The position numbers and the translations under genes are program-made. 64,000 nt of DNA from Sulfurovum sp. (lineage in GTDB: Bacteria; Campylobacterota; Campylobacteria; Campylobacterales; Sulfurovaceae), in the NCBI GenBank assembly GCA_002733215.1, contig NVUY01000010.1, forward strand, positions 1-64,000, in the 5' to 3' direction. The notes beneath the pieces are model-generated. The model saw only the letters and a program-made list of their open reading frames with translations, searched no databases and was not told the DNA's origin. The first letter of the stretch is position 1; each line of letters starts with the position of its first letter. Below, in pieces: positions 1-64,000 of the stretch.

Positions 1-93
1 ACATTGAAAAGCCGTATGCGGGAAATCCGCACGTACGGATTTGTGAGGGTCCTACCTACAACTGAAACTTTGGTTGAGGGGTAGTTCTACTCG
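1..93 (+). mobile_element. 3' end of a group II intron (domains V and VI); the rest lies outside the window
   Basis: AAGCCGTATGCGGGAAATCCGCACGTACGGATT folds as domain V: AGC triad, CCGTA/TACGG stem, CG bulge, TGCGG/CCGCA stem, GAAA loop. It is followed by a domain VI-like hairpin CTACCT..CAAC..GTTG-A-GGGGTAG with a bulged A at about 77. Exact 3' splice site uncertain. Confidence 0.8.
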
Positions 94-1188
94 ATGAATC
101 ACATTAAAACTTATGCTTATGACCATACCCCTATTCGCTTTGACTTTAAACAGACCATTGAACGTTTTTTCGTAGAGGAGATCCCTCTTTATGCTCCTAC
201 AGGCACAGGAAACTACCTCATACTCAAGATACGGAAAACAGATATGAGTACATGGAAACTCATCACCGTACTTGCTAAAGCTACAGGCTTACAGGAACGT
301 GACATAGGCTATGCCGGTCTAAAAGATAAAAATGCCACGACCATTCAGTACATTTCACTTCCCAAGAAGGCTGAAAGAGAACTCAACAAAAATATCACCA
401 CAGAGAAGATAGAAATACTCGAACGCAACTACAACAAAGCACCTATCAAAATAGGACAGCTCAAAGGAAACCGCTTTTCCATTATCTTACACTCCATTAA
501 TGAAAAAGATGCCAAATTTTTCAATACTACGGCTAAAAAAATGCAGGTGGACGGTATACCGAACTACTACGGATACCAGCGTTTTGGTGAAGACAGCCGT
601 TCGTATCTGCAGGGTAAAGAGATAGCCCTCTCCGGTAAAAAACTCAAAGGCAGTAAAGAGAAGCTGCTTGTATCTGCCTACCAAAGCTACCTCTACAACA
701 AATGGTTGGCTTCAAGGGTCAAACTCTCCACCATCATCACTTCCAACAAAGCAGATGCAGCGGCAAAAAAGCTGAACTATCCGCTTGAACTGGTGAACGT
801 CTTAGCTAAACAGCCTCAGCTTTTTAAACTTTTCCTGGGTGATGTCATGATGCCCTACCCTTACGGTAAACTCACCTTCGTCAAAGAGATGCAGCAAAAC
901 GCACAAGCCTTCAAACAAAAAAAGATCTCCCCCACAGGACTACTTTGCGGCGACAATGCCCAAAGAGCCAAAAGTGATGCCCGCCATCTGGAAGAAGAGT
1001 ATGATGACAGTGAATTGAGCGCGTTAAAGGGAGACAGACGTTTTGCATGGATATGGCCAAAAGAGGTGGAAACTTCTTATAATAAAGAAACTCGAAAACT
1101 CACAGTAGAATTTTACCTGCCTAAAGGTTCTTATGCGACTACATTTTTAGAAGAAATCGGGAAGTTCTCACTTAAAGAAAGTAAATGA
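94..1188 (+). CDS. truD: tRNA pseudouridine(13) synthase TruD
   Basis: Motif IGYAGLKDKNATTIQYISLP and TruD-like length. Confidence 0.93.
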   Translation: MNHIKTYAYDHTPIRFDFKQTIERFFVEEIPLYAPTGTGNYLILKIRKTDMSTWKLITVLAKATGLQERDIGYAGLKDKNATTIQYISLPKKAERELNKNITTEKIEILERNYNKAPIKIGQLKGNRFSIILHSINEKDAKFFNTTAKKMQVDGIPNYYGYQRFGEDSRSYLQGKEIALSGKKLKGSKEKLLVSAYQSYLYNKWLASRVKLSTIITSNKADAAAKKLNYPLELVNVLAKQPQLFKLFLGDVMMPYPYGKLTFVKEMQQNAQAFKQKKISPTGLLCGDNAQRAKSDARHLEEEYDDSELSALKGDRRFAWIWPKEVETSYNKETRKLTVEFYLPKGSYATTFLEEIGKFSLKESK

Positions 1189-1565
1189 TGGATACCTATA
1201 CCACCATAGCGATCATCATTCTCTATATCGCATCCCTTGTCCTGGTGCCATGGATGCTCATATTTTTACCCTCTGACTACTTTGCACATGAAGAGCGTGA
1301 AACCTGCTTATGGAAGGGTGATTCAGCCATTATCAAAAGTTTCCTTATCTTTTTGAAAAATCTCGTTGGTACGATCTTTCTCATAGCAGGTATTGCCATG
1401 CTGTTTCTACCCGGTCAGGGTATATTGACGATCATAGCAGGTCTGTTTTTGATGAACTTCCCCTACAAATACAAGATTGAAAAGTGGATCATCGAGTATC
1501 CCATAGTCCTCAAATCGTTTAATAAAATACGCCAGAAAGCAAATAAAGAACCGTTTAGCATATAG
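1185..1565 (+). CDS. Small conserved membrane protein, overlaps the truD end by 4 bp
   Basis: Two hydrophobic segments; LPGQGILTIIAGLFLMNFP motif; translationally coupled ATGA overlap. Confidence 0.75.
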   Translation: MMDTYTTIAIIILYIASLVLVPWMLIFLPSDYFAHEERETCLWKGDSAIIKSFLIFLKNLVGTIFLIAGIAMLFLPGQGILTIIAGLFLMNFPYKYKIEKWIIEYPIVLKSFNKIRQKANKEPFSI

Positions 1566-1583
1566 GGCATGTTTTAACAGTAT

Positions 1584-2924
1584 CTACTTTCTTCTGCCTC
1601 TCCCGCGTTTTTTATCTTTTTTATCCGGCTTTGGCTTGGCGGCATCAAAAGCTTTAAACCCATCACGTTTGCTTGTTTTGCGTTTCTTACTTTTAGGTGC
1701 TGTTTTTATTTGTTTCTTTTTACCAAAAGCACCGTCGGTATTTTTATGTTCTTTGGGGTTTTTACGTGCACCTTTTTGTACCACTGTCACTTTGGGTGCG
1801 TAGCCCTCCAGTCTCTCTTGAGGTATGGCTTTACCCATGAGTTTTTCTACTTCTTTAAGTGCGACCGTTTCCAAAGGTGAGATAAGGGTAATGGCCAAAC
1901 CTTCTGCCCCTGCACGTCCCGTACGTCCTATGCGGTGGATGTAGTCACCGGTCACATGAGGAATGTCGTAGTTCATCACCACACCCAAAGTAGGAATGTC
2001 CAAACCGCGTGCTGCGATGTCTGTGGCTACCAGTACACAAATTTTGCCTTCTTTGAAGCCTTCCAGTGCCCTGCCTCTCTCTCCCGAAGATTTTCCCCCA
2101 TGGATAACAGCTGTTTTAAGTCCTGAGAGATTGAGTTCTTTGCCCACTTCATCCGCTACTTCTTTTTTTCGTGCAAATACAAGTACCTGCTTATAGTTTC
2201 TTGAGCCTATGAGAAAAGAGAGCAGTTCAGTTTTCTTTTCTTTTTCTACAGGATACACGATCTGCATGACTGAACTTGCCGAAGTCCCCATACTGTCCAC
2301 TTCTATAAGTTTGGGTCTGTGCAGTATCTTTTCTGCCAGTCTTTTCACTGCACCTGAGAGTGTGGCAGATACCAGAATATTTTGCCTGCGTGACGGCAGA
2401 TGCTGGAGTATCTTACTGACTTCATGTACGAAGCCCATATCCAGGATAGTATCTGCTTCATCCAGGACAAGATAATCAACACTTTCAAGATTAATATTTT
2501 TCTGATTGATATGTTCCAAAAGTCGTCCACTTGTTGCCACGATGATATCTACCCCTGCGTTAAGCCTGTTGGCCTGTGAAGTCAGATTTGCGCCACCAAA
2601 AAGTACAATACTTTTTAAAGGAAGATATTTTCCATACGCTTCTATGCTTGCATGTACCTGTTTGGCAAGTTCTCGTGTAGGAACCAAAACAACTGCTTTA
2701 GGATAATGCTTCCCCTCTACAAAGGTCTTGGAAAGCTCCTGAAGGATGGGCAGGGCAAAACCTGCTGTTTTCCCTGTGCCCGTCTGTGCACCCGCCATAA
2801 TATCACGACGTGTGAACATCACAGGAATGAGTGCTTTTTGTATGGGTGTAGCGGACTCATAGCCTTTGTCTTTAAGGGCTTTGAGTATTTCAGAGGAAAG
2901 ACCGAGTGTGGCTAAGGACATCAT
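1584..2924 (-). CDS. DEAD-box RNA helicase, RhlE-like
   Basis: AQTGTGKTAGF, VLDEADTILDMGF, SATLSG, HRIGRTGRAG; basic C-terminal tail. Confidence 0.92.
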   Translation of the reverse strand: MMSLATLGLSSEILKALKDKGYESATPIQKALIPVMFTRRDIMAGAQTGTGKTAGFALPILQELSKTFVEGKHYPKAVVLVPTRELAKQVHASIEAYGKYLPLKSIVLFGGANLTSQANRLNAGVDIIVATSGRLLEHINQKNINLESVDYLVLDEADTILDMGFVHEVSKILQHLPSRRQNILVSATLSGAVKRLAEKILHRPKLIEVDSMGTSASSVMQIVYPVEKEKKTELLSFLIGSRNYKQVLVFARKKEVADEVGKELNLSGLKTAVIHGGKSSGERGRALEGFKEGKICVLVATDIAARGLDIPTLGVVMNYDIPHVTGDYIHRIGRTGRAGAEGLAITLISPLETVALKEVEKLMGKAIPQERLEGYAPKVTVVQKGARKNPKEHKNTDGAFGKKKQIKTAPKSKKRKTSKRDGFKAFDAAKPKPDKKDKKRGRGRRK

Positions 2925-3974
2925 TTACTCGTTGGAAGATTTTTGGTCAAGTCTTCTTTTAAGACGCATTTTTTGTTTTGCCACTTCTCTCATGTCCACA
3001 TCAGAGTCACTCTCATCAACGATCTCAACACCCAAAATAGTCTCAACACAGTCTTCAAGAGTCACAATACCCTCTGTCTGATCATAAGAATCAAGTACCA
3101 GAAACATATGCTCTTTTTTCTTGATAAACAAGTCCAGTGCTAAAGAGACAGGAATGTTTTCATTGATCTTATAAATATCTTTTTGTATGTTCTTAAGTTT
3201 TACAGAGTCATCTTCAAGTGCCTGTTTAAAGATTTTCTTTGTCATCACAATACCTGTAATTTTTTCAATATCCCCATCATAAACAGGCACTCTTGAAAAT
3301 TTAAAAATAGCAGCTTCATTTTCAACAATATCTTTTATGCTACGGTTACCATCTAAGGCAAAAACAACTGTTCTGGGCGTAAGTATCTCGTGGATCTTTA
3401 TCTTGTCAAGCAGCAAAATATTTTCAATAATATCAGACTCTTTTTCATCAAGCACACCTTCATCTTCACTCATGAGCGTAGACTCTATGAGTTCTGCTTT
3501 TGTGAGGCTCATCCCTTCATCACCTTTCTTGATGCGGTTCGTTACAAACATTGTCATAAGTATAATAGGATACGTGATCCAGATAAAAAACTGTATGACA
3601 TAGGCTGCTGTAGGCGCAAGTGTCTTCCAATACGTCGCACCCATCGTTTTAGGAATGATCTCAGATAAAAACAAAATAGCAAACGTTAAAATAATAGAGA
3701 CATAAAAAACTGCCCCTGCACCATAAATACTTTCTGCCTGTGCACCTACTGCCGCTGCACCCAAAGTGTTTGCAATCGTATTTAAGATCAAAATAGATGC
3801 GATAGATTTATTGATATTGATTTTATGATTTTTAAGTAATGCCCCTACTTTTGGTTTCTCTTTTTCGAGTACCGAAATATAAGGCATATTTACAGAAAGA
3901 AGCACTGCTTCCAAAACAGAACAGATAAACGATATGATCACCGCTGCAGAGAAATATATAATTAACAAGTCCAT
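2925..3974 (-). CDS. CNNM/DUF21-CBS domain (TlyC/CorC-like) membrane protein
   Basis: N-terminal DUF21-like membrane region with SEIIPKTMGA, then tandem CBS domains (LTPRTVVFALDG..). Confidence 0.85.
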   Translation of the reverse strand: MDLLIIYFSAAVIISFICSVLEAVLLSVNMPYISVLEKEKPKVGALLKNHKININKSIASILILNTIANTLGAAAVGAQAESIYGAGAVFYVSIILTFAILFLSEIIPKTMGATYWKTLAPTAAYVIQFFIWITYPIILMTMFVTNRIKKGDEGMSLTKAELIESTLMSEDEGVLDEKESDIIENILLLDKIKIHEILTPRTVVFALDGNRSIKDIVENEAAIFKFSRVPVYDGDIEKITGIVMTKKIFKQALEDDSVKLKNIQKDIYKINENIPVSLALDLFIKKKEHMFLVLDSYDQTEGIVTLEDCVETILGVEIVDESDSDVDMREVAKQKMRLKRRLDQKSSNE

Positions 3975-3990
3975 TTAAGTGAAACTATCC

Positions 3991-5319
3991 TTATAATAAA
4001 ATAATGGTCGCGAGACCTAAAAAAGAGAAAAAACCAACTATATCGGTCACGGTTGTCAGTATCACAGTACTACCGATGGCAGGATCAACGTCCATTCTTT
4101 TGAGTAACAATGGCACCATCGAACCAAAGAACCCTGCACTCAACAAGTTGATGATCATGGAAAGGCCTATCACCACACCAAGCATCCCTTTGTCGAACCA
4201 CAGTGAGGCTATTATACCCATGATTATAGCAAAAAAGAGTCCATTTGCAAGAGAGAGTATGACTTCTTTTTTAATGGTACGAAATGCGTCATGTTTGGCA
4301 ATATCGCCAAGAGCCAGTTGACGTACCACAACCGTAAGACTCTGCGTTCCTGCATTACCACCCATAGAAGCCACGATAGGCATCAAAATAGCCAGTGCAA
4401 CAAACGTTTGTAAGGTCTCTTCAAATAAGCCTATGACCAGAGAAGCAGCGATAGCAGTAAGCAGATTGACGGAAAGCCATAGTGCACGAGCTTTACCTGC
4501 TTTAAAGATATCTTCATCTTCTTCTGCATCATCATTTACCCCTGCAAGGTGGTACATCTGATCGGTTGCCTGTTCATTGATGATATCATAGATATCATCT
4601 GAAGTGATACGTCCAAGCAGCATGCCCTGTTCATTTACGATAGCCATAGAGCTCAGATCATACTCTTGAAATTTTTGTACCACACTGTCAATGTCATCAT
4701 GATCTCTAGAACTGACCGGTTTATATTTTTCCGGATTCTCCTGTATATTTTCATCCAGTGTTTTATCAAAATCAAACACAAGCAGATGATCAAGTCCTAT
4801 GCCATAACGTAACTTTTTATCTTTATCCGTTACAAACAAAAAACTCACATTTTCAAGTTCGTCATTACGTCTGAGTTTTGCGAATTCTTTGATAATATCA
4901 TGTACATTATGACTAAGATCGGCCGTATATACTTCAACTTGCATATACGCACCGGCTTCATCTTCTTCATATTGACTGAGCTGTAAGATATCTGCCTGAT
5001 CTTCTTTGTCGAGTTCGGCAAAGACCTCTTGTGCCATCTCTTCATCACGTTCTTCAAGTTCCTGTATAAAGTCTGTCTGATCATCAGATTCGAGTTCCGT
5101 AAGAGAATCGGCTATCTCTTTGGCGGTAAATGACTCAACCACATTTTCAAAATATCTGTCGGGAAGTTCAAGTGCTACATCTGCGATGAGTTCTTTAGGA
5201 ATAGACTGAACTGCCTGAGAAAAACTCTTGTCATTCAGATCTTTAAGAAGATTTGCAATTTCAGAAGGGTGTAGTTCATTATGGGGGTGTTCATTTAAAT
5301 ATTGTGTCAATTTATCCAT
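3991..5319 (-). CDS. mgtE: Magnesium transporter MgtE
   Basis: MgtE N domain, CBS pair, C-terminal membrane domain with MPIVASMGGNAGTQSLTVVVR. Confidence 0.93.
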   Translation of the reverse strand: MDKLTQYLNEHPHNELHPSEIANLLKDLNDKSFSQAVQSIPKELIADVALELPDRYFENVVESFTAKEIADSLTELESDDQTDFIQELEERDEEMAQEVFAELDKEDQADILQLSQYEEDEAGAYMQVEVYTADLSHNVHDIIKEFAKLRRNDELENVSFLFVTDKDKKLRYGIGLDHLLVFDFDKTLDENIQENPEKYKPVSSRDHDDIDSVVQKFQEYDLSSMAIVNEQGMLLGRITSDDIYDIINEQATDQMYHLAGVNDDAEEDEDIFKAGKARALWLSVNLLTAIAASLVIGLFEETLQTFVALAILMPIVASMGGNAGTQSLTVVVRQLALGDIAKHDAFRTIKKEVILSLANGLFFAIIMGIIASLWFDKGMLGVVIGLSMIINLLSAGFFGSMVPLLLKRMDVDPAIGSTVILTTVTDIVGFFSFLGLATIILL

Positions 5320-5401
5320 GATGATCCCTTTAGAAATTTGAGTATAGAATTATACTTGATTAAGTGCGAAAAGATATTAAATTGTTGATTATATTTTGAC
5401 T

Positions 5402-5429
5402 GCATTCCTACCCTTGGGCGGGGAACGAG
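5402..5429. repeat. REP-like palindrome, family A copy 1
   Basis: GCATTCCTACCCTTGGGCGGGGAACGAG; matches the family A copies near 9.7-9.84 kb. Confidence 0.6.
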
Positions 5430-5441
5430 TTAGAAGTAGTT

Positions 5442-5630
5442 CTATTTTGTTTCGACATCACACTTTTTAGTGATGATACATGCCGGACAAAAGTTCACAA
5501 GCCCTGCGATAAGAGGGATAAACCCAAGATAGAACCACTGAATTCCTGAGTATACACCAAATGCGATAAGAGCAAGTCCTACAACAATTCTGATAGGTCT
5601 GCATATTGCTCTAAATTTATTTACATCCAT
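5442..5630 (-). CDS. DUF2892/YgaP-like small transmembrane protein
   Basis: 62 aa with RPIRIVVGLALIAFGVYSG and a second hydrophobic segment followed by CPAC. Confidence 0.65.
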   Translation of the reverse strand: MDVNKFRAICRPIRIVVGLALIAFGVYSGIQWFYLGFIPLIAGLVNFCPACIITKKCDVETK

Positions 5631-5726
5631 ACTGTTTCCTTTAATATATTTTTTTGGATTATAGTATAAATAACTTAAAACTATATAAGGGAGGGGATCT
5701 CCTAATATTATACACTGTTTTATGTT

Positions 5727-5752
5727 TCGTTATGTTTTAAGGTATATAACGA
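5727..5752. promoter_or_regulatory. Putative ModE-type operator upstream of modA
   Basis: TCGTTATGTTTTAAGGTATATAACGA: 7-bp inverted arms TCGTTAT/ATAACGA, resembling the known ModE site pattern CGTTAT..ATAACG. Confidence 0.6.
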
Positions 5753-5815
5753 TAGACTATCATCTCCAAGTGTATACTAAAAGGCAATGGGCGCGCATAG
5801 GTATATTTGTACTAG

Positions 5816-6583
5816 ATGTTCAAAAGGAAAATGATGACAAAAAAATTATTTTTATTGCTACTGCTGATCTCTAGCTACAGTATGGCAGGGACTATCAATG
5901 TCGCGGTCGCTGCCAATGTCTCTTACGCTATAGATACGCTAAAAAAAGAATTCAAACTACTTCACCCTGACAGTAACGTGCAGGTGATCCTCGGAAGTTC
6001 CGGAAAACTCACAGCTCAAATAAAAAATGGTGCACCCTATCAGATTTTCATGTCAGCAGATATGAAGTATCCTGAAACACTCTACAATGACAAAATCGCC
6101 GTAACAAAACCCCATGTATATGCACAAGGGTCTCTTGCCTATTTATCTGTCAAAAAACGTAATTTTTGTGCAGAGATGGATCTCTTGAAGGAAAAAGATA
6201 TTCAAAAGATAGCCATTGCCAATCCTAAAACCGCTCCCTATGGTAAAGCTGCCATGGAAGCCATAAAAAATTCAGACGTCTACGAGAGTGTAAAAGAAAA
6301 ATTTGTCTATGCAGAGTCTGCCTCACAAACCGTAGCCTATACAGTCACAGCAGCCGATATAGGATTTATAGCCAAGTCTTCACTTTATAGCCCACATATG
6401 TCACACTTTAAAGAGGCCATAAACTGGTCTGATGTAGAGAGTGCACTCTATACACCTATCAACCAGGGGATCGTCATACTTAAAGAAGGTGAAAATAATC
6501 CCGAAGTAAAAGCTTTTTACGATTTTATCTTAAGTAAAAAAGCCCAAAAGATATTTAAAGAATTTGGATACCTCATACCATGA
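5816..6583 (+). CDS. modA: Molybdate-binding periplasmic protein ModA
   Basis: Signal peptide, VAVAANVSYAIDTLKKEF, LGSSGKLTAQIKNGAPYQIFMSAD. Confidence 0.93.
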   Translation: MFKRKMMTKKLFLLLLLISSYSMAGTINVAVAANVSYAIDTLKKEFKLLHPDSNVQVILGSSGKLTAQIKNGAPYQIFMSADMKYPETLYNDKIAVTKPHVYAQGSLAYLSVKKRNFCAEMDLLKEKDIQKIAIANPKTAPYGKAAMEAIKNSDVYESVKEKFVYAESASQTVAYTVTAADIGFIAKSSLYSPHMSHFKEAINWSDVESALYTPINQGIVILKEGENNPEVKAFYDFILSKKAQKIFKEFGYLIP

Positions 6584-6975
6584 ACCAGATAAAAGCCCTC
6601 ATCACACAGATAGATACGGTTGATAACCTCAATATCGTAAAGTTTGATTTTCATGGTCACTCTTTAACTATGATGAGTCTTGCTTTAAATGATGAGATAT
6701 CGGTGGGTACAGAAGTCATTCTGGGTATAAAACCAACACATATAGCCATAGGGAAAGATTGCTCCGGCCTTCTAAGTTACGCCAATCAAACGAAAGCAAC
6801 AATCATCTCTTGTGAGAACGGTAAACTCTTAAGCAGTATTAAACTCTCAATAAATGATATCGTTTTAGAATCTATCATCACCCTCGAATCTGCACTAAAA
6901 ATGGATTTAAAAGTCAATGATGATGTGACCATGATGTTAAAAGCCAGCGAACTTTCCATCTTAAAGGTATTGTGA
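6580..6975 (+). CDS. Stand-alone TOBE/Mop (di-Mop-like) molybdate-binding protein
   Basis: 131 aa, two TOBE-like repeats, no HTH domain; lies between modA and modB with overlapping ends. Confidence 0.75.
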
Positions 6976-7676
6976 TGTGGGAAACTCTGGGAAATTTGGA
7001 ATTCACCCCCTTTATACTCTCCTTTAAACTGGCCGGGATCACCACTGTGATTTTATTTGTGATCGCTGTGCCATTGGCGTGGTATCTCTCTCAAACAAGA
7101 TCAAAAGCCAAACCTTTTCTGGAAGCTTTTACTGCTCTGCCCATAGTTTTACCTCCTTCTGTTTTAGGGTTCTATATCTTGGTGGCTTTGTCTCAGAACT
7201 CGCCGTTAGGGGCCTTTTTCGATGAGTACTTTGGGATCAAACTGGTATTTAACTTTACAGGACTTGTGGTTGCCAGCTGTTTTTACTCTTTGCCTTTTAT
7301 GGTGCAGCCTTTACAGGCTGGATTTGAATCGATCAATAAAAATATGCTTGAAGCCTCTTATATCGCAGGGAAAAGTAAACTTCAAACTATTTTTAAAGTG
7401 GCACTCCCCAATATGAAACCGGCGGTACTGACAGCGATCATCATCACCTTTGCACATACGGTGGGTGAATTTGGTGTGGTTTTGATGGTAGGTGGAAGCA
7501 TCCCTGGTGAAACCAAGGTAGCTTCAGTTGCTATTTATGAGATGGTTGAGATCATGGATTATACTTCAGCACATATCTATAGTGCTATCATGGTCATCAT
7601 CAGCTTTTTGGTTCTTCTTGCTGTGTACGTCTTTAACCATAGCCAAAACAAAAAGATAGGCGGGTTCCACGCATGA
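6972..7676 (+). CDS. modB: Molybdate ABC transporter permease ModB
   Basis: [20 protein letters not shown] and [21 protein letters not shown]. Confidence 0.93.
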
Positions 7677-8530
7677 TACAGATAAAGATAAATAAAAAAC
7701 TTCATGGCTCAAATGGGGAGATGGATCTCAATGTAAATCTTACTATCCATGAAGGTGATTTTGTAGCTTTAACAGGACAAAGCGGATCGGGGAAGACAAC
7801 ACTTCTAAGAATACTTGCAGGGCTTGAAGAGGCAAAGGGAACTATCAAGATCGGTGAAGCGTTATGGCTGGATGAGAAAAGTGTCTTGCCTCCGCAAAAA
7901 AGGAAAATAGGTTTTGTTTTTCAGGACTATGCCCTCTTTCCTAACATGACTGTGGAAGAAAATCTTTTATTTGTCAATAAAGATAAAAAGTTAGCTTCTC
8001 ATCTTTTAGAGATAACAGAACTCAGCTCACTGAAAAACAGAACACCCAATACCCTCAGTGGCGGGCAAAAACAGCGTGTGAGTTTATGCAGAGCCATGAT
8101 GAACCGGCCAAAACTCCTCCTGATGGATGAACCTCTCTCTGCGCTGGACCCCACTATGAGAACAAAACTTCAAAATGAAATTTTGACACTGCATAAAGAG
8201 TTTGGTACTACGACCATGATGGTCAGTCATGATCCTTCTGAGATCTATCGTCTTGCCAACCGTGTCATTGTACTCGATCAAGGCAAGATCATCAATGACG
8301 GAAGCCCAAAAGAGATACTGCTTAAAACAAGCGGTTCGCAAAAATTCTCTTTTGAAGGGGAACTTTTAGATATAGTCAAAGCAGATGTCATCTACATAGC
8401 GATAGTCGCTATAGGACAACAACTTGTGGAAGTGGTCATAGATGAAACACAAGCCAAAAGCCTTACCTTGGGAGAGAGCATTACTGTCTCCACGAAAGCC
8501 TTCGCACCGATCATTTTACCTCATGATTAA
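7673..8530 (+). CDS. modC: Molybdate ABC transporter ATPase ModC
   Basis: [40 protein letters not shown]-terminal TOBE-like region. Confidence 0.93.
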
Positions 8531-8626
8531 ACTGTGTCATTATTCTTTATGATCGCGTGTATATCAAAAGGATAATGATGTATGGACTCGATGGTTATAG
8601 AAACGAGAAAAGTATGTTTTCTTGTT

Positions 8627-8640
8627 TGAAAACCTTATAA
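8627..8640. repeat. 14-bp direct repeat TGAAAACCTTATAA, copy 1
   Basis: Exact match to 9644-9657; the pair brackets the GGDEF gene. Confidence 0.6.
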
Positions 8641-8642
8641 AA

Positions 8643-9527
8643 TTATTTTGCGTAACGACAGTTCTTTTTACCAAAATGTTTAACTTCATACATAGCTTTG
8701 TCTGCAAGTACTAGTAGTTCATCCAGGTCGCTACTATGCTCAGGGTAGAGGCTAATTCCGATCGATGCTCCAATATGGCACGTATGACCTTTAACGTGAA
8801 TAGGTTTTGTGAGGATATCAATAATACGTTTTGCCATAATGCCAGGCTCATCATTGGATGCTATTTCAGTTAGTAAAATGACATATTCATCACCACCTAT
8901 TCTCGCAACAGTATCGGCTTCACGTATGCAACTCTGAATTTTTTTAGATACTTCTACCAAAACTTGATCACCAATAGCATGTCCATATTTGTCATTTATA
9001 TTCTTAAAGCTATCTAGGTCTATAAATAGTAATGCAAAAGCATGTTTCTTTCGTTTTGAAATTGCCAAGGTTTTTTCTAATCGATCGAAAAAGAGAGTAC
9101 GATTGGGAAGTTTGGTAAGAGCATCATAATGTGCTAAGTCCTGAAGTCGTTTAGTCTCTTCTATACGAGCAGTTATATCCCTGTTGATACCTAATGCACC
9201 GATCATCTGGTTATTATCATCAAGAATAGGAACACACATTGACTCAAGCCAACCGATATGACCATCTTTATGTAAGTATCTGACTTCACCATTCCACTTC
9301 CCGACTTTCTCTACTGATGAAAGGACAAGTGTTGTAATACGATCAACATCTTCAGGGACATGCACTATACGGGCAGGCTGTCCGATAGCTTCTTCTTTGG
9401 TATAACCATACAGCAATTCAGAACCAATATTCCAATCGATAATGATTCCTTCTGCATCTGTTACTACAACAGCATCAAATAAGTGATCAAACGCTTTAGC
9501 CCGTTGCTCTAATATCTTTAAATCCAT
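8643..9527 (-). CDS. PAS-GGDEF diguanylate cyclase
   Basis: PAS region, then READTVARIGGDEYVILL (RxxD I-site 5 aa before GGDEY). Confidence 0.9.
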   Translation of the reverse strand: MDLKILEQRAKAFDHLFDAVVVTDAEGIIIDWNIGSELLYGYTKEEAIGQPARIVHVPEDVDRITTLVLSSVEKVGKWNGEVRYLHKDGHIGWLESMCVPILDDNNQMIGALGINRDITARIEETKRLQDLAHYDALTKLPNRTLFFDRLEKTLAISKRKKHAFALLFIDLDSFKNINDKYGHAIGDQVLVEVSKKIQSCIREADTVARIGGDEYVILLTEIASNDEPGIMAKRIIDILTKPIHVKGHTCHIGASIGISLYPEHSSDLDELLVLADKAMYEVKHFGKKNCRYAK

Positions 9528-9643
9528 TAGTTTATACCTTAAGTTATTATCTTATATAGTAGTATACCTACTTATTCATATCTTGATGTATTTTTTATTT
9601 AGATTACTTTTTGGATTTACTTTCACTTAGTAAGACCACTAAA

Positions 9644-9657
9644 TGAAAACCTTATAA
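9644..9657. repeat. 14-bp direct repeat TGAAAACCTTATAA, copy 2
   Basis: Exact match to 8627-8640. Confidence 0.6.
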
Positions 9658-9698
9658 TCTAACATATTTTATAATGTTTACCGCTATAGCGATGTTTC

Positions 9699-9726
9699 CT
9701 CGTTCCCATGCTTTGCGTGGGAATGC
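9699..9726. repeat. REP-like palindrome, family A copy 2
   Basis: CTCGTTCCCATGCTTTGCGTGGGAATGC. Confidence 0.7.
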
Positions 9727-9810
9727 GCCCTGACCAACGGTAGGAAGTGCCCTTCATATACGATATTATTAAAAAATGGGAGTTTGTTTTGTAAATTGAC
9801 TTTGAAGTAT

Positions 9811-9839
9811 GCATTCCCACGTACAACGTGGGAACGAAG
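9811..9839. repeat. REP-like palindrome, family A copy 3, inverted relative to copy 2
   Basis: GCATTCCCACGTACAACGTGGGAACGAAG. Confidence 0.7.
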
Positions 9840-9851
9840 AAGAGGTTCCCT

Positions 9852-11444
9852 TTAGAGTTGCGGCCCTGCCGAAGCATAGTCAAACTCTCCGCCATTACCA
9901 TCATAACGGTGGAAGTTTTCCTGGAACATAGCAGCGAGTTTCGCTAACATGGCATCGTACTCTTCTTTGTTTTCCCAGGTATCTCTTGGGTTAAGGACTT
10001 TGTTGTCTTTGACACCATCAAGTGTTTTTGGGATCTGAAGATTAAAGAGCGGGAGTGTATCAAATTCAGCATTGTTGATAGAACCATTTAAAATACCATC
10101 AATACATGCTCTGGTATCTTTAATACTCATACGTTTACCTGTACCGTACGGACCACCTGTCCAACCAGTGTTTACCAGGTAAACATTTACACGATGGTCA
10201 TCGATCTTCTCACCAAGAAGTTTAGCATAAACCGTTGGGTGCAGTGGTAAAAATGCTTCACCAAAACATGCCGAAAATGTTGCAACTGGCTCAGTGATAC
10301 CTCTTTCTGTTCCCGCTACTTTTGCAGTATATCCGGAAAGGAAATAGTACATCGCCTGCTCTTTAGTAAGCTTAGATACCGGAGGTAAAACACCAAAAGC
10401 ATCTGCTGAAAGGAAGATGATGTTATTTGGATGACCTGCCTGCAAGTCTTCTTTATGGTTTACTATGTGTTCTATAGGGTAAGAAACACGTGTATTTTCT
10501 GTTTTAGAACCATTTTCATAATCCACAAGACCATTTTCATCAGCAACCACATTTTCCAAAAGCGCATCTTTAACGATAGCACCATAGATCTCTGGCTCTG
10601 ACTTAGGATCAAGATTGATCACTTTGGCATAACACCCACCTTCGAAGTTGAAAACACCATGGTCATCCCAACCATGTTCATCATCACCTATCAGTGCTCT
10701 TTTAGGGTCTGTTGAAAGTGTTGTTTTTCCTGTACCTGAAAGTCCAAAGAAAAGACATACATCTTCATCTTCACCCACATTCGCTGAACAGTGCATAGAG
10801 AGTTTACCCTCAAGCGGCAACCAGTAGTTCATCATAGAGAAGATACCCTTTTTCATCTCACCACCGTACCAGGTACCACCGATGATAGAAACATTGTCTT
10901 CCACATTGAAGACAACATAAACATCAGAATTCATGCCATGTTCTTTGTACTTTTCATCTACAGTTTTACATGCATTGTAAACAGTAAAGTCCGGTTTAAA
11001 TCGTTCAAGTTCAGACTCTGTAGGACGGATAAACATATTTTTTACAAAGTGTGCCTGCCATGCGACTTCAGAGATAAAACGTACAGAACGTTTACTCGCA
11101 GCACTTGCACCTGCATAGACATCAGTTACATAAATGTTTTTACCCGAAAGTTGTGTCAACGTAATATCTAAAAGTTCTTCATAGATCTTTTTATCTATCT
11201 TTGCATTGACATTACCCCAGGCAATATGCTCGTTTGAAGGTGCCTGGTCTACAAAATACTTATCTTTTGGACTTCGTCCTGTAAAAATACCTGTATCACA
11301 CATCGCTGTGCCTGATGTAGAGATCTTACACTCTCCACTGTTTACTTCGTGCGCTTGCAACTCGTCATAACTCAAATTATAGTAAACATCAGCGATGTTT
11401 TTTAATCCTAGTTTATCAAGTCCGTTGGGCGTTTTGGTACTCAT
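9852..11444 (-). CDS. pckA: Phosphoenolpyruvate carboxykinase (ATP)
   Basis: [41 protein letters not shown]. Confidence 0.96.
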
Positions 11445-11555
11445 AGTATCCTCTTTTATACATATAATTTATAAACTAAAACCGATCATTTTCAGTTTTG
11501 TTTGAATGCTAAAGCATAAATCAAAAAACAATATTTTTTGATTTATACCTTAAAC

Positions 11556-11594
11556 AAAGAAGGGCAAAATGCTAAGACCACTTTGCCCTTCTTT
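11556..11594 (-). terminator. Terminator-like hairpin downstream of oadB
   Basis: AAAGAAGGGCAAA / TTTGCCCTTCTTT, perfect 13-bp inverted repeat with A/T flanks. Confidence 0.8.
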
Positions 11595-11595
11595 A

Positions 11596-12924
11596 TTATT
11601 TAAAGATCGACAGCAATACACCTGCTGCGACAGCCGAACCGATAACCCCGGCCACATTTGGACCCATGGCATGCATGAGCAGGATATTACCCGGTTTTGC
11701 CTCTGAACCAACTTTCGACACAACCCTTGCTGACATAGGTACAGCAGAAACCCCTGCTGCACCTATCAGTGGGTTGATAGGGTCTTTTGAAAACTTATTC
11801 ATAAGTTTAGCCATCAGAACACCTGCTGCAGTACCTGTAGAAAAAGCAAGAAGTCCTATGATCATAATTCCCAAAGTCTCCAACACCAGGAATTTGTCAG
11901 CAGCAAGCATAGATCCTACACCTAATCCAAGGAAAATAGTAACAATATTTATAAGTGAATTTTGCATCTCATTTGAAAGTCTATCAACCACACCTGATTC
12001 TTTCGCAAAGTTACCAAAAGTAAATGCTCCGATCAATGGTGCAGACTCAGGAAGTACCAAGATAGCAAGCATCAAAACAACGATAGGAAAGAAAAGTTTT
12101 TCAAGTCTATGTACTTTTCTACCTGTCTTCATTACAATTTTACGCTCATCTTCTGTAGTGAGAAGTTTCATTATTGGAGGCTGTATCACAGGGACAAGTG
12201 CCATGTATGAGTATGCTGCAACGGCAATTGCACCTAAAAGTTCAGGGGCAAGTCTACTGGCAATAAAGATAGACGTTGGTCCATCTGCACCACCGATAAT
12301 AGAGATAGCTGAAGCATCTTGTAAAGAAAAACCAATAGCGACTGCTCCTACAAGTGCACCAAAGATACCAAATTGTGCTGCACCTCCAAGGATTGCTGTC
12401 TTAGGGTTCGCCAAAAGAGGACCAAAGTCTGTCATCGCCCCAACACCCATAAAAATAAGCAGAGGGAAAAATTCATTGGCTATACCCATATTATAAATAA
12501 TACCAAGCATACCACCTTCCCCTCCCATGCCTGCAAGTGGAATGTTGGCAAGCAGTCCACCAAAAGCTATAGGGATAAGAAGTAGTGGCTCAAACTTCTT
12601 AGCAATAGCTAAATAGAAAAGAATAAACACGATGAGTATCATAATAATACGCCCTAAAGAAGACTCAAACCAGTTCATCTCATGTTCATAGTTACTACCT
12701 TTAGGACTCGATGTTCTTTCACCATCATTTAAGTCCACAATAGCATTAATACCTGTAGTCTCCCAAAAACTACCCATAAGTTGAGTAATTGATTTTGGTT
12801 CGTACTCTTTTTTTACCTCTTCAGTGGGTGCAGAAGGCGCGACCTGTCCTGATGCCTGTACTGACGATGTCAATGCGAAAGAAGCAAATAACAAGGTTAG
12901 TAAAAGATGTTTAATAAGCTTCAT
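11596..12924 (-). CDS. oadB: Sodium-translocating oxaloacetate decarboxylase beta subunit
   Basis: [37 protein letters not shown]. Confidence 0.93.
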
Positions 12925-12926
12925 GC

Positions 12927-14717
12927 TTACTCCATTGTGGCTAAAAGCTGCGCGTCTGAGACTGTATCGTTGACATTGACATTAATAGATGCGATCTTAC
13001 CTGTTTTTGGTGCTGTAATGTCAATTTCCATTTTCATAGCTTCAAGGATCATAATAATATCACCCTCAGCTACTGTATCACCTGGATTTTTAATGATCTT
13101 CCATACGTTACCCGGAGTTTGAGAATGGATCTCAACAGCTCCTGCTCCAGCTGGTGTTGGTGCCGGTGCTGCTGCTTCAGCTACTGCAGTGACGGCTGCC
13201 CCTGCGATTTGAATATCACCTTCACCCTCTGCTACTTGTACACTATATTGCTTACCATCTACTACTACTGTATAATTTCCTGCCATTTCTTCATCTCCAC
13301 TACAATTATTTTTACCTTTTCTAATCATGAGAGGGCCTTCACCCTTCAAGAACGCAATACCTTTTTGATCACAAGCTCCTGCGATGAAAATATTTTCATC
13401 TGTTACCTCCAACCCTTCTTCTTCAAGCACTTTTCTCCAGTGGGCAATAGATTTATTTTCATCTCTATCAGCAATATCCAGAGGATTTTCAGTGGTTGGA
13501 TCAAGCTTGAGTTTTTGGGATGCAAGCTCCATGATCTCTCTGTCCGGTTCAACAGGTGTTTTACCAAAGTAACCAAGTACCATACGTCCGTATCCCGGAG
13601 CGATCTGCTTCCATGGACCAAACATGACATTTGCATACGCCTGTTGCCAGTAGAACTGACTGACCGGTGTCACAGAGGTACCGTAGCCACCACGCTCAAC
13701 CACTTCTTTCATCGCAGCGATCACATCATCAAATTTCTCAAGATCACCTGAATCTCTCATCATCTGAGTATTGGCTGTCAATGCGCCGCCAGGCATAGGT
13801 GAGAATGGAATCAAAGGTGAAACCTGTGTTGCTTCAGGCGGGATCATGTATTCATGAAGACACTCTTTGAGTCGCTCTTCATATTTAAGTATTTTCTCAA
13901 GCTTCAAGTCACCAAGATTATAATTGGTACCTTTTGTTGCGTGCAGCATAGTAAGGATATCCGGCTGAGATGTACCGCCAGATACCGGCGATGCTGCCAT
14001 ATCAATACCATTTGCGCCTGCTTCAAGTGCTGCAAGGTAAGCTGCTACAGAAACACCTGCTGTCTCATGTGTATGAAGTCTAAGGTGAACAGAGTCACCC
14101 AGAAGCTTTCTTGCCATTGCAATGGTCTCATAGACTTTATGAGGATTAGCCGTACCTGATGCATCTTTAAAACAAACAGAGTCAAAATCAATACCGGAGT
14201 CTAAAATATTTCTAAGAGTTTTTTCATAGAAAGCAACATCATGTGCACCTTTACATCCTGGAGGAAGATCCATCATTGTCACCACTACTTCATGGTTAAG
14301 ACCATGCTTTTTGATCATTTCTGCCGAAAATGCAAGGTTGTTCACATCATTGAGTGCATCGAAGTTTCTAACGGTTGTTGTCCCATGCTTTTTAAACATT
14401 TTTGCGAAAAGATCTATCATTTCACGGCTTCCAGTGTCAAGCATCACGGTGTTGATACCACGTGAAAGTACTTGAAGATTGGCGTCCGGTCCTACGATCT
14501 CTCTGAAACCATCCATCATTTCAAATGCATCTTCCTGCAAATAAAAGTAAAGTGTTTGGAATCGTGCTCCACCACCAAATTCGAAGTGATTAATTCCTGC
14601 TTTTTTTGCTGCTTCCAGTGCAGGGAAAAAGTCGTCCATAAGTACACGACCACCAAAGACAGACTGAAATCCGTCTCTAAAAGTTGTGTCCATTACATCA
14701 ATATATTTTTTAGCCAT
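12927..14717 (-). CDS. oadA: Oxaloacetate decarboxylase alpha / pyruvate carboxylase subunit B-like, biotinylated
   Basis: [10 protein letters not shown] carboxyltransferase domain; C-terminal biotinyl EAMKMEI. Confidence 0.92.
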
Positions 14718-14747
14718 TTATAATACCTTGCATTTGTGATTTATCAT

Positions 14748-14981
14748 TTATTTGTTCTTGCGAAATTCTGTGACAGCTGCGATAATAGCTGCAACATGAT
14801 GTGCTTCGTCTGTGTCAGCTGTTTTTTCAGGTGCAGCAGGAGCTTTTTCCGGGAAAAATTTAGCGATAATCTTTGCCTGAAGATTTACGACAATTATGAG
14901 TATGATAAGGAATGAGAATACAACTGCCATTCCCAATACCATAAACTTCACACTTTCGAGTATTAAATTAACATCTTCCAT
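14748..14981 (-). CDS. oadG: Oxaloacetate decarboxylase gamma subunit (OadG-like)
   Basis: Single N-terminal TM, 77 aa, directly upstream of oadA. Confidence 0.8.
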   Translation of the reverse strand: MEDVNLILESVKFMVLGMAVVFSFLIILIIVVNLQAKIIAKFFPEKAPAAPEKTADTDEAHHVAAIIAAVTEFRKNK

Positions 14982-15056
14982 CTAATCTCACTTTCCTATA
15001 TAGTTATAACTCAAATTTTAAAATACTTTAGCTTTCTAGCAGTTAAAAAAGAAGAA

Positions 15057-16439
15057 TTATCTTCTCTTTTTTCTACGATTGTTATTTCGGGTAGCTTTTT
15101 GTTCACCCATGTATCCTTGCATCATCTCATCCACAGTATTTTGATCAAAACCTATTTGCGTTCCGACATTGTTCTGTTTTTGTTCTATAAGATGCGAAAA
15201 AAGCTTCTTCAAGAGTAACTCCTTATCCATATCACCCATATACTCCAGCATGACAGCAGCATCATTATGCACATGAATATCTCTGATCTGTTCTGCCAGG
15301 TACTCACGTCCTGAATCATCAAGTCCTCCACCGCTCTCAATGGTTGCCAGACGCATCTCTGCACCTACTTCTTTTTGTATACGCTGAAGCTCTCTGAACT
15401 CTTCTGTGGTTACCAGAGTGATCGCCTGACCGCTCTTCCCCGCACGCCCGGTACGTCCGATACGGTGGACATAAGACTGAGGATCAAAAGGAATGTGGTA
15501 GTTGAAGACATGTGTGACATCCTTCACATCAAGACCACGTGCCGCAACATCTGTAGCGACCATGATCTTTGTCTCCCCTCTTCTATAGGCTTTTATCACT
15601 ATTTCTCTGTCTCTTTGCTCTAAGTCACCATGTAAACCAGTGGCATTAAAACCAAGCGCCTGTAAATGTTCGGCCAATCTGTCCACTTCTCTCTTCATAC
15701 GACAGAAAATAAGACATTTATTGGTCTTTTCTGTTTCAAGAAGTTTTACAATGGCATCATCTCTTTGAGATTCATTGATCACATAATAACGCTGGTCTAT
15801 GATGTTATTGGTCGTCTCTTCATCCCCTACCACTGAGATGAATTCAGGGTTGTAGAGAATACTCTTTGCCAATTCTTTGATAGGCTCAGGCATCGTTGCA
15901 GAGAAAAGAAGTGTTTGTCTGTTTTGTGGAATGTACTCAAAGATCTCTTTGATCTCTTCGAGGAAACCCATATCAAGCATTTCATCTGCTTCATCAAGTA
16001 TAACTATTTCGGGGTTAAAAACATCGATCTTTCCTTTTTTATAAAGGTCTTTCAGTCTTCCCGGTGTGGCTACGACAATCTGTACACCTTTGTGTATAAG
16101 TGCGATCTGACGACCATACCCTACCCCGCCGTATACAGTGAGTGTACGTATGCCTGCAAAACGACCTAAGTGATAAAGTTCATCAGCCACCTGTGTTGCC
16201 AACTCTCTTGTAGGGGTGATGACCAATGCTCTTTCTATCTCACCCTTTGCCAGTTTATCCATCATAGGCAGACCAAAGGCTGCTGTTTTTCCTGTTCCTG
16301 TATGGGCTTGACCTACCATGTCACTCCCGCTTGCAATGATAGGGATCGCCATCTCCTGTATAGGACTTGGTTCTTTAAACCCTGCTACCATCACACCTTT
16401 TGCCAGATCACGGTGAAAATTAAACTCAGAAAATTTCAT
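15057..16439 (-). CDS. DEAD-box ATP-dependent RNA helicase
   Basis: AHTGTGKTAAF, ILDEADEMLDMGF, FSATMP, HRIGRTGRAG. Confidence 0.92.
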   Translation of the reverse strand: MKFSEFNFHRDLAKGVMVAGFKEPSPIQEMAIPIIASGSDMVGQAHTGTGKTAAFGLPMMDKLAKGEIERALVITPTRELATQVADELYHLGRFAGIRTLTVYGGVGYGRQIALIHKGVQIVVATPGRLKDLYKKGKIDVFNPEIVILDEADEMLDMGFLEEIKEIFEYIPQNRQTLLFSATMPEPIKELAKSILYNPEFISVVGDEETTNNIIDQRYYVINESQRDDAIVKLLETEKTNKCLIFCRMKREVDRLAEHLQALGFNATGLHGDLEQRDREIVIKAYRRGETKIMVATDVAARGLDVKDVTHVFNYHIPFDPQSYVHRIGRTGRAGKSGQAITLVTTEEFRELQRIQKEVGAEMRLATIESGGGLDDSGREYLAEQIRDIHVHNDAAVMLEYMGDMDKELLLKKLFSHLIEQKQNNVGTQIGFDQNTVDEMMQGYMGEQKATRNNNRRKKRR

Positions 16440-16529
16440 ATTTTATACCTTAAAATAAATGTCCAAAAAAACTTTTTGAACTTAATGAAGTCTCCCATAA
16501 AATCATGGAAACTCTATAAATCCAATACG

Positions 16530-16584
16530 TGTAGGGGTCAACCCCCGTGTTGACCCAGAACAGACACAGGGGTCTGTCCCTACA
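16530..16584. repeat. Composite palindromic repeat, family B copy 1
   Basis: Outer TGTAGGG/CCCTACA enclosing GGGTCAAC..GTTGACCC and ACAGAC..GTCTGT hairpins. Confidence 0.65.
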
Positions 16585-17344
16585 TCATCAATAACAAGAT
16601 CACCCCAAAAACAATCCTGTAAATACCAAAGGCAACAAAAGTAAAACGCTGGATAAATACAAGGAAAAGCTTGATCGTAATATAAGCGACAACAAAAGCC
16701 GTCACAAAGCCTATGATAAATGCACCCCAATTCGCATCTGCAAAATCCTGGTAATGCTTCAACAGATCATAACCGGTAACAGCAGCCATAACGGGAATAG
16801 CAAGCAGAAATGAAAACTCCGTAGAGGTTTTTCTATCCAAGCCTACAAGCAAACCCCCGACAATGGTCGCACCTGCCCTACTTGTTCCGGGTACCAGTGA
16901 GAAGATCTGCGCAATGCCTATCCAGAGTGCCTGTTTATAATTTACTTTTTCCACATGCGTGACATGTGCCTTTTTTTCTTTATAAAAGTACTCAAGCACA
17001 AGAAATACAATACCGCCGATGATGAACATCCAGGCTACCGTCTCAACATTAAAAAGTGCTTTGATATGATCTTTAAAAATGTACCCGCCGATCGCCAGAG
17101 GGAGAAAAGCCACAAAAAGTTTTTGCCATAAATCTATTTGTTTGAAAGTGATCTTCTCTCTATAGATAAGCATAACAGCCATAATAGCTGCAAATTGGAT
17201 AATGACCTGGTAAGCCTTGGTAAGTGCATTTTCTTCGATCCCCAAAAATTTGGAAGCGACTATCATATGTCCTGTAGAAGAGATGGGCAAGAACTCTGTA
17301 AAACCTTCGATAATACCTATGATTATCGCTTGAAAAATATCCAA
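16580..17344 (-). CDS. uppP: Undecaprenyl-diphosphatase UppP/BacA
   Basis: [19 protein letters not shown] and [19 protein letters not shown]. Confidence 0.94.
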
Positions 17345-17352
17345 ATTGATTC

Positions 17353-19119
17353 CTATATCATGCTACTGAAGTAGCTTTCATCTTTTGACAGCAGTGTTCT
17401 TGGAGTTCCGCTATCTACTACTTTACCATCTTCCAACACATAAATGAACTCTGCACTTTTAATGGTGCTAAGCCTGTGTGCAATGGTGATCACCGTCTTT
17501 TCACGTAAAAAGTCATGCAGTGCTGCAAAAAGCTTTAGCTCTGTATACACATCCAAAGCTGACGTTGATTCATCAAATATGACCACTTTGGGATCACTCA
17601 ATATCATACGTGCAATGGCAACTCTCTGTCTTTGTCCTCCGCTGAGCTTAATTCCGTCTTTTCCAACAAGCGTATCAAGTCCCAAATCTAACCCTGCTAT
17701 GACATCATCAAGCTGTGCTATATGAAGTGCTTTTTTCACGGCATCCACACCATACTCTTTGCCTAGCGTTAGATTAAACAGCATTGTATCATTAAAGAGT
17801 TTAGGATGTTGCAAGATAAGATGAATATTTTCTCTGATAGTTGAAAGTTTTAAGTTTTTATTTGAAACACCGGCATAGAGTATCTCACCCTCATCCAGTG
17901 GATAAAAACCTACCAGTATGTTCGAGAGTGTTGTCTTACCAGAGCCGCTTGCACCGACTATAGCAACTTTTGACCCTTCTTTAAAGTGCATATTAATATT
18001 TGTTAATATGTTTTTGCCTTTCTGATAGGAAAAAGAGAGGTTTCTGACCTCAATGTCTATGTCGTGCTGTCCCACAAAAGGGTTATATTTTTCTTCTACC
18101 TTTGGTTCCTGTTCCATCTCAAAGATGCTATCAATGCGTTTACATGCTGCTTTTGCTGTAGAGAGTACATACTGAAAGTTAATGATGTCCTGTATAGGTG
18201 TCACCATTACCCAAAGGTAAGAGAATACTGCCAGCATAAGCCCCACAGAGAGGTCAGAGTATGCCACAGCCAAGATGCTAACAGCTCTGAAAATTTCATA
18301 CCCACCTAAAAAAACCAAATAGGAGCACTTAAGTGCTCTGTCACTCTTGTATCCATAGTTCACCGCATGTGTACGCAACTCATCTGCTTTGATGCGACTC
18401 TGTTCAAAGAAGTACTCCTCTTTGTTTGCGGCACGTATCTGATGGAAAAGTTCAAGCGTTTCTGTAAGACTTGACTGAAAAAGTTCTACCGCTTTGTTCT
18501 CTTCTTTCTTCAGGTCACCGATGTTACGTGCAAGTTTCACGGTAAAGAGAATCACCACAGGATTGGTAACCAGTATAAAAATAGCCAACTGCCAGTGTAT
18601 CCACAACAAAATAATTGCCGAGAAAAAAAGCAACAAGACAGCCACAATGAGTTTGGAGATAGTAGAACTTACAAAACCGTCTATGGTTTCGACATCAGTC
18701 ACCAGCTTAGATGTCACCGCCCCTACCCGCATCATCTCATACTCTTTGAGAGAAACACGCTTGAGGTGAGTAATTAAAGACTCTCTCATTTTATATGTAA
18801 TATCTTTTGATATGGAAACAAATACCTTTGTCTGAAGTATGGATAAAAGTGTACTCAACACTCTAAGTACCAAGATAATGACTAATATAAATAGCACATA
18901 CCCTTTGACATCTGAGGTAAAAAGGTTTTCACTTATCCAAGAGATGAACCCATGGTCTTTAGCTAGAAGTAACTCATCTACAAGTATAGGAATAAAAAGA
19001 GGAATGAGTACAACAAGAAGTGTGGCTGCTATGGCTATAATATTTCCTAATATGACTTGCTTTCTATGTGTTAGCAGTTGCTGGAATATACCTTTTATGG
19101 TACAAGATTTAGAGTTCAT
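17353..19119 (-). CDS. ABC transporter, fused permease/ATPase (exporter type)
   Basis: [38 protein letters not shown], six-TM N-terminal half. Confidence 0.9.
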
Positions 19120-19133
19120 AACACACCATTAAA

Positions 19134-19769
19134 TTACATCGTATCAACAATAGTAAGTATCTCACGTAAATCTTTCACATCCACAGAATGCGTAGCAGCT
19201 TCACGTAAAATAGGTTTTGCACAAAATGCCACACGTGTATCGGCATGTGCGAACATAGAGAGATCATTGGCTCCATCACCTACTACAAGTGTATCTTCAC
19301 GGCTTACACCAAGTAAAGCTTGCAGGCGTGTTATCATATCACCCTTTGCATTAGAGTACATCATTTCTCCACCTACTGCGCCTGTGAGGTTCCCCTCTTC
19401 ATCTGCGTGTAAGAAGTTAGAGAAATCTGCAGAGATACCAAGCTTTTCACATGCTGGTTTTGTTGCGTCTCTAAAACCACCTGAGAAACAGACTACCGTA
19501 TATCCACGCTCCTTAAGTCCATCTACTACTTCTTGTGCGCCAGGCATCATAGGTAAATCTTTACATATCTCATCTACTTTACTTTGTGGTAAACCTTTTA
19601 GCAATACTACACGTTCTACAAGGGAGGCATAAAAGTCTAACTCTCCTGCCATGGCACGTTCTGTAATAGCTACTACCTGTTCTTTAAAGCCAAGCACTTC
19701 TGCAAAAAAATCGATGGTTTCACCATCCATCAATGTTGAATCAAAATCAAATACTGCCAACTTAGACAT
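19134..19769 (-). CDS. serB: Phosphoserine phosphatase SerB
   Basis: VFDFDSTLMDGETID, FSGGFRD, VGDGANDLSM (HAD motifs). Confidence 0.9.
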   Translation of the reverse strand: MSKLAVFDFDSTLMDGETIDFFAEVLGFKEQVVAITERAMAGELDFYASLVERVVLLKGLPQSKVDEICKDLPMMPGAQEVVDGLKERGYTVVCFSGGFRDATKPACEKLGISADFSNFLHADEEGNLTGAVGGEMMYSNAKGDMITRLQALLGVSREDTLVVGDGANDLSMFAHADTRVAFCAKPILREAATHSVDVKDLREILTIVDTM

Positions 19770-19799
19770 AATATTCCTTCGTATCTATTGTATTATGAT

Positions 19800-19820
19800 G
19801 GTCGGTAAACCGACCCTACG
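19800..19820. repeat. Palindromic repeat, family B half-unit
   Basis: GGTCGGTAAACCGACCCTACG; reverse complement CGTAGGGTCGGTTTACCGACC resembles the left arm of 16530-16556. Confidence 0.55.
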
Positions 19821-19873
19821 TATATTTTAGGTAGAATTATAGCAATAATATTCCAATAAAAAGAGTCAACCCT

Positions 19874-20794
19874 ATGTTTAAAGAATTTTGTGATTTTTTG
19901 TGCAGCCAAACAGATGAGTTCATCACCGTTGAGATTAATCCACCCCATGGCGCGTCTATAGCTGGTATCATCGATGACATTAAAAAACACAAACTTCATG
20001 AAAAAGTGTCAGGTTTTTCATGCACAGACAACCCTCTGGCTAAGCTCAAAATGTCTAGTGTACTCTCAGCCATCAAAGTACAACAAGAGTTTGGAAAACC
20101 AGTCATTGCTACCATGAGTATGAGAGATAAAAACAAACTTTCACTACAGTCTACATTACTAGGTGCCAATGACTTTGATTTGCGGTGCATACTTGCACTT
20201 ACAGGTGATCCTGCCAAGTTTTCTGATCAACCAGAAGTCAAAGGTGTGGTCGAGCGTGACTCAACTTTACTTTTAAGTATCATTTACCGTCTTAATAATG
20301 GTGTGGACTACTCAAACAAGCCTCTTAAACCTGCACCTAAACCCATTTACCCTTTTGCAGTAACAAACTCTTATGCCAAAGATATGACTAGACTCAAAAA
20401 ACGAATGGTTAAAAAATTAGATTATGGTGCACGTGCCATCATCACCCAACCAGTGTATGACCTAGAAAATGCCAAAGAGCTCCTGGTTATTTTTGAAGAA
20501 GCAAAAACACTTTCTGTGCGTGACACCGCTAAAGATGCACAACTTATACTTGGTCAGTTCCCTATAGTATCTGCTAGAACAGCCACCTTTATAGATGACA
20601 AAGTCCCAGGCATTTCTGTCCCTAAAAACATCATAGATGCTATGAACCTTGCTGCTATGGATAGTGTAGAAAAAGAGCGTGAAGTGGGATATGCGCTCTC
20701 TAAGAAGATCTTTGATGATGTGATGACAGAACATGGGAAAGTACATTTGATGACACACAATCGCTTTGATCTGTGTGCCGAGTTGATAGGCTAG
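19874..20794 (+). CDS. metF: Methylenetetrahydrofolate reductase family protein
   Basis: TVEINPPHG, LALTGDP, GARAIITQPVYD. Confidence 0.8.
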   Translation: MFKEFCDFLCSQTDEFITVEINPPHGASIAGIIDDIKKHKLHEKVSGFSCTDNPLAKLKMSSVLSAIKVQQEFGKPVIATMSMRDKNKLSLQSTLLGANDFDLRCILALTGDPAKFSDQPEVKGVVERDSTLLLSIIYRLNNGVDYSNKPLKPAPKPIYPFAVTNSYAKDMTRLKKRMVKKLDYGARAIITQPVYDLENAKELLVIFEEAKTLSVRDTAKDAQLILGQFPIVSARTATFIDDKVPGISVPKNIIDAMNLAAMDSVEKEREVGYALSKKIFDDVMTEHGKVHLMTHNRFDLCAELIG

Positions 20795-21459
20795 TCAAAT
20801 ATCGACACATAAAGTAACCCGTAAAGTGTAATAAACATTAACGGGATAGCCCAGATAAGTCCTATGCCAAAAACAAGCGCACCAAGTCCCATGATGAGAC
20901 TTAAGAGAAACATCAAACCAAAGACTTTAAACCAGTGCTGTGTGACTGTTTTTCTTGAAAGTTCCATCGCCTCCCATACATCCATCCCTTTATCTACGAT
21001 AAGAGGTAAAGCAAATACGTAGGCGATACTCAAGTAAATACCGGGAAGTATAAGCAGGATAAACCCTATGACCGTCATAATGTAGATGAATATACCTGCC
21101 AATGCCAGTTTACCCGTAAGGTGATAGTAGTTAAACACATCCTTAAATGCAATACTCTCTCCCCTCGAATAGTTTATGGCAAGCATGATAATGCCTACCA
21201 TAAGCGGCATCAGTACCGGATAACTCAAAATGGTAATGATCTGCTGATTCAAAAGGTTTGGTTCTGCGGGTGCCGGAGGAGAAGGAAAGACAAGTCCCAA
21301 TATCATCTGCAGGATAATGGCAACCACAATATAGACCCCAAATGCTGCGACAAAAGTCCCTTTTACCCCTTCTATACGACGGAAACCCTCTTTTATGATC
21401 CCTATAATATCAAAATCATACTCTGGTATGTATGGTGTTGGTCTGTTTTCATTCTCCAT
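20791..21459 (-). CDS. Multi-pass membrane protein of unknown function
   Basis: Several hydrophobic segments; 222 aa. Confidence 0.7.
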   Translation of the reverse strand: MENENRPTPYIPEYDFDIIGIIKEGFRRIEGVKGTFVAAFGVYIVVAIILQMILGLVFPSPPAPAEPNLLNQQIITILSYPVLMPLMVGIIMLAINYSRGESIAFKDVFNYYHLTGKLALAGIFIYIMTVIGFILLILPGIYLSIAYVFALPLIVDKGMDVWEAMELSRKTVTQHWFKVFGLMFLLSLIMGLGALVFGIGLIWAIPLMFITLYGLLYVSIFD

Positions 21460-21558
21460 TTATGCACTCCTTGAAATTTAAAAATCATTATAACTTAAAA
21501 AAATAACTTTTGTTAAACATCTTCTGCTATACTCTCAAAAATTAAATTAGGAGAATAT

Positions 21559-21852
21559 ATGTCTGAATTAAAAAAATTCCGTTTTGTCAATAAAATAGAG
21601 GGTATATCATTTATCATCTTACTGTTCATTGCAATGCCGATGAAATATAGCTTTGATTACCCTATGGCTACCAAAGTGATGGGGATGCTGCACGGTCTGC
21701 TTGTATTTGCTTTTATCTATTATATTATTGAAGCAAAAAGAGAAGCCGGATTTACCTGGAAAGAAACTGCGATCTATTCTATTTTGTCACTGATACCGTT
21801 TGGTTCTTTCTATACGGACAAACTGCTTGAGAGAAAGATGACTATCGCGTAA
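21559..21852 (+). CDS. DUF3817 family membrane protein
   Basis: FRFVNKIEGISFIILLFIAMPMKY...GMLHGLLVFAFIYYI. Confidence 0.8.
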   Translation: MSELKKFRFVNKIEGISFIILLFIAMPMKYSFDYPMATKVMGMLHGLLVFAFIYYIIEAKREAGFTWKETAIYSILSLIPFGSFYTDKLLERKMTIA

Positions 21853-22232
21853 CGTAACCCTTTTGCTACAGCAACGATGAGTACAAATCTCTTAAAGTTG
21901 TAGCGCAATACACCTGCGATAAAAGTCAAAGGGTCTCCGATAATGGGAACCCATGACAAAAGCAGCGTTCCTCCTCCATATCTATCAAAAAATTTTCTTG
22001 ATTTTTCCATCTTTTTAGCAGATAAGTATCCTTTTCTTTCAAGATAGGCTTCCCCCTTTAATCCCAGCCAATAATTGACCATAGAGCCCAGTGTATTGCC
22101 CACTGTTGCGAAGATCCATAACAAGTATAATGAATAGTTTTGGGAAATATCATAAAGGAGTAAGGCTTCGCTTCCTAACGGTAAAAGCGTAGCAGAAAGA
22201 AAAGCAACCGTAAAGAGTGTTATATAAACCAT
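21810..22232 (-). CDS. YqaA/DedA-like (SNARE-associated) membrane protein
   Basis: ATVGNTLGSMVNYWLGLKG and SWVPIIGDPLTFIAGVLR. Confidence 0.85.
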   Translation of the reverse strand: MVYITLFTVAFLSATLLPLGSEALLLYDISQNYSLYLLWIFATVGNTLGSMVNYWLGLKGEAYLERKGYLSAKKMEKSRKFFDRYGGGTLLLSWVPIIGDPLTFIAGVLRYNFKRFVLIVAVAKGLRYAIVIFLSSSLSV

Positions 22233-22915
22233 TAAAGCGTTTTAAATACCATTTCACCCTCTTCTATAACAGCTACTTTACCCTGGCATGCCTGTGAAGG
22301 TAAAGAGATGTATTTACCTATTGTCTTTGACTGATGAAAATGCCCTTCTATCACCATGTCAGCTTCAGTATAATTTTCCAATATCGCTTCTACTCTTTTC
22401 TCAAAATCATAAAAATCATGACAAATATGCTTTTGTGAGAGTTTTTTCATACGATGCTCAATGATGGTTTTTTCAAAAGGTTTTAAAAGTGTCAGTGCTG
22501 TTTTGTTTCGTAAGATCTTGCAATAAAGATCATAGCCAAAACCTGTCACATATTTATCTCCATGAGATATAGCAACCTTCTTTTCCCCAAGTTTAAACAT
22601 TTTTGGCTGTTCTTCTCTACTGTACACTTTTATACTAGGAAACAACTCATTAAGGCAAAAATCATGATTACCTTCAAAATAGTGAATCTCCAGTTTTGTT
22701 GAAAGTTTGTGTAGGAGTCCAATTGCTTTAGAAGAAAAAGTTTGAATATAGTCATTGTATCCGAAAAGAAGATCAAAATTATCACCCATTAAAAAGAGTT
22801 GGGAAGTTTCTACTTCACCGCTTTCCAACTTTTGAAGTAAAACAAGAAAATCATTGCCATGATGAGGATAGTGAGAGTCTGCAATGAACAAAGCATTTTC
22901 CTTGATCTCAATCAT
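22232..22915 (-). CDS. UDP-2,3-diacylglucosamine diphosphatase-like metallophosphoesterase
   Basis: ADSHYPHHG, LFLMGDNFDLLFG, FEGNHDF, GHFHQS. Confidence 0.8.
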   Translation of the reverse strand: MIEIKENALFIADSHYPHHGNDFLVLLQKLESGEVETSQLFLMGDNFDLLFGYNDYIQTFSSKAIGLLHKLSTKLEIHYFEGNHDFCLNELFPSIKVYSREEQPKMFKLGEKKVAISHGDKYVTGFGYDLYCKILRNKTALTLLKPFEKTIIEHRMKKLSQKHICHDFYDFEKRVEAILENYTEADMVIEGHFHQSKTIGKYISLPSQACQGKVAVIEEGEMVFKTL

Positions 22916-22940
22916 ATTCTTTCCTCCTTCCTTTTAATTG

Positions 22941-22988
22941 CTATTCTCTCTCGAAACGCTCCGCTTTCAAGGTCGTTCGGGATGACAT
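22941..22988. repeat. Short intergenic repeat-like palindrome, family C
   Basis: Reverse complement TGTCATCCCGAACGACCTTGAAAGCGGAGCGTTTCGAGAGAGAATAG resembles the widespread TCATCCCGAGCG..GCGAGGGATC class of bacterial intergenic repeats. Confidence 0.45.
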
Positions 22989-23017
22989 TTCTTTTTATTA
23001 ATGGATACCCTACGGGG

Positions 23018-24025
23018 TTACGGCATATATGGAATAACTGGTAACCCCATGCCTTCGTCATAACCACACATTAGATTCGCAGCAGCCAGTGCCTGTGAAC
23101 TAGCGCCACGAAGTAAGTTATCGATGGCAGAACTTACAAACAAAGCATTTCCATTTTTAGCTGCAAAGATATCACAAAAATGTGTTCCCGCCGTACTTTT
23201 GATGTCTACGGGTGTTTCACGTATACGAATGAACGGATCATTGGCATAATGTTTTTTAAGTACTTCCAAGGGATCAATATCTTCTTTTAATGTACCATAG
23301 ACAGAAACAAGCTCACCACGCGTCACAGGAATGAGATGTGGTACAAAATTGACATTTATCTTCACACCGTGTACCTTTTCTATCTTCTCTGCTATCTCAG
23401 GTGCATGACGATGCTTGAGAGGATTATAGGCAAAAATATTTTCGTTCATATTGACAAAGCTTGTCATCTCTGTGAGTTTCTTCCCTGCTCCGCTCACACC
23501 TGACTTTGCATCTACAAACAAAGGGGCATTGGTATCAAGATAAGGAATGAAAGGCAAGATACCCAAAAGGGTCGCTGTCGGGTAACATCCCGGACCGGCA
23601 GCAAGATTCGTATTTTTCAACTCTTCACGGTAATACTCTATAAGTGCATACACAGAGTCATCCAGATGCTCCGTATCTTCATGTTCGCAGTAGTGTTCTT
23701 CGTAAGTATCAAGATCTAAACGATAATCAGAGGAAAGATCTACCACTTTCACACCTTTGTCTAAAAGACCTTTGGCAAAGCCCATAGAAGTTTTGTGCGG
23801 AAGTGCAAGGAAAACAAGTTCACAACGCTCAGCCACAGTGTCAACATCTGCTTTTTCTACAAACAGAGAGATCACATCTACAAGAGAAGGATGCAGTGCT
23901 TCTATCATCGTGTCGCCCTGAGTCGTAGCAAGATAGGTCAACTGGAAGCCGCCATGTGTCACTAACATCTTGACAAGTTCCAGTCCTGTATATCCACTTG
24001 CTCCTACTACACCTACTTTTATCAT
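23018..24025 (-). CDS. argC: N-acetyl-gamma-glutamyl-phosphate reductase
   Basis: VGASGYTGLELVKML, AAGPGCYPTATLLG, HRHAPEI. Confidence 0.95.
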   Translation of the reverse strand: MIKVGVVGASGYTGLELVKMLVTHGGFQLTYLATTQGDTMIEALHPSLVDVISLFVEKADVDTVAERCELVFLALPHKTSMGFAKGLLDKGVKVVDLSSDYRLDLDTYEEHYCEHEDTEHLDDSVYALIEYYREELKNTNLAAGPGCYPTATLLGILPFIPYLDTNAPLFVDAKSGVSGAGKKLTEMTSFVNMNENIFAYNPLKHRHAPEIAEKIEKVHGVKINVNFVPHLIPVTRGELVSVYGTLKEDIDPLEVLKKHYANDPFIRIRETPVDIKSTAGTHFCDIFAAKNGNALFVSSAIDNLLRGASSQALAAANLMCGYDEGMGLPVIPYMP

Positions 24026-24035
24026 GTTATACCTC

Positions 24036-24524
24036 TTAATTTAATACTATTTCGACATACGAAACTTCTTCAATGTCATACGTCTTTTTACCCGATGGCA
24101 GCGCGAGGGAAACTTCATCACCCTCTTCTTTTCCCAACAGTACTTTAGCCATAGGGGACTGAATAGAGATAAGCCCTTTACTCGGACTTGACTCTTGTCT
24201 GCCTACTATGGTATAGCTTAGCTCTTCATCTGTAGCCTGGTCTGTCAACTGTACCGTTGAACCAAAACTTATGCGTTTATGTGCAAGTGTTGACGGATCT
24301 ACAACCTGTGCGCGTCCCACAACATCTGTAAGTTCCGTGATACGAGCTTCCATAAGCCCCTGTTCATCTTTAGCTGCATGGTACTCTGCATTTTCTTTCA
24401 GGTCTCCCTGTGCTCTTGCTTCATCTATCACAGCAGCGATCACCCCTCGCTCAGTCGTTTTAAGCTGTTCCAACTCTTCTGAAAGCTTGACATAGGTCAC
24501 TCTTAACATCGGCTCTTTTTGCAC
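24036..24524 (-). CDS. greA: Transcription elongation factor GreA; start moved to GTG from the ORF-track start at 24554
   Basis: ARAQGDLKENAEYHAAKDEQG; GTG codon begins the GreA-like (M)QKEPM N-terminus after AAGGA. Confidence 0.9.
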   Translation of the reverse strand: MQKEPMLRVTYVKLSEELEQLKTTERGVIAAVIDEARAQGDLKENAEYHAAKDEQGLMEARITELTDVVGRAQVVDPSTLAHKRISFGSTVQLTDQATDEELSYTIVGRQESSPSKGLISIQSPMAKVLLGKEEGDEVSLALPSGKKTYDIEEVSYVEIVLN

Positions 24525-24610
24525 GATTATTCCTTGATAATTTATTGATTGCATGTATTATACCAAAAAGGTTATAATAGCGCTAATCAAATCTATTTTA
24601 AAGAATTTTT

Positions 24611-25390
24611 ATGAAAAAAATACTACTCACAAATGACGACGGCTTTGAGTCCAAGGGACTTTTGGCACTGGTTGAAGCACTTAAACCTTTGGGGCACGTT
24701 ACCGTTGTTGCCCCTACGATGGAAAAATCTGCCTGTGGACATTCACTGACACTTACCAAACCGCTGCACTTTGTACAGCTTGAAGAGAACTTTTATAAAC
24801 TTGACGATGGTACACCTTCAGACTGTATTTTCCTCTCACTCAATAAACTTTTCACTCAAGAGAACAGGCCAGATATCGTGATCTCAGGTATCAACATTGG
24901 TTCAAACATGGGTGAAGACATCACTTACTCTGGTACAGCATCTGCTGCGATGGAAGCTGTACTGCAGGGTATCCCTGCCATTGCTATCTCTCAAGTCTAT
25001 AAAAACCGTGGTGAAAGCATTAAAGAACTGGGGTATGATCTAGCCAAAGAGAGCATTGCAACACTTGTAGAAAAAATATTTTCCAATGATTTCCCCTTAC
25101 CTGCCCGTAAATTCCTAAATGTCAATATCCCTCCTGTTTCAACGTCAGAGTGTAAAGGTTTTAAAGTCACACGTGCCGGAAACCGCCTCTATGGACACCA
25201 CGCCGAAGTACACCATAACCCACGTGGCAAAGAGTACTATTGGATAGGGTTACCTTCTTTGGGATGGATGGAGACCAAAGGTCACGTCACAGACTTTGAA
25301 GCTATCAATGACGGCTATGTTTCCATTACACCGGTACATCTTGATATGACCAGTTATGACGATATCAAATCTCTGGATAGCTGGTTATGA
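24611..25390 (+). CDS. surE: 5'/3'-nucleotidase SurE
   Basis: LLTNDDGFESKGL, GINIGSNMGEDITYSGTASAAMEA. Confidence 0.96.
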   Translation: MKKILLTNDDGFESKGLLALVEALKPLGHVTVVAPTMEKSACGHSLTLTKPLHFVQLEENFYKLDDGTPSDCIFLSLNKLFTQENRPDIVISGINIGSNMGEDITYSGTASAAMEAVLQGIPAIAISQVYKNRGESIKELGYDLAKESIATLVEKIFSNDFPLPARKFLNVNIPPVSTSECKGFKVTRAGNRLYGHHAEVHHNPRGKEYYWIGLPSLGWMETKGHVTDFEAINDGYVSITPVHLDMTSYDDIKSLDSWL

Positions 25391-26022
25391 GATTTGAACG
25401 TTGTCGCATGCTCTTTGGGGATGAGGACTTTGAAAAGATACAGTCTTCCAAGATACTCATACTTGGCATAGGCGGTGTAGGTTCTTACGCTCTTGACTGT
25501 CTTTACCGTTCCGGAGTGACTGACATCACCATCCTTGATTTTGATATCTATGATGAAAGCAATAGAAACCGACAGATAGGTTCAGATGCGGTAGGAGAAA
25601 GTAAGGTCGATACGCTGGCCTACCTCTACCCCGGTATCAAAACCATCAACCAACGTATGGATATGGCATGGGTAGCAGACTTTGATTTTGACCCTTATGA
25701 CATCGTCATAGATGCAGCGGACACCACAAAAGTCAAAATAGAAGTAGCCAAAAAGTGTTACAAAAAACTCATCATGGCACTGGGTTCAGCCAAACGCTAT
25801 GATGCAAGTAAAATAGAAGTGGCTTCCATCTGGAAAACCCATGGTGATGCCCTTGCACGTAAAATACGTAATGAACTTAAAAAAGCAAAGTTTGACAGAA
25901 ACTTTTTAGTGGTCTTTTCTCCAGAAGAAGATAAATGTAAAGAAAAAGGTTCTTGTGTGGCTGTGACCGGTGCGGTAGGATTAACCGTTTGTTCTGAAGC
26001 GATAAAGAGGATACTGAAATAA
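25387..26022 (+). CDS. ThiF/HesA/TcdA-type adenylyltransferase (E1-like)
   Basis: ILILGIGGVGSYALDCLYRSGV, DFDIYDESNRNRQ. Confidence 0.88.
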   Translation: MRFERCRMLFGDEDFEKIQSSKILILGIGGVGSYALDCLYRSGVTDITILDFDIYDESNRNRQIGSDAVGESKVDTLAYLYPGIKTINQRMDMAWVADFDFDPYDIVIDAADTTKVKIEVAKKCYKKLIMALGSAKRYDASKIEVASIWKTHGDALARKIRNELKKAKFDRNFLVVFSPEEDKCKEKGSCVAVTGAVGLTVCSEAIKRILK

Positions 26023-26071
26023 TGTCACATGCCTTTACCCCATGTATATATACTTTAGGAGGAAAATATTG

Positions 26072-27235
26072 ATGATGATAAATAAAAATATATCAGACAT
26101 TATTGGCATACAGAACTCATCTAAAGAAATTATCCAAGAGTTATATACTTATGAGTCCAGACCTGATGATATTGTTCGTGATAGTTACAAAAGCTCTAAG
26201 CTAGATGAAGCTATTCGTTTTGAGATTATTGAGTATGATGAGTTTACTGAGGAACTTTCTCTCTCGGCTGATACCAGGGAGTATTACGAGCTTAGGCTTG
26301 GACAGAACACACAAACAAATTTGGGACTAGTTGGAGATAAATTAACAAAGTTAGATAAAGAGTTAGGCTTTTACAACCAAAGAGTTAAAAGCTCTGAACC
26401 AGCTGATAGGGAAATGAAAGCTATCTATAACTTACTGTCTCAAATACCTTCACTCTTAAAGCATAATCTTAGAGCCATTGCTTCAAACTCTATCTTTGCA
26501 TTTAAGAGCGAAGCAAACTTTAAAATAAAAATGGAGAAGCTTAAAGTCTCTAAAGATGAGATAGAAGAACTGATGACTGCAACCTACGCTTGCGACCAAT
26601 TTTTACTAGATCAACACCATTTTTTTAAGTCTATGGATAACTACAAAATAAACTCTGTGAATTTACGTTTTAAAAGAGAGTCCATAGCACTTGAGAAGTC
26701 CTTTATAAAACTCTTTGATGACATAAAGAACTTTATAAACCAAAGCATTAAAGATGGGGAGCTTATAAAGAAGCTTCAAAAATTAAAAGAGTTAAAAGAT
26801 GATAAAAAACTTCTCAACGCTACCAATATAGAAGAGATTTCAGAAAAACAAAGAGTTATATCAAAAAGTGTAAAGGTAAAAAAACTACACCCTGATGACC
26901 AGATAGTTAACTACTTAGAGACACTGAGAAAGATCATAAGTTTAAGAGAGATAGAATTACAAGATAACAGAGTTGATAGTGATTTAAAGTATGATGTAAA
27001 TGAAGTTAGCAAAGTAGAGAGGAAGTTATACAACTACCAAAAGTTAAATGAAGATTTTTTATCACAAGATGAAGACCTAATGACATTTTTAGTCAATAAA
27101 AATATAGATAACAATAGACTCCTAGGTGTATTTATACGGATGTTCAAAAACTACTCATACAACTATGAAGTAGACTCAGATAAATTTGTAAAATATGACC
27201 ATAGAGAATATGTAGAGGTAAAAAGATGCTTATAA
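26072..27235 (+). CDS. Wadjet JetA-like (MksF/kleisin-type) protein; ORF-track start 26042
   Basis: AGGAGG at 26057-26062 upstream of ATG 26072; first gene of a 4-gene overlapping operon ahead of JetB/C/D-like genes; assigned mainly by context. Confidence 0.7.
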   Translation: MMINKNISDIIGIQNSSKEIIQELYTYESRPDDIVRDSYKSSKLDEAIRFEIIEYDEFTEELSLSADTREYYELRLGQNTQTNLGLVGDKLTKLDKELGFYNQRVKSSEPADREMKAIYNLLSQIPSLLKHNLRAIASNSIFAFKSEANFKIKMEKLKVSKDEIEELMTATYACDQFLLDQHHFFKSMDNYKINSVNLRFKRESIALEKSFIKLFDDIKNFINQSIKDGELIKKLQKLKELKDDKKLLNATNIEEISEKQRVISKSVKVKKLHPDDQIVNYLETLRKIISLREIELQDNRVDSDLKYDVNEVSKVERKLYNYQKLNEDFLSQDEDLMTFLVNKNIDNNRLLGVFIRMFKNYSYNYEVDSDKFVKYDHREYVEVKRCL

Positions 27236-27780
27236 ATGTAGAAGAGTTAGTGCCACAGCACATAGGAAAGATTTACCAAACCATACTAAAGGGTGGCTAT
27301 ATAAATGAAAACAGTGCTAAACATGGAAATGTAGAACTTTATGAGGCGATTGTTAGTAAAGAGAGCGAACTAAGAGCCTACTTTAAACCACTAGGTTATG
27401 CCCTAATGAAAAGAGAGGGTTACTTCTACTTTGCAAGAGATGATGCATCAGATGGTGAGGCATCACTTGAACTGATAGTAGACTATATAGATATAGCAAA
27501 TTTCTTTAAAACCCTTGATGCAAACTTTTCTGTGGGCTATAGGTTTTCACTGACGGCTATGGAGCATCAACTCAATACAAATATAGAGTTACAAGACTTA
27601 TCTACTAAGATGAAAGGTATAAAAGCAAATGACAATAGAGAGTTCATACAAAAGATAGTTGATAAGTTAAAAAAAGACAGCTTTGTGGAAGAGAGAAGCT
27701 CCGTAAATGGGGAGTATATCGTTTTGAACTCTTATGACTATATTGAGTATTTTTTAGGGGAGATAGAAGTATATGAGTAG
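27226..27780 (+). CDS. Wadjet JetB-like (MksE/KITE-type) protein
   Basis: ILKGGYINENSAKHGNVELYEAIVSKESELRAYFKPLGYALMKREGYFYFAR: winged-helix MksE-like pattern; operon position. Confidence 0.78.
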   Translation: MLINVEELVPQHIGKIYQTILKGGYINENSAKHGNVELYEAIVSKESELRAYFKPLGYALMKREGYFYFARDDASDGEASLELIVDYIDIANFFKTLDANFSVGYRFSLTAMEHQLNTNIELQDLSTKMKGIKANDNREFIQKIVDKLKKDSFVEERSSVNGEYIVLNSYDYIEYFLGEIEVYE

Positions 27781-30700
27781 TGATGGATTAAAGAAGATAT
27801 ATCTTATAAAGAGTGCTGGATATGAGTTCAATGAAATTGACCTAAGAGAAAATACGCTACTTTTGGGAGAGAGTGGCGTGGGTAAAACTACTATCATGAG
27901 AGCCGTTCTCTTCTTCTACACTATGGACTACTCCGATAGCATCTTAAATCTGACATCTGACACCAAAAAGTCTTTTAATGACTGGTACTTTAGAGAGCAT
28001 AACTCACACTTGGTTTATGAATATACCAAAGCAGAGAGTAGATTTCTCTTTGTAGTCAGCAAGGGTGGGAAGCTAAACTATACTTTCATAGATATGACTA
28101 ACGCTTCGTTAAATGTCAAGGATCTTTTTGTAGATGAAAATAGACCTGTGACTTTAGAGAAGCTCAATGAAAAAGTACAAAAAGCCAACCTGCCAAACTA
28201 CCACACAAGTATAAAAGAGAGGTATATAAATACTTTTCATAAAAGGGACATGAACGCTAAGAAAATCAAGCAAGAGCATAGTGTAGATTTTTCACTTTTT
28301 GAGAGCATGAAATTTACAAGAGAGTATGCCAAGACACTCTCAAATATATTTATGTCTTCTAAAGTCAACTCGACTAGTATTAAAAAAAGCATAGTCTCTC
28401 TCGTAGAAAACGCCACGCTAAAGATAGACCTAAATGAGATAAAGCTAAACCTAGATGAGTATGTAAAACATAAAGACGAGATAGATAAGTTTGAGAAAAA
28501 AATACCCGATATAGAAGCCTTGACTAAAAAATATAACAAATACCATAGCGATAGAGAGGCGTTTAAGCAAAGGTCTAATGAGCTTGAAGCTATCCATAAT
28601 AAAGTCAACCAAAAGATGCAAGAGTTAACCCTAAAAATAGGTATAGTCAAAGAGGAACAAACTGCTCTAAAAAGAAGCAATGATATTGAGATGTCCAAAC
28701 TTGATGAAAAATTAGAAGGTAGTTCCAAAGAGGTCATAGAGCAAAAAAAAGATTTAAGAGAGTTAGAAGAAAAATCTAAACTATATGCGTCTAAAAATAT
28801 AGATGGATTAGTAAATGAATACAAAAAAGAGAAAGAGTACAAAAACCAACTGCAGATAAGTGAAGAGAAATACAGAGCTTTAACATCAAAATTTGACAGT
28901 ATAAAAGAGAAGTACAAGAAGATACAAGAACAGCTAAAAAAGAGTACAGATGAACAGATATTTGACTTGAAAAAGGTGAGTGTTGATTTTAGTAAGAAGC
29001 TGGGGGAGCAAAAGGTAAATCTTTTAGAGTCTAAAGAAGCGAAAATAAAAGCTGAAACTCAAAAATATGTAGATGAAAAAATAGACTTGGAAGCTAGCCT
29101 AAAAGCCACAAGTGAAGCGCTTAATGCTACAAATGTAAAACTAGGAGAGATAAAACATTTTGTATTTAACAAAGAGGAGATCATCAAGTATGGAGATGAG
29201 ATAAGTGAGTATGACAAAGCCCTACTCGATACTCAAAAATCACTCAATGACAACGATTTTCAGATACAAAAAACCGAACAGCAACTCGAAGAGATAGCAA
29301 AAAACTTGAGAGACTCTTCTCAAAAACTAGATAAAGATACAAAAGAAAAAAAAGATGATCTATTTGAGCAAAAGAGCCTTGTAGAACAAAAACTTGATTT
29401 TGATAGAGATAACCTCTATGGCTACATAAACAGAAACTCTGTAAAAAATGCAAAGAAATTAGTAACCTACCTGAAAGATGAAATTCTTTTTTCAGATAAG
29501 CAGTTTACCGTCAAAGAAGATGCAGAGAGTAGCTCTATTTTTGGGTTAAACATAGCGTTTGACGAAGAGTTTGTAGACTCTTATAAACAATCCAAACTAC
29601 AAAAAGAGTTAAAACTCATAAAAGATAGCATAAAACAGTTAAATAGAGATGCGCTTAGAAAAAAGAATGCCTTAGAAAATGAGGCTACTAACGCTACAAA
29701 AGAGAAAAATAGACAAAGAACCATCCTCTACAAGCAAACAGATAAATTAAATGAAAACAAAAGAAGTTATGAGAAGAACCAAGCCTTAGCTAGACTTAAC
29801 CTAGAAAAAGCAAAAGATGATGCTGTAACGTTAAAAAAACAAAAAAATGCAGAACTTCAAAAAACATACTCTCTCAATAAGATAAAGCAAGATGAGTTAA
29901 ACTCTAAAATTCTTGGACTGAGCAAGCAAATACAGCAGATAACTCAAAACATAGGTACAGAGATAGTGGCAAAGGTATCACAATATGATGCAGAGCTACG
30001 AGAGAGCGAAACAGCTTTAGAATCTAAGATAGTAACGATGGAAGAAGCGTGCAATACTCAGATACAAAGCAACCAAGATGAGTTACATGAAACACTAAAA
30101 AACAATGGTGTAGACAATGAACTCCTTAAGAGTATAGAGGATGAGATTGCAAAATTAACAGTTAAGATGAGGAGTATAGAGGATTATAAATCTTTTGTAA
30201 TCATATACTTAAAAGAGTATAAAGACAAGATAGCAAACATGCCCTCTCTTAAACAAAAACTAGAAAGTGACGAAAAATACCTAAGTGACTTAAAGCAAAA
30301 GAAGCGTGAAAAACAAAATGAGTTCAAGATACAAGATTTAGACTTAGTCACCAAAAAGAATGCTCTTTTGGCTAAGCAAAATGACATAAAAAACTTCACA
30401 AACGCCTACAGCGAAAAAATCCAAGGTCAACACATAGAAAAAGCTATAAAACACTCTTTGAAGTTAGATAGCTATGTTTTAGATAACAATACAGAAGTGA
30501 GTTCATCTGTAGTAGATAGAATTATTAAGCTATTTGAAGAGATTAAAAATATGCAAGACTCCATAGAGAGTTCTGTTGTGAAGATAGTGAAGAACCTCAA
30601 GAGTGACAACCTCTTTAAAATATCTACACCAACGGATTATATTGACGATAAATCCTACTTAAAAACAGCAAAAGAACTCATAGAATACATAGAAAATGAT

Positions 30701-31465
30701 AAGCTTTCACTTCTTAAAGATGCTTCATTAGAAAAATTTAAAAGTAATATAGTTCTCATAAAAAAAGAATTAGGAAGTTTTGAAGAAGCGTTGGCAGACA
30801 TTCACAGTGAAGTGAATTCTTTAGGAAACTCCATTAAAAAAGCTACAGATTCCTTTAAAGTTATTGACAGCATTCGCATTAAGTTCTCTGAGACCAATAA
30901 TAATACGCTCAATACCCTAAAGGAGCTATCGGACTTTTACGATAAAAATAATGATAAGTTCTTAAGTGGATTATTTGAGTCATTTGGGGATGATAAATCA
31001 TCACAAAAATTAAGAGAAAAGTTAAGAGACAAGATAGTAGAACTTGTGCTGTTGCTAAATGTATCTAAAGAGTATTTGGAGCTTGAAGATGGCTTTGTAT
31101 TGGAGTTTAGGGTAGTTGAGAGAGGCAATGACCTTAAGTGGAGACAGACACTCAACGACATAGGTTCAAATGGAACTTCTACACTCGTAAAAAGCATCAT
31201 AAACATTTCTATGCTTAAGATGGTTAGTAAAAATATTGTAAAAGATAATGAGATAGTGACTCACTGTATTTTGGATGAGATTGGTACTATATCTACTGAG
31301 TACTTTAGGGAGCTAAAAGATTTTGTAAATCAAAGTGGCTTTGTATTTTTAAATGGTATGCCAACGGAAGATGATATGCTGATGTCCATGTATCCAACTA
31401 TCTATGTGGGTCAAAATTTTGGTGACTACAGCAAGATGATACTTGCGAGCAGAGTAGATATATGA
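27773..31465 (+). CDS. Wadjet JetC-like SMC/MukB-type ATPase
   Basis: N-terminal Walker A LLLGESGVGKTTIMRAV, about 900 aa coiled coil, C-terminal SNGTSTLVKSIINISML and Walker B HCILDEIGTIS. Confidence 0.9.
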   Translation: MSSDGLKKIYLIKSAGYEFNEIDLRENTLLLGESGVGKTTIMRAVLFFYTMDYSDSILNLTSDTKKSFNDWYFREHNSHLVYEYTKAESRFLFVVSKGGKLNYTFIDMTNASLNVKDLFVDENRPVTLEKLNEKVQKANLPNYHTSIKERYINTFHKRDMNAKKIKQEHSVDFSLFESMKFTREYAKTLSNIFMSSKVNSTSIKKSIVSLVENATLKIDLNEIKLNLDEYVKHKDEIDKFEKKIPDIEALTKKYNKYHSDREAFKQRSNELEAIHNKVNQKMQELTLKIGIVKEEQTALKRSNDIEMSKLDEKLEGSSKEVIEQKKDLRELEEKSKLYASKNIDGLVNEYKKEKEYKNQLQISEEKYRALTSKFDSIKEKYKKIQEQLKKSTDEQIFDLKKVSVDFSKKLGEQKVNLLESKEAKIKAETQKYVDEKIDLEASLKATSEALNATNVKLGEIKHFVFNKEEIIKYGDEISEYDKALLDTQKSLNDNDFQIQKTEQQLEEIAKNLRDSSQKLDKDTKEKKDDLFEQKSLVEQKLDFDRDNLYGYINRNSVKNAKKLVTYLKDEILFSDKQFTVKEDAESSSIFGLNIAFDEEFVDSYKQSKLQKELKLIKDSIKQLNRDALRKKNALENEATNATKEKNRQRTILYKQTDKLNENKRSYEKNQALARLNLEKAKDDAVTLKKQKNAELQKTYSLNKIKQDELNSKILGLSKQIQQITQNIGTEIVAKVSQYDAELRESETALESKIVTMEEACNTQIQSNQDELHETLKNNGVDNELLKSIEDEIAKLTVKMRSIEDYKSFVIIYLKEYKDKIANMPSLKQKLESDEKYLSDLKQKKREKQNEFKIQDLDLVTKKNALLAKQNDIKNFTNAYSEKIQGQHIEKAIKHSLKLDSYVLDNNTEVSSSVVDRIIKLFEEIKNMQDSIESSVVKIVKNLKSDNLFKISTPTDYIDDKSYLKTAKELIEYIENDKLSLLKDASLEKFKSNIVLIKKELGSFEEALADIHSEVNSLGNSIKKATDSFKVIDSIRIKFSETNNNTLNTLKELSDFYDKNNDKFLSGLFESFGDDKSSQKLREKLRDKIVELVLLLNVSKEYLELEDGFVLEFRVVERGNDLKWRQTLNDIGSNGTSTLVKSIINISMLKMVSKNIVKDNEIVTHCILDEIGTISTEYFRELKDFVNQSGFVFLNGMPTEDDMLMSMYPTIYVGQNFGDYSKMILASRVDI

Positions 31466-32328
31466 AAGTAAACAGGCAAGACTTGCTAAACATCAAAAGT
31501 CTTATAGAGTGTGGAGCCATAACAGAACGTAAGTTTAAAAACCAAGAGATAGTTTCACAATTAAAATTGAATGGATCTGTTTTAGAAAGAAGAAAGAAAA
31601 CAATAAAGTATATTGATTTAGCTAAAAAAGAGAATGTATTTCTACTTTTAAAAAACCACAACTACAATATTTCTTCCATAGAAGAGATAGATAGTTATAT
31701 AGAAAATATATTTGACAAAAAAGCATCAAGAGATATTATCCAACAACACCACAACAGTTCAAAAGCAAAAACATCTAAAAGTATGCATGGACTTTATGTG
31801 TCATCTCTACAAAAATTAGATGTACTATTAAACGGCGAACCAGTAAGTATATTGCCTAATGATGGACTAGGCTACTTTTTCTTTCATACGGAAAACATTG
31901 AACTATTTGAAGATACTATAGTCGTTGGAGTTGAAAACTACCAAGTAGTTTGGTTTGCAAAAAGATATACAGAGTTTTTTACTAAGCCTAAGCTATTGTT
32001 TGTAGTCATAACTCCGTATATGCTGGAGTGGATCTCTAGTTTGGAAAATGAGTATGTACACTTTGGAGATTATGATTTAGCCGGAGTCAACATATATTTA
32101 AACAAAATTATACCACGACTTTTAAAGTCTCAAAAATACTCTATGTTTATACCTCATAACATAGAACAACTCATTGAAAAGTACGGTAATAGCGAGTTGT
32201 ATGAAAATCAGAAACAGTATCAAAATTTGCTTAGTAATGATGCTGAGGTCAATAGCTTAATAGAGGTCATTATGAAGCATAAAAAAGGAATTGAGCAAGA
32301 GGGATTGAGTTTATTGAGAGTATTTTAG
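31462..32328 (+). CDS. Wadjet JetD-like (DUF2220/Toprim) nuclease subunit
   Basis: Toprim-like VVGVENYQVV and YVHFGDYDLAGVNIYL; 4-bp overlap with jetC-like gene. Confidence 0.85.
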   Translation: MKVNRQDLLNIKSLIECGAITERKFKNQEIVSQLKLNGSVLERRKKTIKYIDLAKKENVFLLLKNHNYNISSIEEIDSYIENIFDKKASRDIIQQHHNSSKAKTSKSMHGLYVSSLQKLDVLLNGEPVSILPNDGLGYFFFHTENIELFEDTIVVGVENYQVVWFAKRYTEFFTKPKLLFVVITPYMLEWISSLENEYVHFGDYDLAGVNIYLNKIIPRLLKSQKYSMFIPHNIEQLIEKYGNSELYENQKQYQNLLSNDAEVNSLIEVIMKHKKGIEQEGLSLLRVF

Positions 32329-32338
32329 GTGAGCATAA

Positions 32339-32361
32339 AGGATAAGGTAAAACCTTATCCT
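32339..32361. terminator. Perfect 9-bp hairpin between convergent jetD-like gene and ccsBA
   Basis: AGGATAAGG-TAAAA-CCTTATCCT; no U-tract on either strand. Confidence 0.45.
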
Positions 32362-32380
32362 AAAGAAAAATTAATGAAAG

Positions 32381-35300
32381 TTATTTTAGCTTTCTATTTC
32401 TAGCTGCAAGCACTGTCAAGACAAAGAGTCCTGCCACTGCATAATAGACCCACATAGGGATCGGTACAGGATCTCCAGCTGCGTACGAATGAAGACCTGA
32501 TAGGTAATAATTTACCCCAAAGTATGTCATAAGTACTGAGAAGTAAGCCCAGGTTGTTGCCACATTAAAGGTAAAATTAGATTTAAGTGCCGGCACAAAA
32601 CGTAAATGAAGTACCGTTGCATAAATCAAGATGGTCACTGCTGCCCATGTCTCTTTGGCATCCCAGCCCCAGTAACGTCCCCATGATTCATTTGCCCATA
32701 CACCACCAAGGAAGTTTCCTATAGTAAAGATAAAAATCCCTATGATGAGTGACATTTCAGAAAGGTTTGTCAACTCTTTGATGGCACGGTCTATGTTTGT
32801 ATGTCCTTCTTTTCCTCTCATGATATAAAGTATCAACACTAAAAAGGATAAGATAAACCCAAGTCCAAAGAAGCCATCACCAGAGATGATCGTTGCCACA
32901 TGGATCATAAGCCAATAGGAATTAAGCACAGGAACAAGTGTTGTAATTTCGGGGTTAATGAAACTCATATGTGCCACACCCATCGTGATACCTGCAAGAA
33001 TTGCCGTACCTGCAAGTGCAAACGGTGAATTTTTTGCAAGCAATATACCTGCCAAAACTGTTGAAGCAGCTATCACGACTATGGATTCATAAGCATTTGA
33101 CCAAGGAGCATGACCTCCAATGTACCATCTAAGTGCAAGACCTATGATGTGCAGTGAAAAACCAAGAAGAAGTATAGCCCATGAGATATTCATGATCCAT
33201 TTCATAGGAAAATTTGTTTTCAATACATTGATAAATGCAAAAACAAGTAAAATAAGACCCATAAATAGATAAAGCGGGACTAATTTAGAAAATAATCCCA
33301 GTTCGTTATACTTAATTTCCATAGCTATATGTGTTTGACTGAGTAAGACTGCCGCACCATATTTTTCTTGTATTTTATTTATCCCTTTTAATGCAATATT
33401 GGCATTGTTCCAGTCCCCAGTTTTTACCCCTTCATCAACCATTTTAAAATATGCAGCGATACTAATTTGTACTTCAGATGCTTCTTTTTTCGGAAATTCT
33501 TTTATGGCATTCATAGGTGCCAGCCATTTGTTGTTTGCATCGTTTGGTTTTGGATAGATGCGTAACATAGAGCCTTGATATGCCATAAAAGCAACATTCA
33601 CACGCTCATCAACTTTAAGAAGTTCTTTGTCGTACTGTGACTTTTCCAAAGGTTTTTTTCTTCCTGCTTCTACAATAGAATCATAAATTTTATACTGACT
33701 GTCAGGCTTTGTAAAAAAATCTGAAAATTTAGCAAATTTAGTATCTTCAGGCAATCCCAAATCAAGAGCAATTCTTTTATGCCCTATTTTAATCATGTTG
33801 ACTTCTTGATATATATTAGGCTGCATGAGCATCCCTAAAAGTACTTGCGTGGCATCTAAGTCAAAAAGTGATGTTCTTCCTGTAATTTTAGAAACCATTT
33901 CATGGGCCATGGTATCCATAGGTTTCATACGACCTCTAGGATCCTGCACAACAAGTTTACCAAAGCTTGTCGCATGTTCTTTATCATAAGAACTTATCAC
34001 TTTTTGAAGTTCAGGACTTGCTGTTGGCACGGCTGCCTGTAACCCTTGTGGAGCAAAGGCTACAAAAGTAAAGAGCATAAATGCAGCCATGGTACCTTGG
34101 ATCTTTCTAGTATTTTTAAGCAGTTTTCTAAAACGTCCAGATGGAGCCCCTAATGACCAAAGCATCCCTAATGTCATCAAAATGTAACCTATGTATGTTG
34201 GCCATGTACCAGGATCATGATTCACTGAGAGTACAGTTCCTTTTTCATCTTGATCATAAGAGGACTGGAAGAATCGGTAATTTCTGTGGTCTAAAACATG
34301 GTTCATAAATATTTTGTATGGCATGTTTATATCCTGTTCCTTATCTATAAGCACTACATCTGAAGAATACGCTGCAGGTGTCATGGATCCAGGGTAACGA
34401 TCCATCGTAAATTTTTCAAGTTTTATAAAAAAAGGCAGATCAATAAGCTTTGCACCCAAACGCATATTAATGTCTACTCCAGCCAAAGTAAACTTTTCTA
34501 AAGCTCCTGTTCTTCCTTGGTATGGTTTAAAATCAATAATTTTGCTTTTATCACCTACACTTATTTTCAACTTGATAAGTTCAGGTAATCCACCTTGTGT
34601 TTTATAATCATTAGAAAATAATTTTATGGCTGATTTCTTATGAATATCTTTCAGGACAACAGCATTTCCACCAAACTGATAGAGCATTCGTGAAGCAAAA
34701 ACACCTTTACCTTTTTTTATCTCTCCTGGCTCTTTTGTATCCATATTCAATGTTTTTAAAATGAATGGAAAGTCCAGACTAAGGTTATCAATCTCACCTT
34801 TGATTAAAAATGTGGGTTTGTCTTTATACTCTTTTGTAGGCTCATAAGCGATATAAAAAGATCCGAAATCTTTTCTCTCCCCTTTGGAAAAATAATATAC
34901 CTTTCCTTGTCCCCCTGCTGAGACTTTTAGTTCTACCATGTCCTTTCCCTTAGGGTCAGGCACTATCTTCTCCTGAACTGTTGGAAGATACTCTAAAAGT
35001 TCTATATTTACTTCCGCATTTTTAAGTTCCAGTGTTTCATCTAAACTATTTTTACTCATGCTGGAGAAATAAAGTATTTTTTCAAGTTCATTTTGAGTTT
35101 CACCATCACTGACGACAACTTGTAAGGTTTTTTCATTTGAGACCATAGTATTTACCTCTTCTCCCTCACGTATATGCATCACACCCTCATAACCTATGTA
35201 ACGTGTCATGAGCGCACCGATAGCGATGACAAGGAAAGAGAAGTGAAAAAGGAAAACAGCGGGTTTTGTTTTATACGATTTGGTTTTAATCATATTATAA

Positions 35301-35473
35301 ACAAGAATTGCAATGAAATAAGCCAAAAATACTTCAAACCATTGTGCTTTATATATGAGTGCTTGGGCCGTTTGTGTACCATAATCATTTTCTATAAACG
35401 TTGCAGTACCTACCAGTACTCCAAAAGTAAACAACATTAACACAGCCATTTTCATGGAAAAAATATACTTCAT
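32381..35473 (-). CDS. ccsBA: Fused cytochrome c biogenesis protein CcsBA
   Basis: ResB-like N-terminal half; C-terminal CcsA WGGDAKET-type motif ANESWGRYWGWDAKETWAAV. Confidence 0.94.
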   Translation of the reverse strand: MKYIFSMKMAVLMLFTFGVLVGTATFIENDYGTQTAQALIYKAQWFEVFLAYFIAILVYNMIKTKSYKTKPAVFLFHFSFLVIAIGALMTRYIGYEGVMHIREGEEVNTMVSNEKTLQVVVSDGETQNELEKILYFSSMSKNSLDETLELKNAEVNIELLEYLPTVQEKIVPDPKGKDMVELKVSAGGQGKVYYFSKGERKDFGSFYIAYEPTKEYKDKPTFLIKGEIDNLSLDFPFILKTLNMDTKEPGEIKKGKGVFASRMLYQFGGNAVVLKDIHKKSAIKLFSNDYKTQGGLPELIKLKISVGDKSKIIDFKPYQGRTGALEKFTLAGVDINMRLGAKLIDLPFFIKLEKFTMDRYPGSMTPAAYSSDVVLIDKEQDINMPYKIFMNHVLDHRNYRFFQSSYDQDEKGTVLSVNHDPGTWPTYIGYILMTLGMLWSLGAPSGRFRKLLKNTRKIQGTMAAFMLFTFVAFAPQGLQAAVPTASPELQKVISSYDKEHATSFGKLVVQDPRGRMKPMDTMAHEMVSKITGRTSLFDLDATQVLLGMLMQPNIYQEVNMIKIGHKRIALDLGLPEDTKFAKFSDFFTKPDSQYKIYDSIVEAGRKKPLEKSQYDKELLKVDERVNVAFMAYQGSMLRIYPKPNDANNKWLAPMNAIKEFPKKEASEVQISIAAYFKMVDEGVKTGDWNNANIALKGINKIQEKYGAAVLLSQTHIAMEIKYNELGLFSKLVPLYLFMGLILLVFAFINVLKTNFPMKWIMNISWAILLLGFSLHIIGLALRWYIGGHAPWSNAYESIVVIAASTVLAGILLAKNSPFALAGTAILAGITMGVAHMSFINPEITTLVPVLNSYWLMIHVATIISGDGFFGLGFILSFLVLILYIMRGKEGHTNIDRAIKELTNLSEMSLIIGIFIFTIGNFLGGVWANESWGRYWGWDAKETWAAVTILIYATVLHLRFVPALKSNFTFNVATTWAYFSVLMTYFGVNYYLSGLHSYAAGDPVPIPMWVYYAVAGLFVLTVLAARNRKLK

Positions 35474-35597
35474 CTTCTAATATCCTTGTAATTGACCTAA
35501 GCCATAATTAGAAGGATTATAACTGATGTTTACTAACCCAATATTAATCGGGATTATTTATCTCTTGTTATTACAATAAGACATAATGAATGTTACT

Positions 35598-36248
35598 TTA
35601 AAGCTCAATAAGCACACGAAACCCTACAAAATAATTACGTCCTCCTGAGCCAAGGTTTATCCTGGAGGCACAACGGCTGTTTTCTGCACTTCCGTTCCAT
35701 GATCCCCCACGCAGTACTCTACCCTTTTCACTTTGTATTTTATACGCGCTGCCATCTCTGGGTGTATGCTCATAGCTTTCTGCATAATGGTCACTGCACC
35801 ACTCCCATACGTTGCCATGCATATCATAAAGTCCCCAGGCATTTGGTTTTTTTGACCCCACATTATGGGTCACACCTTCAGCATTTTCTGCATACCAGGC
35901 ATACTCGGCAAATGCTTTTTCATTCTCAGAAAAACAGTATTTTCCAGAACTTCCTGCCCTGCAGGCATACTCCCATTCAGCTTCAGTGGGCAAACGGTAG
36001 GTCGCCCCTTCCCTCTCACTTTTCCAGGCACAATACGCTTTTGCATCTGTCCAGCGTACACGACGTACAGGTACATCAAAACCCAAATGCTCATGTCTGT
36101 CTTCAGGTACAACTGCACCTGTAGCCTGCGCAAAAAGCATGTAATCTTCCACTGTCACCGGGAATTTACACATCGCTACATCATAATCTATATGCACTTC
36201 ATGTACAGGCTGTTCTCTTTCTCTTGCATCTGCATCATCTGAGCCCAT
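35598..36248 (-). CDS. FGE-sulfatase (SUMF1-like) domain protein; may start at ATT 36287
   Basis: YRLPTEAEWEYACRAG, DMHGNVWEWCSD, GRVLRGGSWNGS..CASR..GFRV. Confidence 0.88.
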   Translation of the reverse strand: MGSDDADAREREQPVHEVHIDYDVAMCKFPVTVEDYMLFAQATGAVVPEDRHEHLGFDVPVRRVRWTDAKAYCAWKSEREGATYRLPTEAEWEYACRAGSSGKYCFSENEKAFAEYAWYAENAEGVTHNVGSKKPNAWGLYDMHGNVWEWCSDHYAESYEHTPRDGSAYKIQSEKGRVLRGGSWNGSAENSRCASRINLGSGGRNYFVGFRVLIEL

Positions 36249-36387
36249 AAGAAAGCTCCCGCGCGGCAGTTGTATAAAGTTTTTAATAGGTGACTCCTTT
36301 AAGTTGATTAGAAAATTATTATATCTTATTATTTTACATAATAATGAGAGATTTTTTCTTTTTGTACATTTACAAAAGTTTCTTTCA

Positions 36388-37377
36388 TCAAAGCAAAAAA
36401 CTAACCGTACGTTCTATCAGCCAAAATGCAGCGAGACTCCCTATAACATAAGCTATGCCTGTCTCACCTCTACGTAATACATTTTGTGTAAACACTTTCT
36501 TCACTACCCATGCTATCATTAAAACTGCAAATACAAAGATCAACTGTCCCAATTCTACTCCAACATTAAAGAAGATGAGTGATGGCACAATATCACTTTG
36601 AGGTAAACCTATTTCTTTGAGTGCTCCTGCAAATCCTAAACCATGAATGAGTCCAAAACCAAAAGCAATGAGCCAAGGGTATTTTGCACTTACATGTTTT
36701 CTCCCACGCATGGCATAAATCACTTCTGCAGCCACAAAGACAATGGAGAGTGCGATGATAGCTTCCACTGCTGTACTAGAGAGCTGTATCATTTCAAAAG
36801 AAGCCAACATCAGAGTAATGGTATGTGCCACAGTAAAAGCTGTAATAGTCAAAATCAGCATACGAATGTTTGAGACAAGCAATAAAAGTGCCAAAACAAA
36901 CAATAAATGGTCATAGCCCTCTAAAATGTGTTCTACCCCTAAGACAAAATAGGTAGATGACATGTTGTAAAAACCACTTTGATGACTTAGGGAAAAGCTT
37001 GGGTTCTCTGGTAATACACGTATGAACTCTGTTTCACCATCTAAGTAATGTATACGTACCAGCACATCACTTGAAGTGGATTCCAATCCTACAATAGTGA
37101 TTTTTTTACCTATGAGTGCGTCCACTTCATCTATGACATAACTTTCAAGTAAGGCTGTATTGGTTCTTCTTAGGTTTTTAAGCCCTACAACTTTGGCACT
37201 TTTAGGAAAGAGAGGTTCTAGTTTTAGAGGGTTTTTGGTTTCACCTTGTGTTGGTTTTTTCCACAACACCTTGTAAGAAGTGTCACTTTTTTGTGTGAGT
37301 TCTAAAAAAGCTGGGCGTATCTCATCTGCAAATGCAGCATAAAAAAGCAGCAACAGTAAAACGACAGAACGTATCAT
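36388..37377 (-). CDS. HupE/UreJ_2-like membrane protein
   Basis: GVEHILEGYDHLLFVLALLLL, AFTVAHTITL, FGFGLIHGLGFAGAL. Confidence 0.85.
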   Translation of the reverse strand: MIRSVVLLLLLFYAAFADEIRPAFLELTQKSDTSYKVLWKKPTQGETKNPLKLEPLFPKSAKVVGLKNLRRTNTALLESYVIDEVDALIGKKITIVGLESTSSDVLVRIHYLDGETEFIRVLPENPSFSLSHQSGFYNMSSTYFVLGVEHILEGYDHLLFVLALLLLVSNIRMLILTITAFTVAHTITLMLASFEMIQLSSTAVEAIIALSIVFVAAEVIYAMRGRKHVSAKYPWLIAFGFGLIHGLGFAGALKEIGLPQSDIVPSLIFFNVGVELGQLIFVFAVLMIAWVVKKVFTQNVLRRGETGIAYVIGSLAAFWLIERTVSFLL

Positions 37378-38195
37378 TTTACTTCTTTTTCTATGACAAG
37401 GTCATATTTGTTTTGAAGTGCATCATAAAATGCATCTATGGCTTTTTTCTGTGCATTTACCCTAAAATCAAGTTTTACTTTAGCCTGCACTTCTTCAAGC
37501 GTTGCCAGATGTCTAGCTTTTTTGTTTTCAATGTACACCAAGTGTACACCATAACCTGACTTGACGGGTCCTAACCAAGTGTTTAGAGGTAAAGTATTTA
37601 ATGCCTTTTCAAATTTTAAGCCAAAAAGTCTGGCTAAGCCTGCACTAGAAATGTCTTCATAACTTTGTTTAAGCATAATAGAGTCTCCACGTTCCGCATA
37701 GACTAAACTTAATTTTTCTGCTTTTAGCTTCTCAATATAAGCATCTACATCCTTATGCTGTTCAGGGTTTATGTAAATATGTTTAAAGGTGTAGATAGGT
37801 GCAATGGTGTACCTTTCTTTATGTTTATCCATAAACGCTTGAAGTCCTTCTTGTGTAGGTTCAAGTGAAGAGATGGAATCATTGAGCATAAACTCTATCT
37901 TTTGTTGTACTCGACGTTTGATGATGGTATCGTTTTCTACTAGTCCCATTTCTTGACCATGTTTAAAGACAAGGTCTTCGCGTATTTGGTTATCTATGAG
38001 AGCTTGAAGTTCTTCTTTAGTCGCCTCACGTTGTCTTGTCTTTTTAAATTGTGCTGAGAGTTGTTTTATTTTACCTTGTGAAATAATCACTTTCTCTTTT
38101 TCCACACTGTCATCATTGTTTGAGATATAAAAAAAGAGCAGTCCTCCCACTATAAGAAAATGCAGGAGTGGTTCTTGTAGTATTTTTTTGATCAA
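37374..38195 (-). CDS. Membrane-anchored PpiC-type peptidyl-prolyl isomerase
   Basis: N-terminal TM, SurA/PpiD-like helical region, LGPVKSGYGVHLVYIENKKA parvulin end. Confidence 0.85.
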   Translation of the reverse strand: MIKKILQEPLLHFLIVGGLLFFYISNNDDSVEKEKVIISQGKIKQLSAQFKKTRQREATKEELQALIDNQIREDLVFKHGQEMGLVENDTIIKRRVQQKIEFMLNDSISSLEPTQEGLQAFMDKHKERYTIAPIYTFKHIYINPEQHKDVDAYIEKLKAEKLSLVYAERGDSIMLKQSYEDISSAGLARLFGLKFEKALNTLPLNTWLGPVKSGYGVHLVYIENKKARHLATLEEVQAKVKLDFRVNAQKKAIDAFYDALQNKYDLVIEKEVK

Positions 38196-38203
38196 TTGTT
38201 ACC

Positions 38204-40114
38204 TTATTTGCTAGGTGTATACCAAATAGGTGAGGTATATGCACGTTCTTGTGTTTTAACTTTCACTTCTTTGGGTAAAGTAAGATTATATCGTACTGCA
38301 TCATATGCTGTCCATCTTGGTGTTGGTATCTCTAGTACACGGATATAATAAAAAGTACTTTGTTTACTGTCAAAGTCTTTATCTTCATAATAACCATAAA
38401 GTGTCGCAGCACCAATAGTGTTTGTCCATGTTGGTACAGAAAGGTCTACCGTATCACCCACAGCAGGAAGTTTTCCATTGACTGAGAGTTTTCTATCTCC
38501 ACCCCAAGCCACATTAATGACCTCTTCATGGGTTTCACCTTTTGTGTCTATCCAACCTTTTATGAGTTGTACTCTGTCAAGATTTGCCCCTTCAGGGTCT
38601 CTCATCGCAGCGATGATAAATGTCGGGTTCTGCCCTGCATTGTGAACACTAAGGTCACCACCCATTGGAACACCTTTGGCATACCCAACTGTTGCTAAGT
38701 CACGGTGTTTAAGATCTTCTTTTGTAAAGTCAAAACCTGCAAATACTCTCACACGAATACGTGGTCCAGTTGTGGCATACACTTCTTTTCGTTTCATCGC
38801 ATCAAATATACCTGCACGTGTATTGGCATCAGCCCAAACTGCGGTCACACCAGGAGAACTATACTGCCATGTATCAAAACCAAAATCAAGTTTTTTATTC
38901 TCTTTGGCTACTGTTATTTTTCCATTTTTGCCTACAATTCTATGTCTGTTAGGTTCCATCCATGTAAAAGCACCAAAATAGTTATCATCCATTTGCGTAG
39001 CAAGTCCTGTATGGTGATCAGATCCTGCAACAAAGCCAAACTTAAAAGGGTTGGTACCAAATTCCTTACCTAGTTTAAGACCATTTTTGAGAGATGAACG
39101 TGCATATTCATACTCTAACATTGCATCTGTTTTTTTCTCTGTTGCATCTAAATTACCATAATCAAACGTTTCATAGTCTGCAAATTCGTCTTTAGGAGAG
39201 AGTTTACTATGGGTCTCACCATCCCCTTTAGACTGCATAATTTCATAAAGTTTTTCCCATTTGGCTCTGGTTTTTATATAGTTTGAATCAAACTTTGCAC
39301 CATTTTTAAAGTCATCTACAGTATTAAACAACATCCCGTTAGAAAGGTCTCCATTATGAGGAATGGCAATGACTTGTCCCCCTGTAGTGTCTTCATAGGT
39401 TTGTAACCATTTCCATAAGTCTTCTGGGTTTGGACTTCCCATTGGGGGTGTCATAGTAAAAGGAAGAATGTTATAGGTACGCTCAGGACCATCTCTAAAA
39501 ATAACATTTCTATGTAAGTTGTTTCCTTTGACGAGTGATGTCCATTCATAAGCAATCATAGTCGTAAATTTATGGGGTTCATTGTTCTCTTCTGCTGCAT
39601 TGACAAGGTCTTGCCACGTGCGTTTATACCCTGCATTCCCAGGCTGGTAGTTGAGTGCAGTAGACAAAGTACCTTGAGAAAACCAACTTATGAGATCTTG
39701 TGATGCTTTTTTAGCTACATTTCCACCCTGGGCAAACCTATCATGTAGGTCTTTACCCTGTTTATCTGCCATGATTTCAGGTGTCCCTTTTAAGATGTCT
39801 GTAATGGCTCCCATACCATCTGTATGTTCAGTAATACACATAAAATCTAAAGCTCGATTTCGTTTAATAGGTTGATTTGTATTGGATAGTATTTCATGAC
39901 CTTTAGCAAAACGGTACAAATCACGAGGAAGAAGTTTAGTACCTCCTCCTCCAGCATCTGCTGAAAGTGCAGAGTGAATGTGTTGTTCCCCAAAAAGAAG
40001 TTTTGTCGGGTATGCTCTGTCTGCATACGGTGAATACGTTTTTTTGCTTTCTTGGGCATAACTCATACTTGTGACTAAAAGTGCACAAAGTAATGGTGTT
40101 TGTAATAATTTCAT
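38204..40114 (-). CDS. DUF3604 (PHP-like) secreted protein, copy 2; start moved from 40162
   Basis: Signal peptide MKLLQTPLLCALLVTSMSYAQ; LFGEQHIHSALSADAGG; CITEHTDG; FVAGSDHHTG; stop/start overlap with upstream gene. Confidence 0.85.
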   Translation of the reverse strand: MKLLQTPLLCALLVTSMSYAQESKKTYSPYADRAYPTKLLFGEQHIHSALSADAGGGGTKLLPRDLYRFAKGHEILSNTNQPIKRNRALDFMCITEHTDGMGAITDILKGTPEIMADKQGKDLHDRFAQGGNVAKKASQDLISWFSQGTLSTALNYQPGNAGYKRTWQDLVNAAEENNEPHKFTTMIAYEWTSLVKGNNLHRNVIFRDGPERTYNILPFTMTPPMGSPNPEDLWKWLQTYEDTTGGQVIAIPHNGDLSNGMLFNTVDDFKNGAKFDSNYIKTRAKWEKLYEIMQSKGDGETHSKLSPKDEFADYETFDYGNLDATEKKTDAMLEYEYARSSLKNGLKLGKEFGTNPFKFGFVAGSDHHTGLATQMDDNYFGAFTWMEPNRHRIVGKNGKITVAKENKKLDFGFDTWQYSSPGVTAVWADANTRAGIFDAMKRKEVYATTGPRIRVRVFAGFDFTKEDLKHRDLATVGYAKGVPMGGDLSVHNAGQNPTFIIAAMRDPEGANLDRVQLIKGWIDTKGETHEEVINVAWGGDRKLSVNGKLPAVGDTVDLSVPTWTNTIGAATLYGYYEDKDFDSKQSTFYYIRVLEIPTPRWTAYDAVRYNLTLPKEVKVKTQERAYTSPIWYTPSK

Positions 40115-42003
40115 TAAATTTCCTTCTCTTTTGTAGGTGTAAACCAGATTGGTGAAGACCAAGCACGTTCTTGAATGGTTGCAGGAACTCTATCAAGCAA
40201 AGGCAAGTTATTTCTTACAGCATCATAAGTACTCCATCTTGGTGTGGGTATTTGTATGACGCGTGCATAGTAGAGTGTAGGCAGTGTTGCATCAAACTCT
40301 GTGTCTGTAAACGAACCCATGAGCATAGGACTTCCTATTTCGTTGGTATATTTAGCAGTTTTGAGGTCTACTGTGTTTCCTACTTTTGGAAGATTTCCAT
40401 TTTTATCCATTTTACGTTTGTCTGACCAGGCTACATTGATGATCTTTTCTTGTTGTTTACCATCTTTGTCTACCCAACCTTTGATGATTTGTATACGGTC
40501 AAGGTTGCCTTTGTCTACATCTTTTTGTGCCCAAACGGTAAATGTTGGTGCCTTTTTAAGTCCTACAATGGTTTGTCCCATCGCTACGCCATTTTTATAG
40601 CCATCTTCTATCATATTTTTAGCGTCATTTGGGTTTTTAGATAAAGTTTCTCCTGCAAAGAAACGTACTAGCATTCTAGGACCGGAAGTCACAAATGTTT
40701 CTCTATTGTACATAGCATCCCAAATGTCTGCACGCGTATTTTTCTCTGCCCATACACCTGTAATAGAACCTATACTCTGATCTATAGCATCAAGCCATTC
40801 AGGTACTTGACCTTTACGTCTAAGTGCAACTGTACTGTCTGCTGCACCATGTCCACCTATAAAATTGTCTTCTGCAACATCTGCAGTTAAACCATTGTGG
40901 CTGTCTGTTCCACCGCTAAAGCCATATTTGTACGGATTTACACCTAAAGAAGTGCTGTATTTAAGTCCTTCTATCACCCCATGTCTAACAAAGTTCTCTT
41001 TTTTTATCTCACGTTTTGAAAATTTTGCTAGAGAATCTGCATTTTCAAAGTCTGCAAACTCATCGGCTGTCCAAAACTTTCTATGCACTTCAGAGTTTCC
41101 TTTGATTTGCATCATCTCAATGAGTCTTTCAAAATGGTTACGCGTTTGGGCATACTCTAACGTAATGGGTTTACCTGTAGAATCATTTTTGTTAAACATC
41201 ATGCCTTTTGAAGCATTGGAGTTGTGAGGAATCGCAAAAAGTCTGCTACCTTTTTTTTCTTGTTCACTCATCCATCCCCAAAGCCCCTCTTCACGATTAA
41301 ACTCTGCATACCCTACTGGACGTTCTGGTAAAACCATGTCACGGAAAAATACATTTCTGTGTAGGTTTCCACCTTTGGGTGCTCCCGACCACTCAAAAGC
41401 AGCAAGTGTTGTAAAAACTCCCGGTTCATAGTGTTCTCTTACAGCATCAACATTTACTTTCCATGCAGAGTTGATGCTCTCTACTCCTGTGAAAAAGTCT
41501 GTATGTTTAGGCGGTGCATCTCCACGGTTTACTGAAATAACATACTTAATAAACCACTTGATTTGCTCTTCATACTTAGTGAGTGAACGTAACTCTTTCA
41601 GCACATCCTGGTCATACCCTTTTGCTTGGGCATGCATAGCAGTGTACATTTCACCAATATACTCAGAGTGGTCAGTTACGGCACAAAAGTCCAAAGGACG
41701 TTCAAGTTTATGTTTTTGACCATTAATGAGCATCTCTTCCCCTTTAGCAAAACGTAAAGAGTCTGAAGGTGTCATCCGGTTACCTCCTATATATGCATCT
41801 AACGAGTAAGAGGTATGCATGTGGGTTTCACCAAAGTAAGCATTTTTAAGAGGGTTAGAGGGTGCATCTTTTTCAAGCTGTTTTATATGCTCTGCTTGTG
41901 CAGCATAAGAGCTGTCTTTGTTTTTTTCATTCTCTGCTAAAATCGGTGTAGCCAACACTAAAGTAGCAATAATAGAGTATTTTATGCGTAAAGATATGTT
42001 CAT
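40114..42003 (-). CDS. DUF3604 (PHP-like) secreted protein, copy 1
   Basis: Signal peptide; YFGETHMHTSYSLDAYIGG; AVTDHSEYIGE; FSGGTDSHNG. Confidence 0.86.
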   Translation of the reverse strand: MNISLRIKYSIIATLVLATPILAENEKNKDSSYAAQAEHIKQLEKDAPSNPLKNAYFGETHMHTSYSLDAYIGGNRMTPSDSLRFAKGEEMLINGQKHKLERPLDFCAVTDHSEYIGEMYTAMHAQAKGYDQDVLKELRSLTKYEEQIKWFIKYVISVNRGDAPPKHTDFFTGVESINSAWKVNVDAVREHYEPGVFTTLAAFEWSGAPKGGNLHRNVFFRDMVLPERPVGYAEFNREEGLWGWMSEQEKKGSRLFAIPHNSNASKGMMFNKNDSTGKPITLEYAQTRNHFERLIEMMQIKGNSEVHRKFWTADEFADFENADSLAKFSKREIKKENFVRHGVIEGLKYSTSLGVNPYKYGFSGGTDSHNGLTADVAEDNFIGGHGAADSTVALRRKGQVPEWLDAIDQSIGSITGVWAEKNTRADIWDAMYNRETFVTSGPRMLVRFFAGETLSKNPNDAKNMIEDGYKNGVAMGQTIVGLKKAPTFTVWAQKDVDKGNLDRIQIIKGWVDKDGKQQEKIINVAWSDKRKMDKNGNLPKVGNTVDLKTAKYTNEIGSPMLMGSFTDTEFDATLPTLYYARVIQIPTPRWSTYDAVRNNLPLLDRVPATIQERAWSSPIWFTPTKEKEI

Positions 42004-42104
42004 AATTTTCCTTTTTTGTAAGAGCTTAGTTTAAAAAGTTGAGACCTTTTAAACTAAACTCTTATGACTCTCCTTGGCAAAGGAAAGCACATAAGAATGT
42101 TATC

Positions 42105-43646
42105 TTAATTGTTTGTTGGATGTGCAGAAATCATTTGGATAGCATCTCCTACCGTAAAACTTCCTGGCTTTTGTCTCGGAGGGAATTCTTTAAATGTTGC
42201 TAAGAATTTTCCTACCATCTCTTGTACAGGAAGTGCAATAAAAGCACGTCTATACCACCAATCATTGTACCCCATACCTTCCATACCACGCTCAGAAGGA
42301 TCAGATTTCAAGTCAAAAAAGATAGGTGCTCTAAGTTTTTCAAATGGTGTTCTCCAAACATCCATACCTGTTGCATTTTGAACCATAAAGTGAATTTTTG
42401 TACGTCCAAATCTAAGTGCCAAAAGGTCTCCATCATCAGAGAAGTAGAAAAATTCTTTTCTGGCTTCTTTCCCTGTACCAGTAAGTAGACCTGTTTGGTC
42501 GTATCCATCTAAATGTACTTTAAATGTTTTGTTCCCATAGGTATGCCCTTTTAGAAGTTCTTGTTTTACATTTTTGTTTCCAGCAATTCCCACAAGTGTT
42601 GGGAACCAGTCTTCCCCTGCAAATACATGGTTAATCACTGTACCCGGCTTGATATTATTTGGCCATCTAACAAGTGCAGGTACTCTCCATCCACCTTCCC
42701 AGTTTGTATTTTTTTCGCCTCTGAATGGTGTAGAACCAGCATCTGGCCAGAGACACACCATTGGGCCATTATCGGACAGATACATCACTATGGTATTTTC
42801 TGTTAACTTCTCATCATCTAAGAAATCAAGTAGTTTACCTATGAGTGCATCATGTTCCATCATGCCATCTGCATATGCACCCAGTACTGGGTAGATACCC
42901 TTTGGATTGTTTCTGTTTTCTTTTTTTACATGGGTAAAGTTATGCATACGCGTAGGGTTAAACCAAACAAACCAAGGTTTCTTCGCTGCTTTTTGTCTGC
43001 TTATAAAGTCTTTGGTTTTAGCCAACACTTCTTCATCGATGGTTTCCATTCTTTTTTTATTGAGGGGTCCCGTGTCCTCTATTTTCCCATCTGCTGTTGA
43101 AGAGATGACACCTCTTGGTCCATACTTTTTTAAAAATTTAGGATTTGTCGGATAGTCTTCATTTTCTGGCTCTTCTTCTGAGTTTAAATGGTATAGGTTT
43201 CCATAAAACTCATCAAAACCATGGTTGGTAGGTAACATGTCATCTCTGTCACCTAAATGGTTTTTACCAAACTGACCTGTAGCATATCCAAGAGGTTTGA
43301 GCATCTCAGCAATGGTTGGGTCTTCTTTTTTTATCCCTTGTGGTGCACCAGGAAAACCTACTTTTGAAAGTCCCGTCCTAAAAGGAACCTGACCCAAAAT
43401 AAACGCTGATCTTCCTGCTGTACAAGACTGCTGTCCATAGTAGTCAGTCATAAGTGCACCCTCTTTTGCAATACGGTCAATGTTTGGTGTCTGATAGCCT
43501 ACAATCCCTTGTCCGTAAGCACTTACGTTATTGATACCGATATCATCTGCCATAATTACCAAAATGTTTGGTTTATCTACTGCTTGTAACCACAGAGATG
43601 TCATAGCGACCATACCCGTAAAGAGTATTTTTTTAGATAGTGTCAT
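42105..43646 (-). CDS. Secreted Cys-type sulfatase (arylsulfatase family)
   Basis: NILVIMADDIGINNVSAYG; GQQSCTAGRSAF sulfatase signature; YLSDNG. Confidence 0.92.
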   Translation of the reverse strand: MTLSKKILFTGMVAMTSLWLQAVDKPNILVIMADDIGINNVSAYGQGIVGYQTPNIDRIAKEGALMTDYYGQQSCTAGRSAFILGQVPFRTGLSKVGFPGAPQGIKKEDPTIAEMLKPLGYATGQFGKNHLGDRDDMLPTNHGFDEFYGNLYHLNSEEEPENEDYPTNPKFLKKYGPRGVISSTADGKIEDTGPLNKKRMETIDEEVLAKTKDFISRQKAAKKPWFVWFNPTRMHNFTHVKKENRNNPKGIYPVLGAYADGMMEHDALIGKLLDFLDDEKLTENTIVMYLSDNGPMVCLWPDAGSTPFRGEKNTNWEGGWRVPALVRWPNNIKPGTVINHVFAGEDWFPTLVGIAGNKNVKQELLKGHTYGNKTFKVHLDGYDQTGLLTGTGKEARKEFFYFSDDGDLLALRFGRTKIHFMVQNATGMDVWRTPFEKLRAPIFFDLKSDPSERGMEGMGYNDWWYRRAFIALPVQEMVGKFLATFKEFPPRQKPGSFTVGDAIQMISAHPTNN

Positions 43647-43694
43647 CTTAGTTCCTTGTTTAAAGTTAAAGTAAATATATTTTTCAATATACGA

Positions 43695-44516
43695 TTAAAA
43701 TGTTGGAAATAAAAACTTGGCAGTAAATGTCAAAGAATTTTTAGGTGTTGGAGCAAAAATTCCGTTACCTATGTTTACTTTATCTGCAAAATTATGTGCG
43801 TATTGTAAAGAGAACATCACAGGTAGTTTTCCAAACCTATGAAGTTTCCCTACTTGTAAAGCAATGGGTAAAGAAACCCATTGTGTAGACTCCCAGTCAT
43901 ACATGTACTGTATGTCTCCCGTACCGATGTTCCATCCTCCACCCAAAGAGTAGTTTACTATAGGTTGAAAAGAACTTATTTTAGTATGAGGACGTACATC
44001 ATCCCCTGCTATACGAAAGAGATTTTGGTTAAAGAGTCCTAGGTTTAGACCTTTGGTGATGGTATTGTTTACAAAACCAAAGGCAGGGCCTAGACTCCAT
44101 TGTTTGTTTCCCCCTTCTATGGGAATACCTGCAACTACACCTACACCAAAACGTCCCCAGGAAGCAGGAAACACTGTCATGTCAAACAGAGTCATATCTG
44201 CTAGACCGGTATCACCCGAAGGGCTGTCTGTTGCGTATGGCTGTGTGATTCTAGCTATGTGGTTGTACTCACCCCATTTGTAAGGATATGCTGCACGGAA
44301 TGAAACACTATTTCCACTTTCACCCTCTAAACTGTTATAATAATCAGACGTGTAATTGTCTATCAGCTGTACAGCCATAAGTGGGGCTGTGGGGTCATTT
44401 GCTTTTTGTGACAAGTCAGTTTCTGAATAGAGTGAAGATACACTTAATGCAAGAGCATACCCTAAAGATAACATAGTTTTTTTTATACTCATTTTTTTCA
44501 TATTAAACTCTTTCAT
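43695..44516 (-). CDS. Outer-membrane beta-barrel-like protein, possible substrate channel
   Basis: Signal peptide, aromatic/glycine-rich alternating strands, C-terminal AKFLFPTF ending in F; start may be internal Met. Confidence 0.65.
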   Translation of the reverse strand: MKEFNMKKMSIKKTMLSLGYALALSVSSLYSETDLSQKANDPTAPLMAVQLIDNYTSDYYNSLEGESGNSVSFRAAYPYKWGEYNHIARITQPYATDSPSGDTGLADMTLFDMTVFPASWGRFGVGVVAGIPIEGGNKQWSLGPAFGFVNNTITKGLNLGLFNQNLFRIAGDDVRPHTKISSFQPIVNYSLGGGWNIGTGDIQYMYDWESTQWVSLPIALQVGKLHRFGKLPVMFSLQYAHNFADKVNIGNGIFAPTPKNSLTFTAKFLFPTF

Positions 44517-44605
44517 TTTTATTCTTAATAACTTTTTTTAATAATACCCAAAAACTATATCTAATGGGTATAGAAAAACTGCAAGATGTAAAGGTTTTGA
44601 TGATT

Positions 44606-45553
44606 TTAAGACTGTCTTTGCAACGTTAAAGAAGGAAGTTCTCCAAACATGTTTTTATAGGCAGCAGTAAAAGTGCTCATATTGTAAAAATTGTATCGTA
44701 ATGCAACGCTGGAGATGTGTTCAGTACGTGGATCTGCTAAAATAAGTTCCTGTTTAATCGCATGCATACGAAGAGCTAAAAGGTATTTTTTAGGTGTGAC
44801 TCCATATTGGGCTTTGAAAGAGTGATGCAGTGTACGTTCACTGATGCTAAGTTCTGTTGTTATGTGAGGAATAGAAATGGATTCTTCAATAGACTGGTGT
44901 AGCAAGTCTCGCACGTTTTTAATGTGAAAAGTTTGTTTTCGCTTAGCATTTTCTTCCAAGTAAATATAAGAAAAAACATGATGAAGTATCTCAGATTCAA
45001 TTTTAGGGTAGTATGTATCTATGGGCAAAGTGGTATGATCTTTCATCAAATAAGACATCCAGTTTTCAATACCCTTTACAAAGTGAGAGAAGGACTCAGG
45101 CTCAATGTAGAATTCTTTGTTTTTTGTATGGCTATTAAAATCTTCATTAAAATAACTGTAGTACGCTTTCGTGAAAAACCCTTCTTTAACCGAAAGTACA
45201 AAAGTTTCACTTTCACCCGTACAAAGAAAGTCAATTTCATCACCAGATCTTAAAATCTTGATTTGATGATGCACTGCTAGTTTGTTTTGAAATGAAATAT
45301 CAGCCTTTGTCACTACAAAAGCAATAAGTACAGTACCTTTTGGGAAATCTCCACGTAATAACACACCATGAGAATATGGTGTACGCATAAGCTGTATATG
45401 TGGCGTATGGGTCACAATCATTGAACCATAAAATGAACCTTTTTGTATCTGTATACGCTCAAGGCTCCAAGATCGTGCATAAAACTCCATCTCTTCTAGG
45501 TTAATATCTCTAAAGTCTATCTTCAGTCCAATGGGAAAAAGTATAGATGACAT
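44606..45553 (-). CDS. AraC-family transcriptional regulator
   Basis: Tandem HTH: SIPHITTELSISERTLHHSFKAQYGVTPKKYLLALRM..HISSVALRYNFYNMSTFTAAYKNMFGELPS. Confidence 0.9.
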   Translation of the reverse strand: MSSILFPIGLKIDFRDINLEEMEFYARSWSLERIQIQKGSFYGSMIVTHTPHIQLMRTPYSHGVLLRGDFPKGTVLIAFVVTKADISFQNKLAVHHQIKILRSGDEIDFLCTGESETFVLSVKEGFFTKAYYSYFNEDFNSHTKNKEFYIEPESFSHFVKGIENWMSYLMKDHTTLPIDTYYPKIESEILHHVFSYIYLEENAKRKQTFHIKNVRDLLHQSIEESISIPHITTELSISERTLHHSFKAQYGVTPKKYLLALRMHAIKQELILADPRTEHISSVALRYNFYNMSTFTAAYKNMFGELPSLTLQRQS

Positions 45554-45746
45554 AAAGGCTCTCCCATATCTTATTCATTCATTATAGGGAAAGTAGCTTA
45601 TAGCAATAGCTTTGCTGATTGCATGGTCTATTTTGTACCCATGTAATTAACAGTATAAAGACGATGAGTTTTAGATTTTGAATAGTGGAATAGAAGAAAT
45701 GCACTCCTAAACTAAGTTTAGAAGTGTAAAAATGTATCGTTTTGTA

Positions 45747-45869
45747 TTAAAGTACTGAGCTAATAGCTAACTTTGCAGTTTCTTTTTTTGCGCTTGCATC
45801 AGGTATTGAAGCTTTAGAAGCAGTGACTGCTCCAAGAGCACCTGCTTTAATTTTTTGTACTTATTTCAT
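45747..45869 (-). pseudogene. Possible small decayed ORF: ATG-AAA-TAA then 37 open codons
   Basis: MK*VQKIKAGALGAVTASKASIPDASAKKETAKLAISSVL* read on the minus strand just after the mscS-like gene. Confidence 0.3.
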
Positions 45870-45871
45870 TA

Positions 45872-47353
45872 CTAATCGTCATCAACACTCATATCTTTTG
45901 TATCTACAGTATCTTTTGATTTTTTAGTGTAAGTTTCTTTACTATGCTCGTCTGCCGCTTTCTCTGTCTGTGTATTTTGCCCAATAACATGTATGTCACT
46001 CTGAGGATAAGGGATAGAGATACCTTCTTCATCAAAGCGTTCTTTGACTGTACGGGTTACTTCCCAGAAGACAGTCCAATAATCAGCTGTTTTAACCCAT
46101 GGACGGCATATGAAGTTCACCGATGAATCTGCCAATTCACTTACCTTGATGGTAGGTGCAGGGTCTTTGAGTACCAGTGGATGTTCTGAGAGGATCTGCT
46201 CCATCACCTTCTCTGCCTGTTCAATGTTATCATCATAACCGATACCAAAGACCAGATCTACACGTCGTGTATCACTATGTGTTACATTGGTAATGATATC
46301 ACCCCAGATTGAGTTGTTTGGAATAATCATCATTCTGTTATCTGCTGTGACAATGCTTGTCGATACTAATGTCATTGACTCAACAGTACCTATGATACCT
46401 GCAACATCCACAACATCACCTATGTCATAAGGACGGTAGAACATGATCATCAGTCCGCTGGCAAAGTTACTCAGTGTTCCCTGTAGTGCAAATGCAACCA
46501 CAAAACCTGCGGCACCTACCATTGCCATGATCGGTGCTACATTGATATCCATTGCCGCGAGTGCGACCAAAAGTCCGATGAACATCACCACTTTATGGAT
46601 ACTGTTGGAAATAAATTCATTGAGAAGCTGTGAACTGTTTTTTGTGTTTTGCAATGCCTTTTTTGCTCCTCTACTCAATAAGCTAGAGATGAACATAGCA
46701 AGAAAAAGGATAGCAAGAAATTTAAGAATATTTATCAACCAGTAGATACCGCCATCCTCAGACATGATCCATCCAGAGACAGTTGTCCACGCAGAATGGG
46801 CATCCGTCACTTCTAAAGAGATACCGCTAACGGTATCTATATAGCGGCGGTATGGCAGTACCTTTTCAAGCTCTTTACCTGTTTCATCTGTACCGATCTT
46901 TTCGTTGATATTTTCCAGCACGGTATCAAGACGATCCACCATTATCTTTCTTTCGGAACGTAGCTTTATCTGTTCTTCAAGGATAGCAGATTTCTCTTCA
47001 TTTGCTACAGTGAGCTTCTGCTGAACTCCCTCTCTCTCCTCGGCTGCTGTCTCGTTATTGTCCAATGCTTTCATAGCATCGATTTCAACATTTTTTTCTC
47101 TCACTAAAATTTTAGTATCATAGACTTTTTTAGCAGATACTTTTAGTAGTTCTAACCATCCGTCAGCTTCGACAAATAGTTCATCACTGGACATATGTCT
47201 GACCATCAGATTAAGTATTTCAGGTGAAACATCCGCATCTGCTGTCGTAACAGCTGTAGGTTTTACAGGTGTTTCCTCAGCATAAACAGCTGTGGTTGAT
47301 GTCAATGCCAAAGTTAACATTAACCCTGAAAGTATTTTTTTAAAATTCGTCAT
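45872..47353 (-). CDS. MscS-family mechanosensitive channel
   Basis: GAAGFVVAFALQGTLSNFASGLMIMFYRPYDIGDVVDVAGIIGTVESM. Confidence 0.92.
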   Translation of the reverse strand: MTNFKKILSGLMLTLALTSTTAVYAEETPVKPTAVTTADADVSPEILNLMVRHMSSDELFVEADGWLELLKVSAKKVYDTKILVREKNVEIDAMKALDNNETAAEEREGVQQKLTVANEEKSAILEEQIKLRSERKIMVDRLDTVLENINEKIGTDETGKELEKVLPYRRYIDTVSGISLEVTDAHSAWTTVSGWIMSEDGGIYWLINILKFLAILFLAMFISSLLSRGAKKALQNTKNSSQLLNEFISNSIHKVVMFIGLLVALAAMDINVAPIMAMVGAAGFVVAFALQGTLSNFASGLMIMFYRPYDIGDVVDVAGIIGTVESMTLVSTSIVTADNRMMIIPNNSIWGDIITNVTHSDTRRVDLVFGIGYDDNIEQAEKVMEQILSEHPLVLKDPAPTIKVSELADSSVNFICRPWVKTADYWTVFWEVTRTVKERFDEEGISIPYPQSDIHVIGQNTQTEKAADEHSKETYTKKSKDTVDTKDMSVDDD

Positions 47354-47386
47354 TTTTCTCTCTTTTTATTTTATATTTTCTACAGA

Positions 47387-47959
47387 TCAATAAGGAGAAG
47401 AAACTACTTTATAAACCAAAGCATCACCTTCATAGAAAGGCTGATAATATGAATTATCACATCTTCTATAGGAGATGCCGTTAGCAATAACTGTAGTACA
47501 AGTCGTTGGCATAGTTGAGGCTGCGATCACTGAACCTATCACTAAACCTGTTGTGAAAGCCATCAGTGGAGCACCACGATAATAACCATAATGCCCACGT
47601 CTGTGCCCACCATAATAACGGCTATTATGATTTACGTTCACATTCACATTTTTGTTCACATTTCTATTGACATTTTTATTTCTATTGACATTTCTGTTTT
47701 TATTGACATTTCTGTTTTTATTGGTATTCCTGTTACGATTCGTACTGCGACTTCGGTTTGCTCCACCACCTCTTCGTGCTCCACCGCCACCTCGTCTAGC
47801 CTCTGCCTGCGTAAAGAGAGACACATTCATTTCTATAGGCATAGTAGCAAAACCGTTTCCTAATGGAGTGATTTTTTCAACACTCACTGATGGAGAAAAA
47901 AGACCTATCATGGCAGCCACTACAGTGAACTTCGCTAAATAACTGTTTTTATTTTTCAT
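47387..47959 (-). CDS. Low-complexity Asn/Arg/Lys/Val-repeat secreted protein
   Basis: GGGARRGGGANRSRSTNRNRNTNKNRNVNKNRNVNRNKNVNRNVNKNVNVNVNHN core; C-terminal Cys/Tyr-rich region; signal-like N-terminus. Confidence 0.72.
   Translation of the reverse strand: MKNKNSYLAKFTVVAAMIGLFSPSVSVEKITPLGNGFATMPIEMNVSLFTQAEARRGGGGARRGGGANRSRSTNRNRNTNKNRNVNKNRNVNRNKNVNRNVNKNVNVNVNHNSRYYGGHRRGHYGYYRGAPLMAFTTGLVIGSVIAASTMPTTCTTVIANGISYRRCDNSYYQPFYEGDALVYKVVSSPY
47684..47719. repeat. Two exact 18-bp tandem repeats coding NKNRNV-type hexapeptides
   Basis: ATTGACATTTCTGTTTTT x2, with degenerate copies on both sides. Confidence 0.75.
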
Positions 47960-47973
47960 ATCTCAATCCTTTC

Positions 47974-48684
47974 TTACTTTGATTTATTAACTGATATTTT
48001 TGATGCACCTTTTGGTGCTACAAAAACAAAATCGCTCTCTGAAATGTTTGCATTAGTATCCCAAGTTATATTGGTATTGACTCTTGATGGAGAGTCATTA
48101 CTTGTATCTATGATGCTATAACTTTTTACCAGTGGTTTATCTCCCGTAGCTATCCAGACATGTATCTCTCTTGTGCCATTTTTAAACGCTATGTAGTCAC
48201 ACTCTACGCCAGCTACATCTTTAGTACCAAAGTATTTGCTTGAACTGAACTTTACTCTTTTATCCATATCACTATAGATCAATTGTGCAAGAGGTGCTCT
48301 GATGCCAAACTTTTCAAAAAGGAAATCAAGTGCTGCATCTAGTTTTTTGGGTGTTTGTATTTGACCGTAATAGTTATGATTATGGTCTATCATAGTAAAG
48401 CTACCGTCATTGAGGTAATTTGTTCTATTTTTCACTGTTCCTGTAGTATCTACACGCAGCTTGCCCGGTCTGTATACTTTTACAAGAGCTGTATGTTTAT
48501 ATGTTTTACCCTCTACTTCACCATCTGTTATGGTCGCAGTAAACGCGTATTTGTCCATACTACCGATAGTTTGATAAGCATTATTGAGTATGTCTCTTGC
48601 AGACTGTTCTGCTGCAAAGAGATTTGTACTGCTTAGCAAGAGTGCTACTCCTGCTGTGCAGAGGAGTTTTTTATGTAAGTTCAT
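47974..48684 (-). CDS. DUF2092 / LolA-like periplasmic protein
   Basis: Signal peptide; VYRPGKLRVDTTG..NRTNYLNDGSFTMIDHNHNYYGQI. Confidence 0.75.
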   Translation of the reverse strand: MNLHKKLLCTAGVALLLSSTNLFAAEQSARDILNNAYQTIGSMDKYAFTATITDGEVEGKTYKHTALVKVYRPGKLRVDTTGTVKNRTNYLNDGSFTMIDHNHNYYGQIQTPKKLDAALDFLFEKFGIRAPLAQLIYSDMDKRVKFSSSKYFGTKDVAGVECDYIAFKNGTREIHVWIATGDKPLVKSYSIIDTSNDSPSRVNTNITWDTNANISESDFVFVAPKGASKISVNKSK

Positions 48685-48836
48685 TTTTCATCCCTTTTTT
48701 ATGTATTCTATCTAACTTGATAATATACCATAAAAATGAAATTTACTAGTATAGAAAAACTGCAAATTACGTAGATAAAGAAGATATTTTTGGTTCCTTA
48801 TAATAATCTGAAATGAAACATAGTACTGATTCTCCT

Positions 48837-50699
48837 CTATGGGGATTGATCCCTATAGGCACGTTTAGGGATCGGTTGTCCCAGTAAAACCGTTGTATGC
48901 AACAGTAGACGCTCAATGGTACCCAGTTTGGTACGCTGTGTCAGTACATTTTGAGCCATTGCAGGTTCATCAGTAATGATGCCGTCTACACCCAAAGATA
49001 TCATACTGGTCATAGAGACAGGATCATTGGCTGTCCAGATAAATACTTTTTTGCCTACTTTATGCGCTCTTCTTACAAAGTTTGGTTCCATCATATCCAT
49101 ATTGATCGCAAGGAAATCTACATCCATCTTGGAAATATCTCCCATAGCTATCGATAGTAAAATACCGGTCTCCAAGTCAGGTCTCAATGACCGTACTTTT
49201 TTGATGCCGCCAGGCCACAATGACATCAGTGCAACATTCTGTGACATACCGACCTTTTCAACCACGTCTATCACACGTTGTTCAAGCTGTTCGTCATGAC
49301 CATAATATTTGAGTTCAATGAGCACTTTTGCTTTCCCTTTCGCTTCAAGCAGTACCTCTTCGAGTGTCTGTATGCGTTGTGCAGAAAACTTAGGGTCAAG
49401 CCAACTGCCTATATCGATCTGACGTAACTCATCCAGTGTACCATCCCATACTTTTGTTGGCACATTTGAAATCTTCATGAAGTCACTGTCGTGTATCACA
49501 ACCACTTCACCATCTTTAGTTTCCTGAACATCTATCTCTACCCAGTGGGCATTGTCATTGATCGCCTGTCGTATGGCTGCTATCGTGTTTTCAGGTGCTT
49601 TCCCTGCTGCACCGCGATGGGCAATGATCTCCACATTATCTACAGTCTGGATATCTTTTAGGAGCCAGGTACCGGCTAAAACTGCTGCTGTCACCGCAGT
49701 GATCAAAAGAAGTGTCACTTTTGTCGTTGTTAATTTTAACCCTTCTCCCTCTTCTTTTACTCTCATATCACTTGTGTTTATATGGCATCCGTAACGCTCA
49801 GAGAGCACTACGATCAAAGTCGCAAAACTGCTTGATGTAAATGTCGTCACAAAGATATTTCCAAGAGATAACAAAGCAACCATAGCACCCATCACCAAGA
49901 TAAGTACTTTGAATGAATCGTAAAAGAGAGGCACTACTTGGCTTGCTAAAAAGTGAATCGTTCCCAACACAAATACAGATAACAAAAATGCAGCAAAAGC
50001 CCAGAGGGAAAATGACTTTAGTATCTGATACTTATGCCCTTTAGCCAAAGCTTCACTTTTGGCAAAAGAGTCAGCTGCTGAGACGCCTGAAAAAAGGATC
50101 AGAGGAAGGGCAAGAGACCAGGAGAGCAGTTTACGTACCAGTACAAAGAGCATCAGCATCATGATCAACCCGATGATCAAAACATTCACGATGAATACAG
50201 GCGGTTTTTCAGCCAAATAATAGTTGATATCATGATCTGTGATTAAAAACCAGGCAATAGCCGCAGAGACAGCAAGAAAGGGTACCACGATGATCAATAT
50301 ACGAATAAGAAGCCGTAGAGTAAAGAGATAGATACTTTTTGCATGGTTAAACGTAAAATGAAGTGCAGCAAGCACAGCCATATTTTGTCCATGCAGCCTT
50401 GTCGCACTTACTGCCATCATAGAAGCTTTTTCAAAAATAAGAATAGTGATCAACAAACCGGCAAAGACGATCAACGCCGTTATCCCCGCAGGTGACAGCA
50501 TAAACATAGCAATGTCCATGTCGGAGAGTACCGCCTCTCCCGATAGACTTAGCAGGAATTTACCGACAATACCGACTAAAGGAGCAAACAAGGTCAAACC
50601 AAGTGCCATATATATAAGGTGAATAGTAAAGAGCTTTACCATGCTCTGCCGCAGAACACCTAATACCTCTTTCCAAATACCCTCTTTTTGTTCTGTCAT
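48837..50699 (-). CDS. Glycerophosphodiester phosphodiesterase with N-terminal multi-TM domain
   Basis: IIAHRGAAGKAPENTIAAIRQAI, HWVEIDVQETKDGEVVVIHD. Confidence 0.9.
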   Translation of the reverse strand: MTEQKEGIWKEVLGVLRQSMVKLFTIHLIYMALGLTLFAPLVGIVGKFLLSLSGEAVLSDMDIAMFMLSPAGITALIVFAGLLITILIFEKASMMAVSATRLHGQNMAVLAALHFTFNHAKSIYLFTLRLLIRILIIVVPFLAVSAAIAWFLITDHDINYYLAEKPPVFIVNVLIIGLIMMLMLFVLVRKLLSWSLALPLILFSGVSAADSFAKSEALAKGHKYQILKSFSLWAFAAFLLSVFVLGTIHFLASQVVPLFYDSFKVLILVMGAMVALLSLGNIFVTTFTSSSFATLIVVLSERYGCHINTSDMRVKEEGEGLKLTTTKVTLLLITAVTAAVLAGTWLLKDIQTVDNVEIIAHRGAAGKAPENTIAAIRQAINDNAHWVEIDVQETKDGEVVVIHDSDFMKISNVPTKVWDGTLDELRQIDIGSWLDPKFSAQRIQTLEEVLLEAKGKAKVLIELKYYGHDEQLEQRVIDVVEKVGMSQNVALMSLWPGGIKKVRSLRPDLETGILLSIAMGDISKMDVDFLAINMDMMEPNFVRRAHKVGKKVFIWTANDPVSMTSMISLGVDGIITDEPAMAQNVLTQRTKLGTIERLLLHTTVLLGQPIPKRAYRDQSP

Positions 50700-50736
50700 T
50701 TTTGCCTACCTTTTCTTTCTTCGTGTATACTTATGA

Positions 50737-53700
50737 TTACGAATTAAAAATTCCCCTCAACTCATCCCTGTCCATATCTCCAAGCCAGTTCTCGCCGATA
50801 CTCACACTAAGATCAGATAGCTCTTTCTTGGCTTTTATCATCTTATCCATCTTCTCCTCAAAACTGTCTTTGGTGATAAAACGATACACAGAAACATTTC
50901 TCTTCTGCCCGATCCTGAAGGCTCTATCCGTTGCCTGGTTTTCAACAGCCGGATTAAACCACAGGTCGTAGTGGATGACATGATTTGCCTCTGTCAGATT
51001 TAGCCCTACTCCACCAGCTTTTAGAGAAAGGATGAAGATCTTATGTTTGGGGTCATTTTGGAAACTTTCGACTATCTCATCTCGTTTTTTCTTTGTTTGT
51101 GAACCTTTTAGAAAGAGTGGTGTAGTGAGCAGTACATCTTCTATCATTTTGACAAGAATATCACCCATTTGAGTATATTGAGTAAAGATAAGCACTTTCT
51201 CGTTTCGTTGCAAAATGGTCTCCAGTAGTGTTAAGAGTAGTTGTGATTTTCCTGATAGTTTTGGGTCGATAGGGCTTGTTTTATCAAAGTTTCTTGGGTG
51301 GTTACATATCTGTTTCAGGGAGATAATGAGCTTAAGCACCAATGCTCCTGTGTTTTCCTCATTTTCCATCATCCTGAAGCTTTCATCAACGACACTTTGG
51401 TAAAGTCCTGCTTGCTCTTTTGTCATAACAGAGTATTCATCAATAATGATCTTTTCAGGCAGATCAGGAGCGATATTTTTATCGGTTTTGAGCCGTCTCA
51501 GCATAAAAGGGGCTGTGATCTTTTTGAGCTTTTCTATTTTGACTCTGTCTTTTTTTATCTCTATATCTTTTGCATAGTTGTTTTGAAAATCTTTGAGCGT
51601 TTTAAGATATTTAGGCAGTGCAAAATCAAAAATGCTCCAAAGCTCTGAGAGATTGTTCTCAACAGGTGTACCGCTTAGAGCGATTTTATATTTAGCCTTG
51701 ATAGACTTTATTGCCTTACTGATCTCGGTATTTGGATTTTTTATTTTTTGCGCTTCATCAATAATAAGACAATCTATCTTCTCTTTTTTTAGTTTTGCCA
51801 GATCTCTTCGTACTATATCATAGGTAGTGATGAGTATATCTGACTCCTGAAACTCTCTTTTAAGACCATAGTAAGAGAAATAGCCAAGTGATGGAGCAAA
51901 CTTCTCCAGCTCATTTTCCCAGTTGCTGATAAGTGAAGTCGGCACCACAATGACCACACGCTTTTTGATAAAACTATTCTCTTTAAGATACAAGATGGTA
52001 CTAATGGCCTGGATCGTTTTTCCAAGCCCCATATCATCAGCCAAAATGGTACCAAACCCGTTAAGAAGATTGTTGATATTCCACGAAAAACCTCGCTCTT
52101 GATAGGCTCTGAGATTAGCTTGTAACGAAGAAGGAACAGCTATATCCTTGGGTCTAAACAGGTCATCGATATAGGCTTCCAACTCTTTGCTTAGAAAAGC
52201 TTCTCCATTAAGCGTTGCCTGTAAAATATCGAACTGATTGAGGCTTTTTTTTCGTTTGATCTCTGCAAAGATATTTTTAGCTTCTTCCGCCGAAATCACT
52301 ACAAAGTTTTCTTTAAATTCTATAAGTTCCTTTCCACTCTCTACAAGCTTTTCAAACTCCTCTACACTTAAGACCTCATCACCTATGGCGATCTGCCAGT
52401 CATATTCAAGCATGGATTGCAGATCAAAGAATGATTGCAGGTTTTTACCTTTTTTGCTGCTTACTTTAAGCGACAGTTTTGGACGTAAAAGATTTTTAAG
52501 CTCTTTAGGCAGGACAATATCTATACCAAGATTTGTGATAATAGACGAAGTCTTCAAGAGGAACTCTTCAAGTTTCAACTTAGAGAGTTTGATGCTGTCT
52601 TTCTGTAAAAGTTGGCTTATCTCAGGAAGATAGGCATGAAGAAAAGAGATAAATTTCAGTATCTCCATCTTCTTCAGGCTTGTTAAGCTTTGATTGAGAA
52701 GGTACTCCTTATTTACCTCTTGTACTTTTATGGAAAGATAATACTCTTTATCTTTGTCTATATATATTTTATATCGGTACTTACTTTTAACGATATCAAA
52801 GACAGCAAAATAGTTATAGATGGATGAGGCTAGATTTTCCTCCTCAAATCCTTTGACTTTAAATACTTTTGCATGAAAAAATGTCCATGTGATAGCAGGA
52901 GGGTTATTGTTCTGCTTTCTGTGTATAAATCCCATACCCGTTGCAAAATCACTTATGACTGCAGAAAGTATCGCATCAGTAGAACAGTTCTGATCTAGAT
53001 AGTTCGTTTTGTACTTTACTATCTTGGGAGCCATTTTTGAGAGAGAACTTAACTGTTCTTGCACCTGGGGAATGGAGTGAAGGGGTCTGTAAACAATAGT
53101 GAAACTCTTTTTGTCTTCAATCACAGCCGGGATAAATGCTTTTGCTTCTATCATTAAATAGGCTACCCTGAAGAGATAAAAGAGAAAACGGTAACTCTCG
53201 CTGCCACTGTCATCTTCAAAGGAGATAAAGAGTCTGAACAGTTCACTAATGTCAAGACTCATAGTGTCTTTTTTGAAAACAGCATCCATGTCCTGAAAAA
53301 GTTCACCGGACTCTGCCAGAAGAGGATTTTTGATATCAAACCTGCTATCATAAATATTATAATCAAGCAAAAACTCAAAATCTGCATTTTGAAACAGTCG
53401 CTCTATAGCTTCAATATCTCTGCTTTGGATCGCTGTGATATTGTATGCCAAAGCCCTTGGTACTTTTTTGTAAAACTCCTCCATCACCTCTTTGTAGTCA
53501 ATGGATGCAAAAGGAGGATTGGAAGAGAGCATAGAGAGTATAAAGTTGGAGCTGTCTTGCAGTTTAATGATCTCCAAAGGCTCACTACTCACCTCCTGTT
53601 CCTCATAAGGAGTTAGGGATAGTGGATACTCTATATTTATCTCACTCTCTATCCCATAATACTCAATCAGGTCAAACCCGCGAAGAGAAAAAAGGATAAA

Positions 53701-54150
53701 AGGATTTTTATCCATCTCACTCACTGCTATGTAGTAAAGCCCTGCAATATGCTTGCAGGCATACTCACCCCAAAAATCAGGACAGGAACAAGACATATTG
53801 AAATTTTCAAAAAGAGAGATTTTAGCTTCAAGGAGAAGTTTTAAAAAGGATTCAGGCAGATCCCCATTCATGATCGAAGCTAAGATAAGAGGATTATCCT
53901 CTAAGATAGTTTTAATACTCTCTATCTCATCTTTGCTAAAAGGAGTAAAATCCATGTCGGTACTGTAGTACGGGCTATAGTTCCCCTCTACCTTTGCTCC
54001 GATGTGACTCTTTTTGACAGAGACATCATATACTCTGCCCGTATTGGCATACGTCCTCCCCCTTCCCAGTCTTCCGTAATCTGTTTTCCTCTCCAATACT
54101 TTTAAAAGTTCTGCTCCCCAAATAGTGGTTCCGTACTGTATTCTTGCCAT
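50737..54150 (-). CDS. SNF2-family helicase with SWIM zinc finger
   Basis: CSCPDFWGEYACKHIAG SWIM motif; ILADDMGLGKTIQAIS; LIIDEAQKIKN; DRAFRIGQKRNVSVYRF. Confidence 0.92.
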   Translation of the reverse strand: MARIQYGTTIWGAELLKVLERKTDYGRLGRGRTYANTGRVYDVSVKKSHIGAKVEGNYSPYYSTDMDFTPFSKDEIESIKTILEDNPLILASIMNGDLPESFLKLLLEAKISLFENFNMSCSCPDFWGEYACKHIAGLYYIAVSEMDKNPFILFSLRGFDLIEYYGIESEINIEYPLSLTPYEEQEVSSEPLEIIKLQDSSNFILSMLSSNPPFASIDYKEVMEEFYKKVPRALAYNITAIQSRDIEAIERLFQNADFEFLLDYNIYDSRFDIKNPLLAESGELFQDMDAVFKKDTMSLDISELFRLFISFEDDSGSESYRFLFYLFRVAYLMIEAKAFIPAVIEDKKSFTIVYRPLHSIPQVQEQLSSLSKMAPKIVKYKTNYLDQNCSTDAILSAVISDFATGMGFIHRKQNNNPPAITWTFFHAKVFKVKGFEEENLASSIYNYFAVFDIVKSKYRYKIYIDKDKEYYLSIKVQEVNKEYLLNQSLTSLKKMEILKFISFLHAYLPEISQLLQKDSIKLSKLKLEEFLLKTSSIITNLGIDIVLPKELKNLLRPKLSLKVSSKKGKNLQSFFDLQSMLEYDWQIAIGDEVLSVEEFEKLVESGKELIEFKENFVVISAEEAKNIFAEIKRKKSLNQFDILQATLNGEAFLSKELEAYIDDLFRPKDIAVPSSLQANLRAYQERGFSWNINNLLNGFGTILADDMGLGKTIQAISTILYLKENSFIKKRVVIVVPTSLISNWENELEKFAPSLGYFSYYGLKREFQESDILITTYDIVRRDLAKLKKEKIDCLIIDEAQKIKNPNTEISKAIKSIKAKYKIALSGTPVENNLSELWSIFDFALPKYLKTLKDFQNNYAKDIEIKKDRVKIEKLKKITAPFMLRRLKTDKNIAPDLPEKIIIDEYSVMTKEQAGLYQSVVDESFRMMENEENTGALVLKLIISLKQICNHPRNFDKTSPIDPKLSGKSQLLLTLLETILQRNEKVLIFTQYTQMGDILVKMIEDVLLTTPLFLKGSQTKKKRDEIVESFQNDPKHKIFILSLKAGGVGLNLTEANHVIHYDLWFNPAVENQATDRAFRIGQKRNVSVYRFITKDSFEEKMDKMIKAKKELSDLSVSIGENWLGDMDRDELRGIFNS

Positions 54151-54179
54151 TTTACACCTTTTACAATATCTGCTTAGTC

Positions 54180-54460
54180 CTACACTTCCTTACACTCTGT
54201 AGCCCTAGCCCTATACTTCACATCAAGCAGCTCAAAATGCTTCTTCATACGGAAAATGGTACTGTTCTCTAAAGTGTTCTTGCATACTTGAAAGGGCATT
54301 GAGCACACCCTCTTTAATGGCGATAGACGGAGTAATGATGATATATTTATTCCATCCGTAATGCTCATAAAGTTCCAATATGGTTTTTATGTACACATAC
54401 ATTTTTCCCGTGCCGGTTTCCATCTCTACAGAGAAATCACGACTTTGCAGCATCATCGAC
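54180..54460 (-). pseudogene. Remnant of type III restriction enzyme Res subunit
   Basis: FSVEMETGTGKMYVYIKTILELYEHYGWNKYIIITPSIAIKEGVLNAL: type III Res Walker A region, but GTGKM instead of GTGKT, and truncated. Confidence 0.75.
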
Positions 54461-54611
54461 TCTTCAATACCATTGGTTCTCTGTACTTAATGAAGGTTTT
54501 CAAGTATAGTTTCCTCTTACTGTTATCAGTAAGGTATGAGAGTCTTAACAACTCTACAAGTGGCTCCGCTCTGCCGTATGAGCGACCATTATTAAAAATC
54601 ATTTGATACAT

Positions 54612-55039
54612 TCACAATTTTTTTATATTTTGTAGGGTTTTCAATATATTACTCTGGTTTTGATACTCATCTTCCGCATATTCTACAGCGAGAGAGAAAT
54701 TCATATTTTCCTCCAACAACATATATTTCAAATCAACCTCATACTCTGATAATTTATTTTTTACTACATCCCAAACGATATTTTCATCTATACCAAAATA
54801 TCCGTGTAAAATTTGATTTCTAAAATCAACTATCCTTCTGTACTTTGCATCTATTAGCTCATCTTTAAGTAAATATTTTGTTGCTTCACCTATAATTTCC
54901 AATTCACGAATAGTTGCATCCCAATAGACTTCATCGTATAAAAGTTACTTCCATTTTCAAACCTTTCTGTATATCGTTTTACCTTGTCAATGGCAATAAA
55001 GATATCTACAACATAAAATGTATTATCTCTATGTAACAT
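54612..55039 (-). pseudogene. HepT-family (DUF86) toxin, frameshifted
   Basis: MLHRDNTFYVVDIFIAIDKVKRYTERFENGSNF in one frame, YDEVYWDATIRELEIIGEATKYLL..RNQILHGYFGID in another; frame change near 54934-54944; RX4HXY motif present. Confidence 0.78.
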
Positions 55040-55319
55040 AAACAATATCCTCTTCTATTTTACTGCGTATAAGTTTTCTTATACTCTTCTCCATGCCCAG
55101 ATCTATAGATTTGCCAAAAGATTTTTCTAAAAATTCTTTCAGGTCATAATACAGATCAAAACTAGATGGCATGTCTGCAAGGATATCAATATCACTTTCA
55201 CTTGTCTCTTCACCTTCTGCATAACTGCCAAACAGTCCTATCTTTTTTATCTGATACTTTTCTTGAAGCATTGTTCTATTCTCTTTTAAAAATGATAATA
55301 TCGTCTGTTTATCCATCAC
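55029..55319 (-). CDS. MntA-family nucleotidyltransferase antitoxin
   Basis: IGLFGSYAEGEETSESDIDI: GSX10DXD motif intact; 11-bp overlap with hepT start. Confidence 0.88.
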   Translation of the reverse strand: MMDKQTILSFLKENRTMLQEKYQIKKIGLFGSYAEGEETSESDIDILADMPSSFDLYYDLKEFLEKSFGKSIDLGMEKSIRKLIRSKIEEDIVYVT

Positions 55320-55902
55320 AACACCTCCAAATCCAAATTCTCACGCAAATTCAACTTCACATTGGTACTCAACGCTTTCTCATAACAGATAAGCTTTTGC
55401 ACCTTAATGTCATTATCTGATGTAGATTGTTTAATAAACTCTTTTAATAATAAGGTTGGTTTTGGGAAATCAAAATATCTTGTTTCAAATAAATTCTCTT
55501 CCCCATAAATCTCATACATCACTTTACGAAGATTATGTACTTCATCCTCGTCTATACTTACAAAGATAACCCCATCCTCTTTGAGCAGATTACGACTCAA
55601 GCAAAGTCGTGGGTAGATCATGTTGAGCCAGTTAGTATGTCTTCTTCCTGTACTGTTACTTTTGGTAGAAGTATAGCCCTCATCACAAAGTTGGAAAATC
55701 ACGAATTATTCCTGTAGATTAAGATTATATATTTTAGCGTAAAGTAGCTAGCGTAAAACTTGTTATTTTTTAAGAACCCCATCACAACCTCATCAACACT
55801 TTTAGTCTCCTCTGTCAAACCATCCAGTATCTTAAACACCTCTTTAACTTGTTCAAAATTGGATATCACTATTTGTGATATCCAATTTTCATATTTAGAA
55901 TA
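55316..55902 (-). pseudogene. Remnant of type III DNA methyltransferase Mod
   Basis: GRRHTNWLNMIYPRLCLSRNLLKEDGVIFVSIDEDEVHNLRKVM and YFDFPKPTLLLKEFIKQSTSDND present; DPPY and FAGSGTT motifs absent; 55720-55902 encodes a further out-of-frame stretch that may be an N-terminal fragment. Confidence 0.75.
55855..55889. terminator. Strong palindrome downstream of polA
   Basis: AAAATTGGATATCAC-TATTT-GTGATATCCAATTTT, perfect 15-bp stem. Confidence 0.55.
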
Positions 55903-58632
55903 TTATTTCAACTCACCCCAAGAATCACCCACAGACACAGAACACTCCAAAGGAACATCGAGTTCTAAAACATTCACCATAGTATGTACAAAACGTTTAC
56001 TAATCTCTTCTACTTTCTCTTCTTTCACTTCAAAAATGAGTTCATCATGTATCTGAAGCAGCATGAATGCATCCAGTTTTTCTTCCTGTATCATAGAGTC
56101 TATCTGGTTCATGGAGAGTTTTATGAGGTCAGCGGCCGAGCCTTGGAATACTGTATTGACAGACTCACGCATGAACGCTGCTTTTTGCATACCGTTTGCA
56201 GATTCGTAGTCGAAGAGTCGTCTTCTTTTGAGTATGGTTTCCACATATCCGTCTATCTTGACCCTTTCCTGAATACCTTCCAGAAAACTTTTGACTGTAG
56301 GGAATGAAGCAAAGTAGTTAGTAATGATCTCTTTTGCCTCACCCGTAGAGATACCCAGTTCGTCAGAGAGTTTTTTAGGTCCCATACCGTAAAGTAGTCC
56401 AAAGTTCACAGACTTTGCAAAACTTCTTTTTTCTTTGGCATCTTCCTCTCCAAAGAGTATAGTTGAAGTGGCTAGGTGAATGTCAACACCATTTTGAAAG
56501 GCTTCCATTAGTGCGGCATCTTTTGAAAAGTGTGCGAGTAAACGAAGTTCAATTTGAGAGTAATCTATAGAAACCAGTTTATATCCTGCTTTAGCCACAA
56601 AAGCCTCTCTTACAGAACGTCCAAGCGCTGAACGCACAGGGATATTTTGCAAGTTAGGGTCACGTGAAGATAAACGACCCGTTGCTGTTCCTGTTTGTCC
56701 AAACGAAGTATAGATACGACTCTCTTCATCTGCATTTGCAAGTTTTAACAATGGCTCTACATAGGTTGAAAGTATTTTTTGATATTCACGATAGGCAAGT
56801 ATCTTTTCGATCACAGGGTGTTCTCCCAGCAGTCCGCTCAGCACCGCTTCATTTGTACTGTAACCTGTCTTGGTTTTCTTAGCACCTTTTAATCCCAGTT
56901 TTTGGAAGAGTATCTCTCCGAGTTGTTTGGGTGATTTGATGTTAAATTCAGACTCAGACAATGCATATATCTCATCAGTTAATATCTTTAAGTCTTCAGA
57001 AAGTGTTTTTTGAAGTTTTACAAGGACAGAGGGGTCTATCTTGATCCCCAAACGTTCCATACGCATGAGTACATTCATAAACGGGTACTCTACATTTTTT
57101 GCTTCTTTCAAAAGATGTGTCAAAGAAGAGAGTTCCATCTTTTTCTTCAGTGCAGCATACAAAAGAAAGGTCATCCATGCATCTTCTGCTGCATAAAATG
57201 TTGCATCATCTATGGCAACAGCAGAGAAGTCTTCACCTTTTTTCACCATCTCTTTAAAAGGTTTCATTTCGTATTTAAAAAACATCTTGGCAAGCGTATC
57301 AAGTCCGACTTTTGAACCGGGATTTGAAAGCCAAGCCATGATCATCGTGTCAGCATAAGGTGTAATCTCTTCAAAACCATACTGATTGCAAAGTAATGAA
57401 AAATCAAATTTTAGATTTTGTCCCACAACATTATGTATGAGTAGTTTTTTTAATGCCCTCACCGCATCTTTAATGTTTACCTGATCTTCCACACCCAAAT
57501 AGCTATGTCCTACGGGTACATAATAGGCTTTATCCGAAGCCAGACAAAAACTGAATCCTACCATTTTGGCTACTTTCGTGTCTAAGCCGGTGGTCTCTGT
57601 GTCAAATGCCACAATGGCATCTTTATCTATCTTGTCAAGGACAGCATCAAGCTTCTCTTTACTGTCTAGAGTAATGGCTTCAAAACGCAGTGTTGGATCT
57701 ACTGTTTTAGGTTTTGCTGCCTCTACCTCTGTGCCATATTCATCTTCCTTCATCCCTACTTTGGCTCTTCGTATGGCTTGTTTCATCTCATATTGTTCAA
57801 ACTCTTCCAGCAAACAGGAAAGGTAGTTCTTGTCTTCAAATACAAAACTTTCCACATCCATATCTTTAAACACATCCGTACTCATCGTGACCAATTCACG
57901 AGATAAAAATGCACTTTCTTTGCTCTCTAAAAGAAGTTTCTGTATGCGTGGCGTACCACAGTTCTCTATGTCCGCATAAATAGCCTCAAGTGTATGATAC
58001 GCATTGATAAGTTTTGACGCCCCTACTTTTCCTATGCCTTTAACACCGGGAACATTATCTGAGCTATCACCCAGTATGGCCTGGAAATTGATGAAATCTC
58101 TGGGGTGTACTCCAAACTTGTCGATACACGCTTGTTCATCTACCACCTGTTTCTTCACAGAATCATACATCTCTACCTTGCCGTCTTCTATCATTTGATA
58201 GAGGTCTTTATCATGAGATACAATACGGACTTTTATCCCTTTTTCTTTGGCGAATTTTGTAACTGTCGTGATGACATCATCTGCTTCAAATCCTTCTCTG
58301 CACAAATTGGCAAAGCCCATTTGTTCTATCCACTCTATGGCAACAGGAAGTTGTTTGACCAGATCATCCGGTGCAGGATCACGGTTTGCCTTGTATTCCG
58401 GGTAAAGGTCATTACGGAATGTTCTGCCTTTTGCATCCAGTGCAAATACCAGATAATCTGTACTGTGGTCACGATGCAGGGAGTCAACAAGATTGGCAAA
58501 GCCTGTCAACAGTCCTGTGGGAAAGCCTTCAGAATTACGTAGAGGAGGAAGTGCAAAGTAAGAACGAAAGAAGAAGCCGAAAGTATCTATAATAGTGATT
58601 GTTTTCAAGAAAAAGCCTAGTTTTTTATGCAT
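55903..58632 (-). CDS. polA: DNA polymerase I
   Basis: 5'-3' exo, 3'-5' exo (AFDTETTGLDT) and polymerase motifs (SIDYSQIELRLLAH, QIHDELIFEV). Confidence 0.96.
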   Translation of the reverse strand: MHKKLGFFLKTITIIDTFGFFFRSYFALPPLRNSEGFPTGLLTGFANLVDSLHRDHSTDYLVFALDAKGRTFRNDLYPEYKANRDPAPDDLVKQLPVAIEWIEQMGFANLCREGFEADDVITTVTKFAKEKGIKVRIVSHDKDLYQMIEDGKVEMYDSVKKQVVDEQACIDKFGVHPRDFINFQAILGDSSDNVPGVKGIGKVGASKLINAYHTLEAIYADIENCGTPRIQKLLLESKESAFLSRELVTMSTDVFKDMDVESFVFEDKNYLSCLLEEFEQYEMKQAIRRAKVGMKEDEYGTEVEAAKPKTVDPTLRFEAITLDSKEKLDAVLDKIDKDAIVAFDTETTGLDTKVAKMVGFSFCLASDKAYYVPVGHSYLGVEDQVNIKDAVRALKKLLIHNVVGQNLKFDFSLLCNQYGFEEITPYADTMIMAWLSNPGSKVGLDTLAKMFFKYEMKPFKEMVKKGEDFSAVAIDDATFYAAEDAWMTFLLYAALKKKMELSSLTHLLKEAKNVEYPFMNVLMRMERLGIKIDPSVLVKLQKTLSEDLKILTDEIYALSESEFNIKSPKQLGEILFQKLGLKGAKKTKTGYSTNEAVLSGLLGEHPVIEKILAYREYQKILSTYVEPLLKLANADEESRIYTSFGQTGTATGRLSSRDPNLQNIPVRSALGRSVREAFVAKAGYKLVSIDYSQIELRLLAHFSKDAALMEAFQNGVDIHLATSTILFGEEDAKEKRSFAKSVNFGLLYGMGPKKLSDELGISTGEAKEIITNYFASFPTVKSFLEGIQERVKIDGYVETILKRRRLFDYESANGMQKAAFMRESVNTVFQGSAADLIKLSMNQIDSMIQEEKLDAFMLLQIHDELIFEVKEEKVEEISKRFVHTMVNVLELDVPLECSVSVGDSWGELK

Positions 58633-58655
58633 TTTAGCCTATTCTCTGTTAGAGA

Positions 58656-59156
58656 TTGGCGTTTTCATCATTATCAGTTTTATTTAATTCAACATTAACA
58701 TTGTTGCTGTTATTATTGTGCATTATATTGTATATAAACATGAGGGATGACAGTATGGAGATAAATGAACCGAGAATGATGCACAAGCATACCAGTACCA
58801 GAAATGAAACCTATATACAGCCTCTTAACATAGATACAAAGTTTTCACAACAGGAAGTTGACCTTCAAAAGACACCTCTTTTTTTTCCGGAAGGTTTTGA
58901 AATGATATTTCTGGCTATCTATTTTATTATACTCCCCTATATCGCAGGCACTCTTTTCCTTTTTTTTTATGTCGCAGAGAGCTCTCCGGATCTCTTTTCA
59001 TCTATTTATGAAGCTTCATTTTTCATGTTAACCTGGACTATAGGGTATGAGATCCTCGCAGCACTTCTCCTGCTTTATATCGTAAAAATGTCTCTGACTT
59101 TTGCAAATGAAAATCGAAAGTCAAAGCCAAAACCGAGCGTAAAAAGATATCGCTGA
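58656..59156 (+). CDS. Hypothetical membrane protein; start uncertain
   Basis: Three hydrophobic segments, 166 aa open frame; no homology recognised. Confidence 0.45.
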   Translation: MAFSSLSVLFNSTLTLLLLLLCIILYINMRDDSMEINEPRMMHKHTSTRNETYIQPLNIDTKFSQQEVDLQKTPLFFPEGFEMIFLAIYFIILPYIAGTLFLFFYVAESSPDLFSSIYEASFFMLTWTIGYEILAALLLLYIVKMSLTFANENRKSKPKPSVKRYR

Positions 59157-59176
59157 GCATAAGGAGACCTCTAAGT

Positions 59177-61999
59177 TTACGCTAACTCTTTAAGCAGATA
59201 CTCCCCCGTATATGAGCCGGTCTCTTTATATTCAGCGGCCAGCTTTTCCGGACTTCCCGTAGCAATGATCAATCCGCCTTTATTTCCGCCTTCAGGACCC
59301 ATATCTATGATGTAATCAGCATTTTTAACCATATCCAAGTTATGCTCTATGACCACAACAGAATTCCCCAGTTCCACCAGGTGGTGCAGTACGCCGGTGA
59401 GTCTGTCGACATCTGCAAAGTGAAGTCCTGTCGTAGGTTCATCCAGTATATAGAGTGTTTGACCCGTATCTTTACGGCTCAACTCTTTACTCAGCTTGAT
59501 TCGCTGTGCTTCACCACCGGAAAGTGTCGTTGCATTTTGTCCCAGTGTAATGTAATCAAGTCCTACATCTGTCAGGGTTTTAAGTTTCACTGCTATCATG
59601 GGGATGGCTTTAAAAAACTCCAATGCTTCCCCCACGCTCATTGCAAGGACATCCGCTATCGATTTCCCTTTGTAACGTACTTCTAGTGTTTGTGCATTAT
59701 AACGTGTACCGTTACAGGTGTCACAAGAGACAAGCACATCAGGCAGGAAGTGCATCTCGATCTTTATCTGCCCATCCCCTTGACACTTCTCGCAGCGTCC
59801 GCCTTTCACGTTAAATGAAAAACGTCCTATCTTGTAGCCTCTCAGCTCTGCTTCTTTGGTTTGTGCAAAAAGTTTACGTATCTCATCCATCATACCGGTA
59901 TAGGTTGCCGGATTGGAACGCGGTGTTCGTCCTATGGGACTTTGGTCAAGGTAGATCACTTTATCGAGTTTTTCAAGTCCGCTGATCTCTACACCATCGA
60001 CTTTATTGACTTTCTTTGCGCGATTCAATAACTCTCTTGCGACGGGAAGCAAGGTTTGTAGGATCAGTGAAGATTTTCCAGACCCGCTGACCCCTGTGAT
60101 ACATACAAAATTCCGTAAAGGTATCTTAGCATCCAGTTTTTCAATATTATTAAGCGTTACATTTTTGATCTCGATCCACTCTTCTTGAGGGTTGTCATGC
60201 GAATATATAATGTCTTTTCTACCATACATATAATCTGCCGTAAGCGTTTTAGCTTTAGCAAGTTTCTTCGCATCACCGGCAAAGACTATCTCCCCACCAA
60301 ACTCTCCGGCACCAGGACCGATATCTATGATGTAATCAGCTGCTAAGATCGTCTCTTTATCATGTTCAACCACGATCACAGAGTTACCTTTATCACGCAG
60401 TGAGTTCAGCGTACGTATGAGCTTCATCGTATCTCTTTCATGCAGCCCTATGCTTGGTTCATCTAAAACATACATCACACCTGTAAGTCCCGAACCTATC
60501 TGAGAAGCGATACGTATACGCTGTGCTTCTCCTCCCGAGATACTCCGTGCATCACGAGAAAGTGTAATATACCCCAAACCGACATCATACAGGAAGTAGA
60601 GTCTCTCATACAACTCTTTGAGTATGGACTCCGCGATCATTTTTTGCTGCTCAGTGAGGTGGGAAAAACTCTCTTTATCTTCAAAATAAGCATAAGACTT
60701 TTCTATAGGCATATCGATGATATCTGCGATATTTTTTCCCTCTATTTTTACTGCCAGAGAGCGGGGTCTGAGTCTATGACCGTCACACTTGTCACAGACT
60801 TTTTCTGTCATATATTCTGAAAGGTCTTTCTCCTCTTTAAACATATCGTGGGCAAATTTCACCACACCCGGCCATTCGCGTTTGAGCTTATGCCGTTTCC
60901 ATGTAAAGTCTACAGAACCGCCGTTACCGTAGAGTATGGCTTTTTGCTGGTGAATTTCAAGTTCTCCGTAGGGGATTTTGATATTGATATCATTTTGTTC
61001 ACAAAAAGCATTGAGAAATTTAGTATAATAACTCTTGTTGAAACCATACATGATCTTCACTGCACCTTTATCGATACACAGTGCAGAGTCGATCACTTTC
61101 TTTAAGTCTATGGCATAACGGATCCCCAGTCCGTCACAGGTCGGACAGGCACCTTTAGGCGAGTTAAAAGAAAAACTGACAGGTTCCAAAGGCTCAAAAC
61201 TCAGCTTGCAGTCAAAACAGGCCAGGTGCTCAGAGTAGTGTATATGTTGTCTATCCAGATCCAACTCTTCAAAGTTAAGTACCTCTATCTCCATCTCACC
61301 ATAACTCTCTTTGAGTGCTTTTTCGACATCCTGCCCTATACGATCACGGCTCTCTTCTTTGACCACCACTCGGTCAACAACCACTTTAATAGTATGTTTT
61401 TTGGTTTTGGAAAGTTCTATCTCATCGTCAAGACGTACCATCACACCGTCTATCATAGCACGGATATACCCTTTATGACGCAGAGACTCAAGCATATCGG
61501 CAAAGGTACCCTTTTTCTCTTTTACCAGTGGTGCCATGATGACCAGTTTTGCACCATCAGGCAGTTTCAAAACTTCTTCGATGATATCAGAAGCAGACAT
61601 GGACGAGATAGGTTTCCCACACTCATGACAATGCTGTTCACCTATACGTGAAAAAAGCAGTCTTAGATAATCATAGATCTCTGTGATCGTCCCCACCGTA
61701 GAACGCGGGTTCTTGGAGGTGGTTTTCTGGTCTATGGCAATGGCAGGAGTAAGCCCCTCGATCTTGTCGACATCCGGCTTTCCCACACGTCCCAAAAACT
61801 GTCTTGCATAAGAAGAAAGTGATTCTATATAACGTCTTTGTCCCTCAGCATAAAGTGTTGAGAAAGCCAATGTTGACTTACCTGATCCTGATATACCAGT
61901 CACTACAACCAATTTATTTTTAGGGATGCTTATGTCTATATTTTTTAAGTTATTCTCTCTTGCCCCATAAACGTGTATCATGTCTTTTTTAATTGCCAT
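59177..61999 (-). CDS. uvrA: Excinuclease ABC subunit A
   Basis: GISGSGKSTLAF, CHECGKP zinc motif, LSGGEAQRIKLSKEL. Confidence 0.97.
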   Translation of the reverse strand: MAIKKDMIHVYGARENNLKNIDISIPKNKLVVVTGISGSGKSTLAFSTLYAEGQRRYIESLSSYARQFLGRVGKPDVDKIEGLTPAIAIDQKTTSKNPRSTVGTITEIYDYLRLLFSRIGEQHCHECGKPISSMSASDIIEEVLKLPDGAKLVIMAPLVKEKKGTFADMLESLRHKGYIRAMIDGVMVRLDDEIELSKTKKHTIKVVVDRVVVKEESRDRIGQDVEKALKESYGEMEIEVLNFEELDLDRQHIHYSEHLACFDCKLSFEPLEPVSFSFNSPKGACPTCDGLGIRYAIDLKKVIDSALCIDKGAVKIMYGFNKSYYTKFLNAFCEQNDINIKIPYGELEIHQQKAILYGNGGSVDFTWKRHKLKREWPGVVKFAHDMFKEEKDLSEYMTEKVCDKCDGHRLRPRSLAVKIEGKNIADIIDMPIEKSYAYFEDKESFSHLTEQQKMIAESILKELYERLYFLYDVGLGYITLSRDARSISGGEAQRIRIASQIGSGLTGVMYVLDEPSIGLHERDTMKLIRTLNSLRDKGNSVIVVEHDKETILAADYIIDIGPGAGEFGGEIVFAGDAKKLAKAKTLTADYMYGRKDIIYSHDNPQEEWIEIKNVTLNNIEKLDAKIPLRNFVCITGVSGSGKSSLILQTLLPVARELLNRAKKVNKVDGVEISGLEKLDKVIYLDQSPIGRTPRSNPATYTGMMDEIRKLFAQTKEAELRGYKIGRFSFNVKGGRCEKCQGDGQIKIEMHFLPDVLVSCDTCNGTRYNAQTLEVRYKGKSIADVLAMSVGEALEFFKAIPMIAVKLKTLTDVGLDYITLGQNATTLSGGEAQRIKLSKELSRKDTGQTLYILDEPTTGLHFADVDRLTGVLHHLVELGNSVVVIEHNLDMVKNADYIIDMGPEGGNKGGLIIATGSPEKLAAEYKETGSYTGEYLLKELA

Positions 62000-62029
62000 A
62001 ATTCTCCAAATTTCTAATTTCTAATTTTA

Positions 62030-62791
62030 TCAAAACCACATCTTTTTTACTAACATACCCAATACGAACACATAAAGTGCTAAAAGTGCTATTTTATGTT
62101 TTTGTGAGCTTACATGGTCTTTAAGCCATATACCCAGTGCTACACCTACAAGTGCTGCAATCGCAACCACCAATCCGGTTGAAAAATCTATCGTGCCGGT
62201 ACTTAAACGACTGATCATCCCTGCTACCGAAGAAAATACCACGAAGAAAAGTCCTGCACTCACTGCTTTCCTGAGAGGATAATGCAAAAGCCCCACTAAA
62301 AGTGGTATCAAAATGATAGAACCCCCAATACCAAGTGTAATGGAAAAGATACCTATACCTACTCCGATACCAAGAAGTAAAGCCTTGTTTAGTGATTTTA
62401 TTTCTACATCATCTTCATGGTTTATCGAAAAGAAGAGTCTGAAAAGTGCAAAAAGGAGCAGTCCCAAAAACATATACTGTAACACGCTGTCTGCGATGAA
62501 CTGTGTGACATATCCGCCGATGTATCCGCCGACAAATCCGCCAAGACCTACAAAGATCCCTTCACCTACGATTAGAGAACCTTTTTTATAATTCAGGTAA
62601 GAACCGTAAATAGAAGAAAAAACCATCTGCACAATAGAGATACCGATGGCATCTTTGATCCCAAACCCCAGTAACAAAAGTATAGGCACAAGGATCATCC
62701 CCCCGCCTATACCAAAAAAACCTGACATCGTACCGATAAAGATACCGACAAATATAAGTTCTATCATCATCCACTGTGCTCCAAAAACCAA
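62030..62791 (-). CDS. TauE/SafE family sulfite exporter-like permease
   Basis: GTMSGFFGIGGGMILVPILLLLG and a second ITLGIGGSIILIPLLVGLL repeat. Confidence 0.88.
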   Translation of the reverse strand: MVFGAQWMMIELIFVGIFIGTMSGFFGIGGGMILVPILLLLGFGIKDAIGISIVQMVFSSIYGSYLNYKKGSLIVGEGIFVGLGGFVGGYIGGYVTQFIADSVLQYMFLGLLLFALFRLFFSINHEDDVEIKSLNKALLLGIGVGIGIFSITLGIGGSIILIPLLVGLLHYPLRKAVSAGLFFVVFSSVAGMISRLSTGTIDFSTGLVVAIAALVGVALGIWLKDHVSSQKHKIALLALYVFVLGMLVKKMWF

Positions 62792-62873
62792 GAATAGATT
62801 ATATCACTTTTCTTACATAATTTACACTAATTCTGATATACTAAGTCTATATAAACTTCAGGAAAATATAAAT

Positions 62874-64000
62874 ATGGCATTAATTAAAAAAATATTTAAT
62901 TATTTATTGGTTATTTTAAGTATTATGATACTCGCTTCTATGATTTATACCGTTATGCATCTTCTTGAAACGGGACGTGAGGCTAAAGTATTAAAAGTAG
63001 ATTATGGTCAACTGCACAGTGTAGAGTTTGGACTTTTCAACTCTGCTATATGGACAGAGAAAATTGCAAATGTCATTGACCAAAAAATAGATGAATTTGA
63101 TTTTACAGAAAGCAGTCGCGCAGAAATAAAAACTTATGTAGAAACCATACTTGACACCCTCATCGTTGAGGCAGACAAAAGCATAAGAGAAAGTAACAAC
63201 AAGAAAAGAGGGTTTTTTAACTCTCTCCTGGGTGATACCAAACAACTGGTCACAGATACACTTCTGGACATTAAAGATCTAAGAAAACGCGTACCTGAAT
63301 TTACAGACACTATCCTCACTGAACTTGAAAGACCCCAGAATCAAAAGATACTCAAAAAGGTGATGAGAGAAAAACTCTATGAATTAACTGAAAATAATAT
63401 TTCACCTACAGATACCAGTGAGTACAATGCCATTTTAAAACGTTACAACACTGAGAGTTTTGAAGCCTGTACCATAGTCCTTGATGGTATATTGGCACAA
63501 AATACCCAAGATATGGATAAAGATTCTATCATCATCTTGTCTCTTGCTGCCCTTCTTATATTACTTGTCATCATTCAGGGATCCATACTCAAATCCATAA
63601 CACTTTTTTTACTCACAGCAACATCTGTCACACTGCTTGTGCCAGGTCTTCTTCTCCCTATGATCGATATAGAAGCAAAAATAGCAAAATTCCATTTTAC
63701 TATGCTTGAAAAATCCATCGTATTTACGGATCAGGTTCTTTTCTATCAAAGCAAAAGTATTTCAGACCTGGTAAGACTTTTACTGGAGTATGGTGAAGTA
63801 AAAATGATATTTGTGGGAGTACTCTTAATACTTTTCAGTGTTATTTTCCCCTTCCTCAAACTTGTTTCCACTTATCTTTATTTTTATAGTAGAAGTTTTA
63901 TAGGGAACAATGCTGTTGTACGTTTCTTCACTCTAAAATCAACCAAATGGTCTATGGCCGATGTGATGGTCCTTTCTATCTTTATGGCATATCTCGGTTT
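62874..64000 (+). CDS. PqiA-like (paraquat-inducible protein A family) membrane protein, truncated by the window edge
   Basis: Translated by eye: MALIKKIFNYLLVILSIMILASMIYT...FPFLKLVSTYLYFYSRSFIGNNAVVRFFTLKSTKWSMADVMVLSIFMAYLGF; no stop before 64000; not in the ORF track. Confidence 0.78.
   Translation, partial: MALIKKIFNYLLVILSIMILASMIYTVMHLLETGREAKVLKVDYGQLHSVEFGLFNSAIWTEKIANVIDQKIDEFDFTESSRAEIKTYVETILDTLIVEADKSIRESNNKKRGFFNSLLGDTKQLVTDTLLDIKDLRKRVPEFTDTILTELERPQNQKILKKVMREKLYELTENNISPTDTSEYNAILKRYNTESFEACTIVLDGILAQNTQDMDKDSIIILSLAALLILLVIIQGSILKSITLFLLTATSVTLLVPGLLLPMIDIEAKIAKFHFTMLEKSIVFTDQVLFYQSKSISDLVRLLLEYGEVKMIFVGVLLILFSVIFPFLKLVSTYLYFYSRSFIGNNAVVRFFTLKSTKWSMADVMVLSIFMAYLG

Follow-up and report, generated by a model that had tools for sequence, protein, structure and literature searches.

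The stretch of DNA analysed here, a 64,000-nucleotide window from a Sulfurovum sp. genome, carries a gene cluster centred on two DUF3604 proteins, a PpiC-type prolyl isomerase and a HupE/UreJ-type permease, a linkage that recurs across several bacterial phyla. Tentatively, and somewhat short of calling it probable, we read the cluster as an AraC-regulated, horizontally acquired module for ester degradation in the periplasm. An outer-membrane barrel would admit an organic ester, an exported Cys-type sulfatase would strip off sulfate, and further ester bonds would be hydrolysed by the two DUF3604 proteins, which are PHP-like with a predicted multinuclear metal site; AraC would perhaps sense the substrate or its product. 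From its anchor in the inner membrane, PpiC is proposed to fold the DUF3604 enzymes after their Sec-type export, and their metal ion would be handled by HupE, a predicted divalent-metal permease that also has a periplasmic domain.

The cluster and its genomic island

An earlier note on this DNA had described eight same-strand genes with short gaps or overlaps at 35598-45553. The open reading frame list contains all eight on the minus strand, spaced from a 4-bp overlap to ~100 bp, and the cluster genes may be transcribed as one unit. Pfam and NCBIfam matches agree with the families it named (AraC HTH, Cys-type S1 sulfatase, two DUF3604, PPIC rotamase, HupE_UreJ_2 and FGE-sulfatase domain), and the signal-like N-termini seen support the periplasmic process it proposed. 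Table 1 lists these genes with further candidate members. DUF3604-b starts at the ATG at 40114, overlapping the upstream stop, in place of the mechanically called TTG at 40162. A promoter and terminator scan was uninformative (19 promoter-like sites versus 31.6 in shuffles; 8 terminators versus 7.6), and the sole Rfam match, to a group II intron, lies at the edge of the window.

Table 1. Features of the DUF3604 cluster and its surroundings, in window coordinates
Feature	Position	Strand	Evidence and remarks
AraC-family regulator	44606..45553	-	PF12833 1.5e-17, 64 bits; C-terminal HTH_18
273-aa exported protein, probable outer-membrane barrel	43695..44516	-	no Pfam or NCBIfam match
Exported S1 sulfatase, Cys type	42105..43646	-	PF00884 5e-50; CTAGR, Cys75
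DUF3604-a (subfamily A), predicted Sec-exported PHP-like hydrolase	40114..42003	-	PF12228 1.1e-201; clade A, support 1.0
DUF3604-b (subfamily B), predicted Sec-exported PHP-like hydrolase	38204..40114	-	PF12228 1.5e-216; model mean pLDDT 94
PpiC-type peptidyl-prolyl isomerase, N-terminal membrane anchor	37374..38195	-	PF13145 1.2e-09; 39.5 bits vs cut-off 27
HupE_UreJ_2 permease, exported N-terminal domain	36388..37377	-	PF13795 6.4e-50; 169.3 bits; HX5DH (H150, D156, H157)
Arg/Asn-repeat exported protein, probable extra member	47387..47959	-	homologues in G444 cluster and L016
DUF2092 periplasmic protein, possible extra member	47974..48684	-	PF09865 1.3e-42; homologues near DUF3604 in L032, L067, L086
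MscS-type channel on same insertion, membership uncertain	45872..47353	-	PF00924; homologues near DUF3604 in few loci
FGE-fold protein, outside cluster	35598..36288	-	core gene of polA-ccsBA neighbourhood; 5' end cut by insertion
Genomic island with whole DUF3604 cluster	36285..55902	.	~19.6 kb between polA and FGE-like gene

The cluster was probably acquired horizontally, by insertion at a conserved chromosomal site. In four cluster-free relatives with polA in the stretch, polA, the FGE-like gene and ccsBA are contiguous, and a fifth shows FGE-ccsBA; the polA-FGE gap is 0-2 bp in such relatives, and junction alignment places ~19.6 kb between the two genes in the window. Homology of the FGE-like frame to its relatives extends upstream of its first ATG, the relatives' start codon having been lost to the insertion. 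The island ends show no terminal direct repeat of 10 bp or more, and island and flanks have the same GC content. A pathway ancestral to Campylobacterota was considered and ruled out, DUF3604 being present in 1 of 397 genomes from the class and in 5 of 78 from the genus.

The FGE-like gene, which the earlier note had counted in the cluster, lies outside it, and a partnership with the sulfatase is not supported: it is a core chromosomal gene, lacks the catalytic Cys, and no related cluster in the genus contains it. Of 78 genus genomes, 28 carry it, most of them without DUF3604. Aerobic FGEs were recognised by two catalytic Cys in GGSxLC....C, and those in loci L025, L030, L033 and L058 read GGS[FH]LC...YC; at the site of the catalytic Cys the window protein and its relative P0003 read RGGSWNGSAENSRCASR, with both Cys missing. 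On these grounds its candidacy as sulfatase maturase was rejected.

DUF3604 proteins and their conserved neighbours

Although widespread, the DUF3604 family has no assigned function, and of 5.39 million open papers searched a single one names it. Both window proteins match the PF12228 profile over its full length (720.7 and 671.8 bits against a curated cut-off of 20.4; positions 2/3-591 of 591). The motifs GETHMHTSYS and GSDHHTG, from which PHP-like metal-dependent hydrolases had been proposed, both occur, with ligand residues that do not vary across 92 homologues; overall, H45, H47, H97, E190, H201, H253, D366 and H368 are invariant. The PHP-type pattern HxH, H, E, H, H, DxH is thus kept throughout the set, each motif being equated with its counterpart in that superfamily, which supports a probable metal-dependent hydrolase assignment.

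No solved relative was found in the PDB by sequence, even with the 92-sequence profile. The structure model used was built from the 92 sequences (pLDDT 94), a four-sequence model being poor (pLDDT 54). Its highest-probability fold matches are PHP proteins (3o0f 0.84, 3e0f 0.82; 9etk 0.63), a superfamily with a distorted TIM-barrel fold. Even with this high-confidence model, however, the similarity is weak, at E about 0.01-0.03 and a TM to target of about 0.4, which counts against our preferred reading. DUF3604 shares its ligand pattern with the PHP phosphoesterases BAD_1165 of Bifidobacterium adolescentis (3o0f/3e0f) and RNase AM of V. cholerae (9etk), and its N-terminal domain is metallohydrolase-like, as in that superfamily. 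Unlike them, DUF3604 proteins are predicted to be exported, span ~640 aa and have a C-terminal beta-rich domain, and the likeness of fold is weak. Just 1 of the 92 has a twin-arginine-like motif at the N-terminus, so export looks Sec-type and the metal would be gained outside the cytoplasm.

Conserved co-occurrence, on which the earlier note had staked its proposal, was found beyond chance and in several phyla for DUF3604, PpiC and HupE, and in a minority of loci for DUF3604 and sulfatase; the FGE-like gene showed no such association. At 25 of 38 full-flank loci, DUF3604 has both PpiC and HupE on its own strand at a distance of 5 kb or less; the pair is not nearby in the other 13, which counts against our preferred reading. 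The core spans Campylobacterota, Pseudomonadota, Verrucomicrobiota, Bacteroidota and others, and seems undescribed in the open literature searched. Rhizobial and soil genomes are among its carriers, one example being a plasmid of R. leguminosarum WSM1689 (L194). All 25 DUF3604-bearing genomes checked possess HupE_UreJ_2, and enrichment is evident both in the genus (5/5 DUF3604 genomes versus 12/73 others; p 2.9e-4) and in a gamma sample (14/19 versus 40/166; p 2.9e-5). Furthermore, HupE adjoins PpiC at 9 of 11 loci in the DUF3604-bearing gamma genomes versus 0 of 23 in those without DUF3604. A sulfatase, an AraC gene or outer-membrane genes may or may not accompany this core; within 5 kb of DUF3604, a sulfatase occurs at 4 and an FGE at 2 of the 38 loci.

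Related clusters illustrate this variation. The same genome holds a second, diverged copy (L005), without any FGE and headed by an AraC homologue 36% identical to that of the window. A close AraC homologue also heads the G444 cluster, which runs AraC-OMP-DUF3604-PpiC-HupE, with the Arg/Asn-repeat homologue (3.4e-59) between the araC and outer-membrane genes. Homologues of the outer-membrane candidate occur in the G444 cluster (E 3e-123) and the G445 cluster (8e-125), and others adjoin DUF3604 in L017, L018 and elsewhere. The island could have brought together, with no functional link, two or three units independent of one another (DUF3604-PpiC-HupE; sulfatase; AraC with the outer-membrane gene), as the few loci with a nearby sulfatase, the solitary position of the genome's other sulfatases and the lack of one in G444 would suggest. 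We consider this unlikely, however: the diverged second copy repeats the same content, and a sulfatase sits between DUF3604 and PpiC in G445 and adjoins the triad in L176 and L177.

The sulfatase and the candidate substrate

The window sulfatase combines a PF00884 domain with CTAGR at 75, matching the C-x-A/P-x-R signature of Cys-type S1 enzymes. Its best solved relative is the arylsulfatase 7aj0 (3.9e-61), which we take to be the fucoidan sulfatase PsFucS1. Like PsFucS1 (PMC8484680) and other S1-family arylsulfatases, it is Cys-type and exported; unlike them, it has no glycan-degrading neighbours, and no FGE or anSME was found in the genome. That no true FGE or anSME was found in this 85%-complete genome leaves the maturation of the sulfatase without explanation and counts against the ester-degradation reading; for anSME as alternative maturase, no match in the genome passed the cut-off (best score 22.5 bits against 349).

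The kinship with 7aj0, together with an OprB-like porin, recognised by inspection, that lies with an AraC relative near the second copy, raises the idea of a small locus for degrading fucoidan or another sulfated glycan. This is the least likely of the explanations weighed: neither cluster has a recognisable glycoside hydrolase, polysaccharide lyase or SusC/D-like gene among its open reading frames, related clusters have no sulfatase or one of another type, and the triad extends to rhizobial and soil genomes. Because the sulfatase is optional, a sulfated substrate would apply at most to the window cluster and not to DUF3604 generally. No substrate-specific gene is present in the cluster, a further point against periplasmic ester degradation as we propose it. 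The open literature searched held nothing tying DUF1254 to sulfatase.

HupE, PpiC and metal handling

HX5DH is the motif name of HupE/UreJ permeases, and its residues in the window protein are invariant in 30 sequences. Members of the family are nickel permeases (PMC2667541, PMC12537917), among them HupE of Rhizobium leguminosarum, as cited in PMC12537917 (Brito et al. 2010). The window HupE shares family and motif with the latter, but lies outside any hydrogenase or urease context and has an extra periplasmic domain. A closer parallel is offered by the anglerase-HupE/UreJ-2 proteins Ang-1 and Ang-2, recently described (Nat Commun 2025) as proposed importers whose exported domains bind transition metal (PMC12537917); the main text of that paper mentions neither DUF3604 nor a prolyl isomerase. 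Like them, the window HupE has a PF13795 permease with an exported N-terminal domain, and most DUF3604-linked relatives also share the His directly after the signal peptide that defines anglerases (39 of 46, by predicted cleavage site). The window HupE differs, with Asp at this position (AFA/DEIRPAFLEL by inspection, the slash marking predicted cleavage), as do L005, L070 and three others, and Asp is the start of the other Campylobacterota HupEs. In a search for homology to the Ang-1/Ang-2 domain, neither the window protein nor L064 nor the A3 profile matched a solved N-terminal domain in the PDB set searched. PpiC has a solved relative in 3rfw (5.6e-05).

Since HupE relatives are described as importers, the permease does not obviously fit a role in serving a periplasmic enzyme. 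DUF3604 and the sulfatase might instead act in the periplasm to release a transition metal bound to an organic ligand, which HupE would then import, making the catabolic appearance secondary. The permease and importer assignments above, the prevalence of His after the cleavage site, and other HupEs adjoining genes that by inspection resemble metal efflux are consistent with such scavenging. We nonetheless think it improbable: the window and other Campylobacterota HupEs start with Asp, the clusters have no siderophore or metallophore genes, and the dedicated prolyl isomerase is left without explanation.

Returning to folding and metallation of exported enzymes, PpiC-HupE pairs also occur near sox genes in genus genomes without DUF3604, so DUF3604 would not be the sole client of the pair, a point against our preferred reading. 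In its favour, HupE itself lies near soxB, encoding another exported metallohydrolase, at 6 of 23 loci in genomes without DUF3604. The open literature searched, judged by titles, showed no SoxB-HupE link, and we found nothing there tying HupE to sulfatase plus PPIase or HupE UreJ to cobalt. A more speculative proposal, which we rate as rather doubtful, is that the PpiC-HupE pair is devoted to maturing exported metallohydrolases of the PHP type, HupE delivering metal on the periplasmic side and PpiC folding the client. HupE alone would serve SoxB similarly, DUF3604 would be a new exported PHP class equipped with metallation machinery of its own, and the replacement of His by Asp in Campylobacterota would reflect a switch to another metal.

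Overall, a rare Campylobacterota lineage has gained probable organic-ester degradation genes through insertion at a conserved chromosomal site. Candidate clients can now be named for anglerase-type permeases of the HupE/UreJ-2 kind, among them SoxB, which belongs to the thiosulfate-oxidation pathway, and the tie between DUF3604 and a fixed folding and metal-transport pair across several phyla provides a concrete, testable hypothesis for this family.

Gene content and limits of the cluster

All eight same-strand open reading frames reported by the earlier note were recovered, and Pfam assigned the families it had named: HTH_18/AraC, an S1 sulfatase, two DUF3604 proteins, a PPIC rotamase, HupE_UreJ_2 (PF13795) and an FGE-sulfatase domain. 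Both DUF3604 proteins match the Pfam profile over their full length (720.7 and 671.8 bits), the sulfatase carries the CTAGR motif of the Cys-type, and the 273-aa outer-membrane candidate had no match in the domain-profile search. Intergenic gaps from araC to hupE are short, with stop-start overlaps at DUF3604-a/DUF3604-b and ppiC/hupE.

The FGE-like gene, counted earlier as the eighth member, does not belong with the others. Same-genus genomes without the cluster have polA, the FGE-like gene and ccsBA contiguous, with 0-2 bp between the first two at four loci (L212, L213, L215, L216) and the FGE-ccsBA order also at L214. Homology of the window gene to these relatives stops at about 36288, just within its 5' end, and their ATG is missing; given the contiguity in relatives and the position of polA in the window, approximately 19.6 kb has been inserted between the two genes. 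The encoded protein, which reads RGGSWNGSAENSRC, has neither catalytic cysteine of FGE, nor does its relative in genome G424; both are present in FGEs from other scanned loci (GGSFLC...YC). Furthermore, 28 of 78 genus genomes carry the gene, the majority lacking DUF3604, and on this sequence evidence it should be dropped from the finding. A homologue of the inserted Arg/Asn-repeat protein lies within the related cluster of genome G444, which raises the possibility that the functional unit reaches beyond araC on its upstream side. Genes at the polA end are possible mobile-element remains.

Features of the window and of other scanned loci
Feature	Location	Strand	Content
Eight reading frames	window 35598-45553	-	araC to FGE-like gene
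FGE-like gene	window 35598-36288	-	excluded from cluster
polA	window 55903-58632		
polA end of insertion	window 54612-55702	-	HepT/nucleotidyltransferase-type genes adjoining polA (HepT-like, NTP_transf_2); DNA methylase fragment
Other insertion genes			MscS, Arg/Asn-repeat protein, DUF2092, membrane GDPD, SNF2 helicase
Wadjet/MksBEF-like set	window 26042-32328	+	four overlapping genes (397, 184, 1230, 288 aa); PADLOC: weak JetD match for last gene only
Left window edge	window 7-95	+	group II intron match, 49.6 bits
Inside second cluster copy	L005 12329-14131		toxin-antitoxin-type genes between DUF3604 and sulfatase
Sulfatase pair	L100 9658-14153		two Cys-type sulfatases (CTPTR) flanking NMT1-like periplasmic binding protein; adjoins AraC related to window AraC
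Gamma genome	L179 2187-3734, 7956-9416		DUF1254/DUF1214 proteins interspersed with DUF3604, HupE, PpiC

The window genome encodes eight Cys-type S1 sulfatases; at 85% completeness, it yielded no FGE with the catalytic Cys and no anSME over cut-off. Sulfatase genes with the same scores and spacing on its contigs C21 and C41 suggest assembly redundancy.

Linkage of DUF3604, PpiC and HupE

A second, diverged copy in the window genome comprises AraC, DUF3604, toxin-antitoxin-like genes, sulfatase, DUF3604, PpiC, HupE and the outer-membrane protein, with no FGE. DUF3604 was detected in this and four other genus genomes (5/78); the four always possess PpiC-HupE, with an adjoining sulfatase absent or of another type. 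An even sample of the class returned only the window's own genome (1/397), which marks the genes as sporadically acquired within Campylobacterota.

Scanning genome contigs turned up 80 loci, belonging to Pseudomonadota, Verrucomicrobiota, Bacteroidota, Acidobacteriota, Nitrospirota, Desulfobacterota and others, as assigned from record titles. PpiC and HupE lie on the same strand within 5 kb of DUF3604 at 43 of these, and at 25 of the 38 with full flanks, which bears out conserved co-occurrence for these three families in several phyla; a sulfatase is nearby at 4/38 and FGE at 2/38. Each of 25 DUF3604-bearing genomes tested encodes HupE_UreJ_2, usually in 1-3 copies per genome of 3-8 Mb, so we estimate chance linkage within 5 kb at ~1% or less. 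HupE is present in 5/5 genus genomes with DUF3604 versus 12/73 without (p 2.9e-4), and in 14/19 versus 40/166 of a gamma sample (p 2.9e-5), p-values that are rough because the tests ignore phylogeny. PLSDB annotation places DUF3604, PpiC and HupE in this order in Ensifer and in Rhizobium, where the run reads arylsulfatase, HAD, multihaem cytochrome, DUF481, DUF3604, peptidylprolyl isomerase, HupE/UreJ; a marine Rhodobacteraceae plasmid carries a DUF3604 pair without PpiC-HupE.

DUF3604 as a putative PHP-like enzyme

The PHP-like metal motifs proposed for DUF3604 hold in the sequences compared: H45, H47, D53, D90, H97, E190, H201, H253, E291, D309, D366 and H368 are invariant in 92 of them, a set that fits the PHP superfamily's ligand pattern. 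No solved relative emerged from searches by sequence or by profile. Using an AlphaFold2 model from a deep alignment (mean pLDDT 94), Foldseek gave no PDB match under E 0.001; the top probabilities, all with E above that value, were the PHP enzymes 3o0f (0.84) and 3e0f (0.82), with 9etk at 0.63. Beta-sandwich matches in the same list are attributed to the predicted C-terminal domain. The family divides into subfamilies A and B (support for clade A, 1.0), and A+B pairs occur in the window, G444, Tropicimonas-type L018, Aliiruegeria L021 and Opitutaceae L093, the remaining tandems being B+B or A+A. N-termini look Sec-type, with a twin-arginine-like motif in 1/92.

HupE and a proposed periplasmic hydrolysis module

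In the permease part of HupE, H150-x5-D156-H157 is retained, as are additional invariant H and E positions. A 2025 paper on the anglerases (PMC12537917) shows that in two types of HupE/UreJ-2 protein the exported N-terminal domain binds Cu or Ni via an N-terminal His, and proposes that it feeds the permease; the main text of that paper names neither DUF3604 nor a prolyl isomerase. By inspection, His comes first after the predicted cleavage site (HEVRPAYLE) in 39/46 DUF3604-linked HupEs, whereas Asp is first in the window, second-copy and other Campylobacterota proteins.

Among 23 HupE loci from DUF3604-less gamma genomes, none adjoins PpiC, some lie near genes resembling metal efflux, and six are near soxB (TIGR04486, 6/6 over cut-off). 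At these six (L154, L161, L163, L171, L172, L189) the distance is 0.04-2.3 kb and the mature N-terminus is Asp (DVVKPALVE). Genus genomes without DUF3604 have a PpiC-HupE pair near soxYZ-type genes, which argues for further clients of the pair.

For the window cluster, the sulfatase points to a sulfate ester as substrate; no glycan-degrading gene speaks for a polysaccharide. The parts of the triad are known families, and neither the triad nor the HupE-SoxB link was found in the open literature searched, most subscription journals lying outside its scope. A periplasmic hydrolysis module is the most straightforward reading: its PHP-like enzymes, exported through Sec, would have to fold and acquire metal outside the cytoplasm, with their folding assigned to PpiC and their metal to HupE. 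The lack of PpiC at soxB-linked HupE loci would be explained by SoxB export, which normally takes the folded protein through the Tat pathway. HupE might instead recover metal freed by DUF3604 and the sulfatase, since published accounts treat its relatives as importers.
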